From contig JAKZES010000024.1 of NCBI GenBank assembly GCA_022548915.1, positions 1 through 64,000 of the forward strand: a stretch of DNA of 64,000 nucleotides. Reading direction: 5' to 3'. Each line of letters starts with the position of its first letter. Position 1 is the stretch's first letter. The notes under the pieces are model-generated. The model made no database searches and had not been told where the DNA came from. It was given only the letters and a program-made list of their open reading frames with translations. Made by a program: the position numbers and the translations under genes. This document shows, piece by piece, positions 1-64,000 of the stretch. This DNA comes from Verrucomicrobiaceae bacterium E54 (GTDB lineage: Bacteria; Verrucomicrobiota; Verrucomicrobiia; Verrucomicrobiales; Akkermansiaceae).

Positions 1-20
1 CCTCGATCGAAAAATGGCCA

Positions 21-42
21 CGGGCCTGGAAGGCCCGGCCAC
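21..42. repeat. REP-like palindromic element, copy 1
   Basis: The core GGGCCTGGAAGGCCC is a perfect inverted repeat (six-base arms, three-base loop) followed by GGCCAC. The same core recurs at 54641-54708 and 59176-59246. It lies just beyond the stop codon of the minus-strand sugar kinase. The other two loci are also in gene-end intergenic gaps. It could act as a transcription terminator or as a REP/BIME-type repeat. Confidence 0.7.
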
Positions 43-53
43 GGTGGTGCCCC

Positions 54-1151
54 CTACCGATCCACCCGCGCGGATCCGCCGCCGACGAGCTTCCTGACCT
101 CGTCGGTGGTGGCCATGGTGGTGTCGCCGGGGGTGGTCATGGCCAGCGCGCCGTGGGCCGCGCCATACTCGACCGCCTGCTTCGCGTCGTTGAACTCCAT
201 GAAGCCATAGACCAGGCCGCTGGCGAACGAGTCCCCGCCGCCGACGCGGTCGAAGATCTCGAGCTTCGGACGGTGCGTCGCCTCGTGAAACTCACCGTCG
301 TGCCAGCAGATCGCGCCCCAGTCGTTGACCGTGGCGGTGTGCACGTCGCGCAGGGTGGTCGCCACCACCTGGAAGTTCGCGAAATCGGCGACCGCGCGCT
401 GGATCATGTCCTTGAAGCTGTCGACCTGAAGACCGGTCACATGCTCGCTCACCCCCTCGACCTCGAAGCCGAGGCTGGCGGTGAAGTCCTCCTCGTTGCC
501 GATCATCACGTCGACATACCTGGCGATCTCGCGATTGACCTCCTGCGCCTTTTCCAGACCACCGATGCTCTTCCACAGGCTCGGGCGGTAGTTCAGATCG
601 TAGGAAACAATGGTGCCGTGCTTCTTCGCCGCCTTGCAGGCCTCGATGGTCAGCTCGGCGGTCGTTTCCGAAAGGGCGGCGAAGATCCCGCCGGTGTGGA
701 ACCACCGGCTGCCCTGCGTGCCGAAGACGTCGTCCCAGTCGATGTCACCGGGCTTCATCTGCATCGCCGCCGTGAGGCCGCGATCCGGGGTTCCCTTCGC
801 CCCACGCACGCCGAAGCCGCGCTCGGTGAAGTTCAGACCGTTGCGAACGTTGCGGCCGAGTCCGTCGAAGGGCGCCCACTGGATGAAACGGGTGTCGACC
901 CCGCCCTGGAGGATGAAGTCCTCAAGCAGGCGGCCGACGTCGTTGTCGGCGAAGGCGGTCACCACCGCCGCACGCTTGCCGAAACAGCGGCGCAGACCAC
1001 GGGCGACGTTGTATTCACCGCCGCCTTCCCAGACGTCGAATCGACGGGTCGTGCGCACGCGCCCGTCGCCGGGATCAAGGCGCAACATGATCTCGCCAAG
1101 CGAGATGATATCAAAAGCAACGGAATCAGCGGGTCGAAGTGTAATGGCCAT
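54..1151 (-). CDS. PfkB-family sugar kinase, probably 2-dehydro-3-deoxygluconokinase
   Basis: Cytoplasmic ribokinase/PfkB-fold kinase of 365 residues, within the usual family range. The second PfkB signature is clear as VGGGDSFASGL at residues 303-313, with Asp307 as the expected catalytic base. The N-terminal sugar-binding part carries GGGEYNVARGL at 43-53, which resembles KdgK-type proteins. If the assignment is right it phosphorylates 2-keto-3-deoxygluconate in the lower part of uronate or Entner-Doudoroff catabolism. The ATG at 1151 follows a 2-hydroxyacid dehydrogenase gene by 12 bases, so the two are probably co-transcribed. The exact substrate cannot be read from sequence; fructokinase is an alternative. 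Confidence 0.85.
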   Translation of the reverse strand: MAITLRPADSVAFDIISLGEIMLRLDPGDGRVRTTRRFDVWEGGGEYNVARGLRRCFGKRAAVVTAFADNDVGRLLEDFILQGGVDTRFIQWAPFDGLGRNVRNGLNFTERGFGVRGAKGTPDRGLTAAMQMKPGDIDWDDVFGTQGSRWFHTGGIFAALSETTAELTIEACKAAKKHGTIVSYDLNYRPSLWKSIGGLEKAQEVNREIARYVDVMIGNEEDFTASLGFEVEGVSEHVTGLQVDSFKDMIQRAVADFANFQVVATTLRDVHTATVNDWGAICWHDGEFHEATHRPKLEIFDRVGGGDSFASGLVYGFMEFNDAKQAVEYGAAHGALAMTTPGDTTMATTDEVRKLVGGGSARVDR

Positions 1152-1163
1152 GGATCGTGGAAA

Positions 1164-2204
1164 TCAGAGTTTGAAGATACTGGGCTTGGAGCTGGTCACC
1201 TTGACCGGCGGCTTCGCCCCGGCCGACGAGTCGAAGGAGTTCGCCTGGATGAAGTCGGCGTCGCCGCGGAGGAAGTTGATCAGGTTGTTGGTCGCGCGGG
1301 TGGCCTGGCGTCCGACGCTCTCGTGCGTGCGGGAACCGATGTGCGAGGTGATCAGGCAATTCGGCGCCTTGAGCAGCGGGTGGTCGGCGGGCGGCGGCTC
1401 GCTGTCGAGCACGTCGGCGGCGTATCCGCCGAGCTTGCCGCTCTCCAGCGCCTTCACCACGCAGTCGATCTCGACGATCTCGCCGCGCGCGCAGTTGAGC
1501 ACGATCACGCCATCCTTCATCTCCGCGATCTTTGCGGTGTTGATCATGCCACGGGTGGTGTCATCGAGGAAGCAGTGCAGCGAGACCACGTCGGCATTCA
1601 CCAGCACCTCGTCCATGTCGGCGCAGCGCTTCACCGAGTGAGCCTTGCCGAATTCCTCATCGAAGTAGGGATCGAAGGCGATCACCTCCATGCCGAACGC
1701 GCGGGCGCGAATGGCGACCTCCTTGCCGATGCGGCCGAGGCCGAGGATGCCGATCGTCTTGCCCATGATCTCGTTGCCGACCGGCTTCTTCCAGCCGGCC
1801 TGCCAGGCGCCGTTGCGGCAGTCGATGCCGTTGAAGAAGATCTTCTTCGAAAGCCCCAGCAGCAGCCCGAAGGTGTGCTCGGCGACCGTGGTGTGGTTCA
1901 CGCCCGGCGTGAAGAGGACCGGCAGCTTCTTCTCCGTGGCATACGGCACGTCAATCTTGTCGAGGCCGATGCCGTACTTGCTGATCACCTTCAGCCGCGG
2001 CAGCGACTTGTCGATGACGGCCTTGGTGATGGCATCGTCGCCACAGAGAAAGCCATCGAACTCCCCCGCCAGCTCCAGCATGCGTTCTTCCGACAGTGGC
2101 CCGCGCTCCCGCACGATCTCGAATCCTGCGCTTTCCAGCAGCGCGTGGTGGGAGCCCGGAGTGTCCTGGTAGGACGTCGTGGTCAGAAGGATGCGTTCGC
2201 TCAT
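1164..2204 (-). CDS. D-isomer-specific 2-hydroxyacid dehydrogenase (phosphoglycerate dehydrogenase-like)
   Basis: NAD-dependent dehydrogenase of 346 residues. The Rossmann motif GLGRIG is at 155-160, and the catalytic set is Arg240 (NCARGEIV), Glu269 and His288 (SHIGS). It has no C-terminal ACT domain, so it resembles the short SerA form or a glyoxylate/hydroxypyruvate reductase. As first gene of a two-gene unit with a downstream KdgK-like kinase it may serve sugar-acid catabolism instead of serine synthesis. The substrate is not decided by sequence. Confidence 0.88.
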   Translation of the reverse strand: MSERILLTTTSYQDTPGSHHALLESAGFEIVRERGPLSEERMLELAGEFDGFLCGDDAITKAVIDKSLPRLKVISKYGIGLDKIDVPYATEKKLPVLFTPGVNHTTVAEHTFGLLLGLSKKIFFNGIDCRNGAWQAGWKKPVGNEIMGKTIGILGLGRIGKEVAIRARAFGMEVIAFDPYFDEEFGKAHSVKRCADMDEVLVNADVVSLHCFLDDTTRGMINTAKIAEMKDGVIVLNCARGEIVEIDCVVKALESGKLGGYAADVLDSEPPPADHPLLKAPNCLITSHIGSRTHESVGRQATRATNNLINFLRGDADFIQANSFDSSAGAKPPVKVTSSKPSIFKL

Positions 2205-2451
2205 GGCGGGCCCCGTATGGACCTCGCGAATCTGTCATACAAGTCCGAATTGACACCCGCGGGTTGCCCCCCGGATCAAGGCCTGGAGCCGCCGAATGCG
2301 TTGGGGCGTCGCCAAAACGAAAACCGCTTCAGGTCCGCAACTCGCTCATGCCCAATCATGGGAAGGGTGGAACGGTCCGATCGCCCGTGTGACAGGTCGG
2401 TCAAAGCGCTCCAAACAGCCAATATGGCACGATTGCCGCTGCACGGCGGGC
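2205..2451. promoter_or_regulatory. divergent intergenic region
   Basis: Non-coding gap between the minus-strand dehydrogenase and the plus-strand HAD phosphatase, so it should hold promoters for both. A TTGACA at 2250-2255 on the plus strand could be a -35 box, but no convincing -10 follows at the right distance. An open reading frame extends upstream of the phosphatase start through this region, but its sequence is arginine-rich and unlike the family. Confidence 0.4.
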
Positions 2452-3249
2452 ATGAAGACACCTGGCTTTCTCCTCGACATGGACGGCGTGATCTACCGGG
2501 GCAACGAACTCGTCCCGGGAGCCGATCGCTTCATCGAGTATCTCCGGAGCGAAGGACACCCCTTCCTCTTTCTGACCAACAACAGTCAACGGACCCGGCG
2601 CGATGTCGCGCTCAAATTGCGGCGCCTCGGGATCGATGCGACCGACGACGAGGTGTTCACCTGCGCGATGGCCACGGCCCGCTTCCTCGCCGCCCAGTGC
2701 CCGGGAGGCACCGCCTACGTGCTGGGCGAAAACGGCCTGACCCATGCCCTCCACATCAACGGCTTCACCATCGCGGATGACGACGTCGACTTCGTCGTGG
2801 TCGGGGAAGGCCGCACCATGAACTTCGAGATGCTCGAGCGCGCCACCCGCCTGGTCGAGAAGGGCGCGCGCCTGATCGCCACGAACATGGATTCCCGCTG
2901 CCCGACGGAGTCCGGTGTCCGGCCCGGGTGCGGCGCCATCGTCGCCATGATCGAAAAGGCCACCGGAAGAGAGGCCTTCTCGGTCGGCAAGCCGAGCCCG
3001 GTGATGATGCGCATCGCGCGCAAGGAACTCGGCCTGCGCACGGACGAGGTCGTGATGATCGGTGACACAATGTACACCGACGTCCTCGGTGGCGTGCAGA
3101 TGGGCTACACCACCGTGCTGGTCCTTTCCGGCCACACTTCCGAGGAAGAAATCTCCCACTATGCCTACCGGCCCGACTACGTCGCCCCCAGCGTCGCCGA
3201 ACTGCCCGAGGCACTCTTCCGGGGTGCCCGCATTCGGATGACGGCCTGA
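2452..3249 (+). CDS. HAD-superfamily IIA phosphatase (NagD-like)
   Basis: 265-residue HAD phosphatase of subclass IIA. Motif I is DMDGVIY at residues 9-15 (nucleophile Asp9, acid/base Asp11). TNNS is motif II, a lysine in GKPSP is motif III, and GDTMYTD is motif IV. The C2 cap lies between motifs II and III. Such proteins dephosphorylate small phosphorylated metabolites such as sugar phosphates, nucleotides or 4-nitrophenyl phosphate. I chose the ATG at 2452 because homology begins there; an upstream in-frame start would add 52 unrelated residues. Confidence 0.88.
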   Translation: MKTPGFLLDMDGVIYRGNELVPGADRFIEYLRSEGHPFLFLTNNSQRTRRDVALKLRRLGIDATDDEVFTCAMATARFLAAQCPGGTAYVLGENGLTHALHINGFTIADDDVDFVVVGEGRTMNFEMLERATRLVEKGARLIATNMDSRCPTESGVRPGCGAIVAMIEKATGREAFSVGKPSPVMMRIARKELGLRTDEVVMIGDTMYTDVLGGVQMGYTTVLVLSGHTSEEEISHYAYRPDYVAPSVAELPEALFRGARIRMTA

Positions 3250-3332
3250 TCTCCAGAGCGTGCAGGCCATCGCCAGGCGCCATCCATTCTGGAGGCTTGA
3301 GTCGGATCCGGCTTCGGGCAGAATGGGAGACC

Positions 3333-4643
3333 ATGAAAATCCCCCTTCCCGCACGCCTGGGAATCGGCGGTGCCCTGCTGCTCGCCCTCGCTTCCTGCAA
3401 CGAGGACCAGACCGCCGAGATCGAGAAACTCACCAAGGATCTGGAAACCACCCGCCAGGACCTTACACGACAGGAAGAGCGCACGGATTGGGAGCAGAAC
3501 AAGCTGGCGGAGGCACGGGCCGAAGTGTCCGAGCTGAAAAGCCAGCTTCGCCAGGCCGAGAGGGATTTGCGCGAGGCCACGCGGGAGCTTGAGCGCTACC
3601 GCCACAAGGAGGAGCAGGCGCTCAAGGCCGAGGCTGAGGAACCCGACGCCAAGGAACAGATGGAAGCCGCCCGCGAAACGGTCACGGCCTACCGCGATTT
3701 TGTCGTCGGAATCAGCGGCGATCAGGTGGAAGGACGAGGCGTGCTCGTTTCCGACGGGGGAAAGATCTGGATCCACCTCGACCGCCGGATCGTGGAGGAC
3801 AATACCAAGCTCGAAATCACGACCCCGGGCGGAACGAAGCTGACCCGCTTCGGGGCCTTCGAGGTCGCCCGGAGCCAGCCTCTGGCCCGCCTGGAGGTTC
3901 TCGACGAGGGCCAGAAGGGGATCCCGGCCGCAGAGCAGGCGGCGGAAATCGGCCGCAGCACGCCGATGCTGGCGCTCGGTGAGGGCGGCACCTTGGTCGA
4001 GGGTCGCGCCTACGGTTCAAGCCAAGCCGGAAATTGGGGCCTCGACCGGAAGATCGGCGACTGTCCCCCGGGCTCCCCGGTGTTCCATGGAGAAACCGGA
4101 ACCTTGGTCGGGCTGATGGTGTCCGTGACCCCCGAAGAACCCACGCTCTGGCCAAGCCGCTTCGGTCGGGAAAGGGAAACCAACAAACTCGTGCGTCTCG
4201 ACGAGAAAGTCGAATGGCTGGCGGTCCCCATCGGGACCTTCATGAAGGAAGCGCGCCTGCTTGAACAGGCCGACCAGGGGACCCGATTGATGCATGCCCT
4301 CGCCGCCACCCAGGTCGGCACGGGAGGTGTCAGCTACGGGGTGCTGCCCAGCGGAGTGAGCGCCGAAGAGCTGCTCGAGCAGCACAAGACCGATTCCAGC
4401 GTGAAGGCCCTCCGCGAACTCGGCCCGTGGCTGGAGGAAAATGCAGCGCGCCTGTCGAAGAGCGACGTTCAAAAACGAATCGACAGCGTCTTCGAAGGCA
4501 TCCAGCGCGTCGCCCAACGCCAATCCCGGGAACTCGCAGGGACGCGCTTCTCGGAAGCCCACGCCGCCGCCGCCGCACGGACCCTCAAATGGCACGAGGA
4601 GGCGACAAAGGAGCTGGCCAAGCACTTGCGGCAGGCTGAGTGA
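3333..4643 (+). CDS. lipoprotein with coiled coil and degenerate trypsin-like domain
   Basis: 436-residue envelope protein. The N-terminus has a signal peptide with lipobox LASC and acylated Cys22. Residues about 23-105 are rich in Glu, Lys and Leu heptads and should form a coiled coil. The middle part resembles a chymotrypsin/HtrA-fold protease: a GRGVLVSDGG strand-turn near the start and GDCPPGSPVF followed by LVGL where GNSGGPVF is expected. The nucleophile serine position is not conserved, so it is probably non-catalytic. A helical C-terminal part follows. The ATG at 3333 follows a GGGAGA ribosome-binding site. The protease-fold assignment is an inference; the lipoprotein call is firm. 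Confidence 0.7.
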   Translation: MKIPLPARLGIGGALLLALASCNEDQTAEIEKLTKDLETTRQDLTRQEERTDWEQNKLAEARAEVSELKSQLRQAERDLREATRELERYRHKEEQALKAEAEEPDAKEQMEAARETVTAYRDFVVGISGDQVEGRGVLVSDGGKIWIHLDRRIVEDNTKLEITTPGGTKLTRFGAFEVARSQPLARLEVLDEGQKGIPAAEQAAEIGRSTPMLALGEGGTLVEGRAYGSSQAGNWGLDRKIGDCPPGSPVFHGETGTLVGLMVSVTPEEPTLWPSRFGRERETNKLVRLDEKVEWLAVPIGTFMKEARLLEQADQGTRLMHALAATQVGTGGVSYGVLPSGVSAEELLEQHKTDSSVKALRELGPWLEENAARLSKSDVQKRIDSVFEGIQRVAQRQSRELAGTRFSEAHAAAAARTLKWHEEATKELAKHLRQAE

Positions 4644-4712
4644 ACCCCACGGCACCGGCTCGAGACTCCTCGGGCCGTGAAAACCATCACCCCGCGGACC
4701 CGGGGGCCACCA

Positions 4713-7196
4713 TTAATCGAAGTCGTGGTCGTAAAGCTTGCGACCCTCGCGGATCGCACGCTGGTTCGCGGATTCGATCTCGCGGCGGAGGATGTATTTC
4801 TCCAGGCGCCGGCGGTCGACCTCGGCCGGCTCGAAGCCCGGCATGTCGCGGCGCGGCGTCCGCCGCAAGCGCTCCGCACCCGTCCGGATGATCGCGAGTG
4901 CCTCGTCACGGGCCGCCCCGCCAGGATCGAGTCCGGCGAGGCACGGACTCAACTCCGGGCGCTCGAAGCTAACCTGCGTCCTCTGTCCCGCCCCGTGCCG
5001 GAGGACGAACCTCGCACCGGTGAGGGAGGCCAGCCTTTTCTCCTCGGCCGGTGTCAGCGGCGAGCGCCCGGCGGTGTGATCCGGGAAGGCACTCTCGTAG
5101 CTCGGATAGTACGGCGCGTTCAGATCCACCCAACTGAACACCTTTTTCAGGTCGTCCGCCGGAAGATCAAGCCCCGCATGCTCCGGGTGTCCCTCGCGCA
5201 GCACCTTGACCAGCTTGCTGCGATGCGACCCCCACGACTTTGCCTGCTGGATCTGCGCCGGTCCTCCGCCCACGCAGCTGAGGTAGTCTCCGGACCACAG
5301 GTCGATGTAGGAGGCATTGAACACCAGCGTCCGGTCCCCGGCCAGGTTGAGCACCTCGCCCGCCGGCTTCCCGAAATCATGGCAGCTCACGCAATGGCGG
5401 TCGAAGATCGGCTGGATCTCCGCCTGATAGTTGAACAGGCGTGCCTCCCCATACCACCCCTCGAGTTTCGATGGTGGTCGCCGCATCGCCAGTGGCACGC
5501 GGGGGGATGCCGGGATCGTCTCATTGCGGTCCTCGTGGCAGCCGGCACATCCCTGGCGCTCGCCCGACTGAATGATCGTGCCGCTGCGCATCGACTGGAG
5601 CATCCTCCCGTCCCCGTCCAACAACTGGAAGAAGACGAATCGGCCGGCGGGCACCTCGAAGTAAGCCGAGCCGTCGCTTTCGACCGGCACCGTGCCAAGG
5701 ATCCGCTTGTTCTCGAAATTGTGCCAGTTCATCCCCGGTGCCTGCTGTCCCTGCCCGCCCCACGCGGATCGCGTCCAGGCCCGCTTCTCCGGGGATTCCA
5801 CCACCCGCAGGTAGCGGATCTCGCCGTCCGCAATCCCTTCCATGTGGGTGCCGACCCTGGCATCCGTGATGTAGAAGGTTCCCACGTCCTCGTTGTAGTT
5901 GCGGCTCTTCACCCGGGCAGGATCCGGCCTGCGCGGGCCCAGGGGCATCGGATCGAAGCAGCCGCGGTCTCCGGCGTGCAGCAGCACTTCGTTGCCGAAG
6001 GTGTCGACCAGGAAGATCCCCATGCGCGGCTTGCCCGGCTCGACCTGACGCGACACGAGGAAGGTCGTCTCATTCAGCGGCCACGGGTCTTCATACTTCG
6101 GTCGCACCCTCTTGAAGCCGTCGATACCCGCGCGGTCGACCAGCTCAATGGCCTCGGCGGGCCAGGTCCGGACGACCGAGCTTCTGCCGTCGACCCCGAG
6201 CTCGCGGTCGATGATGGCCAGTGCCCCCCACGGTGAATCGTGGCAGGAGGTGAAGATGCAGAGGCACCGGCCGCTGCCGGGGATGATGCGGGCATCGATC
6301 ACCCCGCCGGGTGAGGAGGTGTTGTTGCCCCAGTAGATGGCGTGGTTCGTGCCGTCCGGATTCATCGTCCACAGCCCCTGGGCATCGCCGAAGTTGCGAT
6401 CGACGTACTCCCAGCGGTCGTAGAGCACCCGCCCATCCGGAGTGATGCTTGAATGGCCTTCGAAAAGCGTGCTCTTGCCGAGTTGGTGGATATTGGCGCC
6501 ATCGGCATCCATCCGGAACAGGTTGGCCATGATGTGGCGGTTGCAGCCGCAGTACTTCGGCTCGCGCGACGAGCTGAAGATGATGCCGCCATCGGGCAGG
6601 TAGACCGGATCGATGTCGAAGACGCCGGTGGCCGAGGTCAGCTGGCGCAGGTTCGAGCCGTCCGCCCCGATCTCGAAGATGGAATAGTCCTCGTCCTTGC
6701 TCCGGCGCATCGAAAAGACGATGCGCGATCCATCCGGATGCACCTCCGGATCGCGCAGGTGGCCCTGCGGGCCCGGGTCACAGAGCACAAGGACCTCACC
6801 GCTACGGAGGTCGACCACCTTCAAGGGACCACCGGGTCGGTAGTTGCCGGCCGAGATCTCGCCGGTCTGGAACATCGTCTCGGTGTTGTGGTGGTCGTAG
6901 CGGTAGGGGTCACGCTCGACAAAGAGGACGGGGCGGCTCCCCACCGCAGGGTCGGCAACCAGGGCCTCGCGCTGGAGTTTCACAAAACCTTCCCCGGATC
7001 GGTTTGCAGGCTGTTCGAGTCGCTCGAGATAAGCCGCGGCATCCGGGTAGTCCGCTCCATCCCGTGCCTTCAGGTGCTCGATGGCGGCCCGCAGCGTGTC
7101 CGGGGTGTTCTGATGCGCACCGAAGCAGGCGGCGGGCACCGCCACGGCGAGCGCGACGCGGAAGAAATGGAAGGTCATCGGTCGAAACCCGGACAT
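4713..7196 (-). CDS. exported HzsA-like protein with beta-propeller and two haem c motifs
   Basis: 827-residue exported protein. A signal peptide occupies about residues 1-27; an alternative ATG lies at 7178. Residues 120-420 contain repeated HPDGSRIVFS and PDGGIIFSS units typical of TolB/PD40 beta-propellers. Two CxxCH sites, CAGCH (550-554) and CVSCH (602-606), should bind c-type haem. The arrangement resembles the hydrazine synthase alpha-subunit-like proteins common in Planctomycetes and Verrucomicrobia, which outside anammox bacteria have no established hydrazine role. It probably acts as a periplasmic redox protein. The gene stands alone, convergent with the preceding lipoprotein gene. 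Confidence 0.75.
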   Translation of the reverse strand: MSGFRPMTFHFFRVALAVAVPAACFGAHQNTPDTLRAAIEHLKARDGADYPDAAAYLERLEQPANRSGEGFVKLQREALVADPAVGSRPVLFVERDPYRYDHHNTETMFQTGEISAGNYRPGGPLKVVDLRSGEVLVLCDPGPQGHLRDPEVHPDGSRIVFSMRRSKDEDYSIFEIGADGSNLRQLTSATGVFDIDPVYLPDGGIIFSSSREPKYCGCNRHIMANLFRMDADGANIHQLGKSTLFEGHSSITPDGRVLYDRWEYVDRNFGDAQGLWTMNPDGTNHAIYWGNNTSSPGGVIDARIIPGSGRCLCIFTSCHDSPWGALAIIDRELGVDGRSSVVRTWPAEAIELVDRAGIDGFKRVRPKYEDPWPLNETTFLVSRQVEPGKPRMGIFLVDTFGNEVLLHAGDRGCFDPMPLGPRRPDPARVKSRNYNEDVGTFYITDARVGTHMEGIADGEIRYLRVVESPEKRAWTRSAWGGQGQQAPGMNWHNFENKRILGTVPVESDGSAYFEVPAGRFVFFQLLDGDGRMLQSMRSGTIIQSGERQGCAGCHEDRNETIPASPRVPLAMRRPPSKLEGWYGEARLFNYQAEIQPIFDRHCVSCHDFGKPAGEVLNLAGDRTLVFNASYIDLWSGDYLSCVGGGPAQIQQAKSWGSHRSKLVKVLREGHPEHAGLDLPADDLKKVFSWVDLNAPYYPSYESAFPDHTAGRSPLTPAEEKRLASLTGARFVLRHGAGQRTQVSFERPELSPCLAGLDPGGAARDEALAIIRTGAERLRRTPRRDMPGFEPAEVDRRRLEKYILRREIESANQRAIREGRKLYDHDFD

Positions 7197-7527
7197 CCAA
7201 CCCTACGCAGGGGACCTGGGCATGTTGCACGCTCAGGGGGATCCATCGCGTCATTCACGGAACCTTCCGGGCGTGGTGACGCAGTGCTTCCGGAAGGACA
7301 GGGCAGGCAAGCGGAGATCGGCAGTCGACGAAGCATCCGGGTATCCATGGTGGGAGCAGCCAAGTTCATGATCGATCCGTACCTCTGTGCCCGTATTCTT
7401 CCAGCACCACCGCAGGCGTTGGCAGACAGGCGGTTCGATGCCGGATTTTGCCGGGCTTCCCCGTATTCAAGATCCACCGCGAGCCGTTTCGGAGGGCCAG
7501 GCCCTGCGGGCTTCCTCAGATATCGCC
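7197..7527. other. intergenic stretch with one inverted repeat
   Basis: About 330 bases without a supported gene, upstream of both the HzsA-like gene (minus) and the URO-D gene (plus). It contains an inverted repeat, CCTTCCGG at 7263-7270 and CCGGAAGG at 7290-7297, with a 19-base loop. No clear promoter consensus was seen. Open frames through it are arginine-rich and look like noise. Confidence 0.5.
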
Positions 7528-7638
7528 ATGGCCAGGTTCAAGATTGCGGTCAACATGGAGTTCTGCCGTTCGGCGGACCAATCGTTCGAAGCAGGGATCA
7601 GTCTCGCCTTCCTGAAGAAGCTCCTCGGACCGCAATGA
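7528..7638 (+). pseudogene. 36-codon remnant of a sugar phosphate isomerase (TIM-barrel) N-terminus
   Basis: The frame starts at ATG 7528 with MARFKIAVNMEFCRSADQ and continues SFEAGISLA before an unrelated short tail and a stop. It matches the N-terminal beta-strand and helix of the xylose-isomerase-like protein encoded at 57036-57863 (shared pattern K-I...N-x-E...R-S/T...F-E-x-G). The rest of the barrel is missing, so this looks like a deletion relic. Its stop codon overlaps the URO-D start as ATGA, so it may still act as a short translated leader. Confidence 0.45.
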
Positions 7639-9077
7639 ATGCCTCTCCGCAACTCTACGACGAGCGCCTCAGCCGCTACCTGACGGCGATGCGCAACGGC
7701 AAGCCGGACAAGATCCCGATCCGGCCCTTCGTGGCGGAGTTCACCGCAAAGTATGCGGGCATGACCTGCCAGGATGTGGCGCACGACTACCACCGCGCCT
7801 TCGAGGCGGTGATCCGCTGCGGCAGGGACTTCGACTGGGACGCCATGGTCGCCAACATGGTCTGGGTCTGGACCGGGCTCACCGAGGCCATCGGCCTCGA
7901 CTACTACGGGGTGCCCGGAATCCATGTCCCGCCCACCACGGGCTTCCAGTATCGCGAGCCCGAAGAGGACCAGTCCTTCATGCGGTCCGACGAGTACGAC
8001 GAACTGATCGATGATCCGACGGCCTTCCTCTACACGAAGTGGCTGCCGAGGGTTTCGCGCCGCATCACCGCTCCGGGGGAACCTTCCGACTACCGGAGCC
8101 ACCTCGCTCTGGTGAAGGGATCGATGGCGATGCTGCAGTACTTCAGTGCCCTCGGCCCCCAGTGTGAGCGGATGAAGAATGAGTGCGGCACGGTTTCCGC
8201 GATCGCCGGCATCTTCAAGGCGCCCTTCGACATCATCGGCGACAAGCTGCGCGGCTACCTCGGCCTGACCATGGACATGATCGAGCAGCCCGACAAGGTC
8301 CTCGAGGCATGCGAGGCCCTCATGCCCCACCTGCACCACGTTGGGGCGACCACCGCCGACCCCGCCGGACAGGTGCCGATCGGTTTCTGGATGCACCGCG
8401 GTTGCGAGCCCTTCGTGTCGCGCGGGCAGTTCGAGTCGCACTACTGGCCGACCCTCAAGCCCATCATCGAGGAATTCTGGAAAGCCGGACACCAGACCCT
8501 GTTCTACGCCGAGGGCGACTGGACGTCCCACCTGTCCCATTTCACCGAACTCCCCGACCAGAGCGTGGTCTATCATGTCGACCGCGGCGACCTCGAGGCC
8601 GCCCACCGCACCCTCGGCCACAAGTTCTGCCTCAGCGGAGGCATTCCCAACGCGGTTCTCTCGTTCGGCACCCCCGACGAGGTGCGTGCCCACTGCAAGC
8701 GGGCCATCGATACCGCCGGCCGGGACGGCGGCTACATCATGGACGCCAGCGCCATCATGCAGGACGACACCAGCATCGAAAACCTGCGTGCCCTGACCGA
8801 CTTCGCCCGTGACTACGGCGTGTATTCCGATGGACGCAGCGAGCCGTTGGCGGAGTGCCCGACGATCGGCCCCGAGCCGGACACGGAGTTCCCTCCGGGC
8901 TACGGCATGCCCGAGAACGGGGCCTCTGATCCAAAGCCGGGCATCTGCATTCCATGGGAAGAGGAGGAGCGGGAGCTCCCGGAGATCCAGGGAGATCGCG
9001 AACTGGTCCGAAACGTGTGGGAGAATAACGAGGCCCTTGGGAACATGTTCATCTGGCAGTGCCTGCTGTCGTTCTGA
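7635..9077 (+). CDS. uroporphyrinogen decarboxylase (URO-D) family protein
   Basis: 480-residue cytoplasmic protein of the URO-D/CmuA/MtaA superfamily, longer than the roughly 350 residues of HemE. Family features include the N-terminal RNGKPDKIPI segment and C-terminal blocks with YHVDRGDLE, KFCLSGGIPN and GGYIMDASAIMQDD. In this phylum such proteins are usually not haem enzymes and may act in methyl transfer or in breakdown of sugars or aromatics; the substrate is unknown. The start at 7635 overlaps the stop of the preceding isomerase remnant (ATGA). A frame extending far upstream is not coding. Confidence 0.8.
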   Translation: MNASPQLYDERLSRYLTAMRNGKPDKIPIRPFVAEFTAKYAGMTCQDVAHDYHRAFEAVIRCGRDFDWDAMVANMVWVWTGLTEAIGLDYYGVPGIHVPPTTGFQYREPEEDQSFMRSDEYDELIDDPTAFLYTKWLPRVSRRITAPGEPSDYRSHLALVKGSMAMLQYFSALGPQCERMKNECGTVSAIAGIFKAPFDIIGDKLRGYLGLTMDMIEQPDKVLEACEALMPHLHHVGATTADPAGQVPIGFWMHRGCEPFVSRGQFESHYWPTLKPIIEEFWKAGHQTLFYAEGDWTSHLSHFTELPDQSVVYHVDRGDLEAAHRTLGHKFCLSGGIPNAVLSFGTPDEVRAHCKRAIDTAGRDGGYIMDASAIMQDDTSIENLRALTDFARDYGVYSDGRSEPLAECPTIGPEPDTEFPPGYGMPENGASDPKPGICIPWEEEERELPEIQGDRELVRNVWENNEALGNMFIWQCLLSF

Positions 9078-9152
9078 ACCTGCCACCCCGTTCCGGGTGA
9101 TCGCAGGAACATGGGATCAGACATGCCCCGCCACCGACGTGCAGCCCAACCT

Positions 9153-9605
9153 TCAGTCGGGACGCTTCAACGACATCCTCCCGTGGTCCCCACGCTCGGA
9201 CCGGTAACGGGCGTCGAAGCTTTCGGGCGTCACCCGTCCTTCCACATGATGGACCCCCACACCCCCGGGCAAGTCCATCTGCCCTTCGAAGATCAGCCCT
9301 CCGGCACCATCCGACCGGGTGGGCACGATGTGGGTGTAGTCGCCGAAACGGAGGACCCCCCATCCGGCCCGGTAGCGGAACGCGTGGTCACCACCGCCAT
9401 GGGGTTCGATCACACACCAGAGAGGGCCGTGGTGGCCATTCATGTCACTTCGCCATTCTCCCACCCAGGGACCCAGGGCGTTGGTGGCAGGCCGGGGTTG
9501 CTCCTCGACGCTCGTCCGGAAGTCCCGCTGATAGCTGGCACAGCCGACCAGCAGCAGGATGGCGAGCAGCAGGACCGGAATCCGGCGGTGAAAGAGGTTC
9601 AACAA
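9153..9605 (-). CDS. small lipoprotein of unknown function
   Basis: 150-residue protein with a signal peptide ending in lipobox LVGC (Cys22). The mature part has WVGEWRSDMNGHHGPLWCVI, and its Gly/Trp-rich strands suggest a small beta-barrel, similar in flavour to lipocalin-like DUFs of this phylum. The start is a TTG at 9605, supported by an AAGGAG ribosome-binding site located in the 3' end of the upstream gene (9610-10050). The two are therefore translationally coupled. No function is assigned. Confidence 0.7.
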   Translation of the reverse strand: MLNLFHRRIPVLLLAILLLVGCASYQRDFRTSVEEQPRPATNALGPWVGEWRSDMNGHHGPLWCVIEPHGGGDHAFRYRAGWGVLRFGDYTHIVPTRSDGAGGLIFEGQMDLPGGVGVHHVEGRVTPESFDARYRSERGDHGRMSLKRPD

Positions 9606-9609
9606 GGCG

Positions 9610-10050
9610 TCACTCCTTCTCCACGGGTTTGGACGCCGTCTTCTGCGCCTCCAACAATTGGTTCACGAACTCGCGATCCTGCGAACTCAGTTTGGCGAGC
9701 GGATACTCGGTCACCTTCTTTCGCTCCTCGATCCACAGGCGAATGCGCCCCTCCCGGACCAGCGGCAGTGCCGCGTCCTTGGAAGCCCCGGGGGGCGGAT
9801 CGAAGGCCAGCATGCTGGCCTGGATCACCTGACCTCCGGTATTCCTCCAGTCGCGAATCCCGGAGACCGCGATGTAGGTGATCTTCCTGGTCTTCGTCTG
9901 CGGCCGGGTGCGGGTGATCGACGCACCGCCGTCGTTGACCTCGCCAACATCGCGGGTCTCGAAGGCCGGCGGCACGTGGGGAGTGACCGGGAAATCCTGA
10001 GCCGCCAACCCGAATGGGATCGCCCACAAAAGCATCCAGCGTTTCATCAT
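9610..10050 (-). CDS. exported SHD1-like domain protein
   Basis: 146-residue protein with a signal peptide (about residues 1-18). The C-terminal block IRLWIEERKKVTEYPLAKL continuing SSQDREFV matches the pattern of SLA1-homology domain 1 (strand, strand, then L-S-x-x-D-x-x-F-V), which is abundant in secreted proteins of Planctomycetes and Verrucomicrobia. The start is ATG 10050 (second Met at 10047). A longer overlapping frame in another phase (to 10063) is rejected because it lacks a signal peptide and any recognisable motif. Promoter shared with the divergent alcohol dehydrogenase. Confidence 0.65.
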   Translation of the reverse strand: MMKRWMLLWAIPFGLAAQDFPVTPHVPPAFETRDVGEVNDGGASITRTRPQTKTRKITYIAVSGIRDWRNTGGQVIQASMLAFDPPPGASKDAALPLVREGRIRLWIEERKKVTEYPLAKLSSQDREFVNQLLEAQKTASKPVEKE

Positions 10051-10129
10051 CCACTCCTACCACGGATCCGCCGCCCCGCCGAATTCAAATCCCATCTTGC
10101 TTTCCCGGGGCACCGGGCGAGAAAAGAGA

Positions 10130-11137
10130 ATGTCCGATTCCTTCCATGCATGGGCCGCCACCGAAGCCAGCGGCAAACTCCAGTCCTTCGATTACTCACC
10201 GGGAGAGCTGGGGTCCGAGCAGGTCGAGCTGCGGGTCGAGTCCTGTGGCATCTGCCACTCCGACCTCTCGATGATCGACAACGAGTGGGGCCAGTCCACC
10301 TACCCGCTGGTCGCCGGGCACGAGGTCGTCGGCATCGTCGAAGCGGCCGGAGACCACGTGAAGGGCGTCACAGTCGGCGACCGCGTGGGGCTCGGCTGGT
10401 TCGCAGGTTCGTGCATGAGCTGCCACTCCTGCCTCTCGGGGCACCACAACCTTTGCCAGAACAGCGAGCAGACCATCGTCGGCCGCCACGGTGGCTTTGC
10501 CGACCGCGTGCGCTGCCACTGGAGCTGGGCCATCCTGATCCCGGAGGGGGTCGACCCCGCCAAGGCCGGGCCCCTGTTCTGCGGCGGCATCACGGTGTTC
10601 GGGCCCATCGCCCACTACGGCGTGAAGCCGACCGACCGAGTCGGGGTGGTCGGCATCGGCGGCCTCGGCCACCTCGCCCTGCAGTTTCTCGACCATTGGG
10701 GCTGCCACGTGACCGCCTTCACTTCGACCGATTCCAAGGCGGACGAAGCCAGAGCCTTCGGAGCCGACGCGGTCGTCAACTCGCGCGACGACGCCGGCAT
10801 GAAGTCGATCGCCGGCAGCCTGGACTTCATCCTCGTCACGGCCAACGTCCCGCTCGACTGGGAGGCGTATCTCGGGGCCCTGCGGCCCGACGGCCGGCTG
10901 CACTTCGTCGGCGCGGTGCTCGAGCCGATCCCGGTCCAGGCCTTTTCCCTGATCGGCCAGCGGAAGTCGATCTCCGGCTCGCCCCTCGGAAGTCCCGCCA
11001 CCGTCGCCGACATGTTGGAATTCTGCGGCCGTCACGGGATCGCCCCGAAGACCGAGCATTTCGCGTTCGACCAGATCAACGACGCCCTCGACCACCTGCG
11101 CGCCGGCAAGGCACGCTATCGTGTGGTCTTATCATGA
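10130..11137 (+). CDS. zinc-dependent alcohol dehydrogenase (YahK/cinnamyl-type)
   Basis: 335-residue medium-chain dehydrogenase. Catalytic zinc ligands are seen in GICHSDL and GHE. The structural zinc cysteines are in CMSCHSCLSGHHNLC, and the Rossmann motif is GIGGLGHLA. The NADP-dependent cinnamyl/YahK-like aldehyde reductases fit best. The ATG at 10130 has AAAAGAGA directly upstream; an upstream in-frame start would add 11 residues. It is followed after 7 bases by the rhodanese-YceI gene, so the two are likely one operon. Confidence 0.9.
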   Translation: MSDSFHAWAATEASGKLQSFDYSPGELGSEQVELRVESCGICHSDLSMIDNEWGQSTYPLVAGHEVVGIVEAAGDHVKGVTVGDRVGLGWFAGSCMSCHSCLSGHHNLCQNSEQTIVGRHGGFADRVRCHWSWAILIPEGVDPAKAGPLFCGGITVFGPIAHYGVKPTDRVGVVGIGGLGHLALQFLDHWGCHVTAFTSTDSKADEARAFGADAVVNSRDDAGMKSIAGSLDFILVTANVPLDWEAYLGALRPDGRLHFVGAVLEPIPVQAFSLIGQRKSISGSPLGSPATVADMLEFCGRHGIAPKTEHFAFDQINDALDHLRAGKARYRVVLS

Positions 11138-11144
11138 TCCTGCC

Positions 11145-12044
11145 ATGAAAACCATCGACTCCAGAACCCTTCAGGCCGCCTTGGACGGCAAGTCGCCCCC
11201 GAAGGTGCTCGACGTCCGCCTCGCCGATGACTTCGGTACGGCCCACATTCCCGGCGCGACAAACAACTGCGTCTTCGAAGTCGCGTTTCACGAACGGCTT
11301 CGGGAAGCCGCTCCGGATCCCAACCGGCCGACGGTTCTTTGTGGTGCCACGGACGACAGCCACGAGGCCCGGATGGCAGCAGAGAAACTGGAGCGCGGCG
11401 GCTACACCGATCTCGCCATCCTCGACGGAGGACTCGCCGCATGGCGGGCCGCCGGCATGCCGGTGGAGGAAGGTGCGCCACTGGCGAGCGCGCCGGAACC
11501 ACCCGACGGCCGCCGCGAACTCGACCTCGACGAGTGCCGGCTCCAATGGCTCGGGCGCAACCTGCTCAACAAGCATTTCGGGACCATCCGGATCACCGCC
11601 GGGCATCTCGACTTTTCCGGCGGGACGCTTAGCGGCGGCGAATTCACCTTCGACCTGCGGTCACTGCGCTGCGATGACCTCGACGGTGATCCGCTCCACG
11701 ACGTGCTGATCGGTCACCTGCTCGATCACGACTTTCTGGACGCCGACGCCCACCCCGAATGTCGGCTGGTCATCACCGCCGCCGAGACGCTGCCGGATAC
11801 GGCACCCGGGCAGCAGAACCTCCGCATCGAGGCGAACCTCACCCTGCGGGGCGTCACCGAGCCGGTCGCGTTCACCGCCGCCGCGGGACTCACCCCCGAA
11901 GGCAGAGCCGCCGCCCAGGCAAGCTTCGCCATCGACCGCACCCGCTGGGGCATCCTCTACGGCTCCGGCCGGTTCTTCCACCGCCTCGCCGGCCACCTTG
12001 TCAACGACCTGATCGACTTCGACGTGCGGATCGTCACCACCTGA
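11145..12044 (+). CDS. rhodanese-YceI fusion protein
   Basis: 299-residue protein with no signal peptide. Residues 1-105 are a rhodanese homology domain: VLDVRLADDFGTAHIPGA, then an active loop with Cys (TVLCGATDDSHEA) and DGGLAAW. Residues about 115-299 match YceI-like lipid-binding beta-barrels (GHLDFSGGTLSGGEFTFD, HPECRLVITA, LTLRGVTEPV). YceI proteins bind polyisoprenoid-like lipids and are mostly periplasmic, while rhodanese handles sulfane sulfur, so a cytoplasmic fusion is unusual. It follows the alcohol dehydrogenase by 7 bases, suggesting a shared detoxification or redox role. Confidence 0.85.
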   Translation: MKTIDSRTLQAALDGKSPPKVLDVRLADDFGTAHIPGATNNCVFEVAFHERLREAAPDPNRPTVLCGATDDSHEARMAAEKLERGGYTDLAILDGGLAAWRAAGMPVEEGAPLASAPEPPDGRRELDLDECRLQWLGRNLLNKHFGTIRITAGHLDFSGGTLSGGEFTFDLRSLRCDDLDGDPLHDVLIGHLLDHDFLDADAHPECRLVITAAETLPDTAPGQQNLRIEANLTLRGVTEPVAFTAAAGLTPEGRAAAQASFAIDRTRWGILYGSGRFFHRLAGHLVNDLIDFDVRIVTT

Positions 12045-12053
12045 AGTCCGGCC

Positions 12054-13346
12054 TCACAGCGCCGGCTGGATCGTGATCAGTTGGATCGTCACGGCGAAGG
12101 CATCGGTCATCTTCATGCGCTTCAGTTCGTGGCCGGCACCCCATGAGTCGGTGTAAAGCACCTCCCCGGTCTTCGTGTTGTAGCCGATGATCAGCCGCAT
12201 GTGTCCGCCGCCCTGCTGCGGAATGCCCGGCTCGGGAAACACCCCGACCTGAAGCGCCCACAGCAGCGGCACGCCGTTGTCGACGAACTCCTCGATCTTG
12301 CCCCGGAAACGATCGTAGCGGTTTCCCTTGGCGACCGCCTGCGACAGCGTCGGCCCGTGGCAGCCGGCGAGGAAAGGCTGGATCGGGATGGGGTCGCTCT
12401 CCCGGGGAAAGACGAAGCGCGGATCGACGTCCTCGACCAAACGGTTGTAGGCGCGCACCACCGAGCTGTAGCGCCCGGCATCGATCTCGTAGTGGGTGTG
12501 CAGGCGGGTCCTCGTCTGCCCGGTCACCCGCTTGAGGGCGTCGATCATCCGCACCGGATTCGTACCACCCGCCGCGCTGCTTTGCGCGATCTGGGCCATC
12601 GCATGCTGGTCGATCGGCATCCCGTAGTAGCGGAACACCCGCTCGGCGCTCGCCACCGCGCAGTAGCCCTTGCGCCCCTGGTCCACCATCGGCACCCCGT
12701 CGATCCGGACGTCGCCATTGCTTGAAGTCACGACGTTGGAGCGCAGGTCGCGGCGGTTTTTCGCATCGGCCGCCAGCCCGAGACCCCGGTCGATCGACTC
12801 GCCCCCCTCCTTGGCGGAGATCAGGCTGAGCTTGATGAACTCCGGCCTCCTGCGCTCGTCCTCGCCCGAAACGCTGGCGGTCAACAGCAGGTAGGCCCCC
12901 GGCGTCCGCCACACCCAGCGCTCGGCCTTCACCACGCTGCCTTGCTGCCGCTCCTTGAGCAGCTCGCCCTCGATCCCGGTCTCCCCGGTGATGCGTTTCC
13001 GCCAGCCGTCCCGATGCTTTTCGAACGCCTCCATCGGAATCGGCCCCATGTCGCCCCGGTTGTAGAGCGAAACCTCGAGCGACCGCAGCCGCCCGTCGCG
13101 CGAACGCAGGATGGTCTCACCCACCGGCTGCCGCCAGAGATGGAGGCCACGGTGCGAGCTGCGGGCATCATTCCTTTCCCGGCTGAGCCATTCGAAACCC
13201 AGCACCTCCCTTTCCTTCAGGACTTCCTCGACCGACTTCTCCCAGATCCCGGCATCGTAAAAGAGCACCTCGAGATCCGGCAAAACCTCACGCGCCGAAG
13301 CCGGTGCCAGCGACAGCCCGAGGGCGCAGCACACCCGGAAAGCCAT
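12054..13346 (-). CDS. exported C39-like cysteine peptidase
   Basis: 430-residue protein with a signal peptide from the ATG at 13346; a GTG 15 bases upstream would add a basic KRR segment. The C-terminal half has a papain-fold C39-like catalytic set: Cys in DQGRKGYCAVASAERVF, His in GGGHMRLIIGYN, Asp in YTDSWG. The N-terminal half (about 30-220) is a family-specific region with no recognised domain. It probably cleaves or processes a periplasmic or secreted substrate. It converges with the rhodanese-YceI gene (9-base gap) and diverges from metH. Confidence 0.75.
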   Translation of the reverse strand: MAFRVCCALGLSLAPASAREVLPDLEVLFYDAGIWEKSVEEVLKEREVLGFEWLSRERNDARSSHRGLHLWRQPVGETILRSRDGRLRSLEVSLYNRGDMGPIPMEAFEKHRDGWRKRITGETGIEGELLKERQQGSVVKAERWVWRTPGAYLLLTASVSGEDERRRPEFIKLSLISAKEGGESIDRGLGLAADAKNRRDLRSNVVTSSNGDVRIDGVPMVDQGRKGYCAVASAERVFRYYGMPIDQHAMAQIAQSSAAGGTNPVRMIDALKRVTGQTRTRLHTHYEIDAGRYSSVVRAYNRLVEDVDPRFVFPRESDPIPIQPFLAGCHGPTLSQAVAKGNRYDRFRGKIEEFVDNGVPLLWALQVGVFPEPGIPQQGGGHMRLIIGYNTKTGEVLYTDSWGAGHELKRMKMTDAFAVTIQLITIQPAL

Positions 13347-13419
13347 GAGACGTCGCTTCACGCAGGCAGTAGACCCACGGAAGCCCCGGGATGCACGTGG
13401 GAAGCTTTGCAAATTTTCG

Positions 13420-13485
13420 CATCATCGAATCACGATATGATGATTTGAAACTTGCGACGTCGGAGTCGTTTCCTAGATTCCCGGC
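13420..13485 (+). promoter_or_regulatory. candidate metH promoter and operator
   Basis: An inverted repeat CATCAT (13420-13425) / ATGATG (13437-13442) precedes a plausible promoter: TTGCGA at 13452-13457, 16 bases, TAGATT at 13474-13479. The metH ATG is only six bases past the -10 box, which would give a leaderless transcript. There is no room here for a cobalamin or SAM riboswitch. Confidence 0.35.
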
Positions 13486-17318
<3,833 letters not shown>

Positions 17319-17331
<13 letters not shown>

Positions 17332-18389
17332 CCCGACTTCAGGTCGAGGAAACGCCGCACCGCCGAGATCCGGTTCTCGACGCCCAGCCGCTGGAACACC
17401 GCTTCGAGGTGCTTCTCGACGGTGCGCGGGCTGATGTCGAGAATGATGGCCGCCTCGGCGCTGGTCTTGCCCTCGGCGATCCATTCCATGATCTCCCGCT
17501 GGCGTTTGGTCAGCACGGCCTTCAGCGCCTCGTCGCCACTCGGGAGATGACCCGAGACCGGCATGAAGATGAGGATCTCCCCGCTGGCCTTCGGCAGCGC
17601 GTGACATTTCCGCAGCCCACCTCCCAGATCGAGTTCGACTTCCTGAAATGTGGCCTTCACCGGATCGGTCCAGGCATTCTCCAGAACTTCCCTCAAATTC
17701 TCGTGGGATTCGGGGCTCAACGATCGTTTCGCCTCGTCTTCCGACCACCAATTCTCGGACAGTCGGACCGCCTCGTGGCTCAGCGGCAGGACTTCCAGAT
17801 CGGTGCCGACGGCAAACACGGCGATGGGATCCCCGGCCGTGCCCATCAGGAAATTGCGGACGGTCGTCTCGACCCCCATGCTGCCAATCCTTCCCAGCAC
17901 CGCCCGGGCGGTGAAAAGAACGGCATCGAAGATTTCCCGTTGCTTGAGCGAGAACATCCCCTCATCCCGGCACGAGACCAGGATCGTGGTGCTGTGCGGG
18001 GAAGCCACCAGCTTGCCGAGGATCCCGTCGGTCGAGGGGGACCCGTCGTGCATCACCCGGTTGAACTCGTTCGCCTGGTACTCTTCGGGGGAAATGAAAT
18101 CACTCACCGCCGCTCCGAGCGCGCCCGGATCGTTCAGATCGACACGCTGGATCAGCGGATGATCCACGAGAAGCCCGTTCAGCTCGTCGATGCGCTTCCG
18201 CGTGGTGTCCGCCACCTTGCATTTCCCGTGCACCCCTCGGATCACCGGCCCTTCGCCGGTCTCGAGAACCAGCACGGAGTCGGCACCGACGAGATGCGGC
18301 ATCCCATCGCACAGGAGAGAGGAAACGGCCGCAAATGAATGCGCCGCTTCGATCTTCTGGGAGAGTTCGAAGTAAGCTTGGCCGAGCAC
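17319..18389 (-). CDS. LuxR-type transcriptional regulator
   Basis: 356-residue protein with a C-terminal LuxR/FixJ helix-turn-helix ([20 protein letters not shown], then [10 protein letters not shown] and FQRLGVENR). The N-terminal 280 residues look GAF-like, with two alpha/beta repeats, but carry no phosphorylation site of a receiver domain. The start is a GTG at 18389. The gene lies between ftsZ and metH, and overlaps metH by 13 bases at the 3' end. Signal and targets are unknown. An inverted repeat sits just upstream of its start. Confidence 0.85.
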
Positions 18390-18417
18390 GGAAAGTCAGA
18401 AGGGGGTTGTCTCTTAA

Positions 18418-18440
18418 CTACGCACGGGCCGACTGCGTAG
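18418..18440. promoter_or_regulatory. inverted repeat upstream of the LuxR-type gene
   Basis: CTACGCA (18418-18424) and TGCGTAG (18434-18440) form a perfect seven-base inverted repeat with a nine-base spacer, 29 bases upstream of the GTG start. The geometry suits a dimeric regulator, possibly autoregulation. Confidence 0.45.
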
Positions 18441-18531
18441 CAACACGCATTGTGAAAAAGGATCGGTAGCCGATGATGGATCTGTCCGGTGGGTGTGTTC
18501 CGTCGGCATTCTGAAAATTCTTTGGGGGAGA

Positions 18532-18566
18532 GACGGCCCCGTCGGACTCGTGCCGGCGGGGCTGTC
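18532..18566 (-). terminator. probable terminator after ftsZ
   Basis: Arms GACGGCCCCG (18532-18541) and CGGGGCTGTC (18557-18566) pair over ten bases with one mismatch. The hairpin begins 15 bases beyond the ftsZ stop codon. No T-run follows on the minus strand; on the plus strand it is followed by CATTTTTGG. Confidence 0.5.
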
Positions 18567-18580
18567 CATTTTTGGAACCG

Positions 18581-20176
18581 CTACTTCCGCTTCTTTCTCA
18601 GGAAGGCGGGCACGTCCAGGTCCTCGCCGTCGATCAGGCTCGGGTCCGAACCTTCGAAACGCCCCTTCGGCCCGCCATCAAAGCTGAGTTCCGTCTGCGA
18701 CCCATCGGAATCCTCTTCAAAAAGGTCGTCCGGTGCTCCCGCGAAGTCCTCGATCAGGTCATCCTTGCTTGAGCTCTTGCCGCCGGAGTCCTCGTCCTTG
18801 GTCTTGCGGCTGAAACCGGACTCCGCAAAGGGCGCGTCGTCGCCATCGTCCTCCGTGTCGGCGGCAGGCTCGGCGGGCTTGGATTCCTCGGGTTCAGGCT
18901 CAGCGGTCTCCTCCGTCTTCGCCGTGGGTTCATCATCCAGCGGCGGGTCGTCGAGGAAGTCATCGAAGGGCTCGAGTTCCACCACCGGGCTCGGCTCGGG
19001 TTCGGGCTCATTCTCCGGTTCGGGTTCCGGCTCCGGCTCGTTTTCGGCTGTCGGCTCAGGTTCAATCTCGAGTTCGGGCTCCGGCTCGGGTGACGGCTCC
19101 TCCGGAGGCTCGGGTTCGGTCGATTCAAAACCGACGCTGGGCTCGAGACCCGGCGAATCGAGTGTGGCGGTCTTGCCTCCATCCGAGCGACCGGTATCAC
19201 GAAGCCGCTCCTCCGGGAGCGAACTGACGAGCGTGATGCTGAGCTGGTCGTTCATGGTGGGATCGACGGCGGCCCCGAACAGCACGTGCGCCTTGTCCGG
19301 CACGTGCTTGCCCAGGCTTTCCATGAGCAGCTCGATCTCGAAGAGGGTCAGGTCCTCGCCGCCGCAGAGATGGACCAGCACGGTCTCGGCGTCCTTGAGC
19401 AGCGATCCCTGGTCGAGCAGCGGGCTGTTGAGCGCGTTGCGCAAGGCCTTCTGGGCGCGGTCCTTCCCCCTCGCGATGCCGGATCCGAACAGACAGCGCG
19501 ACCGCGTCGTGCGCAGCGCGCTCATCAGGTCATCGAGTCCGATGTTGATCAGGCCGGGCCGCACCACGAGACGGATCACGGCCTTGATGCTTTCCGAGAT
19601 CATCCGGTCGGCGGCCGCGAAGGCCTCGTGGATGCCCTGCTTGGCCAGCACCAGTTCGCCCATGCGGCTGTTGTCGAAGGTCACCAACGCATTGGAGAGG
19701 ACCGCCAGTTCGTTGAGCGCGGTCTCCGCCTGCTCGCGCCGGCGCTGGCCTTCGAAGACAAAGGGCATGGTGGCGAACATCACCACGAACGCGCCTTCCT
19801 CGCGGGCGATCCGGGCGACCAGCGGCGCGGACCCCGAGCCCGTGCCTCCACCCAGCCCGACGCAGATGAAGACGATCTTGCGACTCTTGAGCGCGGCCCG
19901 GATCTCGTCCTCGGCCTCCTGCACCGCCTGTCCCCCGAGCTCCGGATCACCGCCGGTTCCGAGGCCCTTGGTCAGGTTGCGTCCGAGCTGGATGCGCTCG
20001 CCGGCCACCGACCCCGAAAGGGTGCGGATGTCGGTGTTGAGCGCCAGCATCTCGGCACCGTCGAGACCGTCGAGCGCCACCCGGTCGAGCATGTTGGCAC
20101 CGGCGCCTCCGATGCCGACGATCTTCACGGATGAGGTCGGGATGATGTTCTGCGGGTCGCGTGGGAATTCAATCAT
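18581..20176 (-). CDS. ftsZ: cell division protein FtsZ with long acidic linker
   Basis: 531-residue tubulin-like GTPase that forms the division ring. The signature GGGTGSG is at 109-115. The T7 synergy loop reads NIGLDDL (211-217): the residue equivalent to E. coli Asp209 is Gly213, while Asp216 matches Asp212. The core ends near residue 325. A roughly 190-residue acidic linker follows, with many EPEP repeats at about 355-430, then the conserved C-terminal peptide [11 protein letters not shown] for FtsA binding. It is the last gene of the murG-ftsZ cluster, 73 bases after ftsA, and may have its own promoter in that gap. Confidence 0.95.
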
Positions 20177-20216
20177 GGCGTGGATGGGTGTGATGGCGGC
20201 GCGTGAGCCAACCGGG

Positions 20217-20246
20217 TTTCAGCATCTCAGAGTTTCAGTGTTTCAG
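20217..20246. repeat. short TTTCAG-type direct repeats between ftsA and ftsZ
   Basis: Three TTTCAG units (20217-20222, 20233-20238, 20241-20246) plus a partial CTCAG lie in the 73-base spacer. They resemble simple degenerate repeats seen in intergenic regions of this phylum. The function is unknown. Confidence 0.5.
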
Positions 20247-20249
20247 CAT

Positions 20250-21449
20250 TTACTTCCCGAAAGGCCACAGCCGCCCGAGGATGCCGCGCTTGGGCGAGCG
20301 TTCGCTTTCGACGATCTGGGCATAGCGGATGAGCCCGAGGGCCGTGGTGAATTGAGGGTCCTTGAAACTCGCCTGGACGCCGCTGAGCTCGGGAGGCTCG
20401 GGTCGGTAGATGTCGCGTTGGAAAGTCTCGTGGGCCAACTCGCCAAAGCCCCGCATCAGGCTCGTGCCACCGGCGAGGAAGACCCCGGTGCCGATCTTCT
20501 CGCACGAGCCGGCCGGCAGACGGCTGACCAGCAACTCCAGCGTTTCCTCGAGGCGCTGGCGGATGATGTCGTTGAGCAACTGGCGCTTCACCTCGGTTTC
20601 GGCGAAGCCCTTGTCATCGCCGACCTTGACCACCCCCACCGACCGGGCCGCATCGCCGGAGGCGTCGCCCTCCCTCACCTTGAGCAGTTCGGCTTTTGAA
20701 AACGGCAGACCGGTGACCAGGTGGATGTCGTTGGTGATGTGGTCGCCCCCGACCGGGATGCAGCCCGTCGCCTCGATCACACCATCGACGTAGAGCGCGT
20801 AGTCGGTGGTGCCCCCGCCGATGTCGATCACCAGTGCCCCGCGTTCGCGCGCCTCGCGGTTGAGCGCCACCTGGGCGGTCGCGATCGGCGAAAAGACCAG
20901 GTCATCGACATCGAGCGGCATCTCGCGCACGCACTTGATCTGGTTCTCGATCCGCGAACGGATGCCATGCACCACGTGGTAGTCGGCATCCACCGTTCGA
21001 CCGGTAAGCCCGATCGGGCTCGCCGCCTGCTGGAATCCATCGACACCGAAACGCCGGGGAACGTGGTGGAGGTACACGTGGTCCTGGGGAATGGCGACCG
21101 CCCTCGCGATCTCCTTCGCCTCGTCGACATGCTCGGCGGTGATCGTGTCCTCGCTTTCCGGCAGCCGGAAACTTCCCGCGTGGTTCACCCCCTGGATGTG
21201 CGCGCCGCTGACGGCGAGAAAAACACTGCCGATCTCGACGTCGCTGGCGTCTTCCGCCTTCACCAGCGCGTCCTTCACGCAGGCGCGGACCTGCGGAAAA
21301 TCGTAGATCTCCCCCTTGCGCACGCCGACGGACTTGGACTGGCCGACGCCGAGAATCTTGACCGAGCCATCGGACTTCACCTCGCCCACCACCATGCAGA
21401 TCTTGCTGGTGCCGATTTCGAGTCCGACGTGGATCTTGGAGCGGGCCAT
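20250..21449 (-). CDS. ftsA: cell division protein FtsA
   Basis: 399-residue actin-like protein that tethers FtsZ filaments to the membrane. Phosphate-binding motifs are visible: LEIGTSKICMVVGE near the N-terminus, DIGGGTTDYALY in the middle, and FLAGGTSLMRG near the C-terminus. The last residues RGILGRLWPFGK form the expected amphipathic membrane-binding helix. The start at ATG 21449 was chosen because homology begins there; the frame continues 28 codons further upstream inside ftsQ. The spacing to ftsQ is 10 bases. Confidence 0.95.
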   Translation of the reverse strand: MARSKIHVGLEIGTSKICMVVGEVKSDGSVKILGVGQSKSVGVRKGEIYDFPQVRACVKDALVKAEDASDVEIGSVFLAVSGAHIQGVNHAGSFRLPESEDTITAEHVDEAKEIARAVAIPQDHVYLHHVPRRFGVDGFQQAASPIGLTGRTVDADYHVVHGIRSRIENQIKCVREMPLDVDDLVFSPIATAQVALNREARERGALVIDIGGGTTDYALYVDGVIEATGCIPVGGDHITNDIHLVTGLPFSKAELLKVREGDASGDAARSVGVVKVGDDKGFAETEVKRQLLNDIIRQRLEETLELLVSRLPAGSCEKIGTGVFLAGGTSLMRGFGELAHETFQRDIYRPEPPELSGVQASFKDPQFTTALGLIRYAQIVESERSPKRGILGRLWPFGK

Positions 21450-21459
21450 GATGAGGGGG

Positions 21460-22422
21460 TCAGCGTTCGATGATTTGGCGCAGGTCTTGGTCGCCGGTGG
21501 TTTCAGGTTCGGGTTCCGGCACCACCACCGCACGCGGCGCTGCCGTGCTGTGGAAAGTCACGGGGAGATTTCTCCGTCCGACCAGCGAAATGGTCGCCAG
21601 GCGATCCCCTTTTTCGCGGGCGTGTTCGACGGCCGAAAGGAAATCCGTCATCTGGCGCTCCAGATCATCGTGGCCGAAGGTCGCCTCGATTGCGTCACGC
21701 GTGTGGAGCTTGCAGCCCCAGGACTTGTGCAACTCGATCGACTCGACCCATTTCATCGCCTCGGGGACTTGGCGCTCGGCGACCTGCAGCAGGCGCAGGG
21801 CCCGGTGGAAGTCGGGATGGTCGATCCGCTCGCCCGGCGTGAGCACACCCTCATTATTCCGCAGGTGGATCACCGGCAGGGCCGCCGCCTCGGTCATCAT
21901 GCCGGCGGTTGCCGGAAACAGCCGTCCGTTGCGATCCACCAGCAGTCCGCTGCCCACCTCTCTCGACCTGATGCCGGCCGACTCGCAGGCCACCCACACG
22001 TAGGGCTTGCGGATCCTGACGTCGACGATGAGCTCGCCGGGGAATTCCCGCACCACGTCCGCCGAAGCCACTTCCGGCAAGGCCAGCAGCTGCGCCCGGA
22101 TCCGGTCCGGATCGCAATCAAACAGACTGCCTTCGAGGTCGATCTTCGTCACTTCCAGCAACCGAATCTCGTCGATCGCCGGGTTGTCGTTGAGCACGAT
22201 CTGCCGGAGCCGGAAATCCTCGTTCTCCAGCAGACCCGACTCGATGCCACGCCACACGCCCCAGACCGCCGCCACCACCAACCCGGCGATCAGGCTGAAC
22301 CGGAACAGCGAGGCGAATGCCCGCCGGAAGTCATACCAGAAGATCCGCGGCGACATCACGCTGGCACGCAGCACCCGCACCTGGCGGCGCTTGCGGACTT
22401 TGGATGTGCGGCGGCGGAACAT
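21460..22422 (-). CDS. ftsQ: cell division protein FtsQ
   Basis: 320-residue bitopic membrane protein of the divisome. There is a short, very basic cytoplasmic tail (FRRRTSKVRKRR), one membrane span at about residues 41-57, then a POTRA-like domain at about 70-140 and the FtsQ beta domain. It links the ring to septal wall synthesis. Sequence is weakly conserved in this family, so the call also rests on position between ddl and ftsA. The start ATG 22422 is five bases from the ddl stop codon. Confidence 0.88.
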   Translation of the reverse strand: MFRRRTSKVRKRRQVRVLRASVMSPRIFWYDFRRAFASLFRFSLIAGLVVAAVWGVWRGIESGLLENEDFRLRQIVLNDNPAIDEIRLLEVTKIDLEGSLFDCDPDRIRAQLLALPEVASADVVREFPGELIVDVRIRKPYVWVACESAGIRSREVGSGLLVDRNGRLFPATAGMMTEAAALPVIHLRNNEGVLTPGERIDHPDFHRALRLLQVAERQVPEAMKWVESIELHKSWGCKLHTRDAIEATFGHDDLERQMTDFLSAVEHAREKGDRLATISLVGRRNLPVTFHSTAAPRAVVVPEPEPETTGDQDLRQIIER

Positions 22423-22427
22423 GGCGG

Positions 22428-23348
22428 CTATCGGGCTCCAAGTTCGAGGGAAAGCTCCGCGATGCGGACGCAGAGGTCGGGAAAAGGAATGCCGACCGCC
22501 GCCGCGGACTTCGGCAGCAGGCTGGTCGCCGTCATGCCGGGAATGGTGTTGGCCTCGAGGACGAAGGGCGCACCCCCGGCGTCGAGCAGCACGTCCACCC
22601 GCGAATAGACCTCGATGCCGAGCGCGCGGTGCCCGGCGAGGCCGGCCTCCTGAACCCGCCGGGTCGTTTCCCCGTCGAGATCCGCCGGACAGAAGTACTG
22701 GCTGCCCTGCGAGCCGCTGAGCCACGGATACTTGCTGGCCATGTCGTAGACGCCGTCCGGTGCGACGATCTCGACCACCGGATAGACCTCGTCGTCGAGC
22801 ACCGCGACGGTCAGCTCGCGACCCTCGACAAACTGCTCGATCAAGGCCGTGGCCCCATACTTCGCCACATCCTTCAACGCCGCCGCGGCCTGCGCCTCGG
22901 TTTTGCAGACATAGACGCCGACGCTCGACCCCTGGCAGGGGGATTTCACGACGTAGGGCAGGGACATCGAGGGGGCTTCGCCCGCGCTCACATCGACCAC
23001 TTCCGAAGCCGGCGTCGGTACCCCGGCCGCCACGAAGCGTTCCTTCGCGAGGTTCTTGTCGAAGGCCACCCGGCTGCTCGCCGAACCCGCACCGGTGTAG
23101 GGAATCCCCCGGCCTTCGAGGATTGCCTGGAGCTCCCCGTCCTCGCCGAGGGTGCCGTGGATGACGTTGAAGGCCAGGCCGGCATCCGCCGGCAGGTCGA
23201 AGTCCGGTCCGCGGACATCGACGGGTGTCGCCTTCAAGCCCGCACCCCGCAGGGCCTCGACCACCGCCTTGCCCGAGGCCAGCGAAACCTCGCGTTCGGA
23301 TCCGGGTCCTCCCATCAGGACGGCAATGTGCAGGTTGTCGGGAAGCAT
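22428..23348 (-). CDS. ddl: D-alanine--D-alanine ligase
   Basis: 306-residue ATP-grasp ligase making the D-Ala-D-Ala dipeptide for peptidoglycan. Visible motifs are MGGPGSEREVSL at the N-terminus (substrate binding), VVKSPCQGSSVGV (ATP-grasp lysine and Gly-Ser loop) and FVLEANTIPGMT near the C-terminus (metal and substrate binding). The start is ATG 23348, four bases after the murC-murB stop codon. Confidence 0.96.
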   Translation of the reverse strand: MLPDNLHIAVLMGGPGSEREVSLASGKAVVEALRGAGLKATPVDVRGPDFDLPADAGLAFNVIHGTLGEDGELQAILEGRGIPYTGAGSASSRVAFDKNLAKERFVAAGVPTPASEVVDVSAGEAPSMSLPYVVKSPCQGSSVGVYVCKTEAQAAAALKDVAKYGATALIEQFVEGRELTVAVLDDEVYPVVEIVAPDGVYDMASKYPWLSGSQGSQYFCPADLDGETTRRVQEAGLAGHRALGIEVYSRVDVLLDAGGAPFVLEANTIPGMTATSLLPKSAAAVGIPFPDLCVRIAELSLELGAR

Positions 23349-23352
23349 GGTG

Positions 23353-25650
23353 TTAGAAAGTGATGTCGTCCTCGCCGATGATCTTGACCTCGTGCTCGAG
23401 CTCGATGCCGCGGGCACCGCGGGCCTTCGCCTTGATCCGGTCGATCAGGCCGAGGACTTCCGCGGCGGTCGCGCCGCCGCGGTTGACGATGAAGTTGCCG
23501 TGCTCGGCGGAAACCTGGGCCTTGCCCTCGGCGCTGCCCTTGAGCTCGAGTTGATCCACGAGCATGCCGGCCGGGATCTCATCCGGATTTCTGAAAATGC
23601 AGCCGGCACTCGCCGCGACCGGCTGGGTCGATCGACGCTTCGCGCGCGATTCGTCCCAGCGCCTGCGGATGTTCTCGGCGCTGTCCGGCTCGCCCTTGAA
23701 GACCGCCCTCAGGGCGAAATTCCGCCGCAGCTCGGGGACGTTCCGGTAGAAGGATTCGATCTCGTCGCGCTCGAGCGTGCGGATCCCGCCGTCCTCCATG
23801 AGAACCGTCAGCCGGACCACCTGGTCGAAGGTCTCGATGCCCATCGCCCCCGCATTCATGCGCAATGCGCCGCCGACATTTCCCGGGATCCCCTCCATCC
23901 ACTCGAAGCCTCCCAACCCCGCGGCCTCGGCCACGCTCGCAACCTTCTTCAAGCGCACGCCGGCTCCGGCAACCACGTGACCGTCATCGTCCACCCGGCA
24001 CTCGCCGAACTCGCCGCCTTTCGGATGGATCACCGCCCCGCGGATGCCGCCGTCGCGCACCAGCAGGTTCGACCCCCGGCCGACCACCCGCACCGTGATG
24101 CCACGGTCGCGGCAGTAGTTCGCCACCTCGGCAAAGGCCTCGAAGCTGCGGGGCTCGATCCAGAATTGCGCCGGGCCACCGACCAGCATCGTCGTGTGGC
24201 GCCGCATCGGCTCGTAGAGCCGGACCTCCAGCGCCTCTTCGGGAACCAGGGCGCGCAGATCCTCCACCACTTTGAGGTCACGGGCGATCCGGGTGCCGGC
24301 TTCGTGGACATTGCCCGCTCCCAGGGTGATGAGAAGATCGCCGTCGGCGAGGACGTTGCCGACCCGGTGGTGCGCCCCGGCGAGATCCGGCACCGAAGTC
24401 GCGCGTCCCCCGTGGCTGACGATCGCATCGACCACCGTCGCGCCGGTCACGCCCGGGATCGGCCGCTCGCTGGCGGGGTAGATGTCGGTGACGAACACCT
24501 CGTCCGCCCCGGCGAGCACCTTGCCGAAATCATCCGCCAGGGCCCGGGTCCGGCTGAAACGATGCGGCTGGAACAGGACCACGACCCGCTCGGGTCCGAG
24601 CTGCCGGGCCGTCTGCACGGTCGCCGCGATCTCGGTCGGATGGTGACCGTAATCATCGACGATCCGCAACCGCTTCGACAGATACTTCGTCTCGAAGCGC
24701 CGCCGCGCGCCCGCAAAGCTGTTCAACGAGCGCGACACCAGGAGAAAGTCCGCGCCCAGCCGGTCGCAGGTCGCGATCGCGGCCAGCGCATTGAGCACGT
24801 TGTGCCGACCCGGGATCGCGAGTTCGACCTCCCCGAGCTTGTCCCCGCCCCGAAGTACGGCAAATGCCGTAGCCCCGCGCAGCTCGCGGATCTCGCCGGC
24901 GGTGTAGTCGGCATCCGACCAGCCGTAGCTCACCGCCTGCGGGTGACCGGCGCACACCGACCGCGCGCCCTCGTCCTCGCGGCAATAGACCACGGGGCCG
25001 GATGTCTGTGAAAGCAGCGTGCGGAAGACCTCCTTGATCTCGTCGAGGTCGCGGTAGTGATCGAGGTGCTCGGCCTCGATGTTGAGAACGATCGAGCAGG
25101 CGGGATGGTAGAGCGCCAGGGTGCCGTCGCTTTCATCGCCCTCGGCCACCATCCATTCGCCGTCTTCGGACCAGCGGGCGTTCTGCCCGAGCACCGGGAT
25201 TTCGGCCCCGACGTAGTGGCTCGGGTGCATCCCCGCCTCCCGCAGGGCGTAGGCGACCATCGCCGAGGTCGTCGTCTTGCCGTGGGTGCCGGAGACCACG
25301 ATCCCCCGCCGGGTGGCAAGAATCGCCGCCAGGCACTCGGCCCGCCGCATCAGCCGGATTCCCTTTTCCCGCGCGGAGGACAATGCCGGATTGTCCGGCC
25401 GGATCGCGGAGGAATACACGACCACGTCCGCGCCATCGACCGCCTCGGCGGTGTGCGGCGACGAGAACCTCAGCCCGAGCCCCTGCATGCGCTCGGTTTC
25501 CGCCGTGGTCACCTTGTCCGAGCCGCTGACCCGGTGGCCCATGCCCATCAGCAGCAGCGCCAGACCGCTCATTCCCGAGCCGGCCACGCCCACCAGGTGG
25601 ACCCGGAGCGGACGGGAAAGATCGGTCAGTCGCTGGGAAAGGTCTCTCAT
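23353..25650 (-). CDS. murC-murB: UDP-N-acetylmuramate--L-alanine ligase / UDP-N-acetylenolpyruvoylglucosamine reductase fusion
   Basis: 765-residue fusion of two consecutive peptidoglycan enzymes. Residues 1 to about 455 are MurC: dinucleotide-like GVAGSGMSGLA at the N-terminus, ATP P-loop GTHGKTTTS at 121-129, then FQPHRFSRT. Residues about 465-765 are MurB: FAD-binding VVGRGSNLLV and GIPGNVGGALRMNAGA, then SAGCIFRNP, where Cys replaces the usual Ser proton donor, and EHEVKIIGED at the end. The start ATG overlaps the murG stop as ATGA, giving translational coupling. The fusion is continuous, with no internal stop. Confidence 0.95.
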   Translation of the reverse strand: MRDLSQRLTDLSRPLRVHLVGVAGSGMSGLALLLMGMGHRVSGSDKVTTAETERMQGLGLRFSSPHTAEAVDGADVVVYSSAIRPDNPALSSAREKGIRLMRRAECLAAILATRRGIVVSGTHGKTTTSAMVAYALREAGMHPSHYVGAEIPVLGQNARWSEDGEWMVAEGDESDGTLALYHPACSIVLNIEAEHLDHYRDLDEIKEVFRTLLSQTSGPVVYCREDEGARSVCAGHPQAVSYGWSDADYTAGEIRELRGATAFAVLRGGDKLGEVELAIPGRHNVLNALAAIATCDRLGADFLLVSRSLNSFAGARRRFETKYLSKRLRIVDDYGHHPTEIAATVQTARQLGPERVVVLFQPHRFSRTRALADDFGKVLAGADEVFVTDIYPASERPIPGVTGATVVDAIVSHGGRATSVPDLAGAHHRVGNVLADGDLLITLGAGNVHEAGTRIARDLKVVEDLRALVPEEALEVRLYEPMRRHTTMLVGGPAQFWIEPRSFEAFAEVANYCRDRGITVRVVGRGSNLLVRDGGIRGAVIHPKGGEFGECRVDDDGHVVAGAGVRLKKVASVAEAAGLGGFEWMEGIPGNVGGALRMNAGAMGIETFDQVVRLTVLMEDGGIRTLERDEIESFYRNVPELRRNFALRAVFKGEPDSAENIRRRWDESRAKRRSTQPVAASAGCIFRNPDEIPAGMLVDQLELKGSAEGKAQVSAEHGNFIVNRGGATAAEVLGLIDRIKAKARGARGIELEHEVKIIGEDDITF

Positions 25651-26738
25651 TTCAGGGTCGATTCGATGGCGGCGCAAACCCGCGCGGCGGCGTCCGGCAC
25701 GGCCAGCGCCCGGGCCGCCGCCGACATGCGCTCACGGGTTTCATGTTGCAAGAGTTCAGCGATGCGCGCTGCGAGTCCGGTCGCATCGAGTTCCGCCTCG
25801 GTTTCCAGAAAAGCCGCGCCGGCATCGGAGAAGACGCGCGCGTTGACGGTCTGATGATCGTCGGCCGCGTAGGGAAAGGGCACGAGGATGGACGGCAGGC
25901 CGAGGTGCGCGAGCTCGGTCATGCTCGATGCGCCCGAGCGCGCCACCACCGCATCCGCGACGGCGTAGGCCGATGGCATGTCGTCGCAGAATCCGACCAC
26001 CCGGTAGCCCTCCCGCCCGCCGGACTCGGTCCGCACGCGATCCTCGTCCCCGGGGCCGGCGATGTGCAGCACCTGGGTGCCGGACGGCAGTTCAGCGGTC
26101 GCCACCAGCGAATTGAGCTTTCGCGCCCCCTGGCTCCCGCCCATCACCAGCAGCGTCGGTTTCTCCGGGTCGAGATCCCACTTCGCCGCGGCATCGGCCC
26201 TCGTTGGGAGTTCCTGAAGTTCGGCGCGCACCGGAGTCCCGGTCACCAAGCAGTCGCGCCCGCCGAAGTGGGCCTTCGCGGCTTCCAGCCCGACCAGCAC
26301 CTGGCGGCACCAGCGTGCGGTCAGGCGGTTGGCCTTGCCGGGAAGGGCATTGGAATCGTGGACGAAGCCCGGCAGCCCGAGCCTTTTCCCCGCCACCACC
26401 GGCGGCAGCGAGGTGAAGCCACCCATGCCCAGCACGGCGTCGGCATCAAAATCGCGGATCAGGCCCCGGCAACGCCCGATGGTCCTCCACACGCTCCACA
26501 GGAAGGGCAGCATCTTCGGCGAGAAGGTCGGCGGCTTGGGCAGGGCCGGGATCGTTTCAAAACGATAGGCGTCGTACTTCTTCGAGGCCTCGCGATCGAT
26601 CTTCTTCTCGGAAACCAGCAGCAGGACCCGGCCACCACGCGCGGTCCACTCCTCGGCTACGGCGAGGCCGGGAAACAGATGTCCCCCCGTGCCGCCGCAG
26701 GCGATCACCAGAGCCGGCTGCCGCTTGCGTTGTCCCAT
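25647..26738 (-). CDS. murG: undecaprenyl-PP-MurNAc-pentapeptide GlcNAc transferase
   Basis: 363-residue GT28 glycosyltransferase that makes lipid II at the inner membrane face. The N-terminal GGTGGHLFPGLAVAEE and the C-terminal GASSMTELAHLGLPSILVP blocks bind lipid I and UDP-GlcNAc. I chose ATG 26738 over the GTG at 26762. It is the first gene of the visible murG-ftsZ unit and overlaps murC-murB by four bases. A 13-base palindrome (CCTGAT A ATCAGG, 26804-26816) lies upstream. Confidence 0.95.
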   Translation of the reverse strand: MGQRKRQPALVIACGGTGGHLFPGLAVAEEWTARGGRVLLLVSEKKIDREASKKYDAYRFETIPALPKPPTFSPKMLPFLWSVWRTIGRCRGLIRDFDADAVLGMGGFTSLPPVVAGKRLGLPGFVHDSNALPGKANRLTARWCRQVLVGLEAAKAHFGGRDCLVTGTPVRAELQELPTRADAAAKWDLDPEKPTLLVMGGSQGARKLNSLVATAELPSGTQVLHIAGPGDEDRVRTESGGREGYRVVGFCDDMPSAYAVADAVVARSGASSMTELAHLGLPSILVPFPYAADDHQTVNARVFSDAGAAFLETEAELDATGLAARIAELLQHETRERMSAAARALAVPDAAARVCAAIESTLK

Positions 26739-26856
26739 GTGCGTGTCCCGAAGCGTGCCCACGCCATGGCGAAGGCATCACATGGCCGAAGAATGCAGTA
26801 TTTCCTGATAATCAGGCAATCCTCAAAACCCGGAAAACCCGGAATAAGCCCGCTTT

Positions 26857-27141
26857 TCACCGCTTCGCCATCTGCTTGCGCAGCAGCGGGATGAACTCGG
26901 ACTCCATCCACGCGAAGGCCGCCTCGAGTCCCTCGCTGCGGTAGAGGTCGCCGATCCGCGCCTCGACGCGGGTCGGATTTCCGAAGGCACTGAGGAAATC
27001 GTTGGAGGTCAGGCGGGTGAACCAGTCGCCGTCCATCGTCCCGCGCTCCCGCAGGACCCACGAGCGGGCGAAGAGCGCCAGCACCGCATCGCCGATCCAC
27101 GCGCGTTCCCTTTCATCCCGGATGGCATCCTTCTCGTTCAT
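26857..27141 (-). CDS. minimal RNase III-domain protein
   Basis: 94 residues only. RERERAWIGDAVLALFARSW matches the RNase III signature E-x-x-x-L/I-GDAVL. The C-terminal block VEARIGDLYRSEGLEAA matches the second metal-ligand helix, with the Glu kept. There is no double-stranded RNA-binding domain, so it resembles Mini-III (MrnC), which acts on 23S rRNA precursors, but it is shorter than the usual 120-140 residues. ATG 27141 is chosen because homology starts there. It lies 19 bases after the RbsD-like lipoprotein gene and upstream of murG on the same strand. Confidence 0.7.
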   Translation of the reverse strand: MNEKDAIRDERERAWIGDAVLALFARSWVLRERGTMDGDWFTRLTSNDFLSAFGNPTRVEARIGDLYRSEGLEAAFAWMESEFIPLLRKQMAKR

Positions 27142-27160
27142 CGGCGCGGAGAAGCTGGCT

Positions 27161-27736
27161 TCACGGCGTCGGTGTGGCCAGCTTTTCCAGCTTCCGCTGC
27201 CGCATCCGCTCGCGCAGCCGCTGCTCGGACTCGCCATCCCAGTAGCCGGGCGCCAACTCGAGGAAGACGCTGGTGTAGGGCAGCGCCGTGTCGGTCCGCA
27301 GTACCAGCACGTCGAAGCTTTTCTGGGCATCCTGGATCAGCGTCATCAACGAATCCTGGTCGAGTTCGGTGGTTTCGTAGCCGTGGAGCGCGGTCTCGAG
27401 CTCCTTGCGATACTGATCGATGCCCGGTGCGAAATCATTCTCCACCATGGGCAGTTCCCGCGGCAAATAGATCCGCGGACGCACATGCTCGGTCCGCTCG
27501 AGCGTCCGCAGCACCTCGTCGAGCACCACCGGGATGGGCTCGTAGGTGTTCACTTGGCGGGTGCCCGACCGGCTGTGCGCCGGAAACGAACTCTCGGCGA
27601 TGACGATCCAGTTGCGGTAGCCGAGCTGGGCGGCCTGCATGTCCACCTCCGCCCGCCAGCCACCCGGGCCGGCCATGCAGCCGCACAGCAGGCTCAAGCC
27701 CGCGCCCGTCAGCACCCTCTGAAAGCCCCTTGTCAC
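27161..27736 (-). CDS. lipoprotein with RbsD/FucU-like fold
   Basis: 191-residue protein with a short signal peptide and lipobox LCGC. The mature part shows two blocks typical of RbsD/FucU sugar mutarotases: an N-terminal YRNWIVIAESSFP and a C-terminal VLRTDTALPYTSVFLELAPG (compare the V-I-R-x-x-x-x-x-P-Y-A-N pattern). A lipid-anchored version outside the cytoplasm would be unusual, so it may bind sugars or have lost activity. The start is GTG 27736 or the adjacent TTG 27739. It lies upstream of the RNase III-domain gene, probably in one transcript. Confidence 0.6.
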   Translation of the reverse strand: MTRGFQRVLTGAGLSLLCGCMAGPGGWRAEVDMQAAQLGYRNWIVIAESSFPAHSRSGTRQVNTYEPIPVVLDEVLRTLERTEHVRPRIYLPRELPMVENDFAPGIDQYRKELETALHGYETTELDQDSLMTLIQDAQKSFDVLVLRTDTALPYTSVFLELAPGYWDGESEQRLRERMRQRKLEKLATPTP

Positions 27737-27885
27737 CAACGCGGAGTAAAGTCACGGGAACCGGCGAAGTCAATCGACCGGAACCGGGGCTCGCCCTTCT
27801 CCCTGCCGATCGTTTCCCGGGCCGGGACCGCGCGAAGCTGGACCATGCCCGGCCCTGCCGTGCGATCAGCCATTCCGGAAAAGCC

Positions 27886-27912
27886 TGTAACTTCCCTGTT
27901 TCGGCATTATTC
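27886..27912 (+). promoter_or_regulatory. candidate ECF-type promoter of the sigma gene
   Basis: TGTAAC at 27886-27891, 16 bases, TATTC at 27908-27912, then AAGGGGAGG (27914-27922) ahead of the GTG start. The same bipartite motif occurs before the PEP-CTERM gene (32341) and the 1533-residue gene (37332). This suggests autoregulation by the sigma factor it precedes. Confidence 0.55.
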
Positions 27913-27935
27913 CCAAGGGGAGGATTCGTCTTGCC

Positions 27936-28478
27936 GTGGCTGAAGAACAACCAAGCGTCGAAAAGGAATTTGTGGAGCTTCTGGTGTCCCACCAGTCGCT
28001 GATCCGCGCCTTCGTCATCTCGCTGCTGCCCGGACTGCCCGAAGCGGAAGACGTCATCCAGAACACCAACCAGGTCCTCTGGAGCAAACGCGAACAGTTC
28101 ACCCTCGGCACCAATTTCAAGGCTTGGGCGCTCACCACGGCGCGTTTCCAGACGATGGCGCTCCAGCAGAAACTCCGCAACGAGCGACGCCAGCCGCTTG
28201 ACGACGATGTCATGGAGATGGTTGCGGAAGAAGCCATGGACCTCGATCCGGCCGAGTGCAACCGCCGGCTTGCGGACCTCAACGACTGCATGAGCCAGCT
28301 GCAGGTGCGCGATCAGGAACTGGTCCTCCATCGCTACTGGAAAAAGGCCGGACTCGCCGAGCATGCGCGGGAAACGGGCCGGAGCGTCGGTGCCCTGAAG
28401 GTCGCCCTGCACCGGATCCGGGAAACCCTGCGGACCTGCCTTGAAAGAAAAATCCAGATGAGGGAGGGTCACCCATGA
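27936..28478 (+). CDS. ECF-type RNA polymerase sigma factor
   Basis: 180-residue sigma-70 family protein with only regions 2 and 4. Region 2 includes LLPGLPEAEDVIQNTNQVLW at about 30-50 and the promoter-melting helix FKAWALTTARFQ. Region 4 has a helix-turn-helix around GLAEHARETGRSVGALKVAL. It belongs to the sigma group typical of Planctomycetes and Verrucomicrobia that pairs with FecR/LamG proteins. The start is GTG 27936 behind a distant AAGGGGAGG. Its stop overlaps the FecR-type gene start as ATGA, so the two are coupled. Confidence 0.92.
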   Translation: MAEEQPSVEKEFVELLVSHQSLIRAFVISLLPGLPEAEDVIQNTNQVLWSKREQFTLGTNFKAWALTTARFQTMALQQKLRNERRQPLDDDVMEMVAEEAMDLDPAECNRRLADLNDCMSQLQVRDQELVLHRYWKKAGLAEHARETGRSVGALKVALHRIRETLRTCLERKIQMREGHP

Positions 28479-30637
28479 TCCGCGACCACCATGAAGTCAT
28501 CGAGGAGGCGACCCGCCTCATCCATGACCTTGAGGATGGCGTGATCGCCACTGCCGACCGCGAACGGCTGATGGAGCTGATGCGCTCCGATGGAGCCATC
28601 CGCCGACGTTACATGGAGCAGCTGCAACTCTCGGCTCTCATCCAGCAGTCCGCCGAGACGCGGGCGGAGCTCGGCACGATGCCGATCAGCTCCGAAACCC
28701 TGCAGCGCGAGAAACGGCGAAGCGTTGTGCTTTCCCTCAGCTACGCCGCCGCGGCAGTGGTGGCGCTGGGACTCGGAATGCTGCTCTATCAGGTCAGCCA
28801 GCCGGACCCCTCGAGCACGGTGGTGCTCGACAGCTCGAGCGATGCCTCCTTCGCCATCGTTCAGGGCAACGAGGACGACGGCGGGCAGCTCGGGCCGGGC
28901 GATCAAGTCACGCTCCAGCGCGGCCTGCTCCGCTTGCGGTTTCCCTCCGGCGTCGAGGCCTTGATCGAAGGTCCTTCCCAGATCGAGCTGATTTCCGCGT
29001 CCACTGTCCGCATGGATGCCGGCATGGGTTGGTTCCGGGTGCCCGAGGAAGGCCGCGGCTTCACGGTCCGGACCGAGCTCGGCCGGATCGTCGACCTCGG
29101 AACCGAATTCGGCATCCGGTTCGCCCGCGGCGACCAACTCGAAGTCCACGTCCAGACCGGCCGGGTCGAAGTTCTGCCGTCGGTTCCGGGGGCCGGAAAG
29201 GTCGGGTTGAACGGAGGAACGGCGCTGAGCTTCGACTCCTCTGGCCGCAGCCACCCGATCGACCTCCGACCGAGCCTGTTCCGACGTCAGTTCTCGAAGG
29301 CTATTCCGCGCGTCCACTGGTCCTTCGACACCGTCGTCGACGGGGCCTTCCCCGCCAGCGGCAGCTTCGACGGCGTCGAAAGCCACGCCCTGCGGCTACG
29401 GAACCGGCAAGGTGAGGTCTCCCGGCCGGTAGAATCGCAGATCGACGGGGTCTTTGGCAGGGCGTTGTCATTGAAGGCCGGCGGACTCTTCGCCGAGTCC
29501 GACTTCCCCGGCATCGATGGCGACGCGCCGCGCACCGTCGCCGTCTGGATCCGCCACCGCACCGCCCCCTCTGCCACGGAAACCGACCCCCGCACCGGGG
29601 CCGGCGCAACCCCTCCGGCCGGCGACCAGGCCTACCTGCTCAACTACACCAATGCCGGCCTGACAACCGCCACGGGTGCAACCGGGGTGACGCTCTCAGC
29701 CGGCACCACCTACTCGCTCGAGTTTCAGGCCGCCGCCCTGCCCGAATCGGGAACAACCGATTACCGGGTGGAACTCGTCGCCTTCAGCGCGGCCGATGAC
29801 GACACCCGCCGCCTTGACTCCCGGGTCGGCAGCAGTCCCGGCAAGGTGGTTGCTGTGGCAGAAGGAGTGGTTCGCGCCACCGACCCCGCGGTCCGTGGTC
29901 GCGCCTCCTTCACCCCGGCTTCCGGCGACCCGCATCTGGGCCGGGAACTCGGCATCCGCCTGATCAAGCCGGGCGCGCCGGTGCTTTACGACGAGATCCG
30001 ACTCGCCACCCATCGCCGCGCTGAACCTCCGGTTTTCGTCTTTTCCGAAGACTTCGAGGTGCCGCAGGTCAGCGGCTACGCCGAGCAGACCCTGCCCTAC
30101 CGCGGCTGGATCGGAGCGCGGCCTCATGGCCAGTCACCCATCGAAAGCGGCTTCGGAGCCGAACACCACGGCCTGTTCAGTGATCGTCCGGTCGGTGCCA
30201 CTCCCGTCGTCGCCTGGGGCACACCGGGCTCCGCTTCGGCATGGGCCGGCTTCATGCTGCCGGGCCGCCCGCCGGTTTGGACCGTGATGAATGCCCGCGG
30301 CTACCACGACGCCCGTGGACCCGAACCGCTGCTTCCAGACGTGTGGACCCATGTCGCCACCGTGTGCACCGGGCGCAGAAGCGAGGACGGCCGGCCCGAG
30401 ATTCTCCATTACATCGACGGCAGATTGGCGGAAACCGTGAGCCACTTCCCCGCCCCACTTGCCAGTTCCGCCGCGGACTCCACCGGTTTGCGGATCGGCC
30501 GCCTGCCGGGCAGCGCCCCCGGCGGCCCCACCCTCGACGCCGACATCGACGAACTCCACATCCTCCGCGCCGCCCTCGGCGAAGAGGAGATCTGGCGGTT
30601 GATGGACGAAAACCGCCCGGTCGTCGCAGGGGAATGA
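28475..30637 (+). CDS. FecR-type membrane protein with LamG domain and inserted EDFE domain
   Basis: 720-residue single-span protein, probably the regulator of the ECF sigma factor encoded just before it. Residues 1-85 are a cytoplasmic helical part that could bind sigma. One membrane helix lies at about 84-105, and a FecR domain at about 115-240 (FTVRTELGRIVDLGTEFGIR). A LamG/concanavalin-like domain runs from about 278 to 710. The LamG domain is split: strand RTVAVWIRHR (353-362) resumes at VVAWGTPGSASAWAGFM (578-594). The roughly 215 residues between them resemble the N-terminal domain of the protein at 37445, in permuted order. It ends IDELHILRAALGEEEIWRLM. Confidence 0.85.
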   Translation: MIRDHHEVIEEATRLIHDLEDGVIATADRERLMELMRSDGAIRRRYMEQLQLSALIQQSAETRAELGTMPISSETLQREKRRSVVLSLSYAAAAVVALGLGMLLYQVSQPDPSSTVVLDSSSDASFAIVQGNEDDGGQLGPGDQVTLQRGLLRLRFPSGVEALIEGPSQIELISASTVRMDAGMGWFRVPEEGRGFTVRTELGRIVDLGTEFGIRFARGDQLEVHVQTGRVEVLPSVPGAGKVGLNGGTALSFDSSGRSHPIDLRPSLFRRQFSKAIPRVHWSFDTVVDGAFPASGSFDGVESHALRLRNRQGEVSRPVESQIDGVFGRALSLKAGGLFAESDFPGIDGDAPRTVAVWIRHRTAPSATETDPRTGAGATPPAGDQAYLLNYTNAGLTTATGATGVTLSAGTTYSLEFQAAALPESGTTDYRVELVAFSAADDDTRRLDSRVGSSPGKVVAVAEGVVRATDPAVRGRASFTPASGDPHLGRELGIRLIKPGAPVLYDEIRLATHRRAEPPVFVFSEDFEVPQVSGYAEQTLPYRGWIGARPHGQSPIESGFGAEHHGLFSDRPVGATPVVAWGTPGSASAWAGFMLPGRPPVWTVMNARGYHDARGPEPLLPDVWTHVATVCTGRRSEDGRPEILHYIDGRLAETVSHFPAPLASSAADSTGLRIGRLPGSAPGGPTLDADIDELHILRAALGEEEIWRLMDENRPVVAGE

Positions 30638-30773
30638 GACCCGCAAAAGCGGGTCGCCAGAGTCATCAGGGGCGATGGTGATTGCGACGCTCTACTGCAG
30701 AAAGTAGTTGGGGCAGGATCAGCCTCCACACCTGCGGACGATGTTTTGCGGGTATCTGGTCGTGGCGACCCGC
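30638..30773. repeat. hairpin pair between the FecR/LamG gene and the transposase
   Basis: GACCCGC-AAAA-GCGGGTC at 30638-30655 is a perfect seven-base-stem hairpin that begins right after the stop codon. GCGGGTCGCCAG (30649-30660) recurs in inverted orientation as GTGGCGACCCGC (30762-30773), 11 of 12 matching. It may be a terminator or the cognate REP palindromes of the neighbouring REP-type transposase. Nothing coding was seen in this gap. Confidence 0.5.
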
Positions 30774-30822
30774 CCGCTCACGAACGAGGGGCCAGGCGTG
30801 ACTCCCGTCCCGATCCCGCACG

Positions 30823-31899
30823 CTATCCCACCGGATCCTTTTGCAGGTTCCTCATGGCGTAGAGCCGCTCGGGCTTCTTCCTCAATTCCAATCCGCGGAG
30901 GCTGCGCGCACCTTTCCGACGCTTCTCGGAAAACCACTCCCGACGTTCGCGGAACACCTGCTCGACGTAGTCCCGCGAACCGATCGCCGCTCCGTCGGTG
31001 AAGTATCTCACCCGGCATCGCAGGTATTCCGCCTGACTCAGCCGTCCCCCGTCAGCGAGCACCTCCAGCGCCTTTTGCCGGGAGATCCGCTTCTTTGATA
31101 ACGTTGCTGCCTCCTCACCCCTTGCTCTCTCTACATGGCGCCGGTGATTCGCAAGCGGCACCCCGAAGAGCTCGCAGCGCCAACAAGCCAAGGCCTCCTC
31201 CACGCCGAGGCTTTCGTTTCGTGGACCACCGTGGGGATCCAGGCTCACCAGCCACTTCAACGCCTCGCGTGCCACGTGCCCGCCGGCCACCGCCTCGGCA
31301 TAGCCGCACCAGCGGTAATCCTTGGGATCGTCACAGATCTTCGCCCGCACCGGATTCAGGTCGATGTAGGCGGCCATCGTTTGCAACGCGCGGCACTCCC
31401 CCTGCACCAGCACCGAGCGGAAGCGGTCCTCCCAAAGGGTTCCGCGGCGCTGGTGACGCCGGTTGAACCACTGCGTGAAGCGTTGCTTCAACACCTTCAT
31501 GAACTGGCTGACGTTCCACATCCGCGAAAACCACTTCTCGCGCAACGCCTCGGCCCATTCCTCCGAACCGGTCTCTCTGAGGTGGCGAAGTTCCCACTCC
31601 AGGTCGCCCGCCTGCTTGTCACCAAGTGTCGAGCGTACCCGGGCCACCAACTCCACGTCATCGGGCAGATCTTCGTCGGCTGGCCGCTTCGGCACCTCGA
31701 CCAGGATGTGGAAGTGATTGGACATCAGGCAGTAGGCGATGATCCGCAAGCCGTAGAGCCGCTCGTAGCAGCGCATCAATTTCAGAAAATGCTCCTTCTC
31801 CGCCGGACCCAGCACGAACTCCCGGTTCACCACCCGCGAAACGCAGTGGTAGAAGGCCCGATCCATCGACTCGGGTGCGAGCATGCGGGGACGTCTCAT
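30823..31899 (-). CDS. REP-associated tyrosine (Y1/HUH) transposase
   Basis: 358-residue protein of the Y1_Tnp/RAYT family. It starts with the typical MDRAFYHCVSRVVNREFV block. The HUH motif is in LMSNHFHILVEVP. The probable catalytic Tyr is in MAAYIDLNPVRAKI. GTLWEDRFRSVLV is also typical. A basic C-terminal extension of about 120 residues may bind DNA. Such proteins cut and join palindromic REP DNA as single strands. The ATG 31899 is chosen because the family begins there. It lies on the opposite strand between an intact LamG gene end and a duplicate fragment of that end. Confidence 0.9.
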   Translation of the reverse strand: MRRPRMLAPESMDRAFYHCVSRVVNREFVLGPAEKEHFLKLMRCYERLYGLRIIAYCLMSNHFHILVEVPKRPADEDLPDDVELVARVRSTLGDKQAGDLEWELRHLRETGSEEWAEALREKWFSRMWNVSQFMKVLKQRFTQWFNRRHQRRGTLWEDRFRSVLVQGECRALQTMAAYIDLNPVRAKICDDPKDYRWCGYAEAVAGGHVAREALKWLVSLDPHGGPRNESLGVEEALACWRCELFGVPLANHRRHVERARGEEAATLSKKRISRQKALEVLADGGRLSQAEYLRCRVRYFTDGAAIGSRDYVEQVFRERREWFSEKRRKGARSLRGLELRKKPERLYAMRNLQKDPVG

Positions 31900-31964
31900 G
31901 CCGCCAATCCAATCAAACCCCGTCGAGACCGCAAGATTTCTTTTAAAGGGACAGGTAATATACA

Positions 31965-32095
31965 ACGGTACCGGCGCAGCCCCCGGGGACCCGACCCTCG
32001 ACGCCGACATCGACGAACTCCACATCCTCCGCGCTGCCCTCAGCGACGACGAGATCTCGACGCTCATGGAACAAAACGTCGTGGATTTCCGCTAA
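31965..32095 (+). pseudogene. 3'-end fragment of a second FecR/LamG-type gene
   Basis: The frame encodes GTGAAPGDPTLDADIDELHI continuing LRAALSDDEISTLMEQN before a stop. It matches the last 40 residues of the FecR/LamG protein ending at 30637 (GSAPGGPTLDADIDELHILR...), and the DNA is almost identical over about 45 bases. No start, membrane span or FecR part is present. It is either the tail of a destroyed paralogue or a duplicated end created when the transposase region moved in. Confidence 0.75.
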
Positions 32096-32096
32096 G

Positions 32097-32320
32097 AGGT
32101 CGATCGCTGAATCCCCGGCAGCATCTTGGACAAGCCCAGAAGGAAGGCCGCAATGAGAAAGGAGACTCCTGTTCGGCCCGACCCACGGCACCTCAGCGGT
32201 CTCGACCCTGCCACCCTTGCCGAGAATGCGTGGAACCCGGGCCCCGAGCAGTATCTGATGCTCGAAGAACTTGAGGTGCTTCCAGTTGCGCACCTGGGTG
32301 TCGTGAACCGTGCCAGGCTC
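32097..32320 (-). pseudogene. frameshifted relic of an ISL3-family transposase N-terminus
   Basis: On the minus strand the frame gives TQVRNWKHLKFFEHQILLGA then RVPRI and VETAEVPWV. This matches the ISL3 transposase pattern R-x-W-x-H-L-x-F-F-x-H...ARVPR...VPWA. After about 32170 the similarity continues in another frame as FLIAAFLLGLSKMLP, corresponding to the FTLLFEAFLL..LA..MP block. The catalytic domain is absent. It is a decayed insertion-sequence fragment next to the REP-type transposase. Confidence 0.55.
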
Positions 32321-32340
32321 AAAAAAAAAACACGTTTCTG

Positions 32341-32367
32341 CGTAACCTTTCTTCACGGAGCCTATTC
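32341..32367 (+). promoter_or_regulatory. candidate ECF-type promoter of the PEP-CTERM gene
   Basis: CGTAAC at 32341-32346, 16 bases, TATTC at 32363-32367. It follows an A10 run (32321-32330). The spacing is identical to the site before the sigma gene. The transcript would begin near 32374, close to the ATG at 32377. Confidence 0.55.
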
Positions 32368-32376
32368 AGTAGCGAG

Positions 32377-33153
32377 ATGCATCGATCCGTCCAACTCCAA
32401 CCGCCCCTTCCCCGTATTGTGAAACAACTCCTGACTCCCACCATCGCACTCGGACTTGCCGGAGCCGCATCGGCGGCTGTCGTGTTTACCGAAGACTTTG
32501 AAGGTTACGGGAACGCCGACGACAATACGGTTGCCACCTACGACCAGTATCCTCCTACTCCCACTGGCTGGGTTGCCGCAAATACCGGTTTCAATGCATC
32601 CCAGTCCGGGCTGAATTTGGTCGGAACCAACACGGTTTACAGCTTCCGCTACACGAACAGCGGGCTTACCACCACCGACGGACAGATCGGCAACTTGGCT
32701 GCGGGCACCTACACCATCAGCTTTGATGTGTTGTTCGACAACGGTAATGCCAGCCCGTTCAGCGTGTATTTGGGGACCTTCGCCACTGCGGACGATGCCG
32801 ACCGGCGCGACGCGGCCTCCGGTGCCACCTCCGACTTCAGCGCCCTTCTCGCACGGGTGGATGGTGAATACAATGCTGGCACTCCTGCCTGGGAATTCTC
32901 GTCAGGTGGAACTGATAACGATTCCCAAGCCTTCAGCAATTCGACTGCCACCTCCACCACGGTGACCTTCACCTACATCTCCGATGGGACTGAGACCACA
33001 GCCGGGCAAGACGTGGCACTCCGCCTGGACGGTGCCACAACCACCGGCAACATTGACAACGTCAGCGTTGATTTTGTCGCCATTCCCGAGCCCTCCGCTG
33101 CTCTTCTCGGTGGTATTGGCTGCCTGATGCTGCTGCGCCGCCGCCGTCGATAA
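32377..33153 (+). CDS. PEP-CTERM exported protein with EDFE-type domain
   Basis: 258-residue secreted protein. A signal peptide ends near AGAASA (about residue 33), followed immediately by VVFTEDFEGY. The jelly-roll-like body carries YTNSGLTTTDGQIGNLAAG, a pattern shared with the 1533-residue protein at 37445 and with the insert in the FecR/LamG protein. The end is a PEP-CTERM sorting signal: IPEPSA, a hydrophobic helix and five arginines, which directs processing by an exosortase. The start may be ATG 32377 (nearly leaderless) or GTG 32419. A strong terminator follows. Confidence 0.85.
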   Translation: MHRSVQLQPPLPRIVKQLLTPTIALGLAGAASAAVVFTEDFEGYGNADDNTVATYDQYPPTPTGWVAANTGFNASQSGLNLVGTNTVYSFRYTNSGLTTTDGQIGNLAAGTYTISFDVLFDNGNASPFSVYLGTFATADDADRRDAASGATSDFSALLARVDGEYNAGTPAWEFSSGGTDNDSQAFSNSTATSTTVTFTYISDGTETTAGQDVALRLDGATTTGNIDNVSVDFVAIPEPSAALLGGIGCLMLLRRRRR

Positions 33154-33180
33154 TCTGAGTCGGTAGATGCCTTCACCACC

Positions 33181-33220
33181 AATCGCCACGGCTTGAAAAG
33201 CTGTGGCGATTTTTTATTTT
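33181..33220 (+). terminator. rho-independent terminator after the PEP-CTERM gene
   Basis: The stem AATCGCCACGGCTT (33181-33194) pairs with AAGCTGTGGCGATT (33198-33211), with one G-U pair and a very short loop, followed by a T-rich run through 33220. It ends the PEP-CTERM transcript 27 bases after its stop. Confidence 0.9.
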
Positions 33221-33312
33221 TCCGCCTCCAGCGCACGAGTTCCACCTTGCGATGGCAACGACCGCCAGGACGCACGGTAGCCACTCGCGGACATCCTAGC
33301 TTTTGACAGAAC

Positions 33313-36300
33313 GTGAAGATCTTCCGACCCGTCTTGCTAGTGCTGAATGGGTTGTTGATGGGCCCACCCGCCAATGCCCTGGAATTCACGAATGTCACAC
33401 TGGCGGCCGGCATCGACCATGTGTTTGATCAGGATCCCGCCAATCTGGACACGGACCCGGAGCACCCGGTGATGACGGGGGGTGCGGTGGCGGAGGATTT
33501 CAATGGCGACGGCTGGGTCGACCTGTTTGTGCTGCAGGGCGGATTGAGCCCCAACATGCTCTACATCAACCAAGGGGATGGAACGTTCGTGGAGGAGGCG
33601 GTCAGTCGCGGCGTGGGACAAACTGGCAGGCACACCGCGACCTGCGGGGCCGACTATGACTCGGATGGTGATGTCGATTTGTTGGTGGTCAACGCCGTCG
33701 CCGGTTTCCACTTGTTGCTCACCAATGACGGCACCGGTCATTTCGCGCTGGACACGACACAATTCCCCAATCCCGTGATGAGGAATTCCAGTGCCAGTTG
33801 GGCCGACACCAACGGCGATGGCTTGCTCGACCTGGCCATTGGAGCGTGGAACAACGAGGGTGGCGGTGACCTCTTCCAAGAGGGGGACATCACCATCTAC
33901 CGCAACCAGGGGGCTGGCAGTTTTGTGGCCTACCAAACGATCCCCGGAAGTTGGAACTACGTGCCCCATTTTGCCGATCTCAACGGGGATGGCTGGGTGG
34001 ATTTGCTGCAAGTGGCGGATTTCAGTCAAACCGAATGGTTTTTCAACAATGGCAGCGGCATCTTCCTGCCGGGCGGATCCAGTGACATTGAAAACGGCAT
34101 GGGAGTGGCCACCGGCGACCCAGACAACGACGGGGACCTGGATATCTTCATGACCGCCATTCGTGACGAAAATGTCGATCCCTCGGTGATCCAGTACACA
34201 GGCACGGGGACGAGCGGCAACCGGTTCCTCCGCAATGTCGGCGGCGGAGAATTTGTCGACGCGACGACGCAGGCGGGGGTTCGCGATGGCCACTGGGGCT
34301 GGGGGGCGGTTTTCGGGGATTTCGACAATGACGGCGACGAGGACTTGTACCATGTCAATGGCTGGCCTGCCTACATCGTGGATGAACCCTATGCGGGAAC
34401 TCCCTCGGTGTTGTTTGAAAACAACGGTTCAATGGTGTTTTCCGAGGTGGCCGCCTCATCGGGTGATGCGGCGGATACGGGTCAGGGCAGGTGTGTGGTT
34501 TCTTTCGACTATGACAATGACGGGGATCTCGACCTGTTCATCGTCAACAACAACGTCCTCAACCCCCTTCCCGGCGGACAGTTCACCATCTCGCCCGGGC
34601 AGCCTGTTCTGCTGCGCAACGACACCGCGCCCGCCGGGAATTGGCTCAAGGTGAGGGTGGCCGGGGCAGCTCCCTACCACTCCCATGGCATGGGGGTCCG
34701 GCTCCACTGCAGCTTGCCCGGCAAGAACCAGATGCGCGAGATCAACGCCTCGAGCAATTACAACGGCCACGGTCCCTACCGGATTGCCCACTTCGGTGCC
34801 GGGGCGCAGACGGAATTTCAACAGGTCCGTGCTGCTTTTCCCGGTGGCCGGGAAGTCTGGCGGGACCATGTGGCGGTCAACCAGGAAATCGTCATCCACT
34901 CGCCGAAGGCCTCCGTGACATCCACTCAGGTCGATCCCGCCGAATCCGTGGAGTTCGAGATTCGCGGGGCTGACCTGCCCGCCGGTGCGGTGGTGGTCTG
35001 GAGTTACCTGGGGGTCGATTACGCCAATCCGGCAACCATCCAGTTTACCACACCCGGTGCGCATTCCGTGGTCGCCAGCGTGTATGCCGACTCAAGTGAG
35101 ACCGAACTGCTGTGGGCCGAGCGCCACCCGGTGGAGGTGAATAACACCGGCGCCCCGGTGCCGAGCATTGCACGCCTGTGGAACGAGGAACTGCTGCAAT
35201 CGATTCGCATGGACTTCCCGGACCCGGCCGTGCATGCGCGCAACCTGTTTCACGTTTCCGTGGCGATGTGGGATGCGTGGGCTGCCTACGATCCCACGGC
35301 GGTCGGCTACATTCACCGTGAGGAGCAGAGCCCGGTCGACGTGGAGGCGGCGCGTCACGAGGCCATCAGCTACGCTGCCTACCGGGTTCTTCATCACCGG
35401 TATTCCAAGTCGGTCAACGCTTCAACATCGCTGGTCCTGTTCGATGCGAGAATGGCGGCACTGGGATATCCCACTGCCACGACGACATTGACCGGGGACA
35501 GCCCCGCCGCCGTCGGCAACCGGGTGGCTGCGGCAGTGCTCGCCTGGGGGGAGAGTGACGGATCGCGGGAAGACACCTTTTACGACGACCCGTCATACGA
35601 GCCTGTCAATGCCCCGATGCGGATCGAACTCTCCGGCACCACGCTGGCTGACCCCAACAGGTGGCAGCCGCTTCGCTTCACTCGGGCATTTACCCAGAAC
35701 GGACTGACCACCAGCACTACCCAGGTCTTTGTTGGTTCTCACTGGGGGTGGGTCCGGCCGTTTGCCCTCGCGAATGAATCGCCGATCCACCTTGATCCCG
35801 GCCTGCCGCCGCAGTTGGGGGGCCAGGGAGACACGGCATACAAGCAGGGCAATCTGGACGTCATCCGGTTCAGCAGTTGGCTGGATCCGGATGACGGGGT
35901 GATGATCGATATTTCCCCGAAGTCGAAGGGGCTCAACTCCCTGGGGGCCAATGATGGCACCGGGCATGGGACGGCTCCCAATCCGGTCACCGGTGAACCT
36001 TACCAAGAACAATGGGTCAAACGGGCTGATTACGGCCGAGTGATTGCCGAATTCTGGGCAGACGGACCGGAATCCGAGACGCCGCCAGGGCATTGGAACA
36101 AACTGGCCAACCAAGTCGCCGACCATCCGCTTGCCGACAAGAGATTCAGGGGACAGGGGCCGGTGCTGGATGAGCTTGAGTGGGATGTAAAATTGTATTT
36201 TGCACTCAACGCCGCGCTGCACGACTCAGCGGTCGCTGCATGGGGATGCAAGCGATATTACGACTATATCCGACCAATCAGTGCGATCCGCCACATGAGT

Positions 36301-37080
36301 GGCAGCGGGATTTTGCCCGAAGTGGCCGGCCTCGTGGAAAAAATCACCGCCGAATCCTCCGCCCCCGGTGAGCGTCACGCGGCACTGGTCGCCGGTGACG
36401 CATCCATTGGTGACACCGCCATTTATGCCTGGGGAGGAGAGCCCGCTGATCCGGTGACTGAGTATTCCGGAAGTGAGTGGATCCTGGGGGTGGACTGGCT
36501 GCCGTATCAACGGGATACCTTTGTCACTCCGGCATTCGCCGGCTACGTGTCGGGCCACAGCACATTCAGCCGGGCAGCTGCCGAGGTGCTCGCCTACTTC
36601 ACCGGCACTCCCTATTTTCCCGGCGGGCTGGGAAGTTACACCAAGAAGGCCGGAAGTCTGGAATTTGAATACGGGCCCTCGACGGATGTCACCCTGGAAT
36701 GGGCGACCTACTATGACGCGGCGGATGAGGCGGGAATTTCACGGCTCTATGGTGGTATTCATGTCCCCGCTGATGATGGCCCCGGCCGAATCATGGGTTC
36801 CACGGCTGGAATCAGGGCGATGAGACTGGCTGAAAAATATTATGATGGAACCATTCTTGCGCAGCCGATCCGTGCGAAGTCGATCAGGAATGGAGGGCAG
36901 TTTATCGTCCAAGCCGATGTGATTCGGGGGATGTACATGAAACTGCAGTCCAGCTCGGATCTTACAGATTGGGAAGACATTACAGAGCCTCAGCAGATCC
37001 TTGATCCCAACCCGAGTTGGACGATTGACAGTACTTTGCCCAAGTATTTTTTCCGGGTTGTACAGCAGCCATCGCCCTGA
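33313..37080 (+). CDS. exported FG-GAP/UnbV and vanadium-haloperoxidase-like fusion protein
   Basis: 1255-residue secreted protein starting at GTG 33313 with a signal peptide ending near ANA (22). Residues 50-430 carry FG-GAP repeats (DFNGDGWVDLFV, DSDGDVDLLV, DFDNDGDEDLYH). An ASPIC/UnbV-like block with FPGGREVW lies at about 450-530 and a PKD-like beta domain at about 540-610. Residues 615-1190 form a vanadium-dependent haloperoxidase/PAP2-like domain with K980-x6-R987-P, SGHS with His1082, and SR-x5-H with Arg1144 and His1150. If active, it would halogenate organics or act as an acid phosphatase. The DNA looks visibly less GC-rich than its neighbours. Confidence 0.82.
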   Translation: MKIFRPVLLVLNGLLMGPPANALEFTNVTLAAGIDHVFDQDPANLDTDPEHPVMTGGAVAEDFNGDGWVDLFVLQGGLSPNMLYINQGDGTFVEEAVSRGVGQTGRHTATCGADYDSDGDVDLLVVNAVAGFHLLLTNDGTGHFALDTTQFPNPVMRNSSASWADTNGDGLLDLAIGAWNNEGGGDLFQEGDITIYRNQGAGSFVAYQTIPGSWNYVPHFADLNGDGWVDLLQVADFSQTEWFFNNGSGIFLPGGSSDIENGMGVATGDPDNDGDLDIFMTAIRDENVDPSVIQYTGTGTSGNRFLRNVGGGEFVDATTQAGVRDGHWGWGAVFGDFDNDGDEDLYHVNGWPAYIVDEPYAGTPSVLFENNGSMVFSEVAASSGDAADTGQGRCVVSFDYDNDGDLDLFIVNNNVLNPLPGGQFTISPGQPVLLRNDTAPAGNWLKVRVAGAAPYHSHGMGVRLHCSLPGKNQMREINASSNYNGHGPYRIAHFGAGAQTEFQQVRAAFPGGREVWRDHVAVNQEIVIHSPKASVTSTQVDPAESVEFEIRGADLPAGAVVVWSYLGVDYANPATIQFTTPGAHSVVASVYADSSETELLWAERHPVEVNNTGAPVPSIARLWNEELLQSIRMDFPDPAVHARNLFHVSVAMWDAWAAYDPTAVGYIHREEQSPVDVEAARHEAISYAAYRVLHHRYSKSVNASTSLVLFDARMAALGYPTATTTLTGDSPAAVGNRVAAAVLAWGESDGSREDTFYDDPSYEPVNAPMRIELSGTTLADPNRWQPLRFTRAFTQNGLTTSTTQVFVGSHWGWVRPFALANESPIHLDPGLPPQLGGQGDTAYKQGNLDVIRFSSWLDPDDGVMIDISPKSKGLNSLGANDGTGHGTAPNPVTGEPYQEQWVKRADYGRVIAEFWADGPESETPPGHWNKLANQVADHPLADKRFRGQGPVLDELEWDVKLYFALNAALHDSAVAAWGCKRYYDYIRPISAIRHMSGSGILPEVAGLVEKITAESSAPGERHAALVAGDASIGDTAIYAWGGEPADPVTEYSGSEWILGVDWLPYQRDTFVTPAFAGYVSGHSTFSRAAAEVLAYFTGTPYFPGGLGSYTKKAGSLEFEYGPSTDVTLEWATYYDAADEAGISRLYGGIHVPADDGPGRIMGSTAGIRAMRLAEKYYDGTILAQPIRAKSIRNGGQFIVQADVIRGMYMKLQSSSDLTDWEDITEPQQILDPNPSWTIDSTLPKYFFRVVQQPSP

Positions 37081-37331
37081 CACGGTTTCCCTTGGCGAGA
37101 CACCGACGCGTCCGATCTCATGGACATTTACCGGGTGAGTACTGCCTACACTTGCACAAGCACCAAAATGTAGTGCCCCCTAGAGGTTGAACAGCCATTT
37201 GTCCTATGAAGTGGCCTACTCAGTGAGACAGGCAGGAGGAGAATATCCCCGCCAATCCTCCGCGCTGGCCATGCGCCGCCGCATCATGCTCGGGGACCAA
37301 GGCCACCGGGTAGGGAACTCATCGGAAAATC
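37081..37331. other. intergenic stretch without a recognised gene
   Basis: About 250 bases after the haloperoxidase gene. I see no convincing coding frame, terminator hairpin or RNA gene. Base composition is mixed, and a short frame with MRRRIMLGDQGHRVGNSS lacks context. The ECF-type promoter of the next gene begins at 37332. Confidence 0.4.
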
Positions 37332-37359
37332 CGTAACTTTCGACCCCTCGGGCCTATTT
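37332..37359 (+). promoter_or_regulatory. candidate ECF-type promoter of the 1533-residue gene
   Basis: CGTAAC at 37332-37337, 17 bases, TATTT at 37355-37359; the wider contexts CGTAACTTT and GCCTATTTA resemble the sites at 27886 and 32341. The leader to ATG 37445 would be about 80 bases. Confidence 0.5.
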
Positions 37360-37444
37360 ACCAAGGCACGAGGCCATTACGGAATCTGGTCCGCTGCGAT
37401 CATCTGCCACCGGGCCGCTTCGCCAAATATTCCTCGAACCACAA

Positions 37445-40400
37445 ATGAATCCAAAACCCGCACCATCCGTCCTAGGCACCGCCATTCTCGGCCTCGCCAT
37501 CGCCATGACCCCGCTCCACGCCGGGGTCGTTTTTTCGGAAAGTTTCGAGATTCCGGTCGTCTCCGGCTTCGACGACAACACCGTGCCCTCCGGCGGCAAC
37601 TGGATCGGCGCCACCGACGGCTTCGGTTCCTCCAACCGGGGCCTCTACAACGAAACCGTCGTGTGGCCCGCCACGCCGCCATTCACCACGCCCTATGGCA
37701 ATCAGGCCTACTACCTCAACTACACCAACTCCGGCCTAACGACCGCCGAAGGCGTGATCGGCGCACTCACCGCTGATGTCACCTACTCCGTGACCTTCAA
37801 TACCGCGGTCACCGCCAGCACCGCCAGCGGCAACTACAAGGTGGAACTCGTGGCATTCTCTCCGGGGGATGACCGCGCGGACGTCAATGGCACGCCTCTC
37901 CCCGGCACGGTTCTCGCCAGCGCCACCGGTGCTGTGACGACCGACGACATGTCCGCGACCGGCAGCCTCACCTTCACCCCGGATGGCGCAAACGCCCACC
38001 TTGGCAAGGACGTCGGCATCCGGCTCGTCAAATCCACCAACAGCGTTCTCTATGACAACATCCGCCTGATTACCGGCCACGACCTCAACCCGAATCCCGC
38101 TAGTGGCGAAGATCTCGCCGCCGGCGGCAATGTCACGCTGAGTTGGACCAACATGCCGCCCAATACCGGCGACACCTACGTCGATGTGCTTTTCGGCACT
38201 GACCCGGGCTCCCTGGCGCCGGTGCTTGACGGCCAGATTGCGAGTTCGACCATCGTCAACGCTCCCCAGGCCGATACCTACTACTGGCGCGTCGATTCCT
38301 ACCCTGACGGCGACCCCGATGGCACTCCGGTGACCGGCGACGTGTTTTTCTTTACCGTTGCCGACACCGATGGAGACGGACTCCCCGATTCATGGGAACT
38401 CGCCAACGGGACCGACCCTAACGTGATTGACGATACTGCGGACCCCGACGTTGACGGTCTGACCAACGCGGAGGAATACCAATACGGCACCAAGGCAAAC
38501 GACAACGACACCGACGACGACACGCTCCTCGACGGAGCCGAAATCAACGGAACCGCCGGCTTGCGTCCGCCGACCAACCCGCTGTTGGCCGACACCGACG
38601 CCGATGGCTTGAGTGACGGTGTGGAAACCAATACCGGCACCTGGGTGCCCGCGACACCTCCGGCAACCGTGTCCTCGGACACCGGCACCAATCCGACCGA
38701 CAACGACTGGGACAAGGACGGCCTGCTGGACGGTGCGGAAACCAATACCGGCACCTTGGTCGACAAAACCAATACCGGCACCGACCCTTACCTTTCCGAT
38801 ACCGACTCCGACGGCGCCGGTGACTACTATGAGGTCTACGCCTCATTCACCAACCCGTTTGACGACACCGACAAGCCCTTCGTCCCTTACCCCCTGCCCG
38901 ACCCGGACGGCTCGACCGGAAATCCTTCACTGCCGGTCAAGGTTTACATCTGCTCCGGCCAGTCCAACATGGTTGGTATTGGGAACGTCGGTCCCTTGGG
39001 CACGGCAGGAACCTTGGAAACCATCACCAAGATCGAGAACAAGTTCCCGAACCTGCTCGACGGCTCCAACAATTGGACCGAACGCCAGGATGTCCTCTAT
39101 CGGGGCGTGATTTCCGCCACAGCCAACGGACCCCTCACTGCCGGCCAAGGAGCCGGAGATGGCCCCGGACCCGGCGACAAGCTCGGCCCCGAACTGGGTT
39201 TCGGCCACATCATGGGATGGTATCACGATGAAGCCGTTCTCGTGCTCAAATCAAGCATCGGCAACCGCAGCCTAGGTTGGGACATCCTTCCCCAGGGCAG
39301 TGTCCAGTATGACTATTCTCCCAATACTTATGCGGGATTCGGTGATGCCCAGCTCAAGTGGCCGATCGGCGATACACCGGCACCCTGGGTGACCGGTGGT
39401 TGGTATGCGGGCTACGAATGGGATCGCTATTTCAGGGATGAAAGCGAATGGGCTCATCCTCACGACGCCGAAACCAACGTGGTCGACATCCTGGACGACT
39501 GGAATGGCAAATATGGCGGTGCCGGCAAGCCATTCGAGGGCCGCGATTTCGAGATTGCCGGATTCGTCTGGTGGCAAGGCGACAAGGACCGGGGCGACAT
39601 GGGCCACGCTACCCGCTACGAACAGAACCTCGTCAACCTGATCAACAATCTCCGCAGCTATTACTCGAACCGCTACCCCGGCAAGGTTCCCGTCAACGCG
39701 CCCTTCGTTCTTGCCACGCTCGGCCAGACAGCCGCAGGCGATACGAGTCCGGCCAGCGATGTAGCCATCTTTGATGCCCAAATGGCCGTGGACGGAGATG
39801 CCGGAAACTACCCGGAATATCAGAACAATGTGAAGACGGTCTATGCCCACCCGCTCAGCCAGGGGGGAGCCTCAAACAGCCACTACAACGGGAACGCGGA
39901 AACCTACATGCTAGTCGGCGACGCCCTCGGCCGGGCAATGATCGACCTGCTCGAAGCCTCCGCCGGACCCGACGAAATCCCGCCGGTCATCATCGGGCGC
40001 AGCCCCGAAATCGGCGAGACGGACGTCTCGGCAGGAGCCAACATCGTTATCAACTTCAATGAACCGGTCACCATTGGCACCGGCAACATCACGCTCCACC
40101 CGATCGACAACTCCGGGGACGTGGTCATCGACGCCAACGATGCCACCCAGGTCTGGCTTTCAGGCAGCACCCTGACCATCAATCCGACGGCCAGCCTCGC
40201 GACCAGCAAGGAGTATGCGGTCCTGATCGCCGACACGGCCATCGACGACCTCGCCGGCAACAGCTTCGCCGGAATCCTCGTCGACACCGAATGGCGCTTC
40301 ACCACCGCCACTCCCGACACGACCGATCCAACGCTGTCCTCCACCGATCCCGCGAACGACACGAGCATTCTGGTGGACGGCGACCTCGAGGCCACCTTCA

Positions 40401-42046
40401 GCGAGCCGATCACCGTCGGCAGCGGCAACATCACCCTCAGGAACCTGACCGACGGCCCGTCCGGCGATGTCGTGATCGACGTCACCGACGGATCCCAGGT
40501 CACGGTTTCCGGCGCGGTGTTGACCATCAATCCCACCGCCGACCTCGTCGGGGGCAAGGACTACGCGGTGCGGATCGACGCCACCGCTATCGACGACCTC
40601 GTCGGCAACAGCTACGCGGGCATCGGCGACGATGTGACATGGTTCTTCTCCACTCCCGCGCCGCCGCCGCCAAATGTCGTGTTCCAGGACAACTTCGAGC
40701 CGACGGACTCCGGATCCAATGCGACCTCCCTGCTGGGTGCCGGCACCACGCCGGATGTCAGCACCTACACGGTGCCCAACACGAGCACTCAAGTGAACAC
40801 GACATTGTGGGTTCGTTCCAATCAAGGGTACAAGAGCAGCCAGAGCGGTCTGGTGGACGAGTCCGAGAGTGGTGGAGCCAACTTTACGGACCCCACGGGA
40901 ACCCAGGCCTATGCAGGCCGTTATTCCTCCAACACCGGCGTCTCTTCCGCTGCCGACACGATCGGTGCCCTGGCGAGCGGAACGACCATCACGGTCCAGT
41001 TCGATGCGGTAACGGATGGTCAAACCGGAGGAGACGACATCAAGGCAGCCCTTGTCCTCTATGACGGCGGCCTCTACAACGACTTCCGGAACGAGTACGC
41101 CGGCACGAGTGCGGTTCTTGCACGACTGAACCAGGCAGATGCCACGACCTCTTCCTATCAGACCTTCTCGTTCTCCTACACGGTGGGCGATCCGGTCTAC
41201 AAGAATGGCGCGGATGGAGGCGGTGGCACAACATGGCTTCCCGGCCTTCTCGGCCAGGACATCGGCCTCCGTTTCTACAACAGGACAGGTGATGCCATCA
41301 TCGACAACGTGCAGGTGAGCATCGCCGGCCCCGGCGGCCCCGGCCCGGTCGATCACTTCACGATCTCCGCGATCACCTCGCCGCAGACCGTGGGAGTGCC
41401 TATCACCGGAATCACCATTACCGCGCAGGATGTATCCGATGCCACCGTCACCGACTTCACCGGCACGGTGACCTTCGGCGGGACGGGTGGGTTCTCGGGC
41501 ACCTCCGCCAATTTCGTCGACGGCGTGCTGAGCGGCGTCAGCGTGACTCCCACCGTGGCGGGCAGCGATCTGACCTTCACCGTCGATGACGGAGCGGGCC
41601 ACACCGGTTCGACGACGATCGCCCTCATCGACCCGGCGGAGACCGCCTACCAAACCTGGTCGGGCGGCTTGGACTTCGAGACCGACACCAACGGCGACGG
41701 CGTCGCCAATGGCCTCGCCTTCGCACTCGGTGCCGCGGATCCCCAGGCCGACGCGCTCGCCCTGCTCCCGGCCGCCGCCACGGAACCCGGCTTCCTCGCT
41801 CTCCAGTTCCAGAGAGCCGGAAACCTGGGAGCCGCCAAATTGTATGTCGAGCACGGCAACGACCTCGGTGGCTGGACCCAGCTTCTCATCCCCGCCACCA
41901 GCACGACAGCGCCTCACCTCGCCGATGGAGTTCAGGTGGTGGTGGCGACGGGCAGCCCGAACGACACGGTGACCGTCAAGATTCCGACCACGCTTGAATC
42001 CACGAGCGGCGCGCTGTTCGGACGCCTGCGGGTGACGGAGAACTAA
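37445..42046 (+). CDS. large exported multidomain sialate O-acetylesterase-like protein
   Basis: 1533-residue secreted protein with a signal peptide (about 1-26). Residues 28-212 are an EDFE-type domain (VVFSESFEIP, YYLNYTNSGLTTAEG, VLYDNIRLI). Residues about 310-480 carry calcium-binding TSP3-like repeats (DTDGDGLPDSWE, DTDADGLSDGVE). Residues 500-840 are an SGNH/SASA esterase with nucleophile Ser507 in SGQSNM, FVWWQGDKD, and a C-terminal His in SHYNG. Two Big_5-like Ig domains (about 850-1075), a second EDFE-type domain (about 1079-1295) and another Ig-like domain follow. No PEP-CTERM tail is present. It probably deacetylates extracellular glycans. Confidence 0.85.
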   Translation: MNPKPAPSVLGTAILGLAIAMTPLHAGVVFSESFEIPVVSGFDDNTVPSGGNWIGATDGFGSSNRGLYNETVVWPATPPFTTPYGNQAYYLNYTNSGLTTAEGVIGALTADVTYSVTFNTAVTASTASGNYKVELVAFSPGDDRADVNGTPLPGTVLASATGAVTTDDMSATGSLTFTPDGANAHLGKDVGIRLVKSTNSVLYDNIRLITGHDLNPNPASGEDLAAGGNVTLSWTNMPPNTGDTYVDVLFGTDPGSLAPVLDGQIASSTIVNAPQADTYYWRVDSYPDGDPDGTPVTGDVFFFTVADTDGDGLPDSWELANGTDPNVIDDTADPDVDGLTNAEEYQYGTKANDNDTDDDTLLDGAEINGTAGLRPPTNPLLADTDADGLSDGVETNTGTWVPATPPATVSSDTGTNPTDNDWDKDGLLDGAETNTGTLVDKTNTGTDPYLSDTDSDGAGDYYEVYASFTNPFDDTDKPFVPYPLPDPDGSTGNPSLPVKVYICSGQSNMVGIGNVGPLGTAGTLETITKIENKFPNLLDGSNNWTERQDVLYRGVISATANGPLTAGQGAGDGPGPGDKLGPELGFGHIMGWYHDEAVLVLKSSIGNRSLGWDILPQGSVQYDYSPNTYAGFGDAQLKWPIGDTPAPWVTGGWYAGYEWDRYFRDESEWAHPHDAETNVVDILDDWNGKYGGAGKPFEGRDFEIAGFVWWQGDKDRGDMGHATRYEQNLVNLINNLRSYYSNRYPGKVPVNAPFVLATLGQTAAGDTSPASDVAIFDAQMAVDGDAGNYPEYQNNVKTVYAHPLSQGGASNSHYNGNAETYMLVGDALGRAMIDLLEASAGPDEIPPVIIGRSPEIGETDVSAGANIVINFNEPVTIGTGNITLHPIDNSGDVVIDANDATQVWLSGSTLTINPTASLATSKEYAVLIADTAIDDLAGNSFAGILVDTEWRFTTATPDTTDPTLSSTDPANDTSILVDGDLEATFSEPITVGSGNITLRNLTDGPSGDVVIDVTDGSQVTVSGAVLTINPTADLVGGKDYAVRIDATAIDDLVGNSYAGIGDDVTWFFSTPAPPPPNVVFQDNFEPTDSGSNATSLLGAGTTPDVSTYTVPNTSTQVNTTLWVRSNQGYKSSQSGLVDESESGGANFTDPTGTQAYAGRYSSNTGVSSAADTIGALASGTTITVQFDAVTDGQTGGDDIKAALVLYDGGLYNDFRNEYAGTSAVLARLNQADATTSSYQTFSFSYTVGDPVYKNGADGGGGTTWLPGLLGQDIGLRFYNRTGDAIIDNVQVSIAGPGGPGPVDHFTISAITSPQTVGVPITGITITAQDVSDATVTDFTGTVTFGGTGGFSGTSANFVDGVLSGVSVTPTVAGSDLTFTVDDGAGHTGSTTIALIDPAETAYQTWSGGLDFETDTNGDGVANGLAFALGAADPQADALALLPAAATEPGFLALQFQRAGNLGAAKLYVEHGNDLGGWTQLLIPATSTTAPHLADGVQVVVATGSPNDTVTVKIPTTLESTSGALFGRLRVTEN

Positions 42047-42062
42047 CCTTGCCCCGTTTCAG

Positions 42063-42101
42063 AAAGCCCGGGTTGCGAGTTCATTCGCCCCCGGGCTTTT
42101 T
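42063..42101. terminator. bidirectional terminator
   Basis: AAAGCCCGGG (42063-42072) pairs perfectly with CCCGGGCTTT (42090-42099), followed by two further T. It lies between the plus-strand esterase and the minus-strand fmt, and the A/T edges let it work on both strands. Confidence 0.9.
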
Positions 42102-42121
42102 GCTGAATCTCGCGGCCCGGC

Positions 42122-43051
42122 TCAGGAGTCAAAGGTCGCGACGTCGAGGCGCTGACCCCGCCACCAGTCGAGGGCCGACATTCGGCGGGAGCCGTCGGGC
42201 TGCACCTCGTCGAGCGTGAGTGCACCGTCGCCGCAGGCCACCGCCACCCTGCCGTCGATCTCGCGGACCTCGCCCGGGTTCCCTTCGCCTTCGATCACTT
42301 CAGCGAAGGGGAAAATCTTCAGCCGCCGGCCGTTGAATGAGGTCGAACAACCCGGCCACGGATCGTAGGCGCGGAGCCGGCGCTCGATCCGCGCCGCCGG
42401 CCAACTCCAGTCGATCCTCCCATCGTCCCTGCCGAGCTTCGGGATGTGGCTCGACTCGCCCAGTTCATCCTGGGGCGTGCGAGGGGCGCTTCCATCCAGC
42501 AACAGCGGAAGCCCCTCCGCCAGCGCTTCGACCCCCGCCTCCGCCAAGCGGTCGTGGAGGCTGCCCCCCGTGTCCCGGGCTCCGATCGGGATTCGTTTCG
42601 AGAGAATCACATCCCCGGCGTCGAGCTGGCGGATGACGTGCATCAGGGTCATGCCCGTCTCCGCATCACCGGCATCGAGCGCGGCCTGGATGCAGGCGGC
42701 TCCCCGGTATTTCGGCAGGAGGGACGCATGAAGGTTCACGCAGCCCAGCGGGGCCATGTCGAGAAGCCGCTGGGGCAGAATCTGACCGTAGGCCATCACG
42801 ACGATGAGGTCGGGCTGGAGCGCCTCGAGGGCCTCGAGCGCCGCGGGATCGCGGACCTTCTCGGGTTGCAGCACCGCGACGCCGGCATCCTCGGCCAGCA
42901 ACTTGATCGCCGGAGCTTTCAGCTCGCGGTGCCGGCCGGCCGGTCGGTCCGGCTGGGTGACGAGGGCGATCGGGGGCGTCGATGACACCAGAAGCCAGCG
43001 AAAGGTCGGCAGGGCAATGTCGCCGGTGCCGAGGAAGACGATGCGTGCCAT
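42122..43051 (-). CDS. fmt: methionyl-tRNA formyltransferase
   Basis: 309-residue cytoplasmic enzyme that formylates initiator Met-tRNA using 10-formyltetrahydrofolate. The N-terminal formyltransferase fold starts MARIVFLGTGDIALPTF. The active region is NLHASLLPKYRGAA, with Asn and His of the catalytic triad, and TGMTLMHVIRQLDAGDV follows with the Asp. The C-terminal OB-like tRNA-binding domain begins around RLRAYDPWPG. The ATG shares one base with the adk stop codon (TGATG), so translation is coupled to adk. Confidence 0.95.
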   Translation of the reverse strand: MARIVFLGTGDIALPTFRWLLVSSTPPIALVTQPDRPAGRHRELKAPAIKLLAEDAGVAVLQPEKVRDPAALEALEALQPDLIVVMAYGQILPQRLLDMAPLGCVNLHASLLPKYRGAACIQAALDAGDAETGMTLMHVIRQLDAGDVILSKRIPIGARDTGGSLHDRLAEAGVEALAEGLPLLLDGSAPRTPQDELGESSHIPKLGRDDGRIDWSWPAARIERRLRAYDPWPGCSTSFNGRRLKIFPFAEVIEGEGNPGEVREIDGRVAVACGDGALTLDEVQPDGSRRMSALDWWRGQRLDVATFDS

Positions 43052-43683
43052 CAGACGACCTCCTTGCCCATTTCCTGATACGCCGGCAGTGCCACGATGC
43101 GCCGGATGATGTCGCCCAGCACCTCGACCGGCGGGCGCATGGCGTCGACCACGGTGATGATCTCGTCCGGATAGTGGTCGAGAAGCGGACGGGTCTCGGC
43201 GTCATAGGTTTCGATCCGCTGGGCGATCACCGTATCGGAAGCATCATCGATGCGGTTCTCCTTGAGGGCCCGCTTGCGCATGCGGCGGGCGAGCTCGCCC
43301 CGGTCAGGACAGGTCAGGTGGAAGACCTGATGAACCTGCAGAAAGTCGGCGATGATTTCCGCCTGGCGGACGTTGCGCGGAATGCCGTCGAGGACGAGAA
43401 AATCAATATCGGGCTTGTAGAGGTGGGATTCGGCCCAGTTTTCGACCTGCGACTTCCAGAGTTCCACCGTCAGCTCGTCCGGCACGAGTTCGCCGCGGCT
43501 CGAGTATTCGACGAAGCGCCGGCCGATCGCCGTGCGGGTGTCCATCGAACGGAAGATGTCGCCGCAGGCGCAATGGAAGAACCGGGGGATGGCTCCGAGA
43601 ATCTTCCCCTGGGTTCCCTTCCCCGCCCCCGGGGCCCCGAGGATGAGGATCGCCGGGCGACGGACTGCAAATGCCTTCGTCAT
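43051..43683 (-). CDS. adk: adenylate kinase family protein
   Basis: 210-residue nucleoside monophosphate kinase. The P-loop is GAPGAGKGTQ, the NMP-binding part contains GDIFRSMD and SRGELVPDE, and FLVLDGIPRN carries the conserved DG-x-PR motif. The lid is short, with RIDDASDTVIAQRIETY and PLLDHY. It balances adenine nucleotides. The P-loop is followed by GKILGAIPRFFHCACGD, slightly atypical, so a related NMP kinase is possible. ATG 43683 is chosen; an upstream start would add 13 residues. Confidence 0.87.
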   Translation of the reverse strand: MTKAFAVRRPAILILGAPGAGKGTQGKILGAIPRFFHCACGDIFRSMDTRTAIGRRFVEYSSRGELVPDELTVELWKSQVENWAESHLYKPDIDFLVLDGIPRNVRQAEIIADFLQVHQVFHLTCPDRGELARRMRKRALKENRIDDASDTVIAQRIETYDAETRPLLDHYPDEIITVVDAMRPPVEVLGDIIRRIVALPAYQEMGKEVV

Positions 43684-43737
43684 GAGGAAGGAAAGCGTAT
43701 GGAGCGGCCGAAATGCCCGCAAGCCCGATCCATTTTC

Positions 43738-44619
43738 CTACAACAGGAAGAACAGCGGCAAGGGTGCCAGCAGCGCGGCATCGGCGAGCACCCTGAGCAA
43801 ATCGAGCGAGAAGCGATGTCGGGTCCGGTTGAGAATCTGCAGCAGGGCCGTCGAGATCAGGATCGCATAGAAAAACGGCCGCGCCGGGAGGCTTTCGCCA
43901 TCGACCCCACGCCCGAACATGTCGGGGTTGTCGAAGTAGGCGAAAAGGAGCGCGCTTCCCGCCAGCAGCGTGAGCGGCAGCGTGAGGCTCATCTCGTCGG
44001 CTGCCTTGACCTCCGGATCGTCGGACCGCCGCGAGTGCTCCCAGAGATGGATCGCGGTGATGTTGAGGACGCAGAGGATTGCAAAGCCGATCATTTCGCG
44101 CGACAGCACCATCGACATCATGCCCTGCGAGGGCACGCGGGTGTGGGCCATCATCGCGGTGCCGTAGGCAAACGCGAGGCCGGCGATGGCATTCCGCAGG
44201 TAGGGCACCTCGCCGGTCGGGCGGGTACCGATGACAAACAGGAAGAAGGCCACCACCAGGCCCACGGCCGGCCCCGAATAGGAGATCAGGAGTTCGACCG
44301 GCAGGGCCTTGAAAACGAACCAGAGGACCGCAGCAACAGCCACCACCACGCCGGCGAGGAAGAACACCCGGTGACGCGCATGAAACTCGTGGCGCTCCGC
44401 CAGCAGCGGATCGCCCGGGTCGCGCACCCGCAGATCGAGCATGCGGTCGCAGACGTAAATGACCCACACCCCGAGGCCGAGCGCGAGGTAGGCCTGCCAC
44501 TCGAGGTAGTTCACCTGCCAGGCACGCGCGAACATGTAGAGCCAGGCGACGGCCACCAGGGGGGCATCGAGGCTCAACAGGTTCGGCCACAGCCACCATG
44601 GCGTTCTTCGCTCCGACAT
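43738..44619 (-). CDS. polytopic membrane protein, UbiA-prenyltransferase-like
   Basis: 293 residues with about eight hydrophobic helices. The first loop contains YVCDRMLDLRVRD, reminiscent of the Asp-rich prenyl-diphosphate site (NDxxDxxxD) of UbiA enzymes, and a second Asp-bearing loop, RRSDDPEVKAADEM, lies later. These features suggest a UbiA-like prenyltransferase, but the classical motif is imperfect. ATG 44619 is chosen; the longer frame upstream runs through the divergent exonuclease gene. It diverges from the exonuclease with a 46-base gap. Confidence 0.6.
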   Translation of the reverse strand: MSERRTPWWLWPNLLSLDAPLVAVAWLYMFARAWQVNYLEWQAYLALGLGVWVIYVCDRMLDLRVRDPGDPLLAERHEFHARHRVFFLAGVVVAVAAVLWFVFKALPVELLISYSGPAVGLVVAFFLFVIGTRPTGEVPYLRNAIAGLAFAYGTAMMAHTRVPSQGMMSMVLSREMIGFAILCVLNITAIHLWEHSRRSDDPEVKAADEMSLTLPLTLLAGSALLFAYFDNPDMFGRGVDGESLPARPFFYAILISTALLQILNRTRHRFSLDLLRVLADAALLAPLPLFFLL

Positions 44620-44665
44620 CCTCGTCGCGACCATTCTCAAGCTGCGGGAGCTTGGCAAGCCCCGG

Positions 44666-45331
44666 TTGGATCGGGATCGGTCTTTCCCCCGGGGCGAAAT
44701 CACGCTTCGCTGGCCGCCGTTGGACCCCGAAACCCCCATCCGCGAGCTGCGTTTCACGGCGATCGATTTCGAGTCGGCCGGGGCGGCGCGCGGCAAGACC
44801 GACGTGCCCGTCCAGATCGGGCTGGCCTCGTGGCAGCCGGAAAACGAACCGGGCGAGCTCTTCGACTCCTATCTGGCCTGCGACCGACCGGTGTCCTGGA
44901 GCGCCCGCAAGGTCCACGGCATCCGGGACGAGGACCTGGTTGGCGCGCCACGCCTGCAGGAACTGTGGCCCACGCTCAAGCAGCGTCTCGGCGGTGCCGT
45001 GGTGGTCGCCCACGGCAAGGGAACCGAAAAGCGTTTCTTGCGCGCCTTCCCCGGCCACGGCTTCGGTCCCTGGGTCGACACCCTGCTGCTGGCCCGCGCG
45101 GCATGGCCGGACCATCCCTCCCACGGGCTGTCCGAGCTGTGCGACTTCTGCGAACTGTCCGGGGAAATCGAGGCGATGGTTCCGGACCGGCGCTGGCACG
45201 ACGCGCTCTTCGATGCGACCGCTTCGCTGGTCCTGCTGCGCCATCTGGTCGACGCGCTGGATCTCGACCGTCAACCCCTGGCGGTGCTCCTGCAACCCGG
45301 CCAGCACTCCTGGACCCGCCCGGAACGCTGA
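44666..45331 (+). CDS. DnaQ-like DEDDh 3'-5' exonuclease
   Basis: 221-residue exonuclease-fold protein. Exo I is FTAIDFES (Asp and Glu). Exo II is AHGKGTEKRFL, where Glu stands at the usual metal-binding Asp position of the H-N-x-x-F-D type motif. Exo III is RRWHDALFDATA, with His and Asp. It lacks polymerase domains and may trim DNA or RNA ends. The start is uncertain: a TTG at 44666 is the first usable start codon, and the same frame stays open upstream into the UbiA-like promoter. aroB follows after 55 bases. Confidence 0.75.
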   Translation: MDRDRSFPRGEITLRWPPLDPETPIRELRFTAIDFESAGAARGKTDVPVQIGLASWQPENEPGELFDSYLACDRPVSWSARKVHGIRDEDLVGAPRLQELWPTLKQRLGGAVVVAHGKGTEKRFLRAFPGHGFGPWVDTLLLARAAWPDHPSHGLSELCDFCELSGEIEAMVPDRRWHDALFDATASLVLLRHLVDALDLDRQPLAVLLQPGQHSWTRPER

Positions 45332-45386
45332 ACTCCGCCCGTTCTTTTCTCTCGCGTCGGGAACGAGGATCTTGGTTTCTTCCCGC

Positions 45387-46472
45387 ATGCCCGACGTCAC
45401 CGTCGATCTCGCCGACCGCAGTTACCACGTCCTCGTGGAAAACGGTGCGCTTGCCCGCGCCGGCGAACGAATCGCCGCACTCGGCATCGGCCGGAAGTTT
45501 GCGGTGATCACCGACGACAACGTCGCCCGCCATCACCTCGAGCCGCTGGCCGCCTCACTGGCGCAGGCCGGCCTCGAGTCCACCACCCACTCCGTGGCGG
45601 CGGGCGAGGCGTCGAAATCCTTCGCCACGACCGCCGAACTCTGTGGCGCGCTGGCCGCCGCCGGGCACGACCGCTCCTCTGCGGTGATCGCCCTGGGAGG
45701 AGGCGTGGTCGGCGACCTCGCCGGGTTCGTGGCCGCCTCGTTCTACCGCGGCATCCCCTTCGTGCAGATCCCGACGACCATTGTTTCGCAGGTCGATTCC
45801 TCGGTCGGAGGCAAGACCGGCATCAATCTTCCCCAGGGAAAGAACCTCGTCGGTGCCTTTCATCAACCCCGCTTGGTGGTCGTCGATCCCGACACGCTCG
45901 GCACGCTGCCCTCCCGGGAATTCCGCGAAGGCTTCGCCGAGGTCATCAAGCACGCCGCCATCCGCGATGCCCGGATGCTCGATGACATCGCCGCGCTCGA
46001 CCCGGCTTCCACCGACGTGCCCGCCGACCTGATCGCCCGCAACATCTCGATCAAGGCGCGCATCGTCGAGGAGGACGAACACGAGACCTCCGGCACCCGG
46101 GCGTTGCTGAACTTCGGCCACACCATCGGCCACGGCATCGAGGCCGCCGTCCCCTACGGACAACTGCTCCACGGCGAGGCCATTTCGCTGGGGCTGCGGG
46201 CCGCCCTTTTCCTCAGCGAACGCCGGGCCGGCCTGGATCCGCAGGACAGCTCACGGATCCTGTCGCTGCTCAGGCACTTCGGACTGCCGCTCACGCTCGG
46301 CCCGGCGGTCGAGAGCGAGGTCGTCCTCGACCGGGCGGCACGGGACAAGAAGTTTTCCTCGGGCCGCATCCGCTTCGTGCTGCTGCGGGCGGCGGGCGAT
46401 GCCTTTGTCTCGACCGAGGTCACCCGCGGCGACATGGCCGATGCGATCGAGAATCTGCGCGAAGAACCGTGA
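45387..46472 (+). CDS. aroB: 3-dehydroquinate synthase
   Basis: 361-residue NAD- and metal-dependent enzyme, second step of the shikimate pathway. Motifs visible are ALGGGVVGDLAGFVAASFYR (NAD binding), PTTIVSQVDSSVGGKTGIN, EVIKHAAI, and the metal site histidines in NFGHTIGHGIEA and LLHGEAIS. ATG 45387 fits the family start; the frame is open far upstream inside the exonuclease gene but is not coding there. It converges on the prepilin-like gene with a 10-base gap. Confidence 0.97.
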   Translation: MPDVTVDLADRSYHVLVENGALARAGERIAALGIGRKFAVITDDNVARHHLEPLAASLAQAGLESTTHSVAAGEASKSFATTAELCGALAAAGHDRSSAVIALGGGVVGDLAGFVAASFYRGIPFVQIPTTIVSQVDSSVGGKTGINLPQGKNLVGAFHQPRLVVVDPDTLGTLPSREFREGFAEVIKHAAIRDARMLDDIAALDPASTDVPADLIARNISIKARIVEEDEHETSGTRALLNFGHTIGHGIEAAVPYGQLLHGEAISLGLRAALFLSERRAGLDPQDSSRILSLLRHFGLPLTLGPAVESEVVLDRAARDKKFSSGRIRFVLLRAAGDAFVSTEVTRGDMADAIENLREEP

Positions 46473-46482
46473 GCTCAGAAAG

Positions 46483-47412
46483 TCACATCCCCGGCAACTC
46501 GATCATCCGCGTGTAGTGGTACGCGTTGCGGGCGTAGTCCTTCTGATCGAGACCATCGCGTGCGTTCATCCGGGCGATGCCACCGTCGGAAAGGACCGAC
46601 ATGCTGATCTCGACCGCCCGGAGCCGTCCGGCTTGGATTTCCTGCGGGGTGAAGCCTTCCGCATCAAGCGTGGTTTGAATCCCCCGCCCCGTGACCCGGA
46701 AATCACCGTTACCCGCGGCACTGCCAAGGACGATGCGTGCCGTTCTCAACTCGTTCGAGCCGTCGTCGGCCGTCCTCGTCACCTCGACATGGAACGCCAT
46801 CGAAAACTGGTGGACGTTCTCGCAGATGAAGTTCTCCTGGTCATCGATGTTGCCCTCGTATTTGTCGAAGGCGGCGTCGAGATCGGGCTGCCCGAGCAGA
46901 TCGACAAAGGCCTCGTCCGGGTTCACGAGCAGACGGTAGAGGACGAAGGTCGAAGTCCGGTCGTCGGCCCCGCCCTCGATCGGGTCCTGATAGCGAAGCC
47001 GATAGGAAGCACAGGAAACGTCGCCCGCATTCTCCGGAAATTCCTCGCCGACCTGGCCGAGATAGCGGTCGGTGGCGGCGGTCAGGAAGGTCAGGCCGAT
47101 GGCCTCGGACGAGTTCCCGCCCCCACTGGAAACCGGCGGCAGGTTGCCCCCTGTTTCGAGCTTCGCGTGCAGCCATTCGAAATCATTGCCGCGGCGCACG
47201 ACCAGCGACTCCAGATCGCGGGCCATCGTGTCGAGCATCACCTTGGCCTGGCGGGATGCCCGGATCTCGTCGCGGCTGCGCGTCCAGGTATCGGTGGCGA
47301 TGCCGGTGATGCTCACCAGCACGGTGATGATGATGGCGGTGATTCCCATCGCCACCATGAGTTCGATCAGCGTGAAGCCTGTGGCGCGTTGGCTGTGGTT
47401 TGAATTCCTCAT
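46483..47412 (-). CDS. prepilin-like protein, Verru_Chthon cassette protein C-like
   Basis: 309-residue pseudopilin with the type IV prepilin cleavage site G^FTLIELMVAMGITAIIITV at about 12-31, then a long hydrophobic helix and a large globular domain. Length and order fit the family described in Verrucomicrobia as cassette protein C, part of a group of type II secretion/pilus-like proteins. It is last in a three-gene minus-strand set (D-like, B-like, C-like). No gene for the large cassette protein A is in the window on either side. Confidence 0.75.
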   Translation of the reverse strand: MRNSNHSQRATGFTLIELMVAMGITAIIITVLVSITGIATDTWTRSRDEIRASRQAKVMLDTMARDLESLVVRRGNDFEWLHAKLETGGNLPPVSSGGGNSSEAIGLTFLTAATDRYLGQVGEEFPENAGDVSCASYRLRYQDPIEGGADDRTSTFVLYRLLVNPDEAFVDLLGQPDLDAAFDKYEGNIDDQENFICENVHQFSMAFHVEVTRTADDGSNELRTARIVLGSAAGNGDFRVTGRGIQTTLDAEGFTPQEIQAGRLRAVEISMSVLSDGGIARMNARDGLDQKDYARNAYHYTRMIELPGM

Positions 47413-47427
47413 GGGTTGAACGGGGTT

Positions 47428-48144
47428 TTATCGGCGGACCGCAAGGTTGCGGGAGAAAATCGGGGAGGCGCTGCCGGCCTTCCATTCATCGAGCTTCTCC
47501 TTCAGCTTGTCACCTTGAATGTATCCAACGCTGGAGTTGGGCACACGATAGAACGAGGCGGAAAAGGCGATGTAGGCCTCGGGGTAGGTCGCGGCACTGT
47601 CGTGCGTGCCATCGGCATTGCCGGGCTCGCGGAGCTGGCCGCTGCCCGGCAGGTCACGGGCGACCAGTTCTCCGCCGTCGAATACCAACTGGTCGATCAA
47701 CACGGCGAAAATCCTTCCCTCCAAGGCTTTCAGCTCATCGGCGGCGGCCGCGATGTTGCTCGCCCTCCGGACCACCGGCACGACGATGAAATCCTCGCCC
47801 GCCACGCCATCGATGGCGACGACCGGCTGCTCGGGATTCGAGGGATCCGCCCGGAACTGATAGATCAGCAGCGGGTCTTCGTCCGCATCGGCGATCCATT
47901 CGAAGGCCTTGTCGAAGCCGGTCGCGTAGTCGCCGTCGGCATCGCCCACCGTGACCAACTCGCGCTCGAGCGCGAAGGCCAGGCGATCCGCATCCTCGGC
48001 ACTGATCGCCTTGCGAATGCCCTGCGCAGCGGGTGTGAAGACCGCGAGGAAGGCCGTGAGAAGAACCGCGAGAACGCCGATGGCGATCACGGTTTCCATC
48101 AGGGTGAAACCGCCGCGGGAGTGGGAATGAGTGGTCCGCTTCAT
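47428..48144 (-). CDS. prepilin-like protein, Verru_Chthon cassette protein B-like
   Basis: 238 residues with prepilin site G^FTLMETVIAIGVLAVLLTA. The Glu at +5 is present (FTLME), as needed for assembly. The globular part ends with YIAFSASFYRVPN, which resembles cassette protein B. It lies 15 bases before the C-like gene and 7 bases after the D-like gene, so the three are one operon. Probably assembled in a pseudopilus-like structure in the envelope. Confidence 0.72.
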   Translation of the reverse strand: MKRTTHSHSRGGFTLMETVIAIGVLAVLLTAFLAVFTPAAQGIRKAISAEDADRLAFALERELVTVGDADGDYATGFDKAFEWIADADEDPLLIYQFRADPSNPEQPVVAIDGVAGEDFIVVPVVRRASNIAAAADELKALEGRIFAVLIDQLVFDGGELVARDLPGSGQLREPGNADGTHDSAATYPEAYIAFSASFYRVPNSSVGYIQGDKLKEKLDEWKAGSASPIFSRNLAVRR

Positions 48145-48151
48145 GGATGGA

Positions 48152-48850
48152 TCAGAAGAATTTGGGATTGGTTTCTCCGCCGAGGATCTGCTTGGGATCC
48201 CGGAAAACCGAGGTCGAGCCGTTGCGCCAGATCACGAAGCCGCCGAAGTCACGCTTCGCATCGCCCGTGGTCCGGGGATCCTCGTCCCCCGGCTGCCGGA
48301 CTCCCGCCCCGACGACGAAGCTGGGCCCGACGTAACCGTCGTCGGTCAGTCCGGTGGTGCAGATCCCCTCGCTGTTGAACTCGTAGAAGTAATAGGTGCC
48401 CTGATAGGCCGCGGAGATGCGCTGCCCGGTCAGGTCGAAGGTTTCGATTTCACCGGACCCGCTCTCGTGATCCTTGCGACTGAACTCCTTGCTGAAAAAC
48501 ACCCGGTCGGGCAGCGTGTAGCCGCGACCGACCACCTCCCACTGCTTGGGTTCGGTCGAGTTCCCCTCGTCGTCGAGGATCTCGCCGACAATCACGAGCC
48601 GGCGGAGGTAGTTCGGAGACGATGGGTCGTCCGCATCGATCAAAAGTCGCGAACTCGCACCCTTGCCGATCGCGATCGAGCGCGCTTCATCGAAAAGGGC
48701 CTCGGTCGTGGCGGTGGCCGTGGTGACCCCCTTGCCGCCGGCCCCGTTCAAGGCAACCGTTCCAATGGTGAGCAAAACGCTGATGATCAGGATGACCACC
48801 AGCAGTTCGACCAGCGTGAAGCCGGAAAGAGAGTGTCGACGAAGTTTCAT
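48152..48850 (-). CDS. prepilin-like protein, Verru_Chthon cassette protein D-like
   Basis: 232 residues from ATG 48850 (the frame continues 20 codons upstream without similarity). Prepilin site G^FTLVELLVVILIISVLLTIG, followed by ATTEALFDEARSIAIGKGA, typical of GspH/FimT-like minor pseudopilins. The C-terminal RDFGGFVIWRNGSTSVFRDP resembles cassette protein D. First gene of the three-gene unit. Confidence 0.75.
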   Translation of the reverse strand: MKLRRHSLSGFTLVELLVVILIISVLLTIGTVALNGAGGKGVTTATATTEALFDEARSIAIGKGASSRLLIDADDPSSPNYLRRLVIVGEILDDEGNSTEPKQWEVVGRGYTLPDRVFFSKEFSRKDHESGSGEIETFDLTGQRISAAYQGTYYFYEFNSEGICTTGLTDDGYVGPSFVVGAGVRQPGDEDPRTTGDAKRDFGGFVIWRNGSTSVFRDPKQILGGETNPKFF

Positions 48851-48931
48851 TGGCACGGGGTTTGGAGAAAGAAAGCTCATGGCCGGGTCCGGGGCAAGGA
48901 GGAATGTCAATACATGGCGGATACGCGGGGA

Positions 48932-49933
48932 CTAGGCATCAAATCGACCGTGGTTGGGACCATTCATCCACTTCCAGGCGGTCCGCACCATGTCGCGGAC
49001 GTCTTTGCGCCGGGCCTCCCAGCCTAGCACTTCCTTGGCCAACCACGGATCGGCGAGCAGGGCCGGCGGATCGCCCGCGCGACGCTCCCCGTACTTCACC
49101 GGCACCTTCCTTCCCGTGACCTCCTCGGCGGCCTGAATGATTTCCTTCACCGAGACGCCGACGCCGGTGCCGAGGTTGCAGCGGACGGAATCGCCGCCCT
49201 TCATCAGGTGCTCCAGTGCTCTGAAATGGGCATCGGCCAGGTCGTCGACGTGAATGTAGTCGCGGATGCAGGTCCCGTCGGGGGTCGGATAGTCGGTGCC
49301 GAAGACATCCACGTGCGGGATTTCCCCGGTCAGTGCCATCAGCACCCGGGGGATGAGGTGGGTCTCCGGATCGTGGTCCTCGCCGATCTTCCCGTCTTCG
49401 GAGGAACCGCTGGCGTTGAAGTAGCGCAGGCAGGCACTCTTCAGGCCCCAGGCGTGCTCACAGTCGCGCAGGATCCACTCGACCATCAGCTTGCTGCGCC
49501 CGTAGGGATTGATCGGATCCTGGGGGTTGGTTTCCCGGATCGGCACCGATTCGGGGACGCCGTAGGTCGCGCAGGTGGAGGAAAAGACGAAGCTCCGGCA
49601 GCCGTGGGCCTGCATCACCTCGAGCAGGGTCAGCGGTTCCGCCGTGTTGTTGCGGTAGTACTTGAGCGGATCGGTGACCGACTCGCCGACGTAGGCGTAG
49701 GCGGCAAAATGTACCACTGCCGAGAACCCGTGCTCGGAGAAAAGCTTCTCGAGCAGCTTCTTGTCGCCGACGTCGCCACGGACCAACTCGACACCTTCAT
49801 CCACGATCGCGCCCTCGTGTCCGAACACCAGATTGTCGAGAACAACGATCCGGAAGCCCTGGCTGGCGAGGAGGCGGACGGTGTGCGAGCCGATGTAGCC
49901 GGCACCACCGGTAACGAGGATGGAATCTTGCAT
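48932..49933 (-). CDS. galE: UDP-glucose 4-epimerase
   Basis: 333-residue extended short-chain dehydrogenase interconverting UDP-glucose and UDP-galactose. NAD-binding LVTGGAGYIGSHT is at the N-terminus, the catalytic Ser/Thr is in FSSTCATYG, the Tyr-x-x-x-Lys pair is in NPYGRSKLM, and RYFNASG is typical of GalE. ATG 49933 is chosen, since homology starts there. An inverted repeat TGACGGG/CCCGTCA (49933-49951) overlaps the start region and could fold in the leader. Confidence 0.95.
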   Translation of the reverse strand: MQDSILVTGGAGYIGSHTVRLLASQGFRIVVLDNLVFGHEGAIVDEGVELVRGDVGDKKLLEKLFSEHGFSAVVHFAAYAYVGESVTDPLKYYRNNTAEPLTLLEVMQAHGCRSFVFSSTCATYGVPESVPIRETNPQDPINPYGRSKLMVEWILRDCEHAWGLKSACLRYFNASGSSEDGKIGEDHDPETHLIPRVLMALTGEIPHVDVFGTDYPTPDGTCIRDYIHVDDLADAHFRALEHLMKGGDSVRCNLGTGVGVSVKEIIQAAEEVTGRKVPVKYGERRAGDPPALLADPWLAKEVLGWEARRKDVRDMVRTAWKWMNGPNHGRFDA

Positions 49934-50049
49934 GACGGGGAGCACCCGTCAGCAAACGGAGGGTCCGGAGGCATGTCAATCCCCGCCCCAGACACCGTCG
50001 TTGCCGATTCGGTGAATAAAGCCGCCCGCCCACCCGTTTCATCCACACC

Positions 50050-50955
50050 ATGAGAAATGCTTTCAGAATCCTGCTGGCCGTCGGCTGCCTCGGATTGGCG
50101 ACTTCCTGCTACTACGGTGCCTACGATTATGGCTATTCCAGCTCCTACGGTTTCAGCAACGGCGGGAGCACCTCGTTCATCTACACCAACAGCGACCGCT
50201 GGCTCTACGACTCGACGATCCGCTGCTACTACGACCGGACCCGCCACTGCTACTACGATCCCTGGGTCGGCGGCTACTATCCCCGTGGCTACTGCCCTCC
50301 CGTGGTGGTCGGCGTGCCCCACCCCTACGGCTGGAACGGCCGCGGAAAATGCCCGCCGCCCCGCAACGTGCATTCGGGCTACATCAACCGTCACAGCGAC
50401 CGCTTGGGTCACCTGCGCTCCAGCAACTATGATTGGGCACGCAACGTCCGCCACGGCGGCGGTGCCCACAACCAGAACTGGCGCAACAACCGGATCCGGG
50501 CCGCGGAAAACTACCACTCGCGCGGTGGCCAGCGTGGGCAGATCGTCCAGAACCAGCAACCCCGCCGTGGCCACCAGGGTCAAGTCGTCCAGAACCGCCC
50601 GATTCCGCGCACGCCCGGTGTGCAGAACCGGGGATGGAACGACGGGAACCAATTCCAGAACTGGAACCAACGCGGTGGCCGCCAACCGGAAATCCGCCCG
50701 GGCCGCCAACCCGTCCCGCCGAATTCCTTCGGACAAGGCCGCGGAGGGAACTCCTGGCAGAACCAGAACGCCCGTCCGCGCCCGGGCTTCAATCAGCCGG
50801 TGAACGTCGGCCGGACCCCGGCGACCCGCAATCAGCCGCCCCGGACGAATGCCGCCCGGCAGCCGAGTTCGAACTCGGACCGCGGCATCACCCGACAGCA
50901 ACAAGCCTCCCAGTTTCTCCGTCAGCAGATGCAGCAGCTGAGCCGCCGCCGCTGA
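50050..50955 (+). CDS. Asn/Gln/Arg/Gly-rich lipoprotein
   Basis: 301 residues. The signal peptide ends at lipobox ATSC (Cys20). The first third of the mature protein is rich in Tyr and Gly with paired Cys (RCYYDRTRHCYYDPW). The rest is a low-complexity Asn/Gln/Arg/Pro/Gly region with repeated RGGQRGQIVQN, RRGHQGQVVQN and NRG units. No enzymatic motif was seen. Such composition suggests a surface, adhesive or polymer-binding role. It diverges from galE and abuts the convergent rhomboid gene with no gap. Confidence 0.7.
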   Translation: MRNAFRILLAVGCLGLATSCYYGAYDYGYSSSYGFSNGGSTSFIYTNSDRWLYDSTIRCYYDRTRHCYYDPWVGGYYPRGYCPPVVVGVPHPYGWNGRGKCPPPRNVHSGYINRHSDRLGHLRSSNYDWARNVRHGGGAHNQNWRNNRIRAAENYHSRGGQRGQIVQNQQPRRGHQGQVVQNRPIPRTPGVQNRGWNDGNQFQNWNQRGGRQPEIRPGRQPVPPNSFGQGRGGNSWQNQNARPRPGFNQPVNVGRTPATRNQPPRTNAARQPSSNSDRGITRQQQASQFLRQQMQQLSRRR

Positions 50956-51699
50956 TCAAGCCTTCTCACGCCGCCGCCGGTCGCGCTGGAGTTTCTCCAG
51001 CGTCACCGGCGGTCGGAGCGTCCAACGGGCAGCCATCCACCCGATCAACCCACCGCCAAAGTGGCAGGCGTGCGAGACCTCGAAGAGTGAATCGCCCAGT
51101 GCCGACGCCAGCGCACGCCCCCAGTCGGACAGCACCGGCAGCCCGAGTGCCGGGTTGACCAGCATCAGCCCCCCCGACGCGAGCAGCATTCCGATCCCCA
51201 GGCTTTTCCCCGACACCGGCACCGGCCACATCCTCGACCCCGGCGACACACCGGTCAGCCACAGCACCGCGGCGAAAACGCAGCCGGAGGCCCCGACCAG
51301 CGGACGGTCACCGCCGCCATCGGCAAGCAGGTGCAGGCCTCCCCCTGCCAGCAAACCGCCGAGCATGAGCCACCCCCACAGCCTCAAGCCCCCGATCCGC
51401 TCGAGCCTCGGACCCAGCGCCAGGAGGGCCGCGGAGTTCAGCGCCAGATGCAGCCAGTTGGCGTGGATCAGCCCGTAGGTGGCAAGCTCCCAGACCTTGC
51501 CATGAGCCAGCCCGTTCCGGCTGAGGCCCAGGTCCAGGTAGAGCTGGGGCACCCGGTCGACTCCACCAAGGGCCGCGAGCACGATCTGGATCGCCACCAG
51601 AACGCCCACCAGCGACAAGGTCGCGCGGGCCGCGGCCAGATCATCGCCGACGTCCCTCCAATTCGGCCCGTGTCCACGCATTCCCCGGGGAAGTTGCAT
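50956..51699 (-). CDS. rhomboid-family intramembrane serine protease
   Basis: 247 residues with about six membrane helices. Active Ser138 is in VGASGCVF, the His is in VSHACHFGGGLIGW (His213), and the oxyanion Asn is in WLHLALNS. These are the rhomboid signatures. It cleaves membrane-embedded helices. It ends with a basic tail KLQRDRRRREKA. The gene is downstream of nuoC on the same strand with 28 bases between. Confidence 0.9.
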   Translation of the reverse strand: MQLPRGMRGHGPNWRDVGDDLAAARATLSLVGVLVAIQIVLAALGGVDRVPQLYLDLGLSRNGLAHGKVWELATYGLIHANWLHLALNSAALLALGPRLERIGGLRLWGWLMLGGLLAGGGLHLLADGGGDRPLVGASGCVFAAVLWLTGVSPGSRMWPVPVSGKSLGIGMLLASGGLMLVNPALGLPVLSDWGRALASALGDSLFEVSHACHFGGGLIGWMAARWTLRPPVTLEKLQRDRRRREKA

Positions 51700-51727
51700 G
51701 GCCGCGCGGTCTTGGAAAATTCGGAAA

Positions 51728-52300
51728 TCAGTCGATTTCGCGCGAGCGCGGCTCCCGGGTCACGGGATTCCCGGCACCCGGGCTGGTCACGAAGGGACCG
51801 CCTTCCAGCGGAGCCACCCCGGTAAAGGCCACATCCGGCATCTCGCTTGGACGGCCGGCCAGCGGAAAGTCCTTCCTCAGCGGATGGAAGGGATAGCCCT
51901 CCCACATGAGGATGCGGCGCAGGTCAGGATGATCCTCGAAGCCGATGCCCATCATGTCGTAAACCTCCCGCTCATGCCAATCGGCACCCGCCCAGATCGA
52001 CACCACGCTCGGCACCTTTTCGTCCTCGCCGACCTTGGCCCGGATCCGGAGATGCTTGGAATCGTCGACGGTCGCCAGTTCGTAGACCATCTCGAACCGC
52101 GGATCCTTCCCGAAATGGTCGAGGCTGGAGATATCGAGGAGGAAATCGTAGCCCAGCTCGTCCCGGGCATGCTGGAGCACGTCCTTGAGCGCCGACAGCG
52201 AGACTTCGCAGGTGTGCTCCCCGCGGAAGGCCACGGTGTCGACCACCGCGTCGCCGAACTTCGCCTTGATGGCCTCGGAATCCTGGGCTGCAGCAGACAT
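51728..52300 (-). CDS. nuoC: NADH-quinone oxidoreductase subunit C
   Basis: 190-residue hydrophilic subunit of respiratory complex I. The 30-kDa subunit signature is seen in WHEREVYDMMGIGFEDHPDLRRILM with PLRKDFP following. It begins five bases after the nuoB stop. No nuoD follows; the next gene is the rhomboid protease. Confidence 0.95.
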   Translation of the reverse strand: MSAAAQDSEAIKAKFGDAVVDTVAFRGEHTCEVSLSALKDVLQHARDELGYDFLLDISSLDHFGKDPRFEMVYELATVDDSKHLRIRAKVGEDEKVPSVVSIWAGADWHEREVYDMMGIGFEDHPDLRRILMWEGYPFHPLRKDFPLAGRPSEMPDVAFTGVAPLEGGPFVTSPGAGNPVTREPRSREID

Positions 52301-52305
52301 GACGG

Positions 52306-52845
52306 TCAGGAGGAAAGCTCCTCGAAAAACTCCTTCTTCTGGTTCTCGATCGCCGGATCACCCTCGATCTGCGACTGCAGCTTGAGCAGGCCCTGGATCA
52401 GGGCCTCGGGCCGGGGCGGACAGCCGGAAATGTAGACATCCACCGGGATCAGGTTGTCGATGCCCTGCAGCACCGCGTAGCTGCGATACATGCCGCCGCT
52501 CGAGGCACAAGCCCCCATGGCGATGCACCACTTCGGCTCCGGCATCTGGTCCCAGATCCGCTTCACGGCGAGCGCCATCTTGTAGGTCACGGTGCCGGAG
52601 ACGATCATCACGTCCGCCTGGCGCGGGGAAAAACGCATGACCTCCATGCCGAAGCGCGAAATGTCGAAACGCGCGGCCCCGGTGGCCATCAACTCGATCG
52701 CGCAGCAGGCGAGGCCCATCGGCATCGGCCACAACGAGTTCTTCCGCATCCAGTTGATGGCGGCATCGACGCGGGTAAAGATCACGTTGCCCTCGACCCG
52801 GGAATCGAAGGCGGCGTGGGCGACGGTTTTCGAATCGGACACCAT
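52306..52845 (-). CDS. nuoB: NADH-quinone oxidoreductase subunit B
   Basis: 179-residue subunit carrying cluster N2 of complex I. The four expected cysteines are present: Cys47-Cys48 in LACCAIELM, Cys113 in GACASSGG, Cys142 in [12 protein letters not shown] 52845 is preferred; a GTG start at 52908 would lie inside an 18-base palindrome. It forms a two-gene unit with nuoC. nuoA is not upstream: trpA diverges there. Confidence 0.96.
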
Positions 52846-52892
52846 GGCAGCTCGGCGGACGTTGGCGCGCCCCCCGCCGACCCTCAAGCGGT

Positions 52893-52910
52893 TTGTGAAA
52901 GTTTTCACAA
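52893..52910. promoter_or_regulatory. 18-base perfect palindrome between nuoB and trpA
   Basis: TTGTGAAAGTTTTCACAA: arms TTGTGAAA and TTTCACAA around GT. It sits in the divergent gap 48 bases upstream of nuoB and 70 bases upstream of trpA, an operator-like position. The half-site TGTGA resembles CRP/FNR-type half-sites, but the spacing differs from the classical CRP site. Confidence 0.6.
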
Positions 52911-52979
52911 GCCCCGGGAAGCTCGCGTTTCCCCGCGGTTGCCAAGATGCCGATCAGGCCGTATCGACAGGCCCGTCTC

Positions 52980-53774
52980 ATGAATCGCATCGACTCCACA
53001 TTCCAGCAGCTGCGCGCCAAGGGCGAGAAGGCCTTCGTCGCCTACGTGGCCGCCGGCGACCCGTCGTTTGAGGCTTCGCTGGAGGTCATCAAGACCCTCG
53101 CCGACGCCGGATCCGATGTGATCGAGCTGGGCGTCCCCTTCTCCGACCCGCTGGCCGACGGCATCGTCAACCAGATGGCCGCCGAACGGGCGCTGAAGGC
53201 CGGCATGAGCACCCCCCGCGTGCTCGACCTGATCCGTGCCTTCCGCGAGACCCACGACACGCCCATCGTCCTCTTCACCTACCTCAACCCGGTCTTCACC
53301 TACGGCTACGAGCGCTTCCACACCGACGCCTCGGCCGCCGGTGCCGATGGGATCCTGCTGCTCGACCTGCCGCCCGACGAGGCGGCGCGAAATACCGAGC
53401 TGGCCCGTGGTGAGGGTCTGCGCCACATCCGCCTGATCTCGCCAAACACCCCGGACGACCGGGTCAAGTTGCTCGCCGACGGTTCGGAGGGTTTCATCTA
53501 CGCCCTCTCGCGGACCGGCGTCACCGGCGCCCACGGCGGCCCTTCCGACCAGATCGCCGGGCAGGTCGCCCGCATCACCGCCCACACCGACACGCCCGTC
53601 TGCGTCGGCTTCGGAATCAACACCCCCGAGCAGGCCGCCATGGTGGCCGAGGCCGGAGACGGGGTCATCGTGGGCTCGGCCATCGTCAAGCAGATCGAAC
53701 TCCACCCCGACCGCGCCGCCGAGGTGGTCCGCAGCCTCGTCACCCCCCTCATCGCCGCGACGAAGTCGGTCTGA
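52980..53774 (+). CDS. trpA: tryptophan synthase alpha subunit
   Basis: 264-residue TIM-barrel enzyme that cleaves indole-3-glycerol phosphate. The catalytic Glu is in DVIELGVPFSDPLADG and the Asp in LLLDLPPDE. Phosphate-binding GFGINTPEQ and GVIVGSAIV are near the end. ATG 52980 is chosen over an upstream frame start at 52947 because the family begins MNRID. No trpB is in the window. dapF follows after 40 bases. Confidence 0.96.
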   Translation: MNRIDSTFQQLRAKGEKAFVAYVAAGDPSFEASLEVIKTLADAGSDVIELGVPFSDPLADGIVNQMAAERALKAGMSTPRVLDLIRAFRETHDTPIVLFTYLNPVFTYGYERFHTDASAAGADGILLLDLPPDEAARNTELARGEGLRHIRLISPNTPDDRVKLLADGSEGFIYALSRTGVTGAHGGPSDQIAGQVARITAHTDTPVCVGFGINTPEQAAMVAEAGDGVIVGSAIVKQIELHPDRAAEVVRSLVTPLIAATKSV

Positions 53775-53776
53775 TC

Positions 53777-53810
53777 ACCTGGAACTTGGAACTTCTCACT
53801 TGGAACTTCG
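53777..53810. repeat. short TTGGAACTT-type repeats between trpA and dapF
   Basis: CTGGAACTT, TTGGAACTTCTCA and TTGGAACTTCG occur in tandem in the 40-base gap. This simple GGAACTT repeat type is often found in intergenic regions of this phylum; its function is unknown. Confidence 0.55.
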
Positions 53811-53814
53811 ACCC

Positions 53815-54630
53815 ATGCTCATCCACTTCTACAAGATGAACGGCGCCGGCAACGACTTCGTCGTTGTCGACAACCGCGACCTCTCGCTGGAACTGACCCG
53901 CGAACGGATCGCACTGCTCTGCGACCGCCACCGCGGTGTCGGCGCCGACGGCCTGCTCGCGGTCGAGCCCGCCGAAGACGGGGCCGACTTCAAGTTCCGC
54001 TACTACAATGCCGACGGCGGCGAGGCCGAGATGTGCGGCAACGGCGCGCGCTGCTTCGGCCGCTTCACCGCCGCGCTGATGGAGGAGGTCCCCGAGCGGG
54101 TCACCTTCGAGACCATCGCCGGCACCCTGGCCGCGGAAATGGTCGATGAGAACATCCGCATCGCGATGTCCGATCCGGTCGACTTGGAAATGGACAGCGG
54201 CGCCAAGGTCCCCGGCCTCGATGGCACCCTGCGCTACGTCAACACCGGCGTCCCGCATGTGGTCGCCTTCGTCGACGACCTTGAAAGCACCGACGTCGTC
54301 ACCCACGGCCGTGCCATCCGGCACCACGAGCGTTTCGCCCCGAACGGCACCAACGCCAACTTCGTCCAGGTGCTCAAGCCCGGCCACATCGCCATCCGCA
54401 CCTACGAACGCGGGGTCGAGGACGAGACCCTCGCCTGCGGCACCGGGATGGTGGCCAGCGCGCTCTTCCACCACCTCCGCAGCGGCGATCCCTCGCCAAT
54501 CAAGGTGGACGTAAAAGGCGGCGAGACCCTCGAGATCGGCTTCGAGCAGGCTGGCGAGCGGCAGTTCCGCAAGGTCACCCTCACCGGCCCGGCCGACTTC
54601 GTCTTCGAAGGCGACATCGAGATTCCGTGA
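53815..54630 (+). CDS. dapF: diaminopimelate epimerase
   Basis: 271-residue epimerase converting LL- to meso-diaminopimelate for lysine and peptidoglycan. Both catalytic cysteines are visible: AEMCGNGARC and LACGTGMVASA. The N-terminal KMNGAGNDFVVVDNR is typical. ATG 53815 matches the family start; an ATG five codons upstream lies in the repeat. A REP-like palindrome pair follows the stop codon. Confidence 0.96.
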   Translation: MLIHFYKMNGAGNDFVVVDNRDLSLELTRERIALLCDRHRGVGADGLLAVEPAEDGADFKFRYYNADGGEAEMCGNGARCFGRFTAALMEEVPERVTFETIAGTLAAEMVDENIRIAMSDPVDLEMDSGAKVPGLDGTLRYVNTGVPHVVAFVDDLESTDVVTHGRAIRHHERFAPNGTNANFVQVLKPGHIAIRTYERGVEDETLACGTGMVASALFHHLRSGDPSPIKVDVKGGETLEIGFEQAGERQFRKVTLTGPADFVFEGDIEIP

Positions 54631-54640
54631 GAGGGGTGAC

Positions 54641-54708
54641 CGGGCCTTCCAGGCCCGGAGTCAAAAGGGTTGATTCGGGGGGGCTACGGGCCTGGAAGGC
54701 CCGGCCAC
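54641..54708. repeat. REP-like palindrome pair, locus 2
   Basis: GGGCCTTCCAGGCCC (core within 54641-54658) and, in the other orientation, GGGCCTGGAAGGCCC followed by GGCCAC (54687-54708), separated by about 28 bases. The pair lies in the convergent gap between dapF and the ThuA gene. The same core is at 21-42 and 59176-59246. Confidence 0.8.
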
Positions 54709-54718
54709 TGCCCCCGCT

Positions 54719-55684
54719 TCACCGCTTCAGCGGTGAGTCATCGCACTCGAGATCGCCGGTCGCGTACTGCATGCCGTTGAGCAGGTAGCGGAGCAACTCC
54801 GGGCGTTCGAAGCTCTGGGCGTTGTGCGAGGGCGAGGAAAAGAACACCCGGCCCTGCTTGTGGGGCTTGATCCACGAGACGTAGCGGGGCTGGTCGTGGA
54901 AGCCCCGGTCCTTGCCCACCTTGATTCCCTCGGTGTCCAGTTCGAGCATGGGAGCGAAGTTGAACTTCTCGTAGGCTCCGCCCATGACGTAGGGCTCGTC
55001 GACATGGACGAAGGGCTTGCCGCCGAAGGGTTTGAGCATCGGATGGTCGGGACAGCAGGGATGCAGGGTGACCTCCTGCTGCGGCGGGTGGTAGGAGAAG
55101 CTCCCGCCGGCGAGCTCACTGAACTCCTCGGAGTAGGCGAAGTTGGCGATCGCACCGTGCATCAGCACCAGGCCGCCACCCTTTTCGACGTAGTCGACAA
55201 GACTGCGGTAGAGCATGCGGGCGAGTTCCTCCCGCTCGTCGGCGGGCATGGCCTCATACTTCTTCCCGGCGTCGCCGATCTTCTGCACCAGCACGTCGTA
55301 GAACAGGTCGCGCTTCTTGCCGGTCGGGCAGTTGTTGTTGAGCACCACCGCATCGAAGGCCCGCAGGCGCTCCGGCCGGAACACCTCGATGTCGACGCTG
55401 GCGACCGATTCGTAGGCACCGCTCCGCTTGCCGAGGATCTCGATCACCGCCTCGGTGTGCGGGATGCACCAGTGCTTGAAGCCGGTGGCCAACGAGAAGA
55501 TCAGCACCTTGCGCGCCTGCTTCGGTGCGACCTGCGGCTTCTCCGGCGCCACGGCGGCGACCTTCTCTTTCCAGGCCTCGTCGAGCTCGAAGGCCGGGAT
55601 TTTCTGGGCATCGGCAACGGGTGCCGAAACCCCGCCGACCAGCAGCAGGGCGAACCAAGCCGCGATGATGCGTTCAGATCTCAT
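54719..55684 (-). CDS. exported ThuA-domain protein
   Basis: 321 residues with a signal peptide ending near VADA (26). The ThuA (class I glutamine amidotransferase-like) fold is seen in VLIFSLATGFKHWCIPHTEA, DAVVLNNNCP, GGGLVLMHGAIANF and the later WIKPHKQGRVFFSSPSHN. ThuA proteins are linked to disaccharide and glycoside use, often beside Gfo/Idh oxidoreductases, as here. The active chemistry is not settled. Its start overlaps the end of the upstream oxidoreductase by 11 bases. Confidence 0.85.
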   Translation of the reverse strand: MRSERIIAAWFALLLVGGVSAPVADAQKIPAFELDEAWKEKVAAVAPEKPQVAPKQARKVLIFSLATGFKHWCIPHTEAVIEILGKRSGAYESVASVDIEVFRPERLRAFDAVVLNNNCPTGKKRDLFYDVLVQKIGDAGKKYEAMPADEREELARMLYRSLVDYVEKGGGLVLMHGAIANFAYSEEFSELAGGSFSYHPPQQEVTLHPCCPDHPMLKPFGGKPFVHVDEPYVMGGAYEKFNFAPMLELDTEGIKVGKDRGFHDQPRYVSWIKPHKQGRVFFSSPSHNAQSFERPELLRYLLNGMQYATGDLECDDSPLKR

Positions 55685-56981
55685 AAGGCTTGCGCATGGG
55701 GACCTGCAGTTTGGCGTTGGCCTCGTCGTCGCCGATGATCTGTTCCTTCACCGGATCCCACTTCAGCTTGCGGCCGTCGAGCTTCATCGACAGGTGATGG
55801 AGCACGCAGACCGAGTTGGAGCGGTGCCCGACCTCGACCGGACAGATCGGATCACTGCCGTCCCGGGCGGACGAAAGGAAGTCGCCCATGTGGTTCTGCG
55901 AGGTGTAGAGCTTGGTTTCCCCGTCGGTCGGCTGGCGTCGCAGCAGTTCCTTGTCGCTGCAGTCCATCTTGCCGCGTGAGCAGTAGGCCCAGCCATCCTC
56001 GGTGATGAATTTCACCCCCGGGCTGCCGTTCCTCGAGGTCAGGACCACACCGTTGTCGTAGAGCGCGTCGCCCTGATAGCCGACGTGGACATCGAAGAGC
56101 CCGCGATCGGGAAACTCGCCCGTGGCCTGGATCTCGGTCGGGCCGCTGTCGACATCGCTGCCGTTGGCCCACTGGGCGATGTCGTACATGTGGGAACCCC
56201 AGCCGGTGATCATGCCCAGGCAGTAGCGCTGGACCTGCAACCAGCCCGGACGACCGAAGCCGTTCTGCGGATGCACCCTGGCCTCGATGTAGGGAACGTC
56301 CGGACACGGGCCGAGCCACATGTCGTAGTTCAGGTTGGCGGGAGGCTTGCCCGGTTCGCCATGGGCTTCACCCCGGTCGGTGGGGACCTCGACCTCGATC
56401 TTCTTCAGCTTGCCCAGCCAGTTGTTGCGGATGATCGTGCAGACCTGCCGAAAGCGGATGTCGGACCGCTGCTGCGAACCGGTTTGCAGCACCACCTTGT
56501 TCGCGCGCACCGCCTTGACCAGGGCCTGCCCCTCCGGAATCGAGTAGGTCAGCGGCTTCTGGATGTACATATGCTTGCCGGCCCCGGCGGCGGCGATCCC
56601 GACCAGCGCATGCCAGTTCTCCGGTGTGGAGATGACGAGGCCGTCGATGTCGTCGCGCTCGAGGAGCTCGCGGTAGTCGGTGTAGATGGCGACCTCGACC
56701 TCGGACTCCCCCTTGCCGCCGTAGAACTTCTTCACCACCTCGCCGGCCGAGGCCGCACGGGCGGAATCGACATCGCAGCAGGCGATCACCCGCGCATTCA
56801 GTCCCTCCTTGGACCCCATGCTCATGGCGTTCTGCATGTCGCCGCGGCCCATCCGCCCGCAGCCGATCTGGGCCAGCTGGAGGGTTCCATTCTTCGAGCT
56901 CTTACCCCACGACCGGGAGGGCAGAATGGTCAGTGCCGCGCCGGTGGCCACGGTCGAGGTGAGGAAGGATCGGCGTTTCAT
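55674..56981 (-). CDS. Tat-exported Gfo/Idh/MocA-family oxidoreductase
   Basis: 435 residues. The twin-arginine signal is MKRRSFLTSTVATGAA. The NAD-binding Rossmann motif is IGCGRMGRG. The usual EKP motif reads QKPLTY, keeping the catalytic Lys. The block QTGSQQRSDIRFRQV is shared with the second oxidoreductase at 63153. Such exported enzymes act on sugars or glycosides. ATG 56981 gives the Tat signal at the N-terminus. It forms an operon with the downstream ThuA gene (11-base overlap). Confidence 0.88.
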   Translation of the reverse strand: MKRRSFLTSTVATGAALTILPSRSWGKSSKNGTLQLAQIGCGRMGRGDMQNAMSMGSKEGLNARVIACCDVDSARAASAGEVVKKFYGGKGESEVEVAIYTDYRELLERDDIDGLVISTPENWHALVGIAAAGAGKHMYIQKPLTYSIPEGQALVKAVRANKVVLQTGSQQRSDIRFRQVCTIIRNNWLGKLKKIEVEVPTDRGEAHGEPGKPPANLNYDMWLGPCPDVPYIEARVHPQNGFGRPGWLQVQRYCLGMITGWGSHMYDIAQWANGSDVDSGPTEIQATGEFPDRGLFDVHVGYQGDALYDNGVVLTSRNGSPGVKFITEDGWAYCSRGKMDCSDKELLRRQPTDGETKLYTSQNHMGDFLSSARDGSDPICPVEVGHRSNSVCVLHHLSMKLDGRKLKWDPVKEQIIGDDEANAKLQVPMRKPYEI

Positions 56982-57035
56982 GGGCTTGGGTGTGGAATGT
57001 TCAGAGTTCGATGCTCGAGGCGGCAAAGATCACGA

Positions 57036-57863
57036 TCAGCCGCGGATTTCCTTGAGATACTTCACGCTGCGTTCGGCCTGCTCGAGGGTTTCGCATTCGA
57101 CGCTGAATACGATGTCCTGGGGCAGGTCCCTACAGATTTCGAAGATCGCCGGGTAATCGACCACCCCGTCGCCACAGGCGCAGCCGACGGCCGTGCCCAT
57201 GACCTTGCCGCGCTCGGCATCGGACTGCTCGATCGAGATGTCCTTGGCGTGGACGTGGATGACCTTGTCCTTCACCCGGTCGAACCACTCGACGGCGTCG
57301 TGGCCGCCGAGGTGGGCGTTGCCGGTGTCGTAGTTCGCCCCGAGGTTGGGCGAGTCGACCAGGTTGAGGCACTTGTCATAAAGGTCGGGGTCGAGCGAAT
57401 AGGTCTGGTGCATCTCGAAGCCGATCTTGATGCCGCGGCGCTCGCAGACCTTGAGGGCCTCGGTGAGCGAATACTTGATCAGCACGAAGTCCTCCTCGGC
57501 GGTGGTCCACGGCTGCTTGTGGCCCTCGTGGGTGTTGATGATGGGCGCGCCGGCCTCCTTGGCGAAGCGGGCGGCCTGCTTGAGATACTCGACCGCGATC
57601 TCGGGCTTCGAGGCCTGGCTGTGGGAGGAAAAGGCGGAAAGCTTGATGCCGTGCTTCTCGACGCAGTCCTTGATCCGGTAGGGATCGTCGAGCATCGACA
57701 CACTGTGGAAATACCGCGCCTCACTCAGCAGTTCGCGGCCCCAGTGCACCATCGGCTCGATGTACTCGTAGCCGAGGTCGGCGGCGAACTCGACGCCCCA
57801 TTCAAAGTTTTTGTGCGAGGTGCGCACCGCTTCCAGATTCAGTCCGATTCCGATTTTTCCCAT
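57036..57863 (-). CDS. sugar phosphate isomerase/epimerase (xylose isomerase-like TIM barrel)
   Basis: 275-residue cytoplasmic AP-endonuclease-2/xylose-isomerase-like barrel. Metal-ligand positions appear in IGFEMHQT, ANYDTGNAHLGGHD and VIHVHAKDI, and FSVECE near the end. It probably isomerises or epimerises a ketose made by the oxidoreductase pathway. It is the first gene of the minus-strand unit with the oxidoreductase and ThuA genes, and diverges from the XylR-like regulator. A 36-codon relic of a related gene is at 7528. Confidence 0.87.
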   Translation of the reverse strand: MGKIGIGLNLEAVRTSHKNFEWGVEFAADLGYEYIEPMVHWGRELLSEARYFHSVSMLDDPYRIKDCVEKHGIKLSAFSSHSQASKPEIAVEYLKQAARFAKEAGAPIINTHEGHKQPWTTAEEDFVLIKYSLTEALKVCERRGIKIGFEMHQTYSLDPDLYDKCLNLVDSPNLGANYDTGNAHLGGHDAVEWFDRVKDKVIHVHAKDISIEQSDAERGKVMGTAVGCACGDGVVDYPAIFEICRDLPQDIVFSVECETLEQAERSVKYLKEIRG

Positions 57864-57905
57864 GGTGTTTGTGTTGGTTCGAGGTCCGCATCCTAGGCCG
57901 GCTCC

Positions 57906-57921
57906 AGGTTGACGGCAACCT
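57906..57921. promoter_or_regulatory. inverted repeat in the divergent catabolic promoter region
   Basis: AGGTTG-ACGG-CAACCT is a perfect six-base inverted repeat in the 81-base gap between the isomerase operon and the XylR-like regulator. Its position fits an operator read in both directions. Confidence 0.4.
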
Positions 57922-57944
57922 CACCATGTGCAGGATCATCCTCA

Positions 57945-59150
57945 ATGCGTGCAACCCCAAAAGGAGCCCGATCGATCCCCAAGGTCGCCCTTTTCCTGCA
58001 GGGAGTGCGGCACTACGAGCGCGAACTGCTGCGGGGGATTTCGGACTACGCCAATCTCCACGGTCCCTGGCAGTTCCAGCGAAACGTCTCCTACCTCACC
58101 GATCGGGAGGTGGATCCGGTGGAACTCATCGAGCGCTGGCAGCCCGATGCCGTGATCCTGCGCGAAAGCCGTCCGCACCGCTACGACGAGATCCTGCACA
58201 CCGGGCGACCGACGGTCTACAGCCCGACCACCGAGTGCCGTGCCGGCATCCCCAACATCGTGGTCAATGATCCCGCCACCGGGCGGATTGCCGCCGATCA
58301 TCTGCACGAGGCCGGCTTCCGGCACTTCGGCTACTGTGGCGTGCGCGCCTTCTTCTGGTCGCGACGCCGCGGCGAGGGCTTCGGCCAGCGGGTGGAGGAC
58401 CACGGCCATGAAGCCCATCTCTTCGACAGCGACGACGGCCGGGAGTTCTTCAGCTGGGACGCCGGTCACCAGCGCCTGATCGATTGGTTGCTCGGGCTGC
58501 CCAAGCCGGTCGGCATCTTCTGCTGCACCGACGACTTCACCCTGCTCGTCCAGGAAGCCTGCGTGGCGGTGGGCCTGCGGATCCCCGACGAGGTGGCGCT
58601 GATCGGGGTCGGCGACGACGAGTCGATCTGCGAGTTGGCACAGGTTTCGCAGAGCAGCGTGCGGCTCAACATCCGCCGCGGCGGTTACGATGCCGCGCGC
58701 CATCTGGCGCGGTGCCTGCAGGGCAAGGGCGGCCCGCGCCGGCCCGACGACATCGTCATCGAACCGCTGGGGGTGAGGGCGCGTCCCTCGACCGACGCCA
58801 CCGAAACCCTCGACCCGGAGGTGGCCAAAGCGGTCTCGTTCATCCGCGAGCGGGTCAACACCCCCATCGAGGTCGACGACGTGATCCGCGTGGTCAACCT
58901 CTCACGTCGACGGCTCTATGACCGGTTCCGCGAGGCCACCGGCAAGAGCATCTACGCCTACATCCGCGACCGGCGGCTGGAGAACTTCGCCCGCCTGCTG
59001 CTGGAAACCAGCCTGACCGTCTCGGAAGTCGCCTACGCGATGGGCGAGAAGTCGGACAACAACGTCGCCCGCCTGTTCAAGAAGCATTTCGGCATGACGC
59101 CGGTCGCCTACCGGCGCAAGCACGCCCGGCCCATCAAGCACGGCGAATGA
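57945..59150 (+). CDS. XylR-like AraC-family transcriptional regulator
   Basis: 401 residues. The N-terminal part (about 10-285) is a LacI/ribose-binding-like sensor with VALFLQGVRHYERELLRGI, then VNDPATGRIAADHL and GVGDDESICELA. The C-terminal 105 residues are an AraC double helix-turn-helix (VDDVIRVVNLSRRRLYDRF, VSEVAYAMGEKSDNNVARLF, HFGMTPVAYR). The layout matches E. coli XylR, which senses xylose. It probably controls the divergent isomerase-oxidoreductase-ThuA unit. ATG 57945 is preferred; a TTG at 57909 overlaps the inverted repeat. Confidence 0.9.
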   Translation: MRATPKGARSIPKVALFLQGVRHYERELLRGISDYANLHGPWQFQRNVSYLTDREVDPVELIERWQPDAVILRESRPHRYDEILHTGRPTVYSPTTECRAGIPNIVVNDPATGRIAADHLHEAGFRHFGYCGVRAFFWSRRRGEGFGQRVEDHGHEAHLFDSDDGREFFSWDAGHQRLIDWLLGLPKPVGIFCCTDDFTLLVQEACVAVGLRIPDEVALIGVGDDESICELAQVSQSSVRLNIRRGGYDAARHLARCLQGKGGPRRPDDIVIEPLGVRARPSTDATETLDPEVAKAVSFIRERVNTPIEVDDVIRVVNLSRRRLYDRFREATGKSIYAYIRDRRLENFARLLLETSLTVSEVAYAMGEKSDNNVARLFKKHFGMTPVAYRRKHARPIKHGE

Positions 59151-59175
59151 AGGGATGCCCGGGGCGTCACTGAAG

Positions 59176-59246
59176 GTGGCCGGGGCTTCCAGCCCCGTCG
59201 CCAATGCCTCATCTAACATGGCGACGGGCCTGGAAGGCCCGGCCAC
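59176..59246. repeat. REP-like inverted pair forming a long hairpin, locus 3
   Basis: Two 27-base arms (59176-59202 and 59220-59246) are reverse complements with 25 of 27 matching and a 17-base loop. Each arm contains a smaller palindrome (GGGGCTTCCAGCCCC or GGGCCTGGAAGGCCC). It lies in the 246-base convergent gap between the XylR-like gene and the first DUF6807 gene. No coding frame was seen in the rest of the gap. Confidence 0.85.
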
Positions 59247-59396
59247 AGGCAGGCCACCTTTCCCGCTTGGGAAACCGTTGCAAAACGGCACGGCCCCGCC
59301 ACCTTCCCGGTCATTTTGTTAGAAAGCAGTCGATGTGGCCGCCCGATGCGCGACAGCGTCGCGCGGTCCTTGCCGCATCCCCTTCCTCTCCGCCGG

Positions 59397-60341
59397 CTAC
59401 TTCCACTCCTTCCAGAGCGCTTCCGCTTCGCCTGCCGTGAGGGCCCGGTCCGCCATGACGACCCGGTAGCGACGCGAGGCCACCTCGGGGCTGTCCTTGG
59501 TGAGGGCGAACGACTTCCTCATCACCGGGTTGAAATTGATGAAGGGATTGCCGTGATGCATCTTCGAGTTCCAGACGCGGAGCCGCTCGGCCGGATTGCC
59601 GTCCTTCTCCGCACCGCTGAGCATCAGGAAACTCGCCTTGTCATCCTCCGCCGGGCCGCTCACGAAAACCCAGCGGGCTTCCTGGCCATTGGCGCTGTCG
59701 CTGTCCTGCCCCCCGCTCGTCACCATCGCGCTGTTCTCCCCGGTCCAGCTCATCGGGCCACGCCACGAAAACCCACTGTAGCGGTAGGCCGTGATCTCCA
59801 CCTCCTCGCCGGCCACCGGTGCATGCTCAAGCCCGATGTCGAGGACGTAGGCATCCTTTCCAAGACGCGAAAAGCGCAGGTTCACCGTTTCCGCAATGAC
59901 GGGCCGATACTTCCCGTCGCGTTGAATCTGGATCTCGTTGCGGGCGGTGATCGAGACCGCATCGTCACTCTCGCCGGTAACCGTCGCGGACTTGGCGACA
60001 TGGCACCCCTCGCCCTTCTGCAACTCCCAGGTGACATGCTTCTTGCCATCCACCGTGACCTGCTTCCACGGCCACCAGAGGCCGAGGTGGTGGAGGTGAT
60101 CGCTCGGCTGAACGGCGGTCAGGTCGAACCCGGACGGGGTGGCCAGGGGGTCGACGTAGGCGCTGATCGGAAACTTCTCGATCCCGCCAAGGGGTTCCGC
60201 CGGCGGCTGGATCTGCCAACCGAAGACACACTTCCCTCCATCGACGATCTCGATCCGGGAATCACTGGTCTTCACTTCGAAGCCGGCCTGCACGGGAAGC
60301 AGCAGGCCGAGGGCCAGGGTCATGCGGAGGATGCGGATCAT
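59397..60341 (-). CDS. exported DUF6807 (PmoA-like) family protein
   Basis: 314 residues from ATG 60341 with a signal peptide (about 1-19). Family features include DHLHHLGLWWPW and late SFALTKDSPE with YRVVMADRAL. These proteins are common in Planctomycetes and Verrucomicrobia near sugar-catabolic genes; the activity is unknown, and the name PmoA-like does not imply methane oxidation. Paralogue of the next gene upstream; the spacing of 14 bases suggests one transcript. Confidence 0.78.
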   Translation of the reverse strand: MIRILRMTLALGLLLPVQAGFEVKTSDSRIEIVDGGKCVFGWQIQPPAEPLGGIEKFPISAYVDPLATPSGFDLTAVQPSDHLHHLGLWWPWKQVTVDGKKHVTWELQKGEGCHVAKSATVTGESDDAVSITARNEIQIQRDGKYRPVIAETVNLRFSRLGKDAYVLDIGLEHAPVAGEEVEITAYRYSGFSWRGPMSWTGENSAMVTSGGQDSDSANGQEARWVFVSGPAEDDKASFLMLSGAEKDGNPAERLRVWNSKMHHGNPFINFNPVMRKSFALTKDSPEVASRRYRVVMADRALTAGEAEALWKEWK

Positions 60342-60355
60342 GATCGTTTGCGGGG

Positions 60356-61285
60356 TCACTTGCTGAAGGACTGCCAGTACTTGTCGAGGGGCGCCGCGGC
60401 AAGATCCGCCTGGACAAGCACCAAGCGGTAGCGCTGCTTGAGCGACTCTCCCTTCTTCAGAGTGAAGGCGTCACCCTTGAACTCCTTGTCCTTGTAGGAG
60501 CGCGGGCCGAAGGGGTTGGCGGCGAGCAGACCGTAGTCGCGGGCGTGCCACCACGTCGGATGGCGCAGGTTGGAAGGATGATCCATCAGCGCGATCACCG
60601 TCGGGGTGCCCGCGGAGTCCGGGCCGTGGAAGGCGACCCACTTCGCCCGCTTGCCCCAGGCATCGCCACCGGTCAGCCCCTCGCTGTTGGTGATCCCGCC
60701 CTTGGCCACCGCGCCCTTCATCCGGATGGTCGGGGCGACCCGGATGGCGAACGACCCTTCCTTGGTATCTCCGAAGACGACGTCCTTGTCCGTGGCTTTC
60801 AAATCACAGCTCACGTCGATCACGCGGTCCCGGCCCTCGACCTGGATCGAATAGGTCCGCTGCTCGGAAAGCAGCGGCTTCTGGTCCTTGCCCCGCCATT
60901 CCAGATCGACCGTGAAGGTGAGCACCTTGCCGCTCGAATCGATCTCCGGTTCACCCACGAAACCCTTGGTGACCACCCGGCAGCCCTTCGGCTCGTGCCA
61001 GAAGTCGTTGCCGTTGATGTCGCCGTGGGTGAACCAGAAGCCGATGTGATGCGGGTGGTCCTTGGCCTCCCCCGCCACGTCCTTCTCGAAGGGATACCGC
61101 CGGGTCAGATGCGTCCCATCGGGACTCATCAGCGGGTAGAGGCAGGGCAGCCACTTGTCGTTCCGGTACTCGGTGAAAAGCCTGCCGTCGATTTCCACGC
61201 GAAGCCGGTCGCCATCGCGGGTGGCGGTGATCTCCGCCCCGAGCGGCAGGATCGCGGAAAGACAAAGGCAGAGTAACAGACGCAT
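60356..61285 (-). CDS. exported DUF6807 (PmoA-like) family protein, second copy
   Basis: 309 residues from ATG 61285 with a signal peptide (about 1-17). It shares the HPHHIGFWFTHGDING block and the C-terminal FTLKKGESLKQRYRLVL with the downstream copy, but overall identity looks low. This suggests old duplication and different substrates. It follows the sulfatase gene by 60 bases on the same strand, consistent with a polysaccharide-degradation unit. Confidence 0.78.
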   Translation of the reverse strand: MRLLLCLCLSAILPLGAEITATRDGDRLRVEIDGRLFTEYRNDKWLPCLYPLMSPDGTHLTRRYPFEKDVAGEAKDHPHHIGFWFTHGDINGNDFWHEPKGCRVVTKGFVGEPEIDSSGKVLTFTVDLEWRGKDQKPLLSEQRTYSIQVEGRDRVIDVSCDLKATDKDVVFGDTKEGSFAIRVAPTIRMKGAVAKGGITNSEGLTGGDAWGKRAKWVAFHGPDSAGTPTVIALMDHPSNLRHPTWWHARDYGLLAANPFGPRSYKDKEFKGDAFTLKKGESLKQRYRLVLVQADLAAAPLDKYWQSFSK

Positions 61286-61345
61286 GGGCTGGGTGGAAAT
61301 ACGCCACCAAAGGTCGGATCTCACCGAAAAATTCGAAAACCGGAA

Positions 61346-63097
61346 TCAGCGCTCGGCGGGATCCAGGCGCTCAAGCGTGAGCAGCCGGAACTCCAGCGCC
61401 TCGCCCCCCGGGATCTCGAGCGCTTCCAGCCGCAGTTCACCGTCGCCTGCCGAAAGCTCCAGCGTTCCGGCCACCAGCGGCTTGAAGTCCTTCACATACG
61501 ACTCGCTGCGCGGCGCATGATCCTCGGCTTTTCCCACCTCCGGCGGATCGTGGGCCTCGGCAATGGTGAACTCGAGGGACTCATCCTTGAAGCGCAGCGC
61601 CATCCGGGCCCCGGCTTCCCTGGCCGCATACCAGACGGTCGCCCGATAGCGGCCCGGTGCCTCCACCCGGCCTGCCCAGTGCAGCGCATCCCCGGTGTCC
61701 TTCCAGTTCAGGTAGTACGAGCAGTTCGGGTGGATGCTCGACCGCTTCAAGCCACCGGTCGCCTGCGCGTCACGAGCCGGCAATTGGGTGATCGCCAGAT
61801 CCGGATGAGTCAGGATGAAGGGCCGGTCGTCGTCGCGATACCCGGGAAGGAATTCGCGACGATGCTTCTCCGCCGCTTCCCCGAGGCGGGCGAGCACTTC
61901 CGGGTGCTGCTTGTTCACCGGCTGGCTCTGCCCCGGATCCTCGACCATGTCGAAAAGCTTGCCCTGAGCATCGAGGCGGAAGCGCTGACTCCGGGCACTG
62001 ACCTTGTTCTGCCACTGCTGGATGAGGATGCGCTCCGGCCAGGCGGTCTCCGGATCACGGATCAAGGGGGCGAGGCTGCGGCCATCGAGCGGCTTCTCCG
62101 AACGTTCATCGAGCCCGGCCAGCTCGCAGAGCGTCGGCAGCAGGTCCCGGGCCGAGGCGATCTGCGGCACCCGGGTGCCCGCCTTGATCGAGGCCGGCCA
62201 ACGCACGTAGAGCGGGCTCCGCACGCCTCCCTCGTTGGTCGACCCCTTCTTTCCCTTCATCCCCCCGTTCCAGCGGAATCCGTTCGGTCCGTTGTCGTGA
62301 AACCAGACGACGATGGTGTCGTCGGCCACCCCGAGCCGGTCGAGCTGGTCGAGCAGACGACCGACATTCCAGTCGAGGTTTTCGCACATCGCGAGGGCGC
62401 AGCGTTGATGGTCGGTCACCTCGCGACCCGGGGCCGTGGACTTGAGCTGCCTGTCCTTGAAACGCTCCCAGAAGCGGTCGGGCACCTGCATCGGCGAGTG
62501 CGGGGTGTTGTAGGGCAGGTAGGCGAAGAAGGGCTTTCCGGCCTTCACCGATCCCTCGATGAAGTTGATCGCCCGCTTGGTGAAGTCGTCGATGCAGAAG
62601 CCCTCGCCCTTCACGATGCGGCCGTTGTGGTCGAGCATCGGATCGAAGTAATGCCCCCAGTGGCCACTACAGAAGCCGTAGAACTCGTCGAAACCCCGGG
62701 CACTCGGATGGTAGGGACCCTGCATGCCGTTGTGCCATTTGCCGAAGGCCCCGGTGCGGTAGCCCGCCGCCTTCAGGATCTCCGGCAGGATGGTTTCATC
62801 GAGATCGAGCCGCTCGCCGCCGGCCGAGGTCGAATACACGCCGCCCCGGGCATGATGGCGACCGGTGAGGAACTCCGCACGCGTCGGCGAGCAGACCGGA
62901 CAGACGTAGAAGCGGTCGAAGCTCACGCCCTGCTGCGCCAGCGAGTCGATGCGCGGCGTGGCCAGGTCCTGGTTGCCCGAGCTGGAGAGGTCGCCCCAAC
63001 CCTGATCGTCGCTGAGGAAGACCACGATGTTGGGTTGGGCAAAACACCACCCGGCGAGGACCGGGATCAGAAAAAGAATGGCGGAGAATCGAATCAT
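61346..63097 (-). CDS. exported family S1 sulfatase
   Basis: 583 residues from ATG 63097 with a signal peptide (about 1-20). The formylglycine motif C-x-P-x-R is CSPTR with Cys69, followed by AEFLTGRH. Metal ligands are in FLSDDQGWGD (Asp30, Asp31) and VVWFHDNGPNG. The catalytic FGKWHNG is present. After about residue 440 a beta-sandwich module is added (SYYLNWKDTGDALHWAGRVE..., ELRLEALEIPGG), possibly carbohydrate-binding. It should remove sulfate from polysaccharides. The Cys-type site needs an FGE/sulfatase modifying enzyme, not seen here. Confidence 0.92.
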   Translation of the reverse strand: MIRFSAILFLIPVLAGWCFAQPNIVVFLSDDQGWGDLSSSGNQDLATPRIDSLAQQGVSFDRFYVCPVCSPTRAEFLTGRHHARGGVYSTSAGGERLDLDETILPEILKAAGYRTGAFGKWHNGMQGPYHPSARGFDEFYGFCSGHWGHYFDPMLDHNGRIVKGEGFCIDDFTKRAINFIEGSVKAGKPFFAYLPYNTPHSPMQVPDRFWERFKDRQLKSTAPGREVTDHQRCALAMCENLDWNVGRLLDQLDRLGVADDTIVVWFHDNGPNGFRWNGGMKGKKGSTNEGGVRSPLYVRWPASIKAGTRVPQIASARDLLPTLCELAGLDERSEKPLDGRSLAPLIRDPETAWPERILIQQWQNKVSARSQRFRLDAQGKLFDMVEDPGQSQPVNKQHPEVLARLGEAAEKHRREFLPGYRDDDRPFILTHPDLAITQLPARDAQATGGLKRSSIHPNCSYYLNWKDTGDALHWAGRVEAPGRYRATVWYAAREAGARMALRFKDESLEFTIAEAHDPPEVGKAEDHAPRSESYVKDFKPLVAGTLELSAGDGELRLEALEIPGGEALEFRLLTLERLDPAER

Positions 63098-63152
63098 CGG
63101 AGAAGCGGGGAAAGGTCGGAGAACGCCCTGTCGTAACCCGAAGACGCATCCC

Positions 63153-64000
63153 ATGAAAAGACGTCACTTCATCCAACGCTCCGCCGCCTTCTCCGTTCCT
63201 CTCATCGTTCCGGCCTCCGTGCTGGGCAAGGGTGGCACCACCGCCCCCTCCGAACGCGTCGGCGTCGGCCTGATCGGCTGCGGCGGCCAGGGTTCCGGCG
63301 TCTTCAACGGGATGCTCAACCTCAAGGAGGTCCAGGGCCTCGCGGTCTGCGATCCCGACGCCCAGCGGATGAACAAGGCGAAGGACAACGTCGAGAAGCG
63401 CTACGCCAAGGAGAAGGAAAGCGGGAGCTTCAAGGGCTGCGACACCCATGCAGACTTCCGCGAGCTTTGCGCCCGCGAGGACATCGACGCCGTGGTCGTC
63501 GGCACCCCGGACCACTGGCATGCCGTCACGGCTCTTGCCGCCCTCCGTGCCGGCAAGGACGTCTACTGTGAAAAGCCGGTGACCCACCTCTTTGCCGAAG
63601 GCCAGGCGCTTTACAAGGAGGTCGCCAAGCGCGAGGCGATCTTCCAGACCGGCTCGCAGCAACGCTCCGACACCCGCTTCCGGGTCGGGGCGGAGATCGT
63701 CCTCAACGGCCTGATCGGCAAGATCAAGCACGTCGAAGTCGGCCTCCCGACCGGCAAGGGCACCGACATCGAGGGCAAGGAGGCCCAACCGATCCCCGAC
63801 CACCTCGACTACGACATGTGGTGCGGCCCGAGCCGCCTGCTCCCCTACAACGAGAAGCGCCTCCACTGGAACTGGCGCTGGTGCCTCGACTACGGTGGCG
63901 GCCAGCTCATGGACTGGATCGGCCACCACAACGACATCGCCCACTGGGGCCTCGGCCTCGACAAGAGCGGCCCGGTGCAGGTCGAAGCCAAGGGCTTCCG
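63153..64000 (+). CDS. Tat-exported Gfo/Idh/MocA-family oxidoreductase, partial
   Basis: The frame opens at ATG 63153 and runs off the window after 282 codons. The twin-arginine signal is MKRRHFIQRSAAFSVP. The NAD-binding GLIGCGGQGSG is near 40, EKPVTH is the catalytic motif, and QTGSQQRSDTRFRVG is shared with the oxidoreductase at 55674. YDMWCGPSRLLPYN and GGGQLMDWIGHHNDIAHWGL are typical of the exported subgroup. It diverges from the sulfatase gene with a 55-base gap. Probably acts on sugars released from sulfated glycans. Confidence 0.9.
   Translation, partial: MKRRHFIQRSAAFSVPLIVPASVLGKGGTTAPSERVGVGLIGCGGQGSGVFNGMLNLKEVQGLAVCDPDAQRMNKAKDNVEKRYAKEKESGSFKGCDTHADFRELCAREDIDAVVVGTPDHWHAVTALAALRAGKDVYCEKPVTHLFAEGQALYKEVAKREAIFQTGSQQRSDTRFRVGAEIVLNGLIGKIKHVEVGLPTGKGTDIEGKEAQPIPDHLDYDMWCGPSRLLPYNEKRLHWNWRWCLDYGGGQLMDWIGHHNDIAHWGLGLDKSGPVQVEAKGF

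Follow-up and report, generated by a model that had tools for sequence, protein, structure and literature searches.

A FecR-type regulator of a Verrucomicrobiaceae bacterium carries a permuted HpiC1-like domain shared with its predicted exported targets

Introduction

In FecI/FecR surface signalling, a FecR-family membrane protein is encoded directly after the gene for an ECF sigma factor. A locus with this arrangement in Verrucomicrobiaceae bacterium E54 raises the question of why a membrane regulator should carry, in its outer part, a domain that is also found in the exported proteins encoded next to it. The question came from an inspection of the letters and open reading frames alone (the sequence-only reading) of a 64-kb stretch of one contig, which we refer to as the window. 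It placed one domain in a PEP-CTERM protein, twice in a large protein starting at position 37445 and once within the LamG region of the FecR-type protein.

The genome has 18 FecR matches (Pfam). Among the titles and abstracts listed from the open-licence literature we found no report of what such Verrucomicrobia ECF/FecR units sense, and none on circuits that combine FecR with LamG, FecR with Verrucomicrobia polysaccharide, PEP-CTERM with FecR, or ECF factors with PEP-CTERM or Planctomycetes.

Results

Layout of the locus

The genes are arranged in the order ECF sigma factor, FecR-type protein, transposase, FecR remnant, PEP-CTERM protein, FG-GAP/VCPO-like protein and SASA-type esterase (Table 1), and the start of the FecR-type gene overlaps the end of the ECF gene. 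The FecR-type protein has one best hydropathy peak at residues 84-102 (judged by hydropathy only), followed by the FecR domain (residues 155-232) and a LamG_3 domain (Pfam, 42.4 bits, cut-off 27.6). The tail of the PEP-CTERM protein has a PEP motif, a hydrophobic stretch and a basic C-terminus; in Pfam the protein matches nothing at E<=0.1, and the NCBIfam PEP-CTERM models all stay below their cut-offs.

Two further features of the locus can be described separately. The protein between the PEP-CTERM and SASA genes combines FG-GAP repeats, DUF6851/VCPO and a weak PAP2 match (Pfam) and, although it lies between two predicted targets, has neither the HpiC1-like domain in the profile scan nor the promoter motif in the motif scan. 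On the far side of the gene for the Y1_Tnp transposase, which we take to be RAYT-like, the 3' end of the FecR gene (30515-30613) occurs again at 31979-32077 (99 nt, 86%), which would suit either the loss of a second FecR gene at this place or a duplication of the FecR 3' end.

Table 1. Positions in the window of the genes, domain copies and promoter motifs of the locus
Feature	Position	Strand	Details
Promoter motif GTAACTT-N14-TATT	27887..27911	+	starts 49 nt 5' of the ECF start codon
ECF sigma factor, Rhodopirellula/Verrucomicrobium family (TIGR02989)	27936..28478	+	134.5 bits, cut-off 124.55: above cut-off
FecR-type protein, 720 aa	28475..30637	+	Pfam FecR 30.5 bits, cut-off 24
Insert in LamG hairpin, about 213 residues (363-575)	29561..30199	+	from alignment with 6 related FecR proteins
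HpiC1-like domain, C-part, first in order (permuted)	29606..30022	+	profile positions 51-185; Pfam HpiC1-like 28.5 bits, cut-off 27
HpiC1-like domain, N-part (VFSEDFE...), second in order (permuted)	30032..30190	+	profile positions 3-49; BLASTP 45% over 58 columns
Y1_Tnp transposase gene	30823-32067	opposite to ECF/FecR genes	
FecR C-terminus remnant	31952..32077	+	64% identical to FecR residues 672-713; beyond transposase gene
Promoter motif, N14 spacer	32342..32366	+	5' of PEP-CTERM gene
PEP-CTERM protein, 258 aa	32377..33153	+	C-terminal tail
HpiC1-like domain of PEP-CTERM protein, collinear	32476-33081		residues 34-235
FG-GAP / VCPO-PAP2-like protein	33313..37080	+	Pfam; between PEP-CTERM and SASA genes
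Promoter motif GTAACTT-N15-TATT	37333..37358	+	5' of SASA gene
SASA-type esterase, 1533 aa	37445..42046	+	Pfam SASA 39.9 bits, cut-off 24.8
HpiC1-like domain 1 of SASA esterase, collinear	37523-38083		residues 27-212
HpiC1-like domain 2 of SASA esterase, collinear	40673-41329		residues 1077-1295

One domain in the regulator and in two exported proteins

A profile of 11 copies identifies an HpiC1/CBM-like beta-sandwich domain in three proteins of the locus: the PEP-CTERM protein has one copy, the SASA esterase has two, and the FecR-type protein has one within its LamG. Pairwise BLASTP agrees (E = 5e-31 for FecR/SASA, 1e-17 for SASA/PEP-CTERM and 2e-9 for FecR/PEP-CTERM). All four placements made by the sequence-only reading therefore held, and the esterase copies that it had put at residues 28-212 and 1079-1295 needed only the corrected bounds of Table 1. 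Against the Pfam family PF22825 (HpiC1-like), only the FecR-type protein exceeds the gathering score; the SASA protein stays below it with 24.2 bits, and the PEP-CTERM protein has no match. Seven of the 11 collinear copies match this family at E<=0.1 (37 bits for the first row), and the shared domain matches 6j03 with a profile E value of 6e-4.

The model of SASA domain 1 (pLDDT 81) has its best structural matches among HpiC1/Stig cyclases (Foldseek E 4e-9, TM about 0.61-0.66), followed by CBM22 and CBM4. The insert of the FecR-type protein is modelled less well (pLDDT 65) and matches HpiC1 with E 2e-5 over about 130 columns, the remainder being poorly modelled. Both models match HpiC1/Stig cyclases best and do not show the folds to be unrelated; within the insert this applies to the confident part (residues ~401-520) rather than to the first 40 residues (pLDDT 34-46) and the N-part (42-53). 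The unpaired fragment rows for the two halves of the domain may be a reason for the poor modelling of the N-part.

The copy in the regulator is a permuted insert

The order of the FecR copy differs from that first described, in which start, middle and end followed each other. The profile match to positions 51-185 (YTNAGLTT...VLYDEI; envelope 347-514) precedes the match to positions 3-49 (VFSEDFE...; envelope 520-592), which rules out a collinear copy, and the same order is visible in BLASTP. With its C-part before its N-part, the HpiC1-like domain of the predicted sensor is, by sequence, a circularly permuted insert within LamG.

The edges of the insert are clean, with VWIRHR up to residue 362 and TPVVAWG from residue 576. 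It occurs in none of six related FecR proteins that align on both sides of it, so the related units do without it. These six come from five genomes and adjoin the nearest ECF factors (five with 61-66% ECF identity, one with 52%); for one of them, from genome G603, the N-terminus was left out of the comparison. Read in unpermuted order, the FecR copy retains 13 of the 14 residues that are invariant in the 11 copies. No exact direct repeat of at least 8 bases was found beside the insert in the stretches compared, and the GATP residues at both of its ends are only suggestive.

Phylogenetic analysis places the FecR copy within an eight-row clade of the SASA-d1 type (99/98), on a branch of 1.05 compared with 0.09-0.29 in its five SASA-d1-type companions. 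A clear derivation from the SASA domain of the same locus was considered and rejected, because the nearest row is SASA d1 of genome G002, with weak support (88/40).

Distribution of the domain

Within the 5.9-Mb genome, the profile finds the domain in at least five places (12 of 24 first-look candidates scored), four of them in the 14-kb locus and one in a giant protein encoded on another contig. When single sequences served as queries and every candidate was scored, no place beyond these came up in this genome. Given that four of five places fall within 14 kb, the sharing of the domain is not a matter of chance. In many genomes the searches scored only part of the first-look candidates, up to 12 for the domain profile, 13 for the ECF factor and 8 for the insert. 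Across the family, at least 9 of 260 genomes have the domain at E<=1e-8, with at least 30 matches (at most 12 candidates scored per genome), of which 27 are near-full and collinear, two are truncated by contig ends and one is the FecR copy. As a single-sequence query, the insert has matches at 1e-6 in 5 of 97 relatives; across 387 genomes of the phylum, at least two match at 1e-5 (8 candidates scored), namely its own and one of the same genus. Scanning of named genome contigs gave nine loci, including one of a Phycisphaera MAG, and confirmed no relative when the query was the full-length FecR protein.

Of the six genomes whose ECF factor is at least 61% identical (own genome included), four have the domain, compared with 5 of the 254 others (Fisher p 1e-5, or 2e-4 if the own genome is removed). 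These p-values are optimistic, since the genomes are not unrelated and the limit of 61% was chosen by the analyst. The association of such ECF/FecR loci with domain-bearing exported proteins, which the sequence-only reading had proposed to look for, thus appears at the level of the ECF factor and the domain; it does not extend to the insert, absent from the six related FecR proteins, or to a motif at the domain genes of G603, which have no motif site nearby.

A promoter motif before the predicted targets

The proposed shared promoter motif was confirmed by its placement. The pattern GTAACYT-N13..16-TAT matches three times in the window (0.02 expected), and the TATT-ended form has four matches in the whole genome, three of which precede the ECF, PEP-CTERM and SASA genes (spacers 14, 14 and 15); the fourth is on the opposite strand inside an apparent coding frame. 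The backward-read TATT-ended control has three matches in the same genome compared with four for the motif, and only the placement is telling, because backward controls match as often, and in several relatives more often.

Related loci were scanned with the looser TAACYT-N13..16-TAT. In G025 it precedes the ECF gene and two of the three genes that follow; it is also found before the ECF and PEP-CTERM genes in G040 (absent before a 743-residue gene), before the ECF gene in G589, and before the PEP-CTERM gene in G603, where it is absent before the ECF gene, whose start codon was guessed. Two loci of G581 lack it, one of them having relaxed forms only. Genomes G002 and G042 have a PEP-CTERM/SASA pair with no recognised adjoining ECF gene and no strict motif (the PEP-CTERM start in G042 was guessed).

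A variant pattern was counted in ten genomes. It is absent from the own genome, and overall its matches are not in excess of those of its backward control. It has three matches in the whole of G589 (six for the control), one 5' of the ECF gene and one 5' of a 1038-residue domain-bearing gene on another contig, the latter ~140-155 nt 5' of the likely start and within the longest reading frame (the start was guessed). A dyad search for common promoters in six loci was not clearly above shuffles, even for the motif of the own locus.

Among the loci of the survey described below, GTTAACG occurs in L185 before the ECF, SASA and PEP-CTERM genes (four matches listed, two of which mirror each other; 1.0 expected), GCTAATCA in L190 only before the ECF and SASA genes (two matches, 0.26 expected), and GTTAACG in L213 before the ECF and PEP-CTERM genes and in two other places (five listed, 2.0 expected); these patterns were picked once the sequences had been inspected, and the count in L213 is close to that expected. 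Simple motif counts gave no support in L205 and L183.

Sharing between FecR sensors and their neighbours

The survey of whether such sharing recurs took 75 FecR ORFs from 71 loci, together with 796 ORFs beside them, and FecR tails were compared with neighbours at E<1e-10. Loci were chosen from a listing of ECF matches, 39 further ones being taken in listing order with one overlapping place skipped, and an ECF gene beside every FecR was assumed. Three of 74 loci (L172, L173 and L226) were left out for having no FecR ORF by profile; L172 and L173 have Pfam FecR matches.

Eight of the 75 FecR tails have a match among the proteins of the locus they come from, compared with 16 of 5250 pairs of a tail and another locus. 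Shuffling of loci gave a mean of 0.32 and a maximum of 4, and 8 was reached in none of 20,000 permutations. Within the own genome, own-locus matches were found for 4 of 17 tails, compared with 2 of 272 other pairs. The same eight tails, which form seven sequence clusters, are recovered by phmmer; the other 67 tails share nothing with their own locus at this threshold. LamG is the usual FecR tail and is involved in three of the eight cases (L183, L190 and L209), in which both partners have LamG_3 (Pfam), so that five of the eight pairs are independent of LamG.

The partners are SASA proteins in four of the eight cases (own locus, L190, L213 and L185), a sulfatase in L209, a protein with a sub-threshold esterase match in L176, one with only LamG/Big_5 in L183, and a GDSL protein in L205, for which one model is just above and one just below its cut-off. 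In the own locus, L185 and L205, FecR has a domain in common with two neighbours, of which one is short and PEP-CTERM-like and the other is large.

Local sharing alone is no proof of function, because neighbours have local paralogues too: 45 of 509 C-termini of other neighbours have one (32 of 214 if signal-like), and the bare FecR rate is thus not higher. The comparable control is sharing confined to the C-terminus, which is found for 8 of 75 FecR tails compared with 5 of 269 other neighbours (p 0.0018) and 3 of 123 signal-like ones (p 0.018), control rates that are lowered by the mechanical picking of neighbour ORFs, spurious ones included.

Some further tails have relatives elsewhere. The FecR protein of G025 does not match its neighbours; three proteins downstream of it have a common domain, which occurs again in L182, in the tail of one of the FecR proteins of the own genome. 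The tail of this L182 protein (8913-10334) is 35% identical over 201 aa to a PEP-CTERM-type protein (L070, 9514-10245) from an ECF unit of another genus. In L170 (2642-4054) and L181 (9015-10397) the FecR tails consist of a region of the NGDFE...IDNV type instead of LamG and are 56% identical to each other over 203 aa.

Discussion

The FecR-type membrane regulator probably holds back the sigma factor, and the sigma factor probably controls the exported PEP-CTERM and SASA genes. We suspect, with evenly balanced confidence, that the locus is an ECF/FecR surface-signalling unit in which the outer sensor captured a binding-type domain of its own targets, and that the sensor reads the ligand class of those targets. 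In this scenario, the N-terminus of the FecR-type protein would restrain the ECF factor, as expected from its family, and the outer LamG with the inserted domain would bind the glycan, or a product of the glycan, that is bound by the SASA esterase and the PEP-CTERM protein. Ligand binding would release the sigma factor, which could then transcribe the operon that encodes it as well as the genes of the PEP-CTERM protein and the esterase; through the insert, the sensor would respond to the class of ligand that its targets bind. The parts, their order and the motif are read from the sequence, while sigma binding, export, ligand and signal release are taken from the families, and we infer the regulon of the ECF factor from the motif alone.

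The sequence-only reading held that no circuit of this kind had been described, and here a precedent exists. Among known systems, SigI/RsgI of Clostridium thermocellum comes closest. PMC4711584 describes RsgI proteins as an RsgI-N domain with C-terminal CBM, PA14 or GH10 modules, the outer GH10 module of RsgI6 as 57% identical to Xyn10D, and the Xyn10D promoter as recognised by sigma-I6 in a B. subtilis host. Both systems have a membrane anti-sigma factor with an outer module that resembles modules of its own regulon, which is motif-inferred here; the present locus differs in having a FecR-type protein, a TIGR02989 ECF factor and an HpiC1-like domain that is permuted and nested in LamG. Pfam at E<=0.1 gives only Laminin_G_3, FecR and HpiC1-like matches in the FecR-type protein and no RsgI-N domain; thus the locus would work like SigI/RsgI and is not a member of it.

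The position of the FecR-family gene directly 3' of the ECF gene is that of FecI/FecR, and the outer part differs in being LamG with an inserted HpiC1-like domain. This domain resembles those of HpiC1/Stig cyclases and CBM22/CBM4 in modelled fold and, weakly, in sequence. Stig cyclases are described as calcium-dependent cyclases in PMC9063808; unlike these, the domain here belongs to larger proteins and a sensor.

A serious rival to the sensing reading is neutral local copying, in which a neighbour-related piece was copied into a tolerant LamG hairpin with no sensing role and the permutation arose as a by-product, for example of a tandem or circular copy. This would fit an insert found in one of seven compared FecR proteins, its long branch and poorly modelled N-part, and the frequency of local paralogues among the neighbours. 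We nonetheless consider it the less likely reading, as the copy has kept nearly all of the invariant residues, the frame is open across both junctions, and C-terminal-only sharing is higher in FecR tails than in other neighbours.

Still less probable, in our view, is that the FecR copy makes direct contact with the PEP-CTERM and SASA proteins, or that it and they compete for ligand, so that an abundance of these targets at the surface would feed back negatively. The presence of one domain in the sensor and two targets would suit such partner sensing or titration, as would the same three-protein pattern in L185 and L205. However, the predicted HpiC1- and CBM-like folds point to small-ligand or glycan binding, and the data here do not separate partner sensing from sensing of a common ligand. 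A joining error in the draft genome, which has 255 contigs and in which no second copy of the insert was found, is very improbable, since the reading frame continues through both junctions with no internal stops, the two parts of the insert reach no more than 48% and 43% identity with the SASA copy of the locus, and the GC content of the insert (0.69) is close to that of the FecR parts on either side (0.67 and 0.70).

The reading of a sensor that captured a domain of its targets may extend to the wider group surveyed. We tentatively suggest, with somewhat less than even confidence, that in these Verrucomicrobia the outer domains of FecR sensors have repeatedly been acquired from exported proteins under their control, so that the domains of sensor and enzyme would predict each other's ligand; in the present locus this would have happened by a permuted copy spliced into a LamG hairpin. 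The same logic, with other domains, may apply in further ECF/FecR loci of the family, and the sharing of domains gives a hint of how recognition of the substrates of the targets may be acquired by sensors of this type. If this is true, the permuted domain set inside a lectin-like host would offer a clean example from nature of a sensor that evolved by capturing a domain. Should sensor domains indeed be copies of target domains, the enzyme encoded next to an orphan sensor would suggest a ligand for it, and two purified domains would suffice to test the guess.
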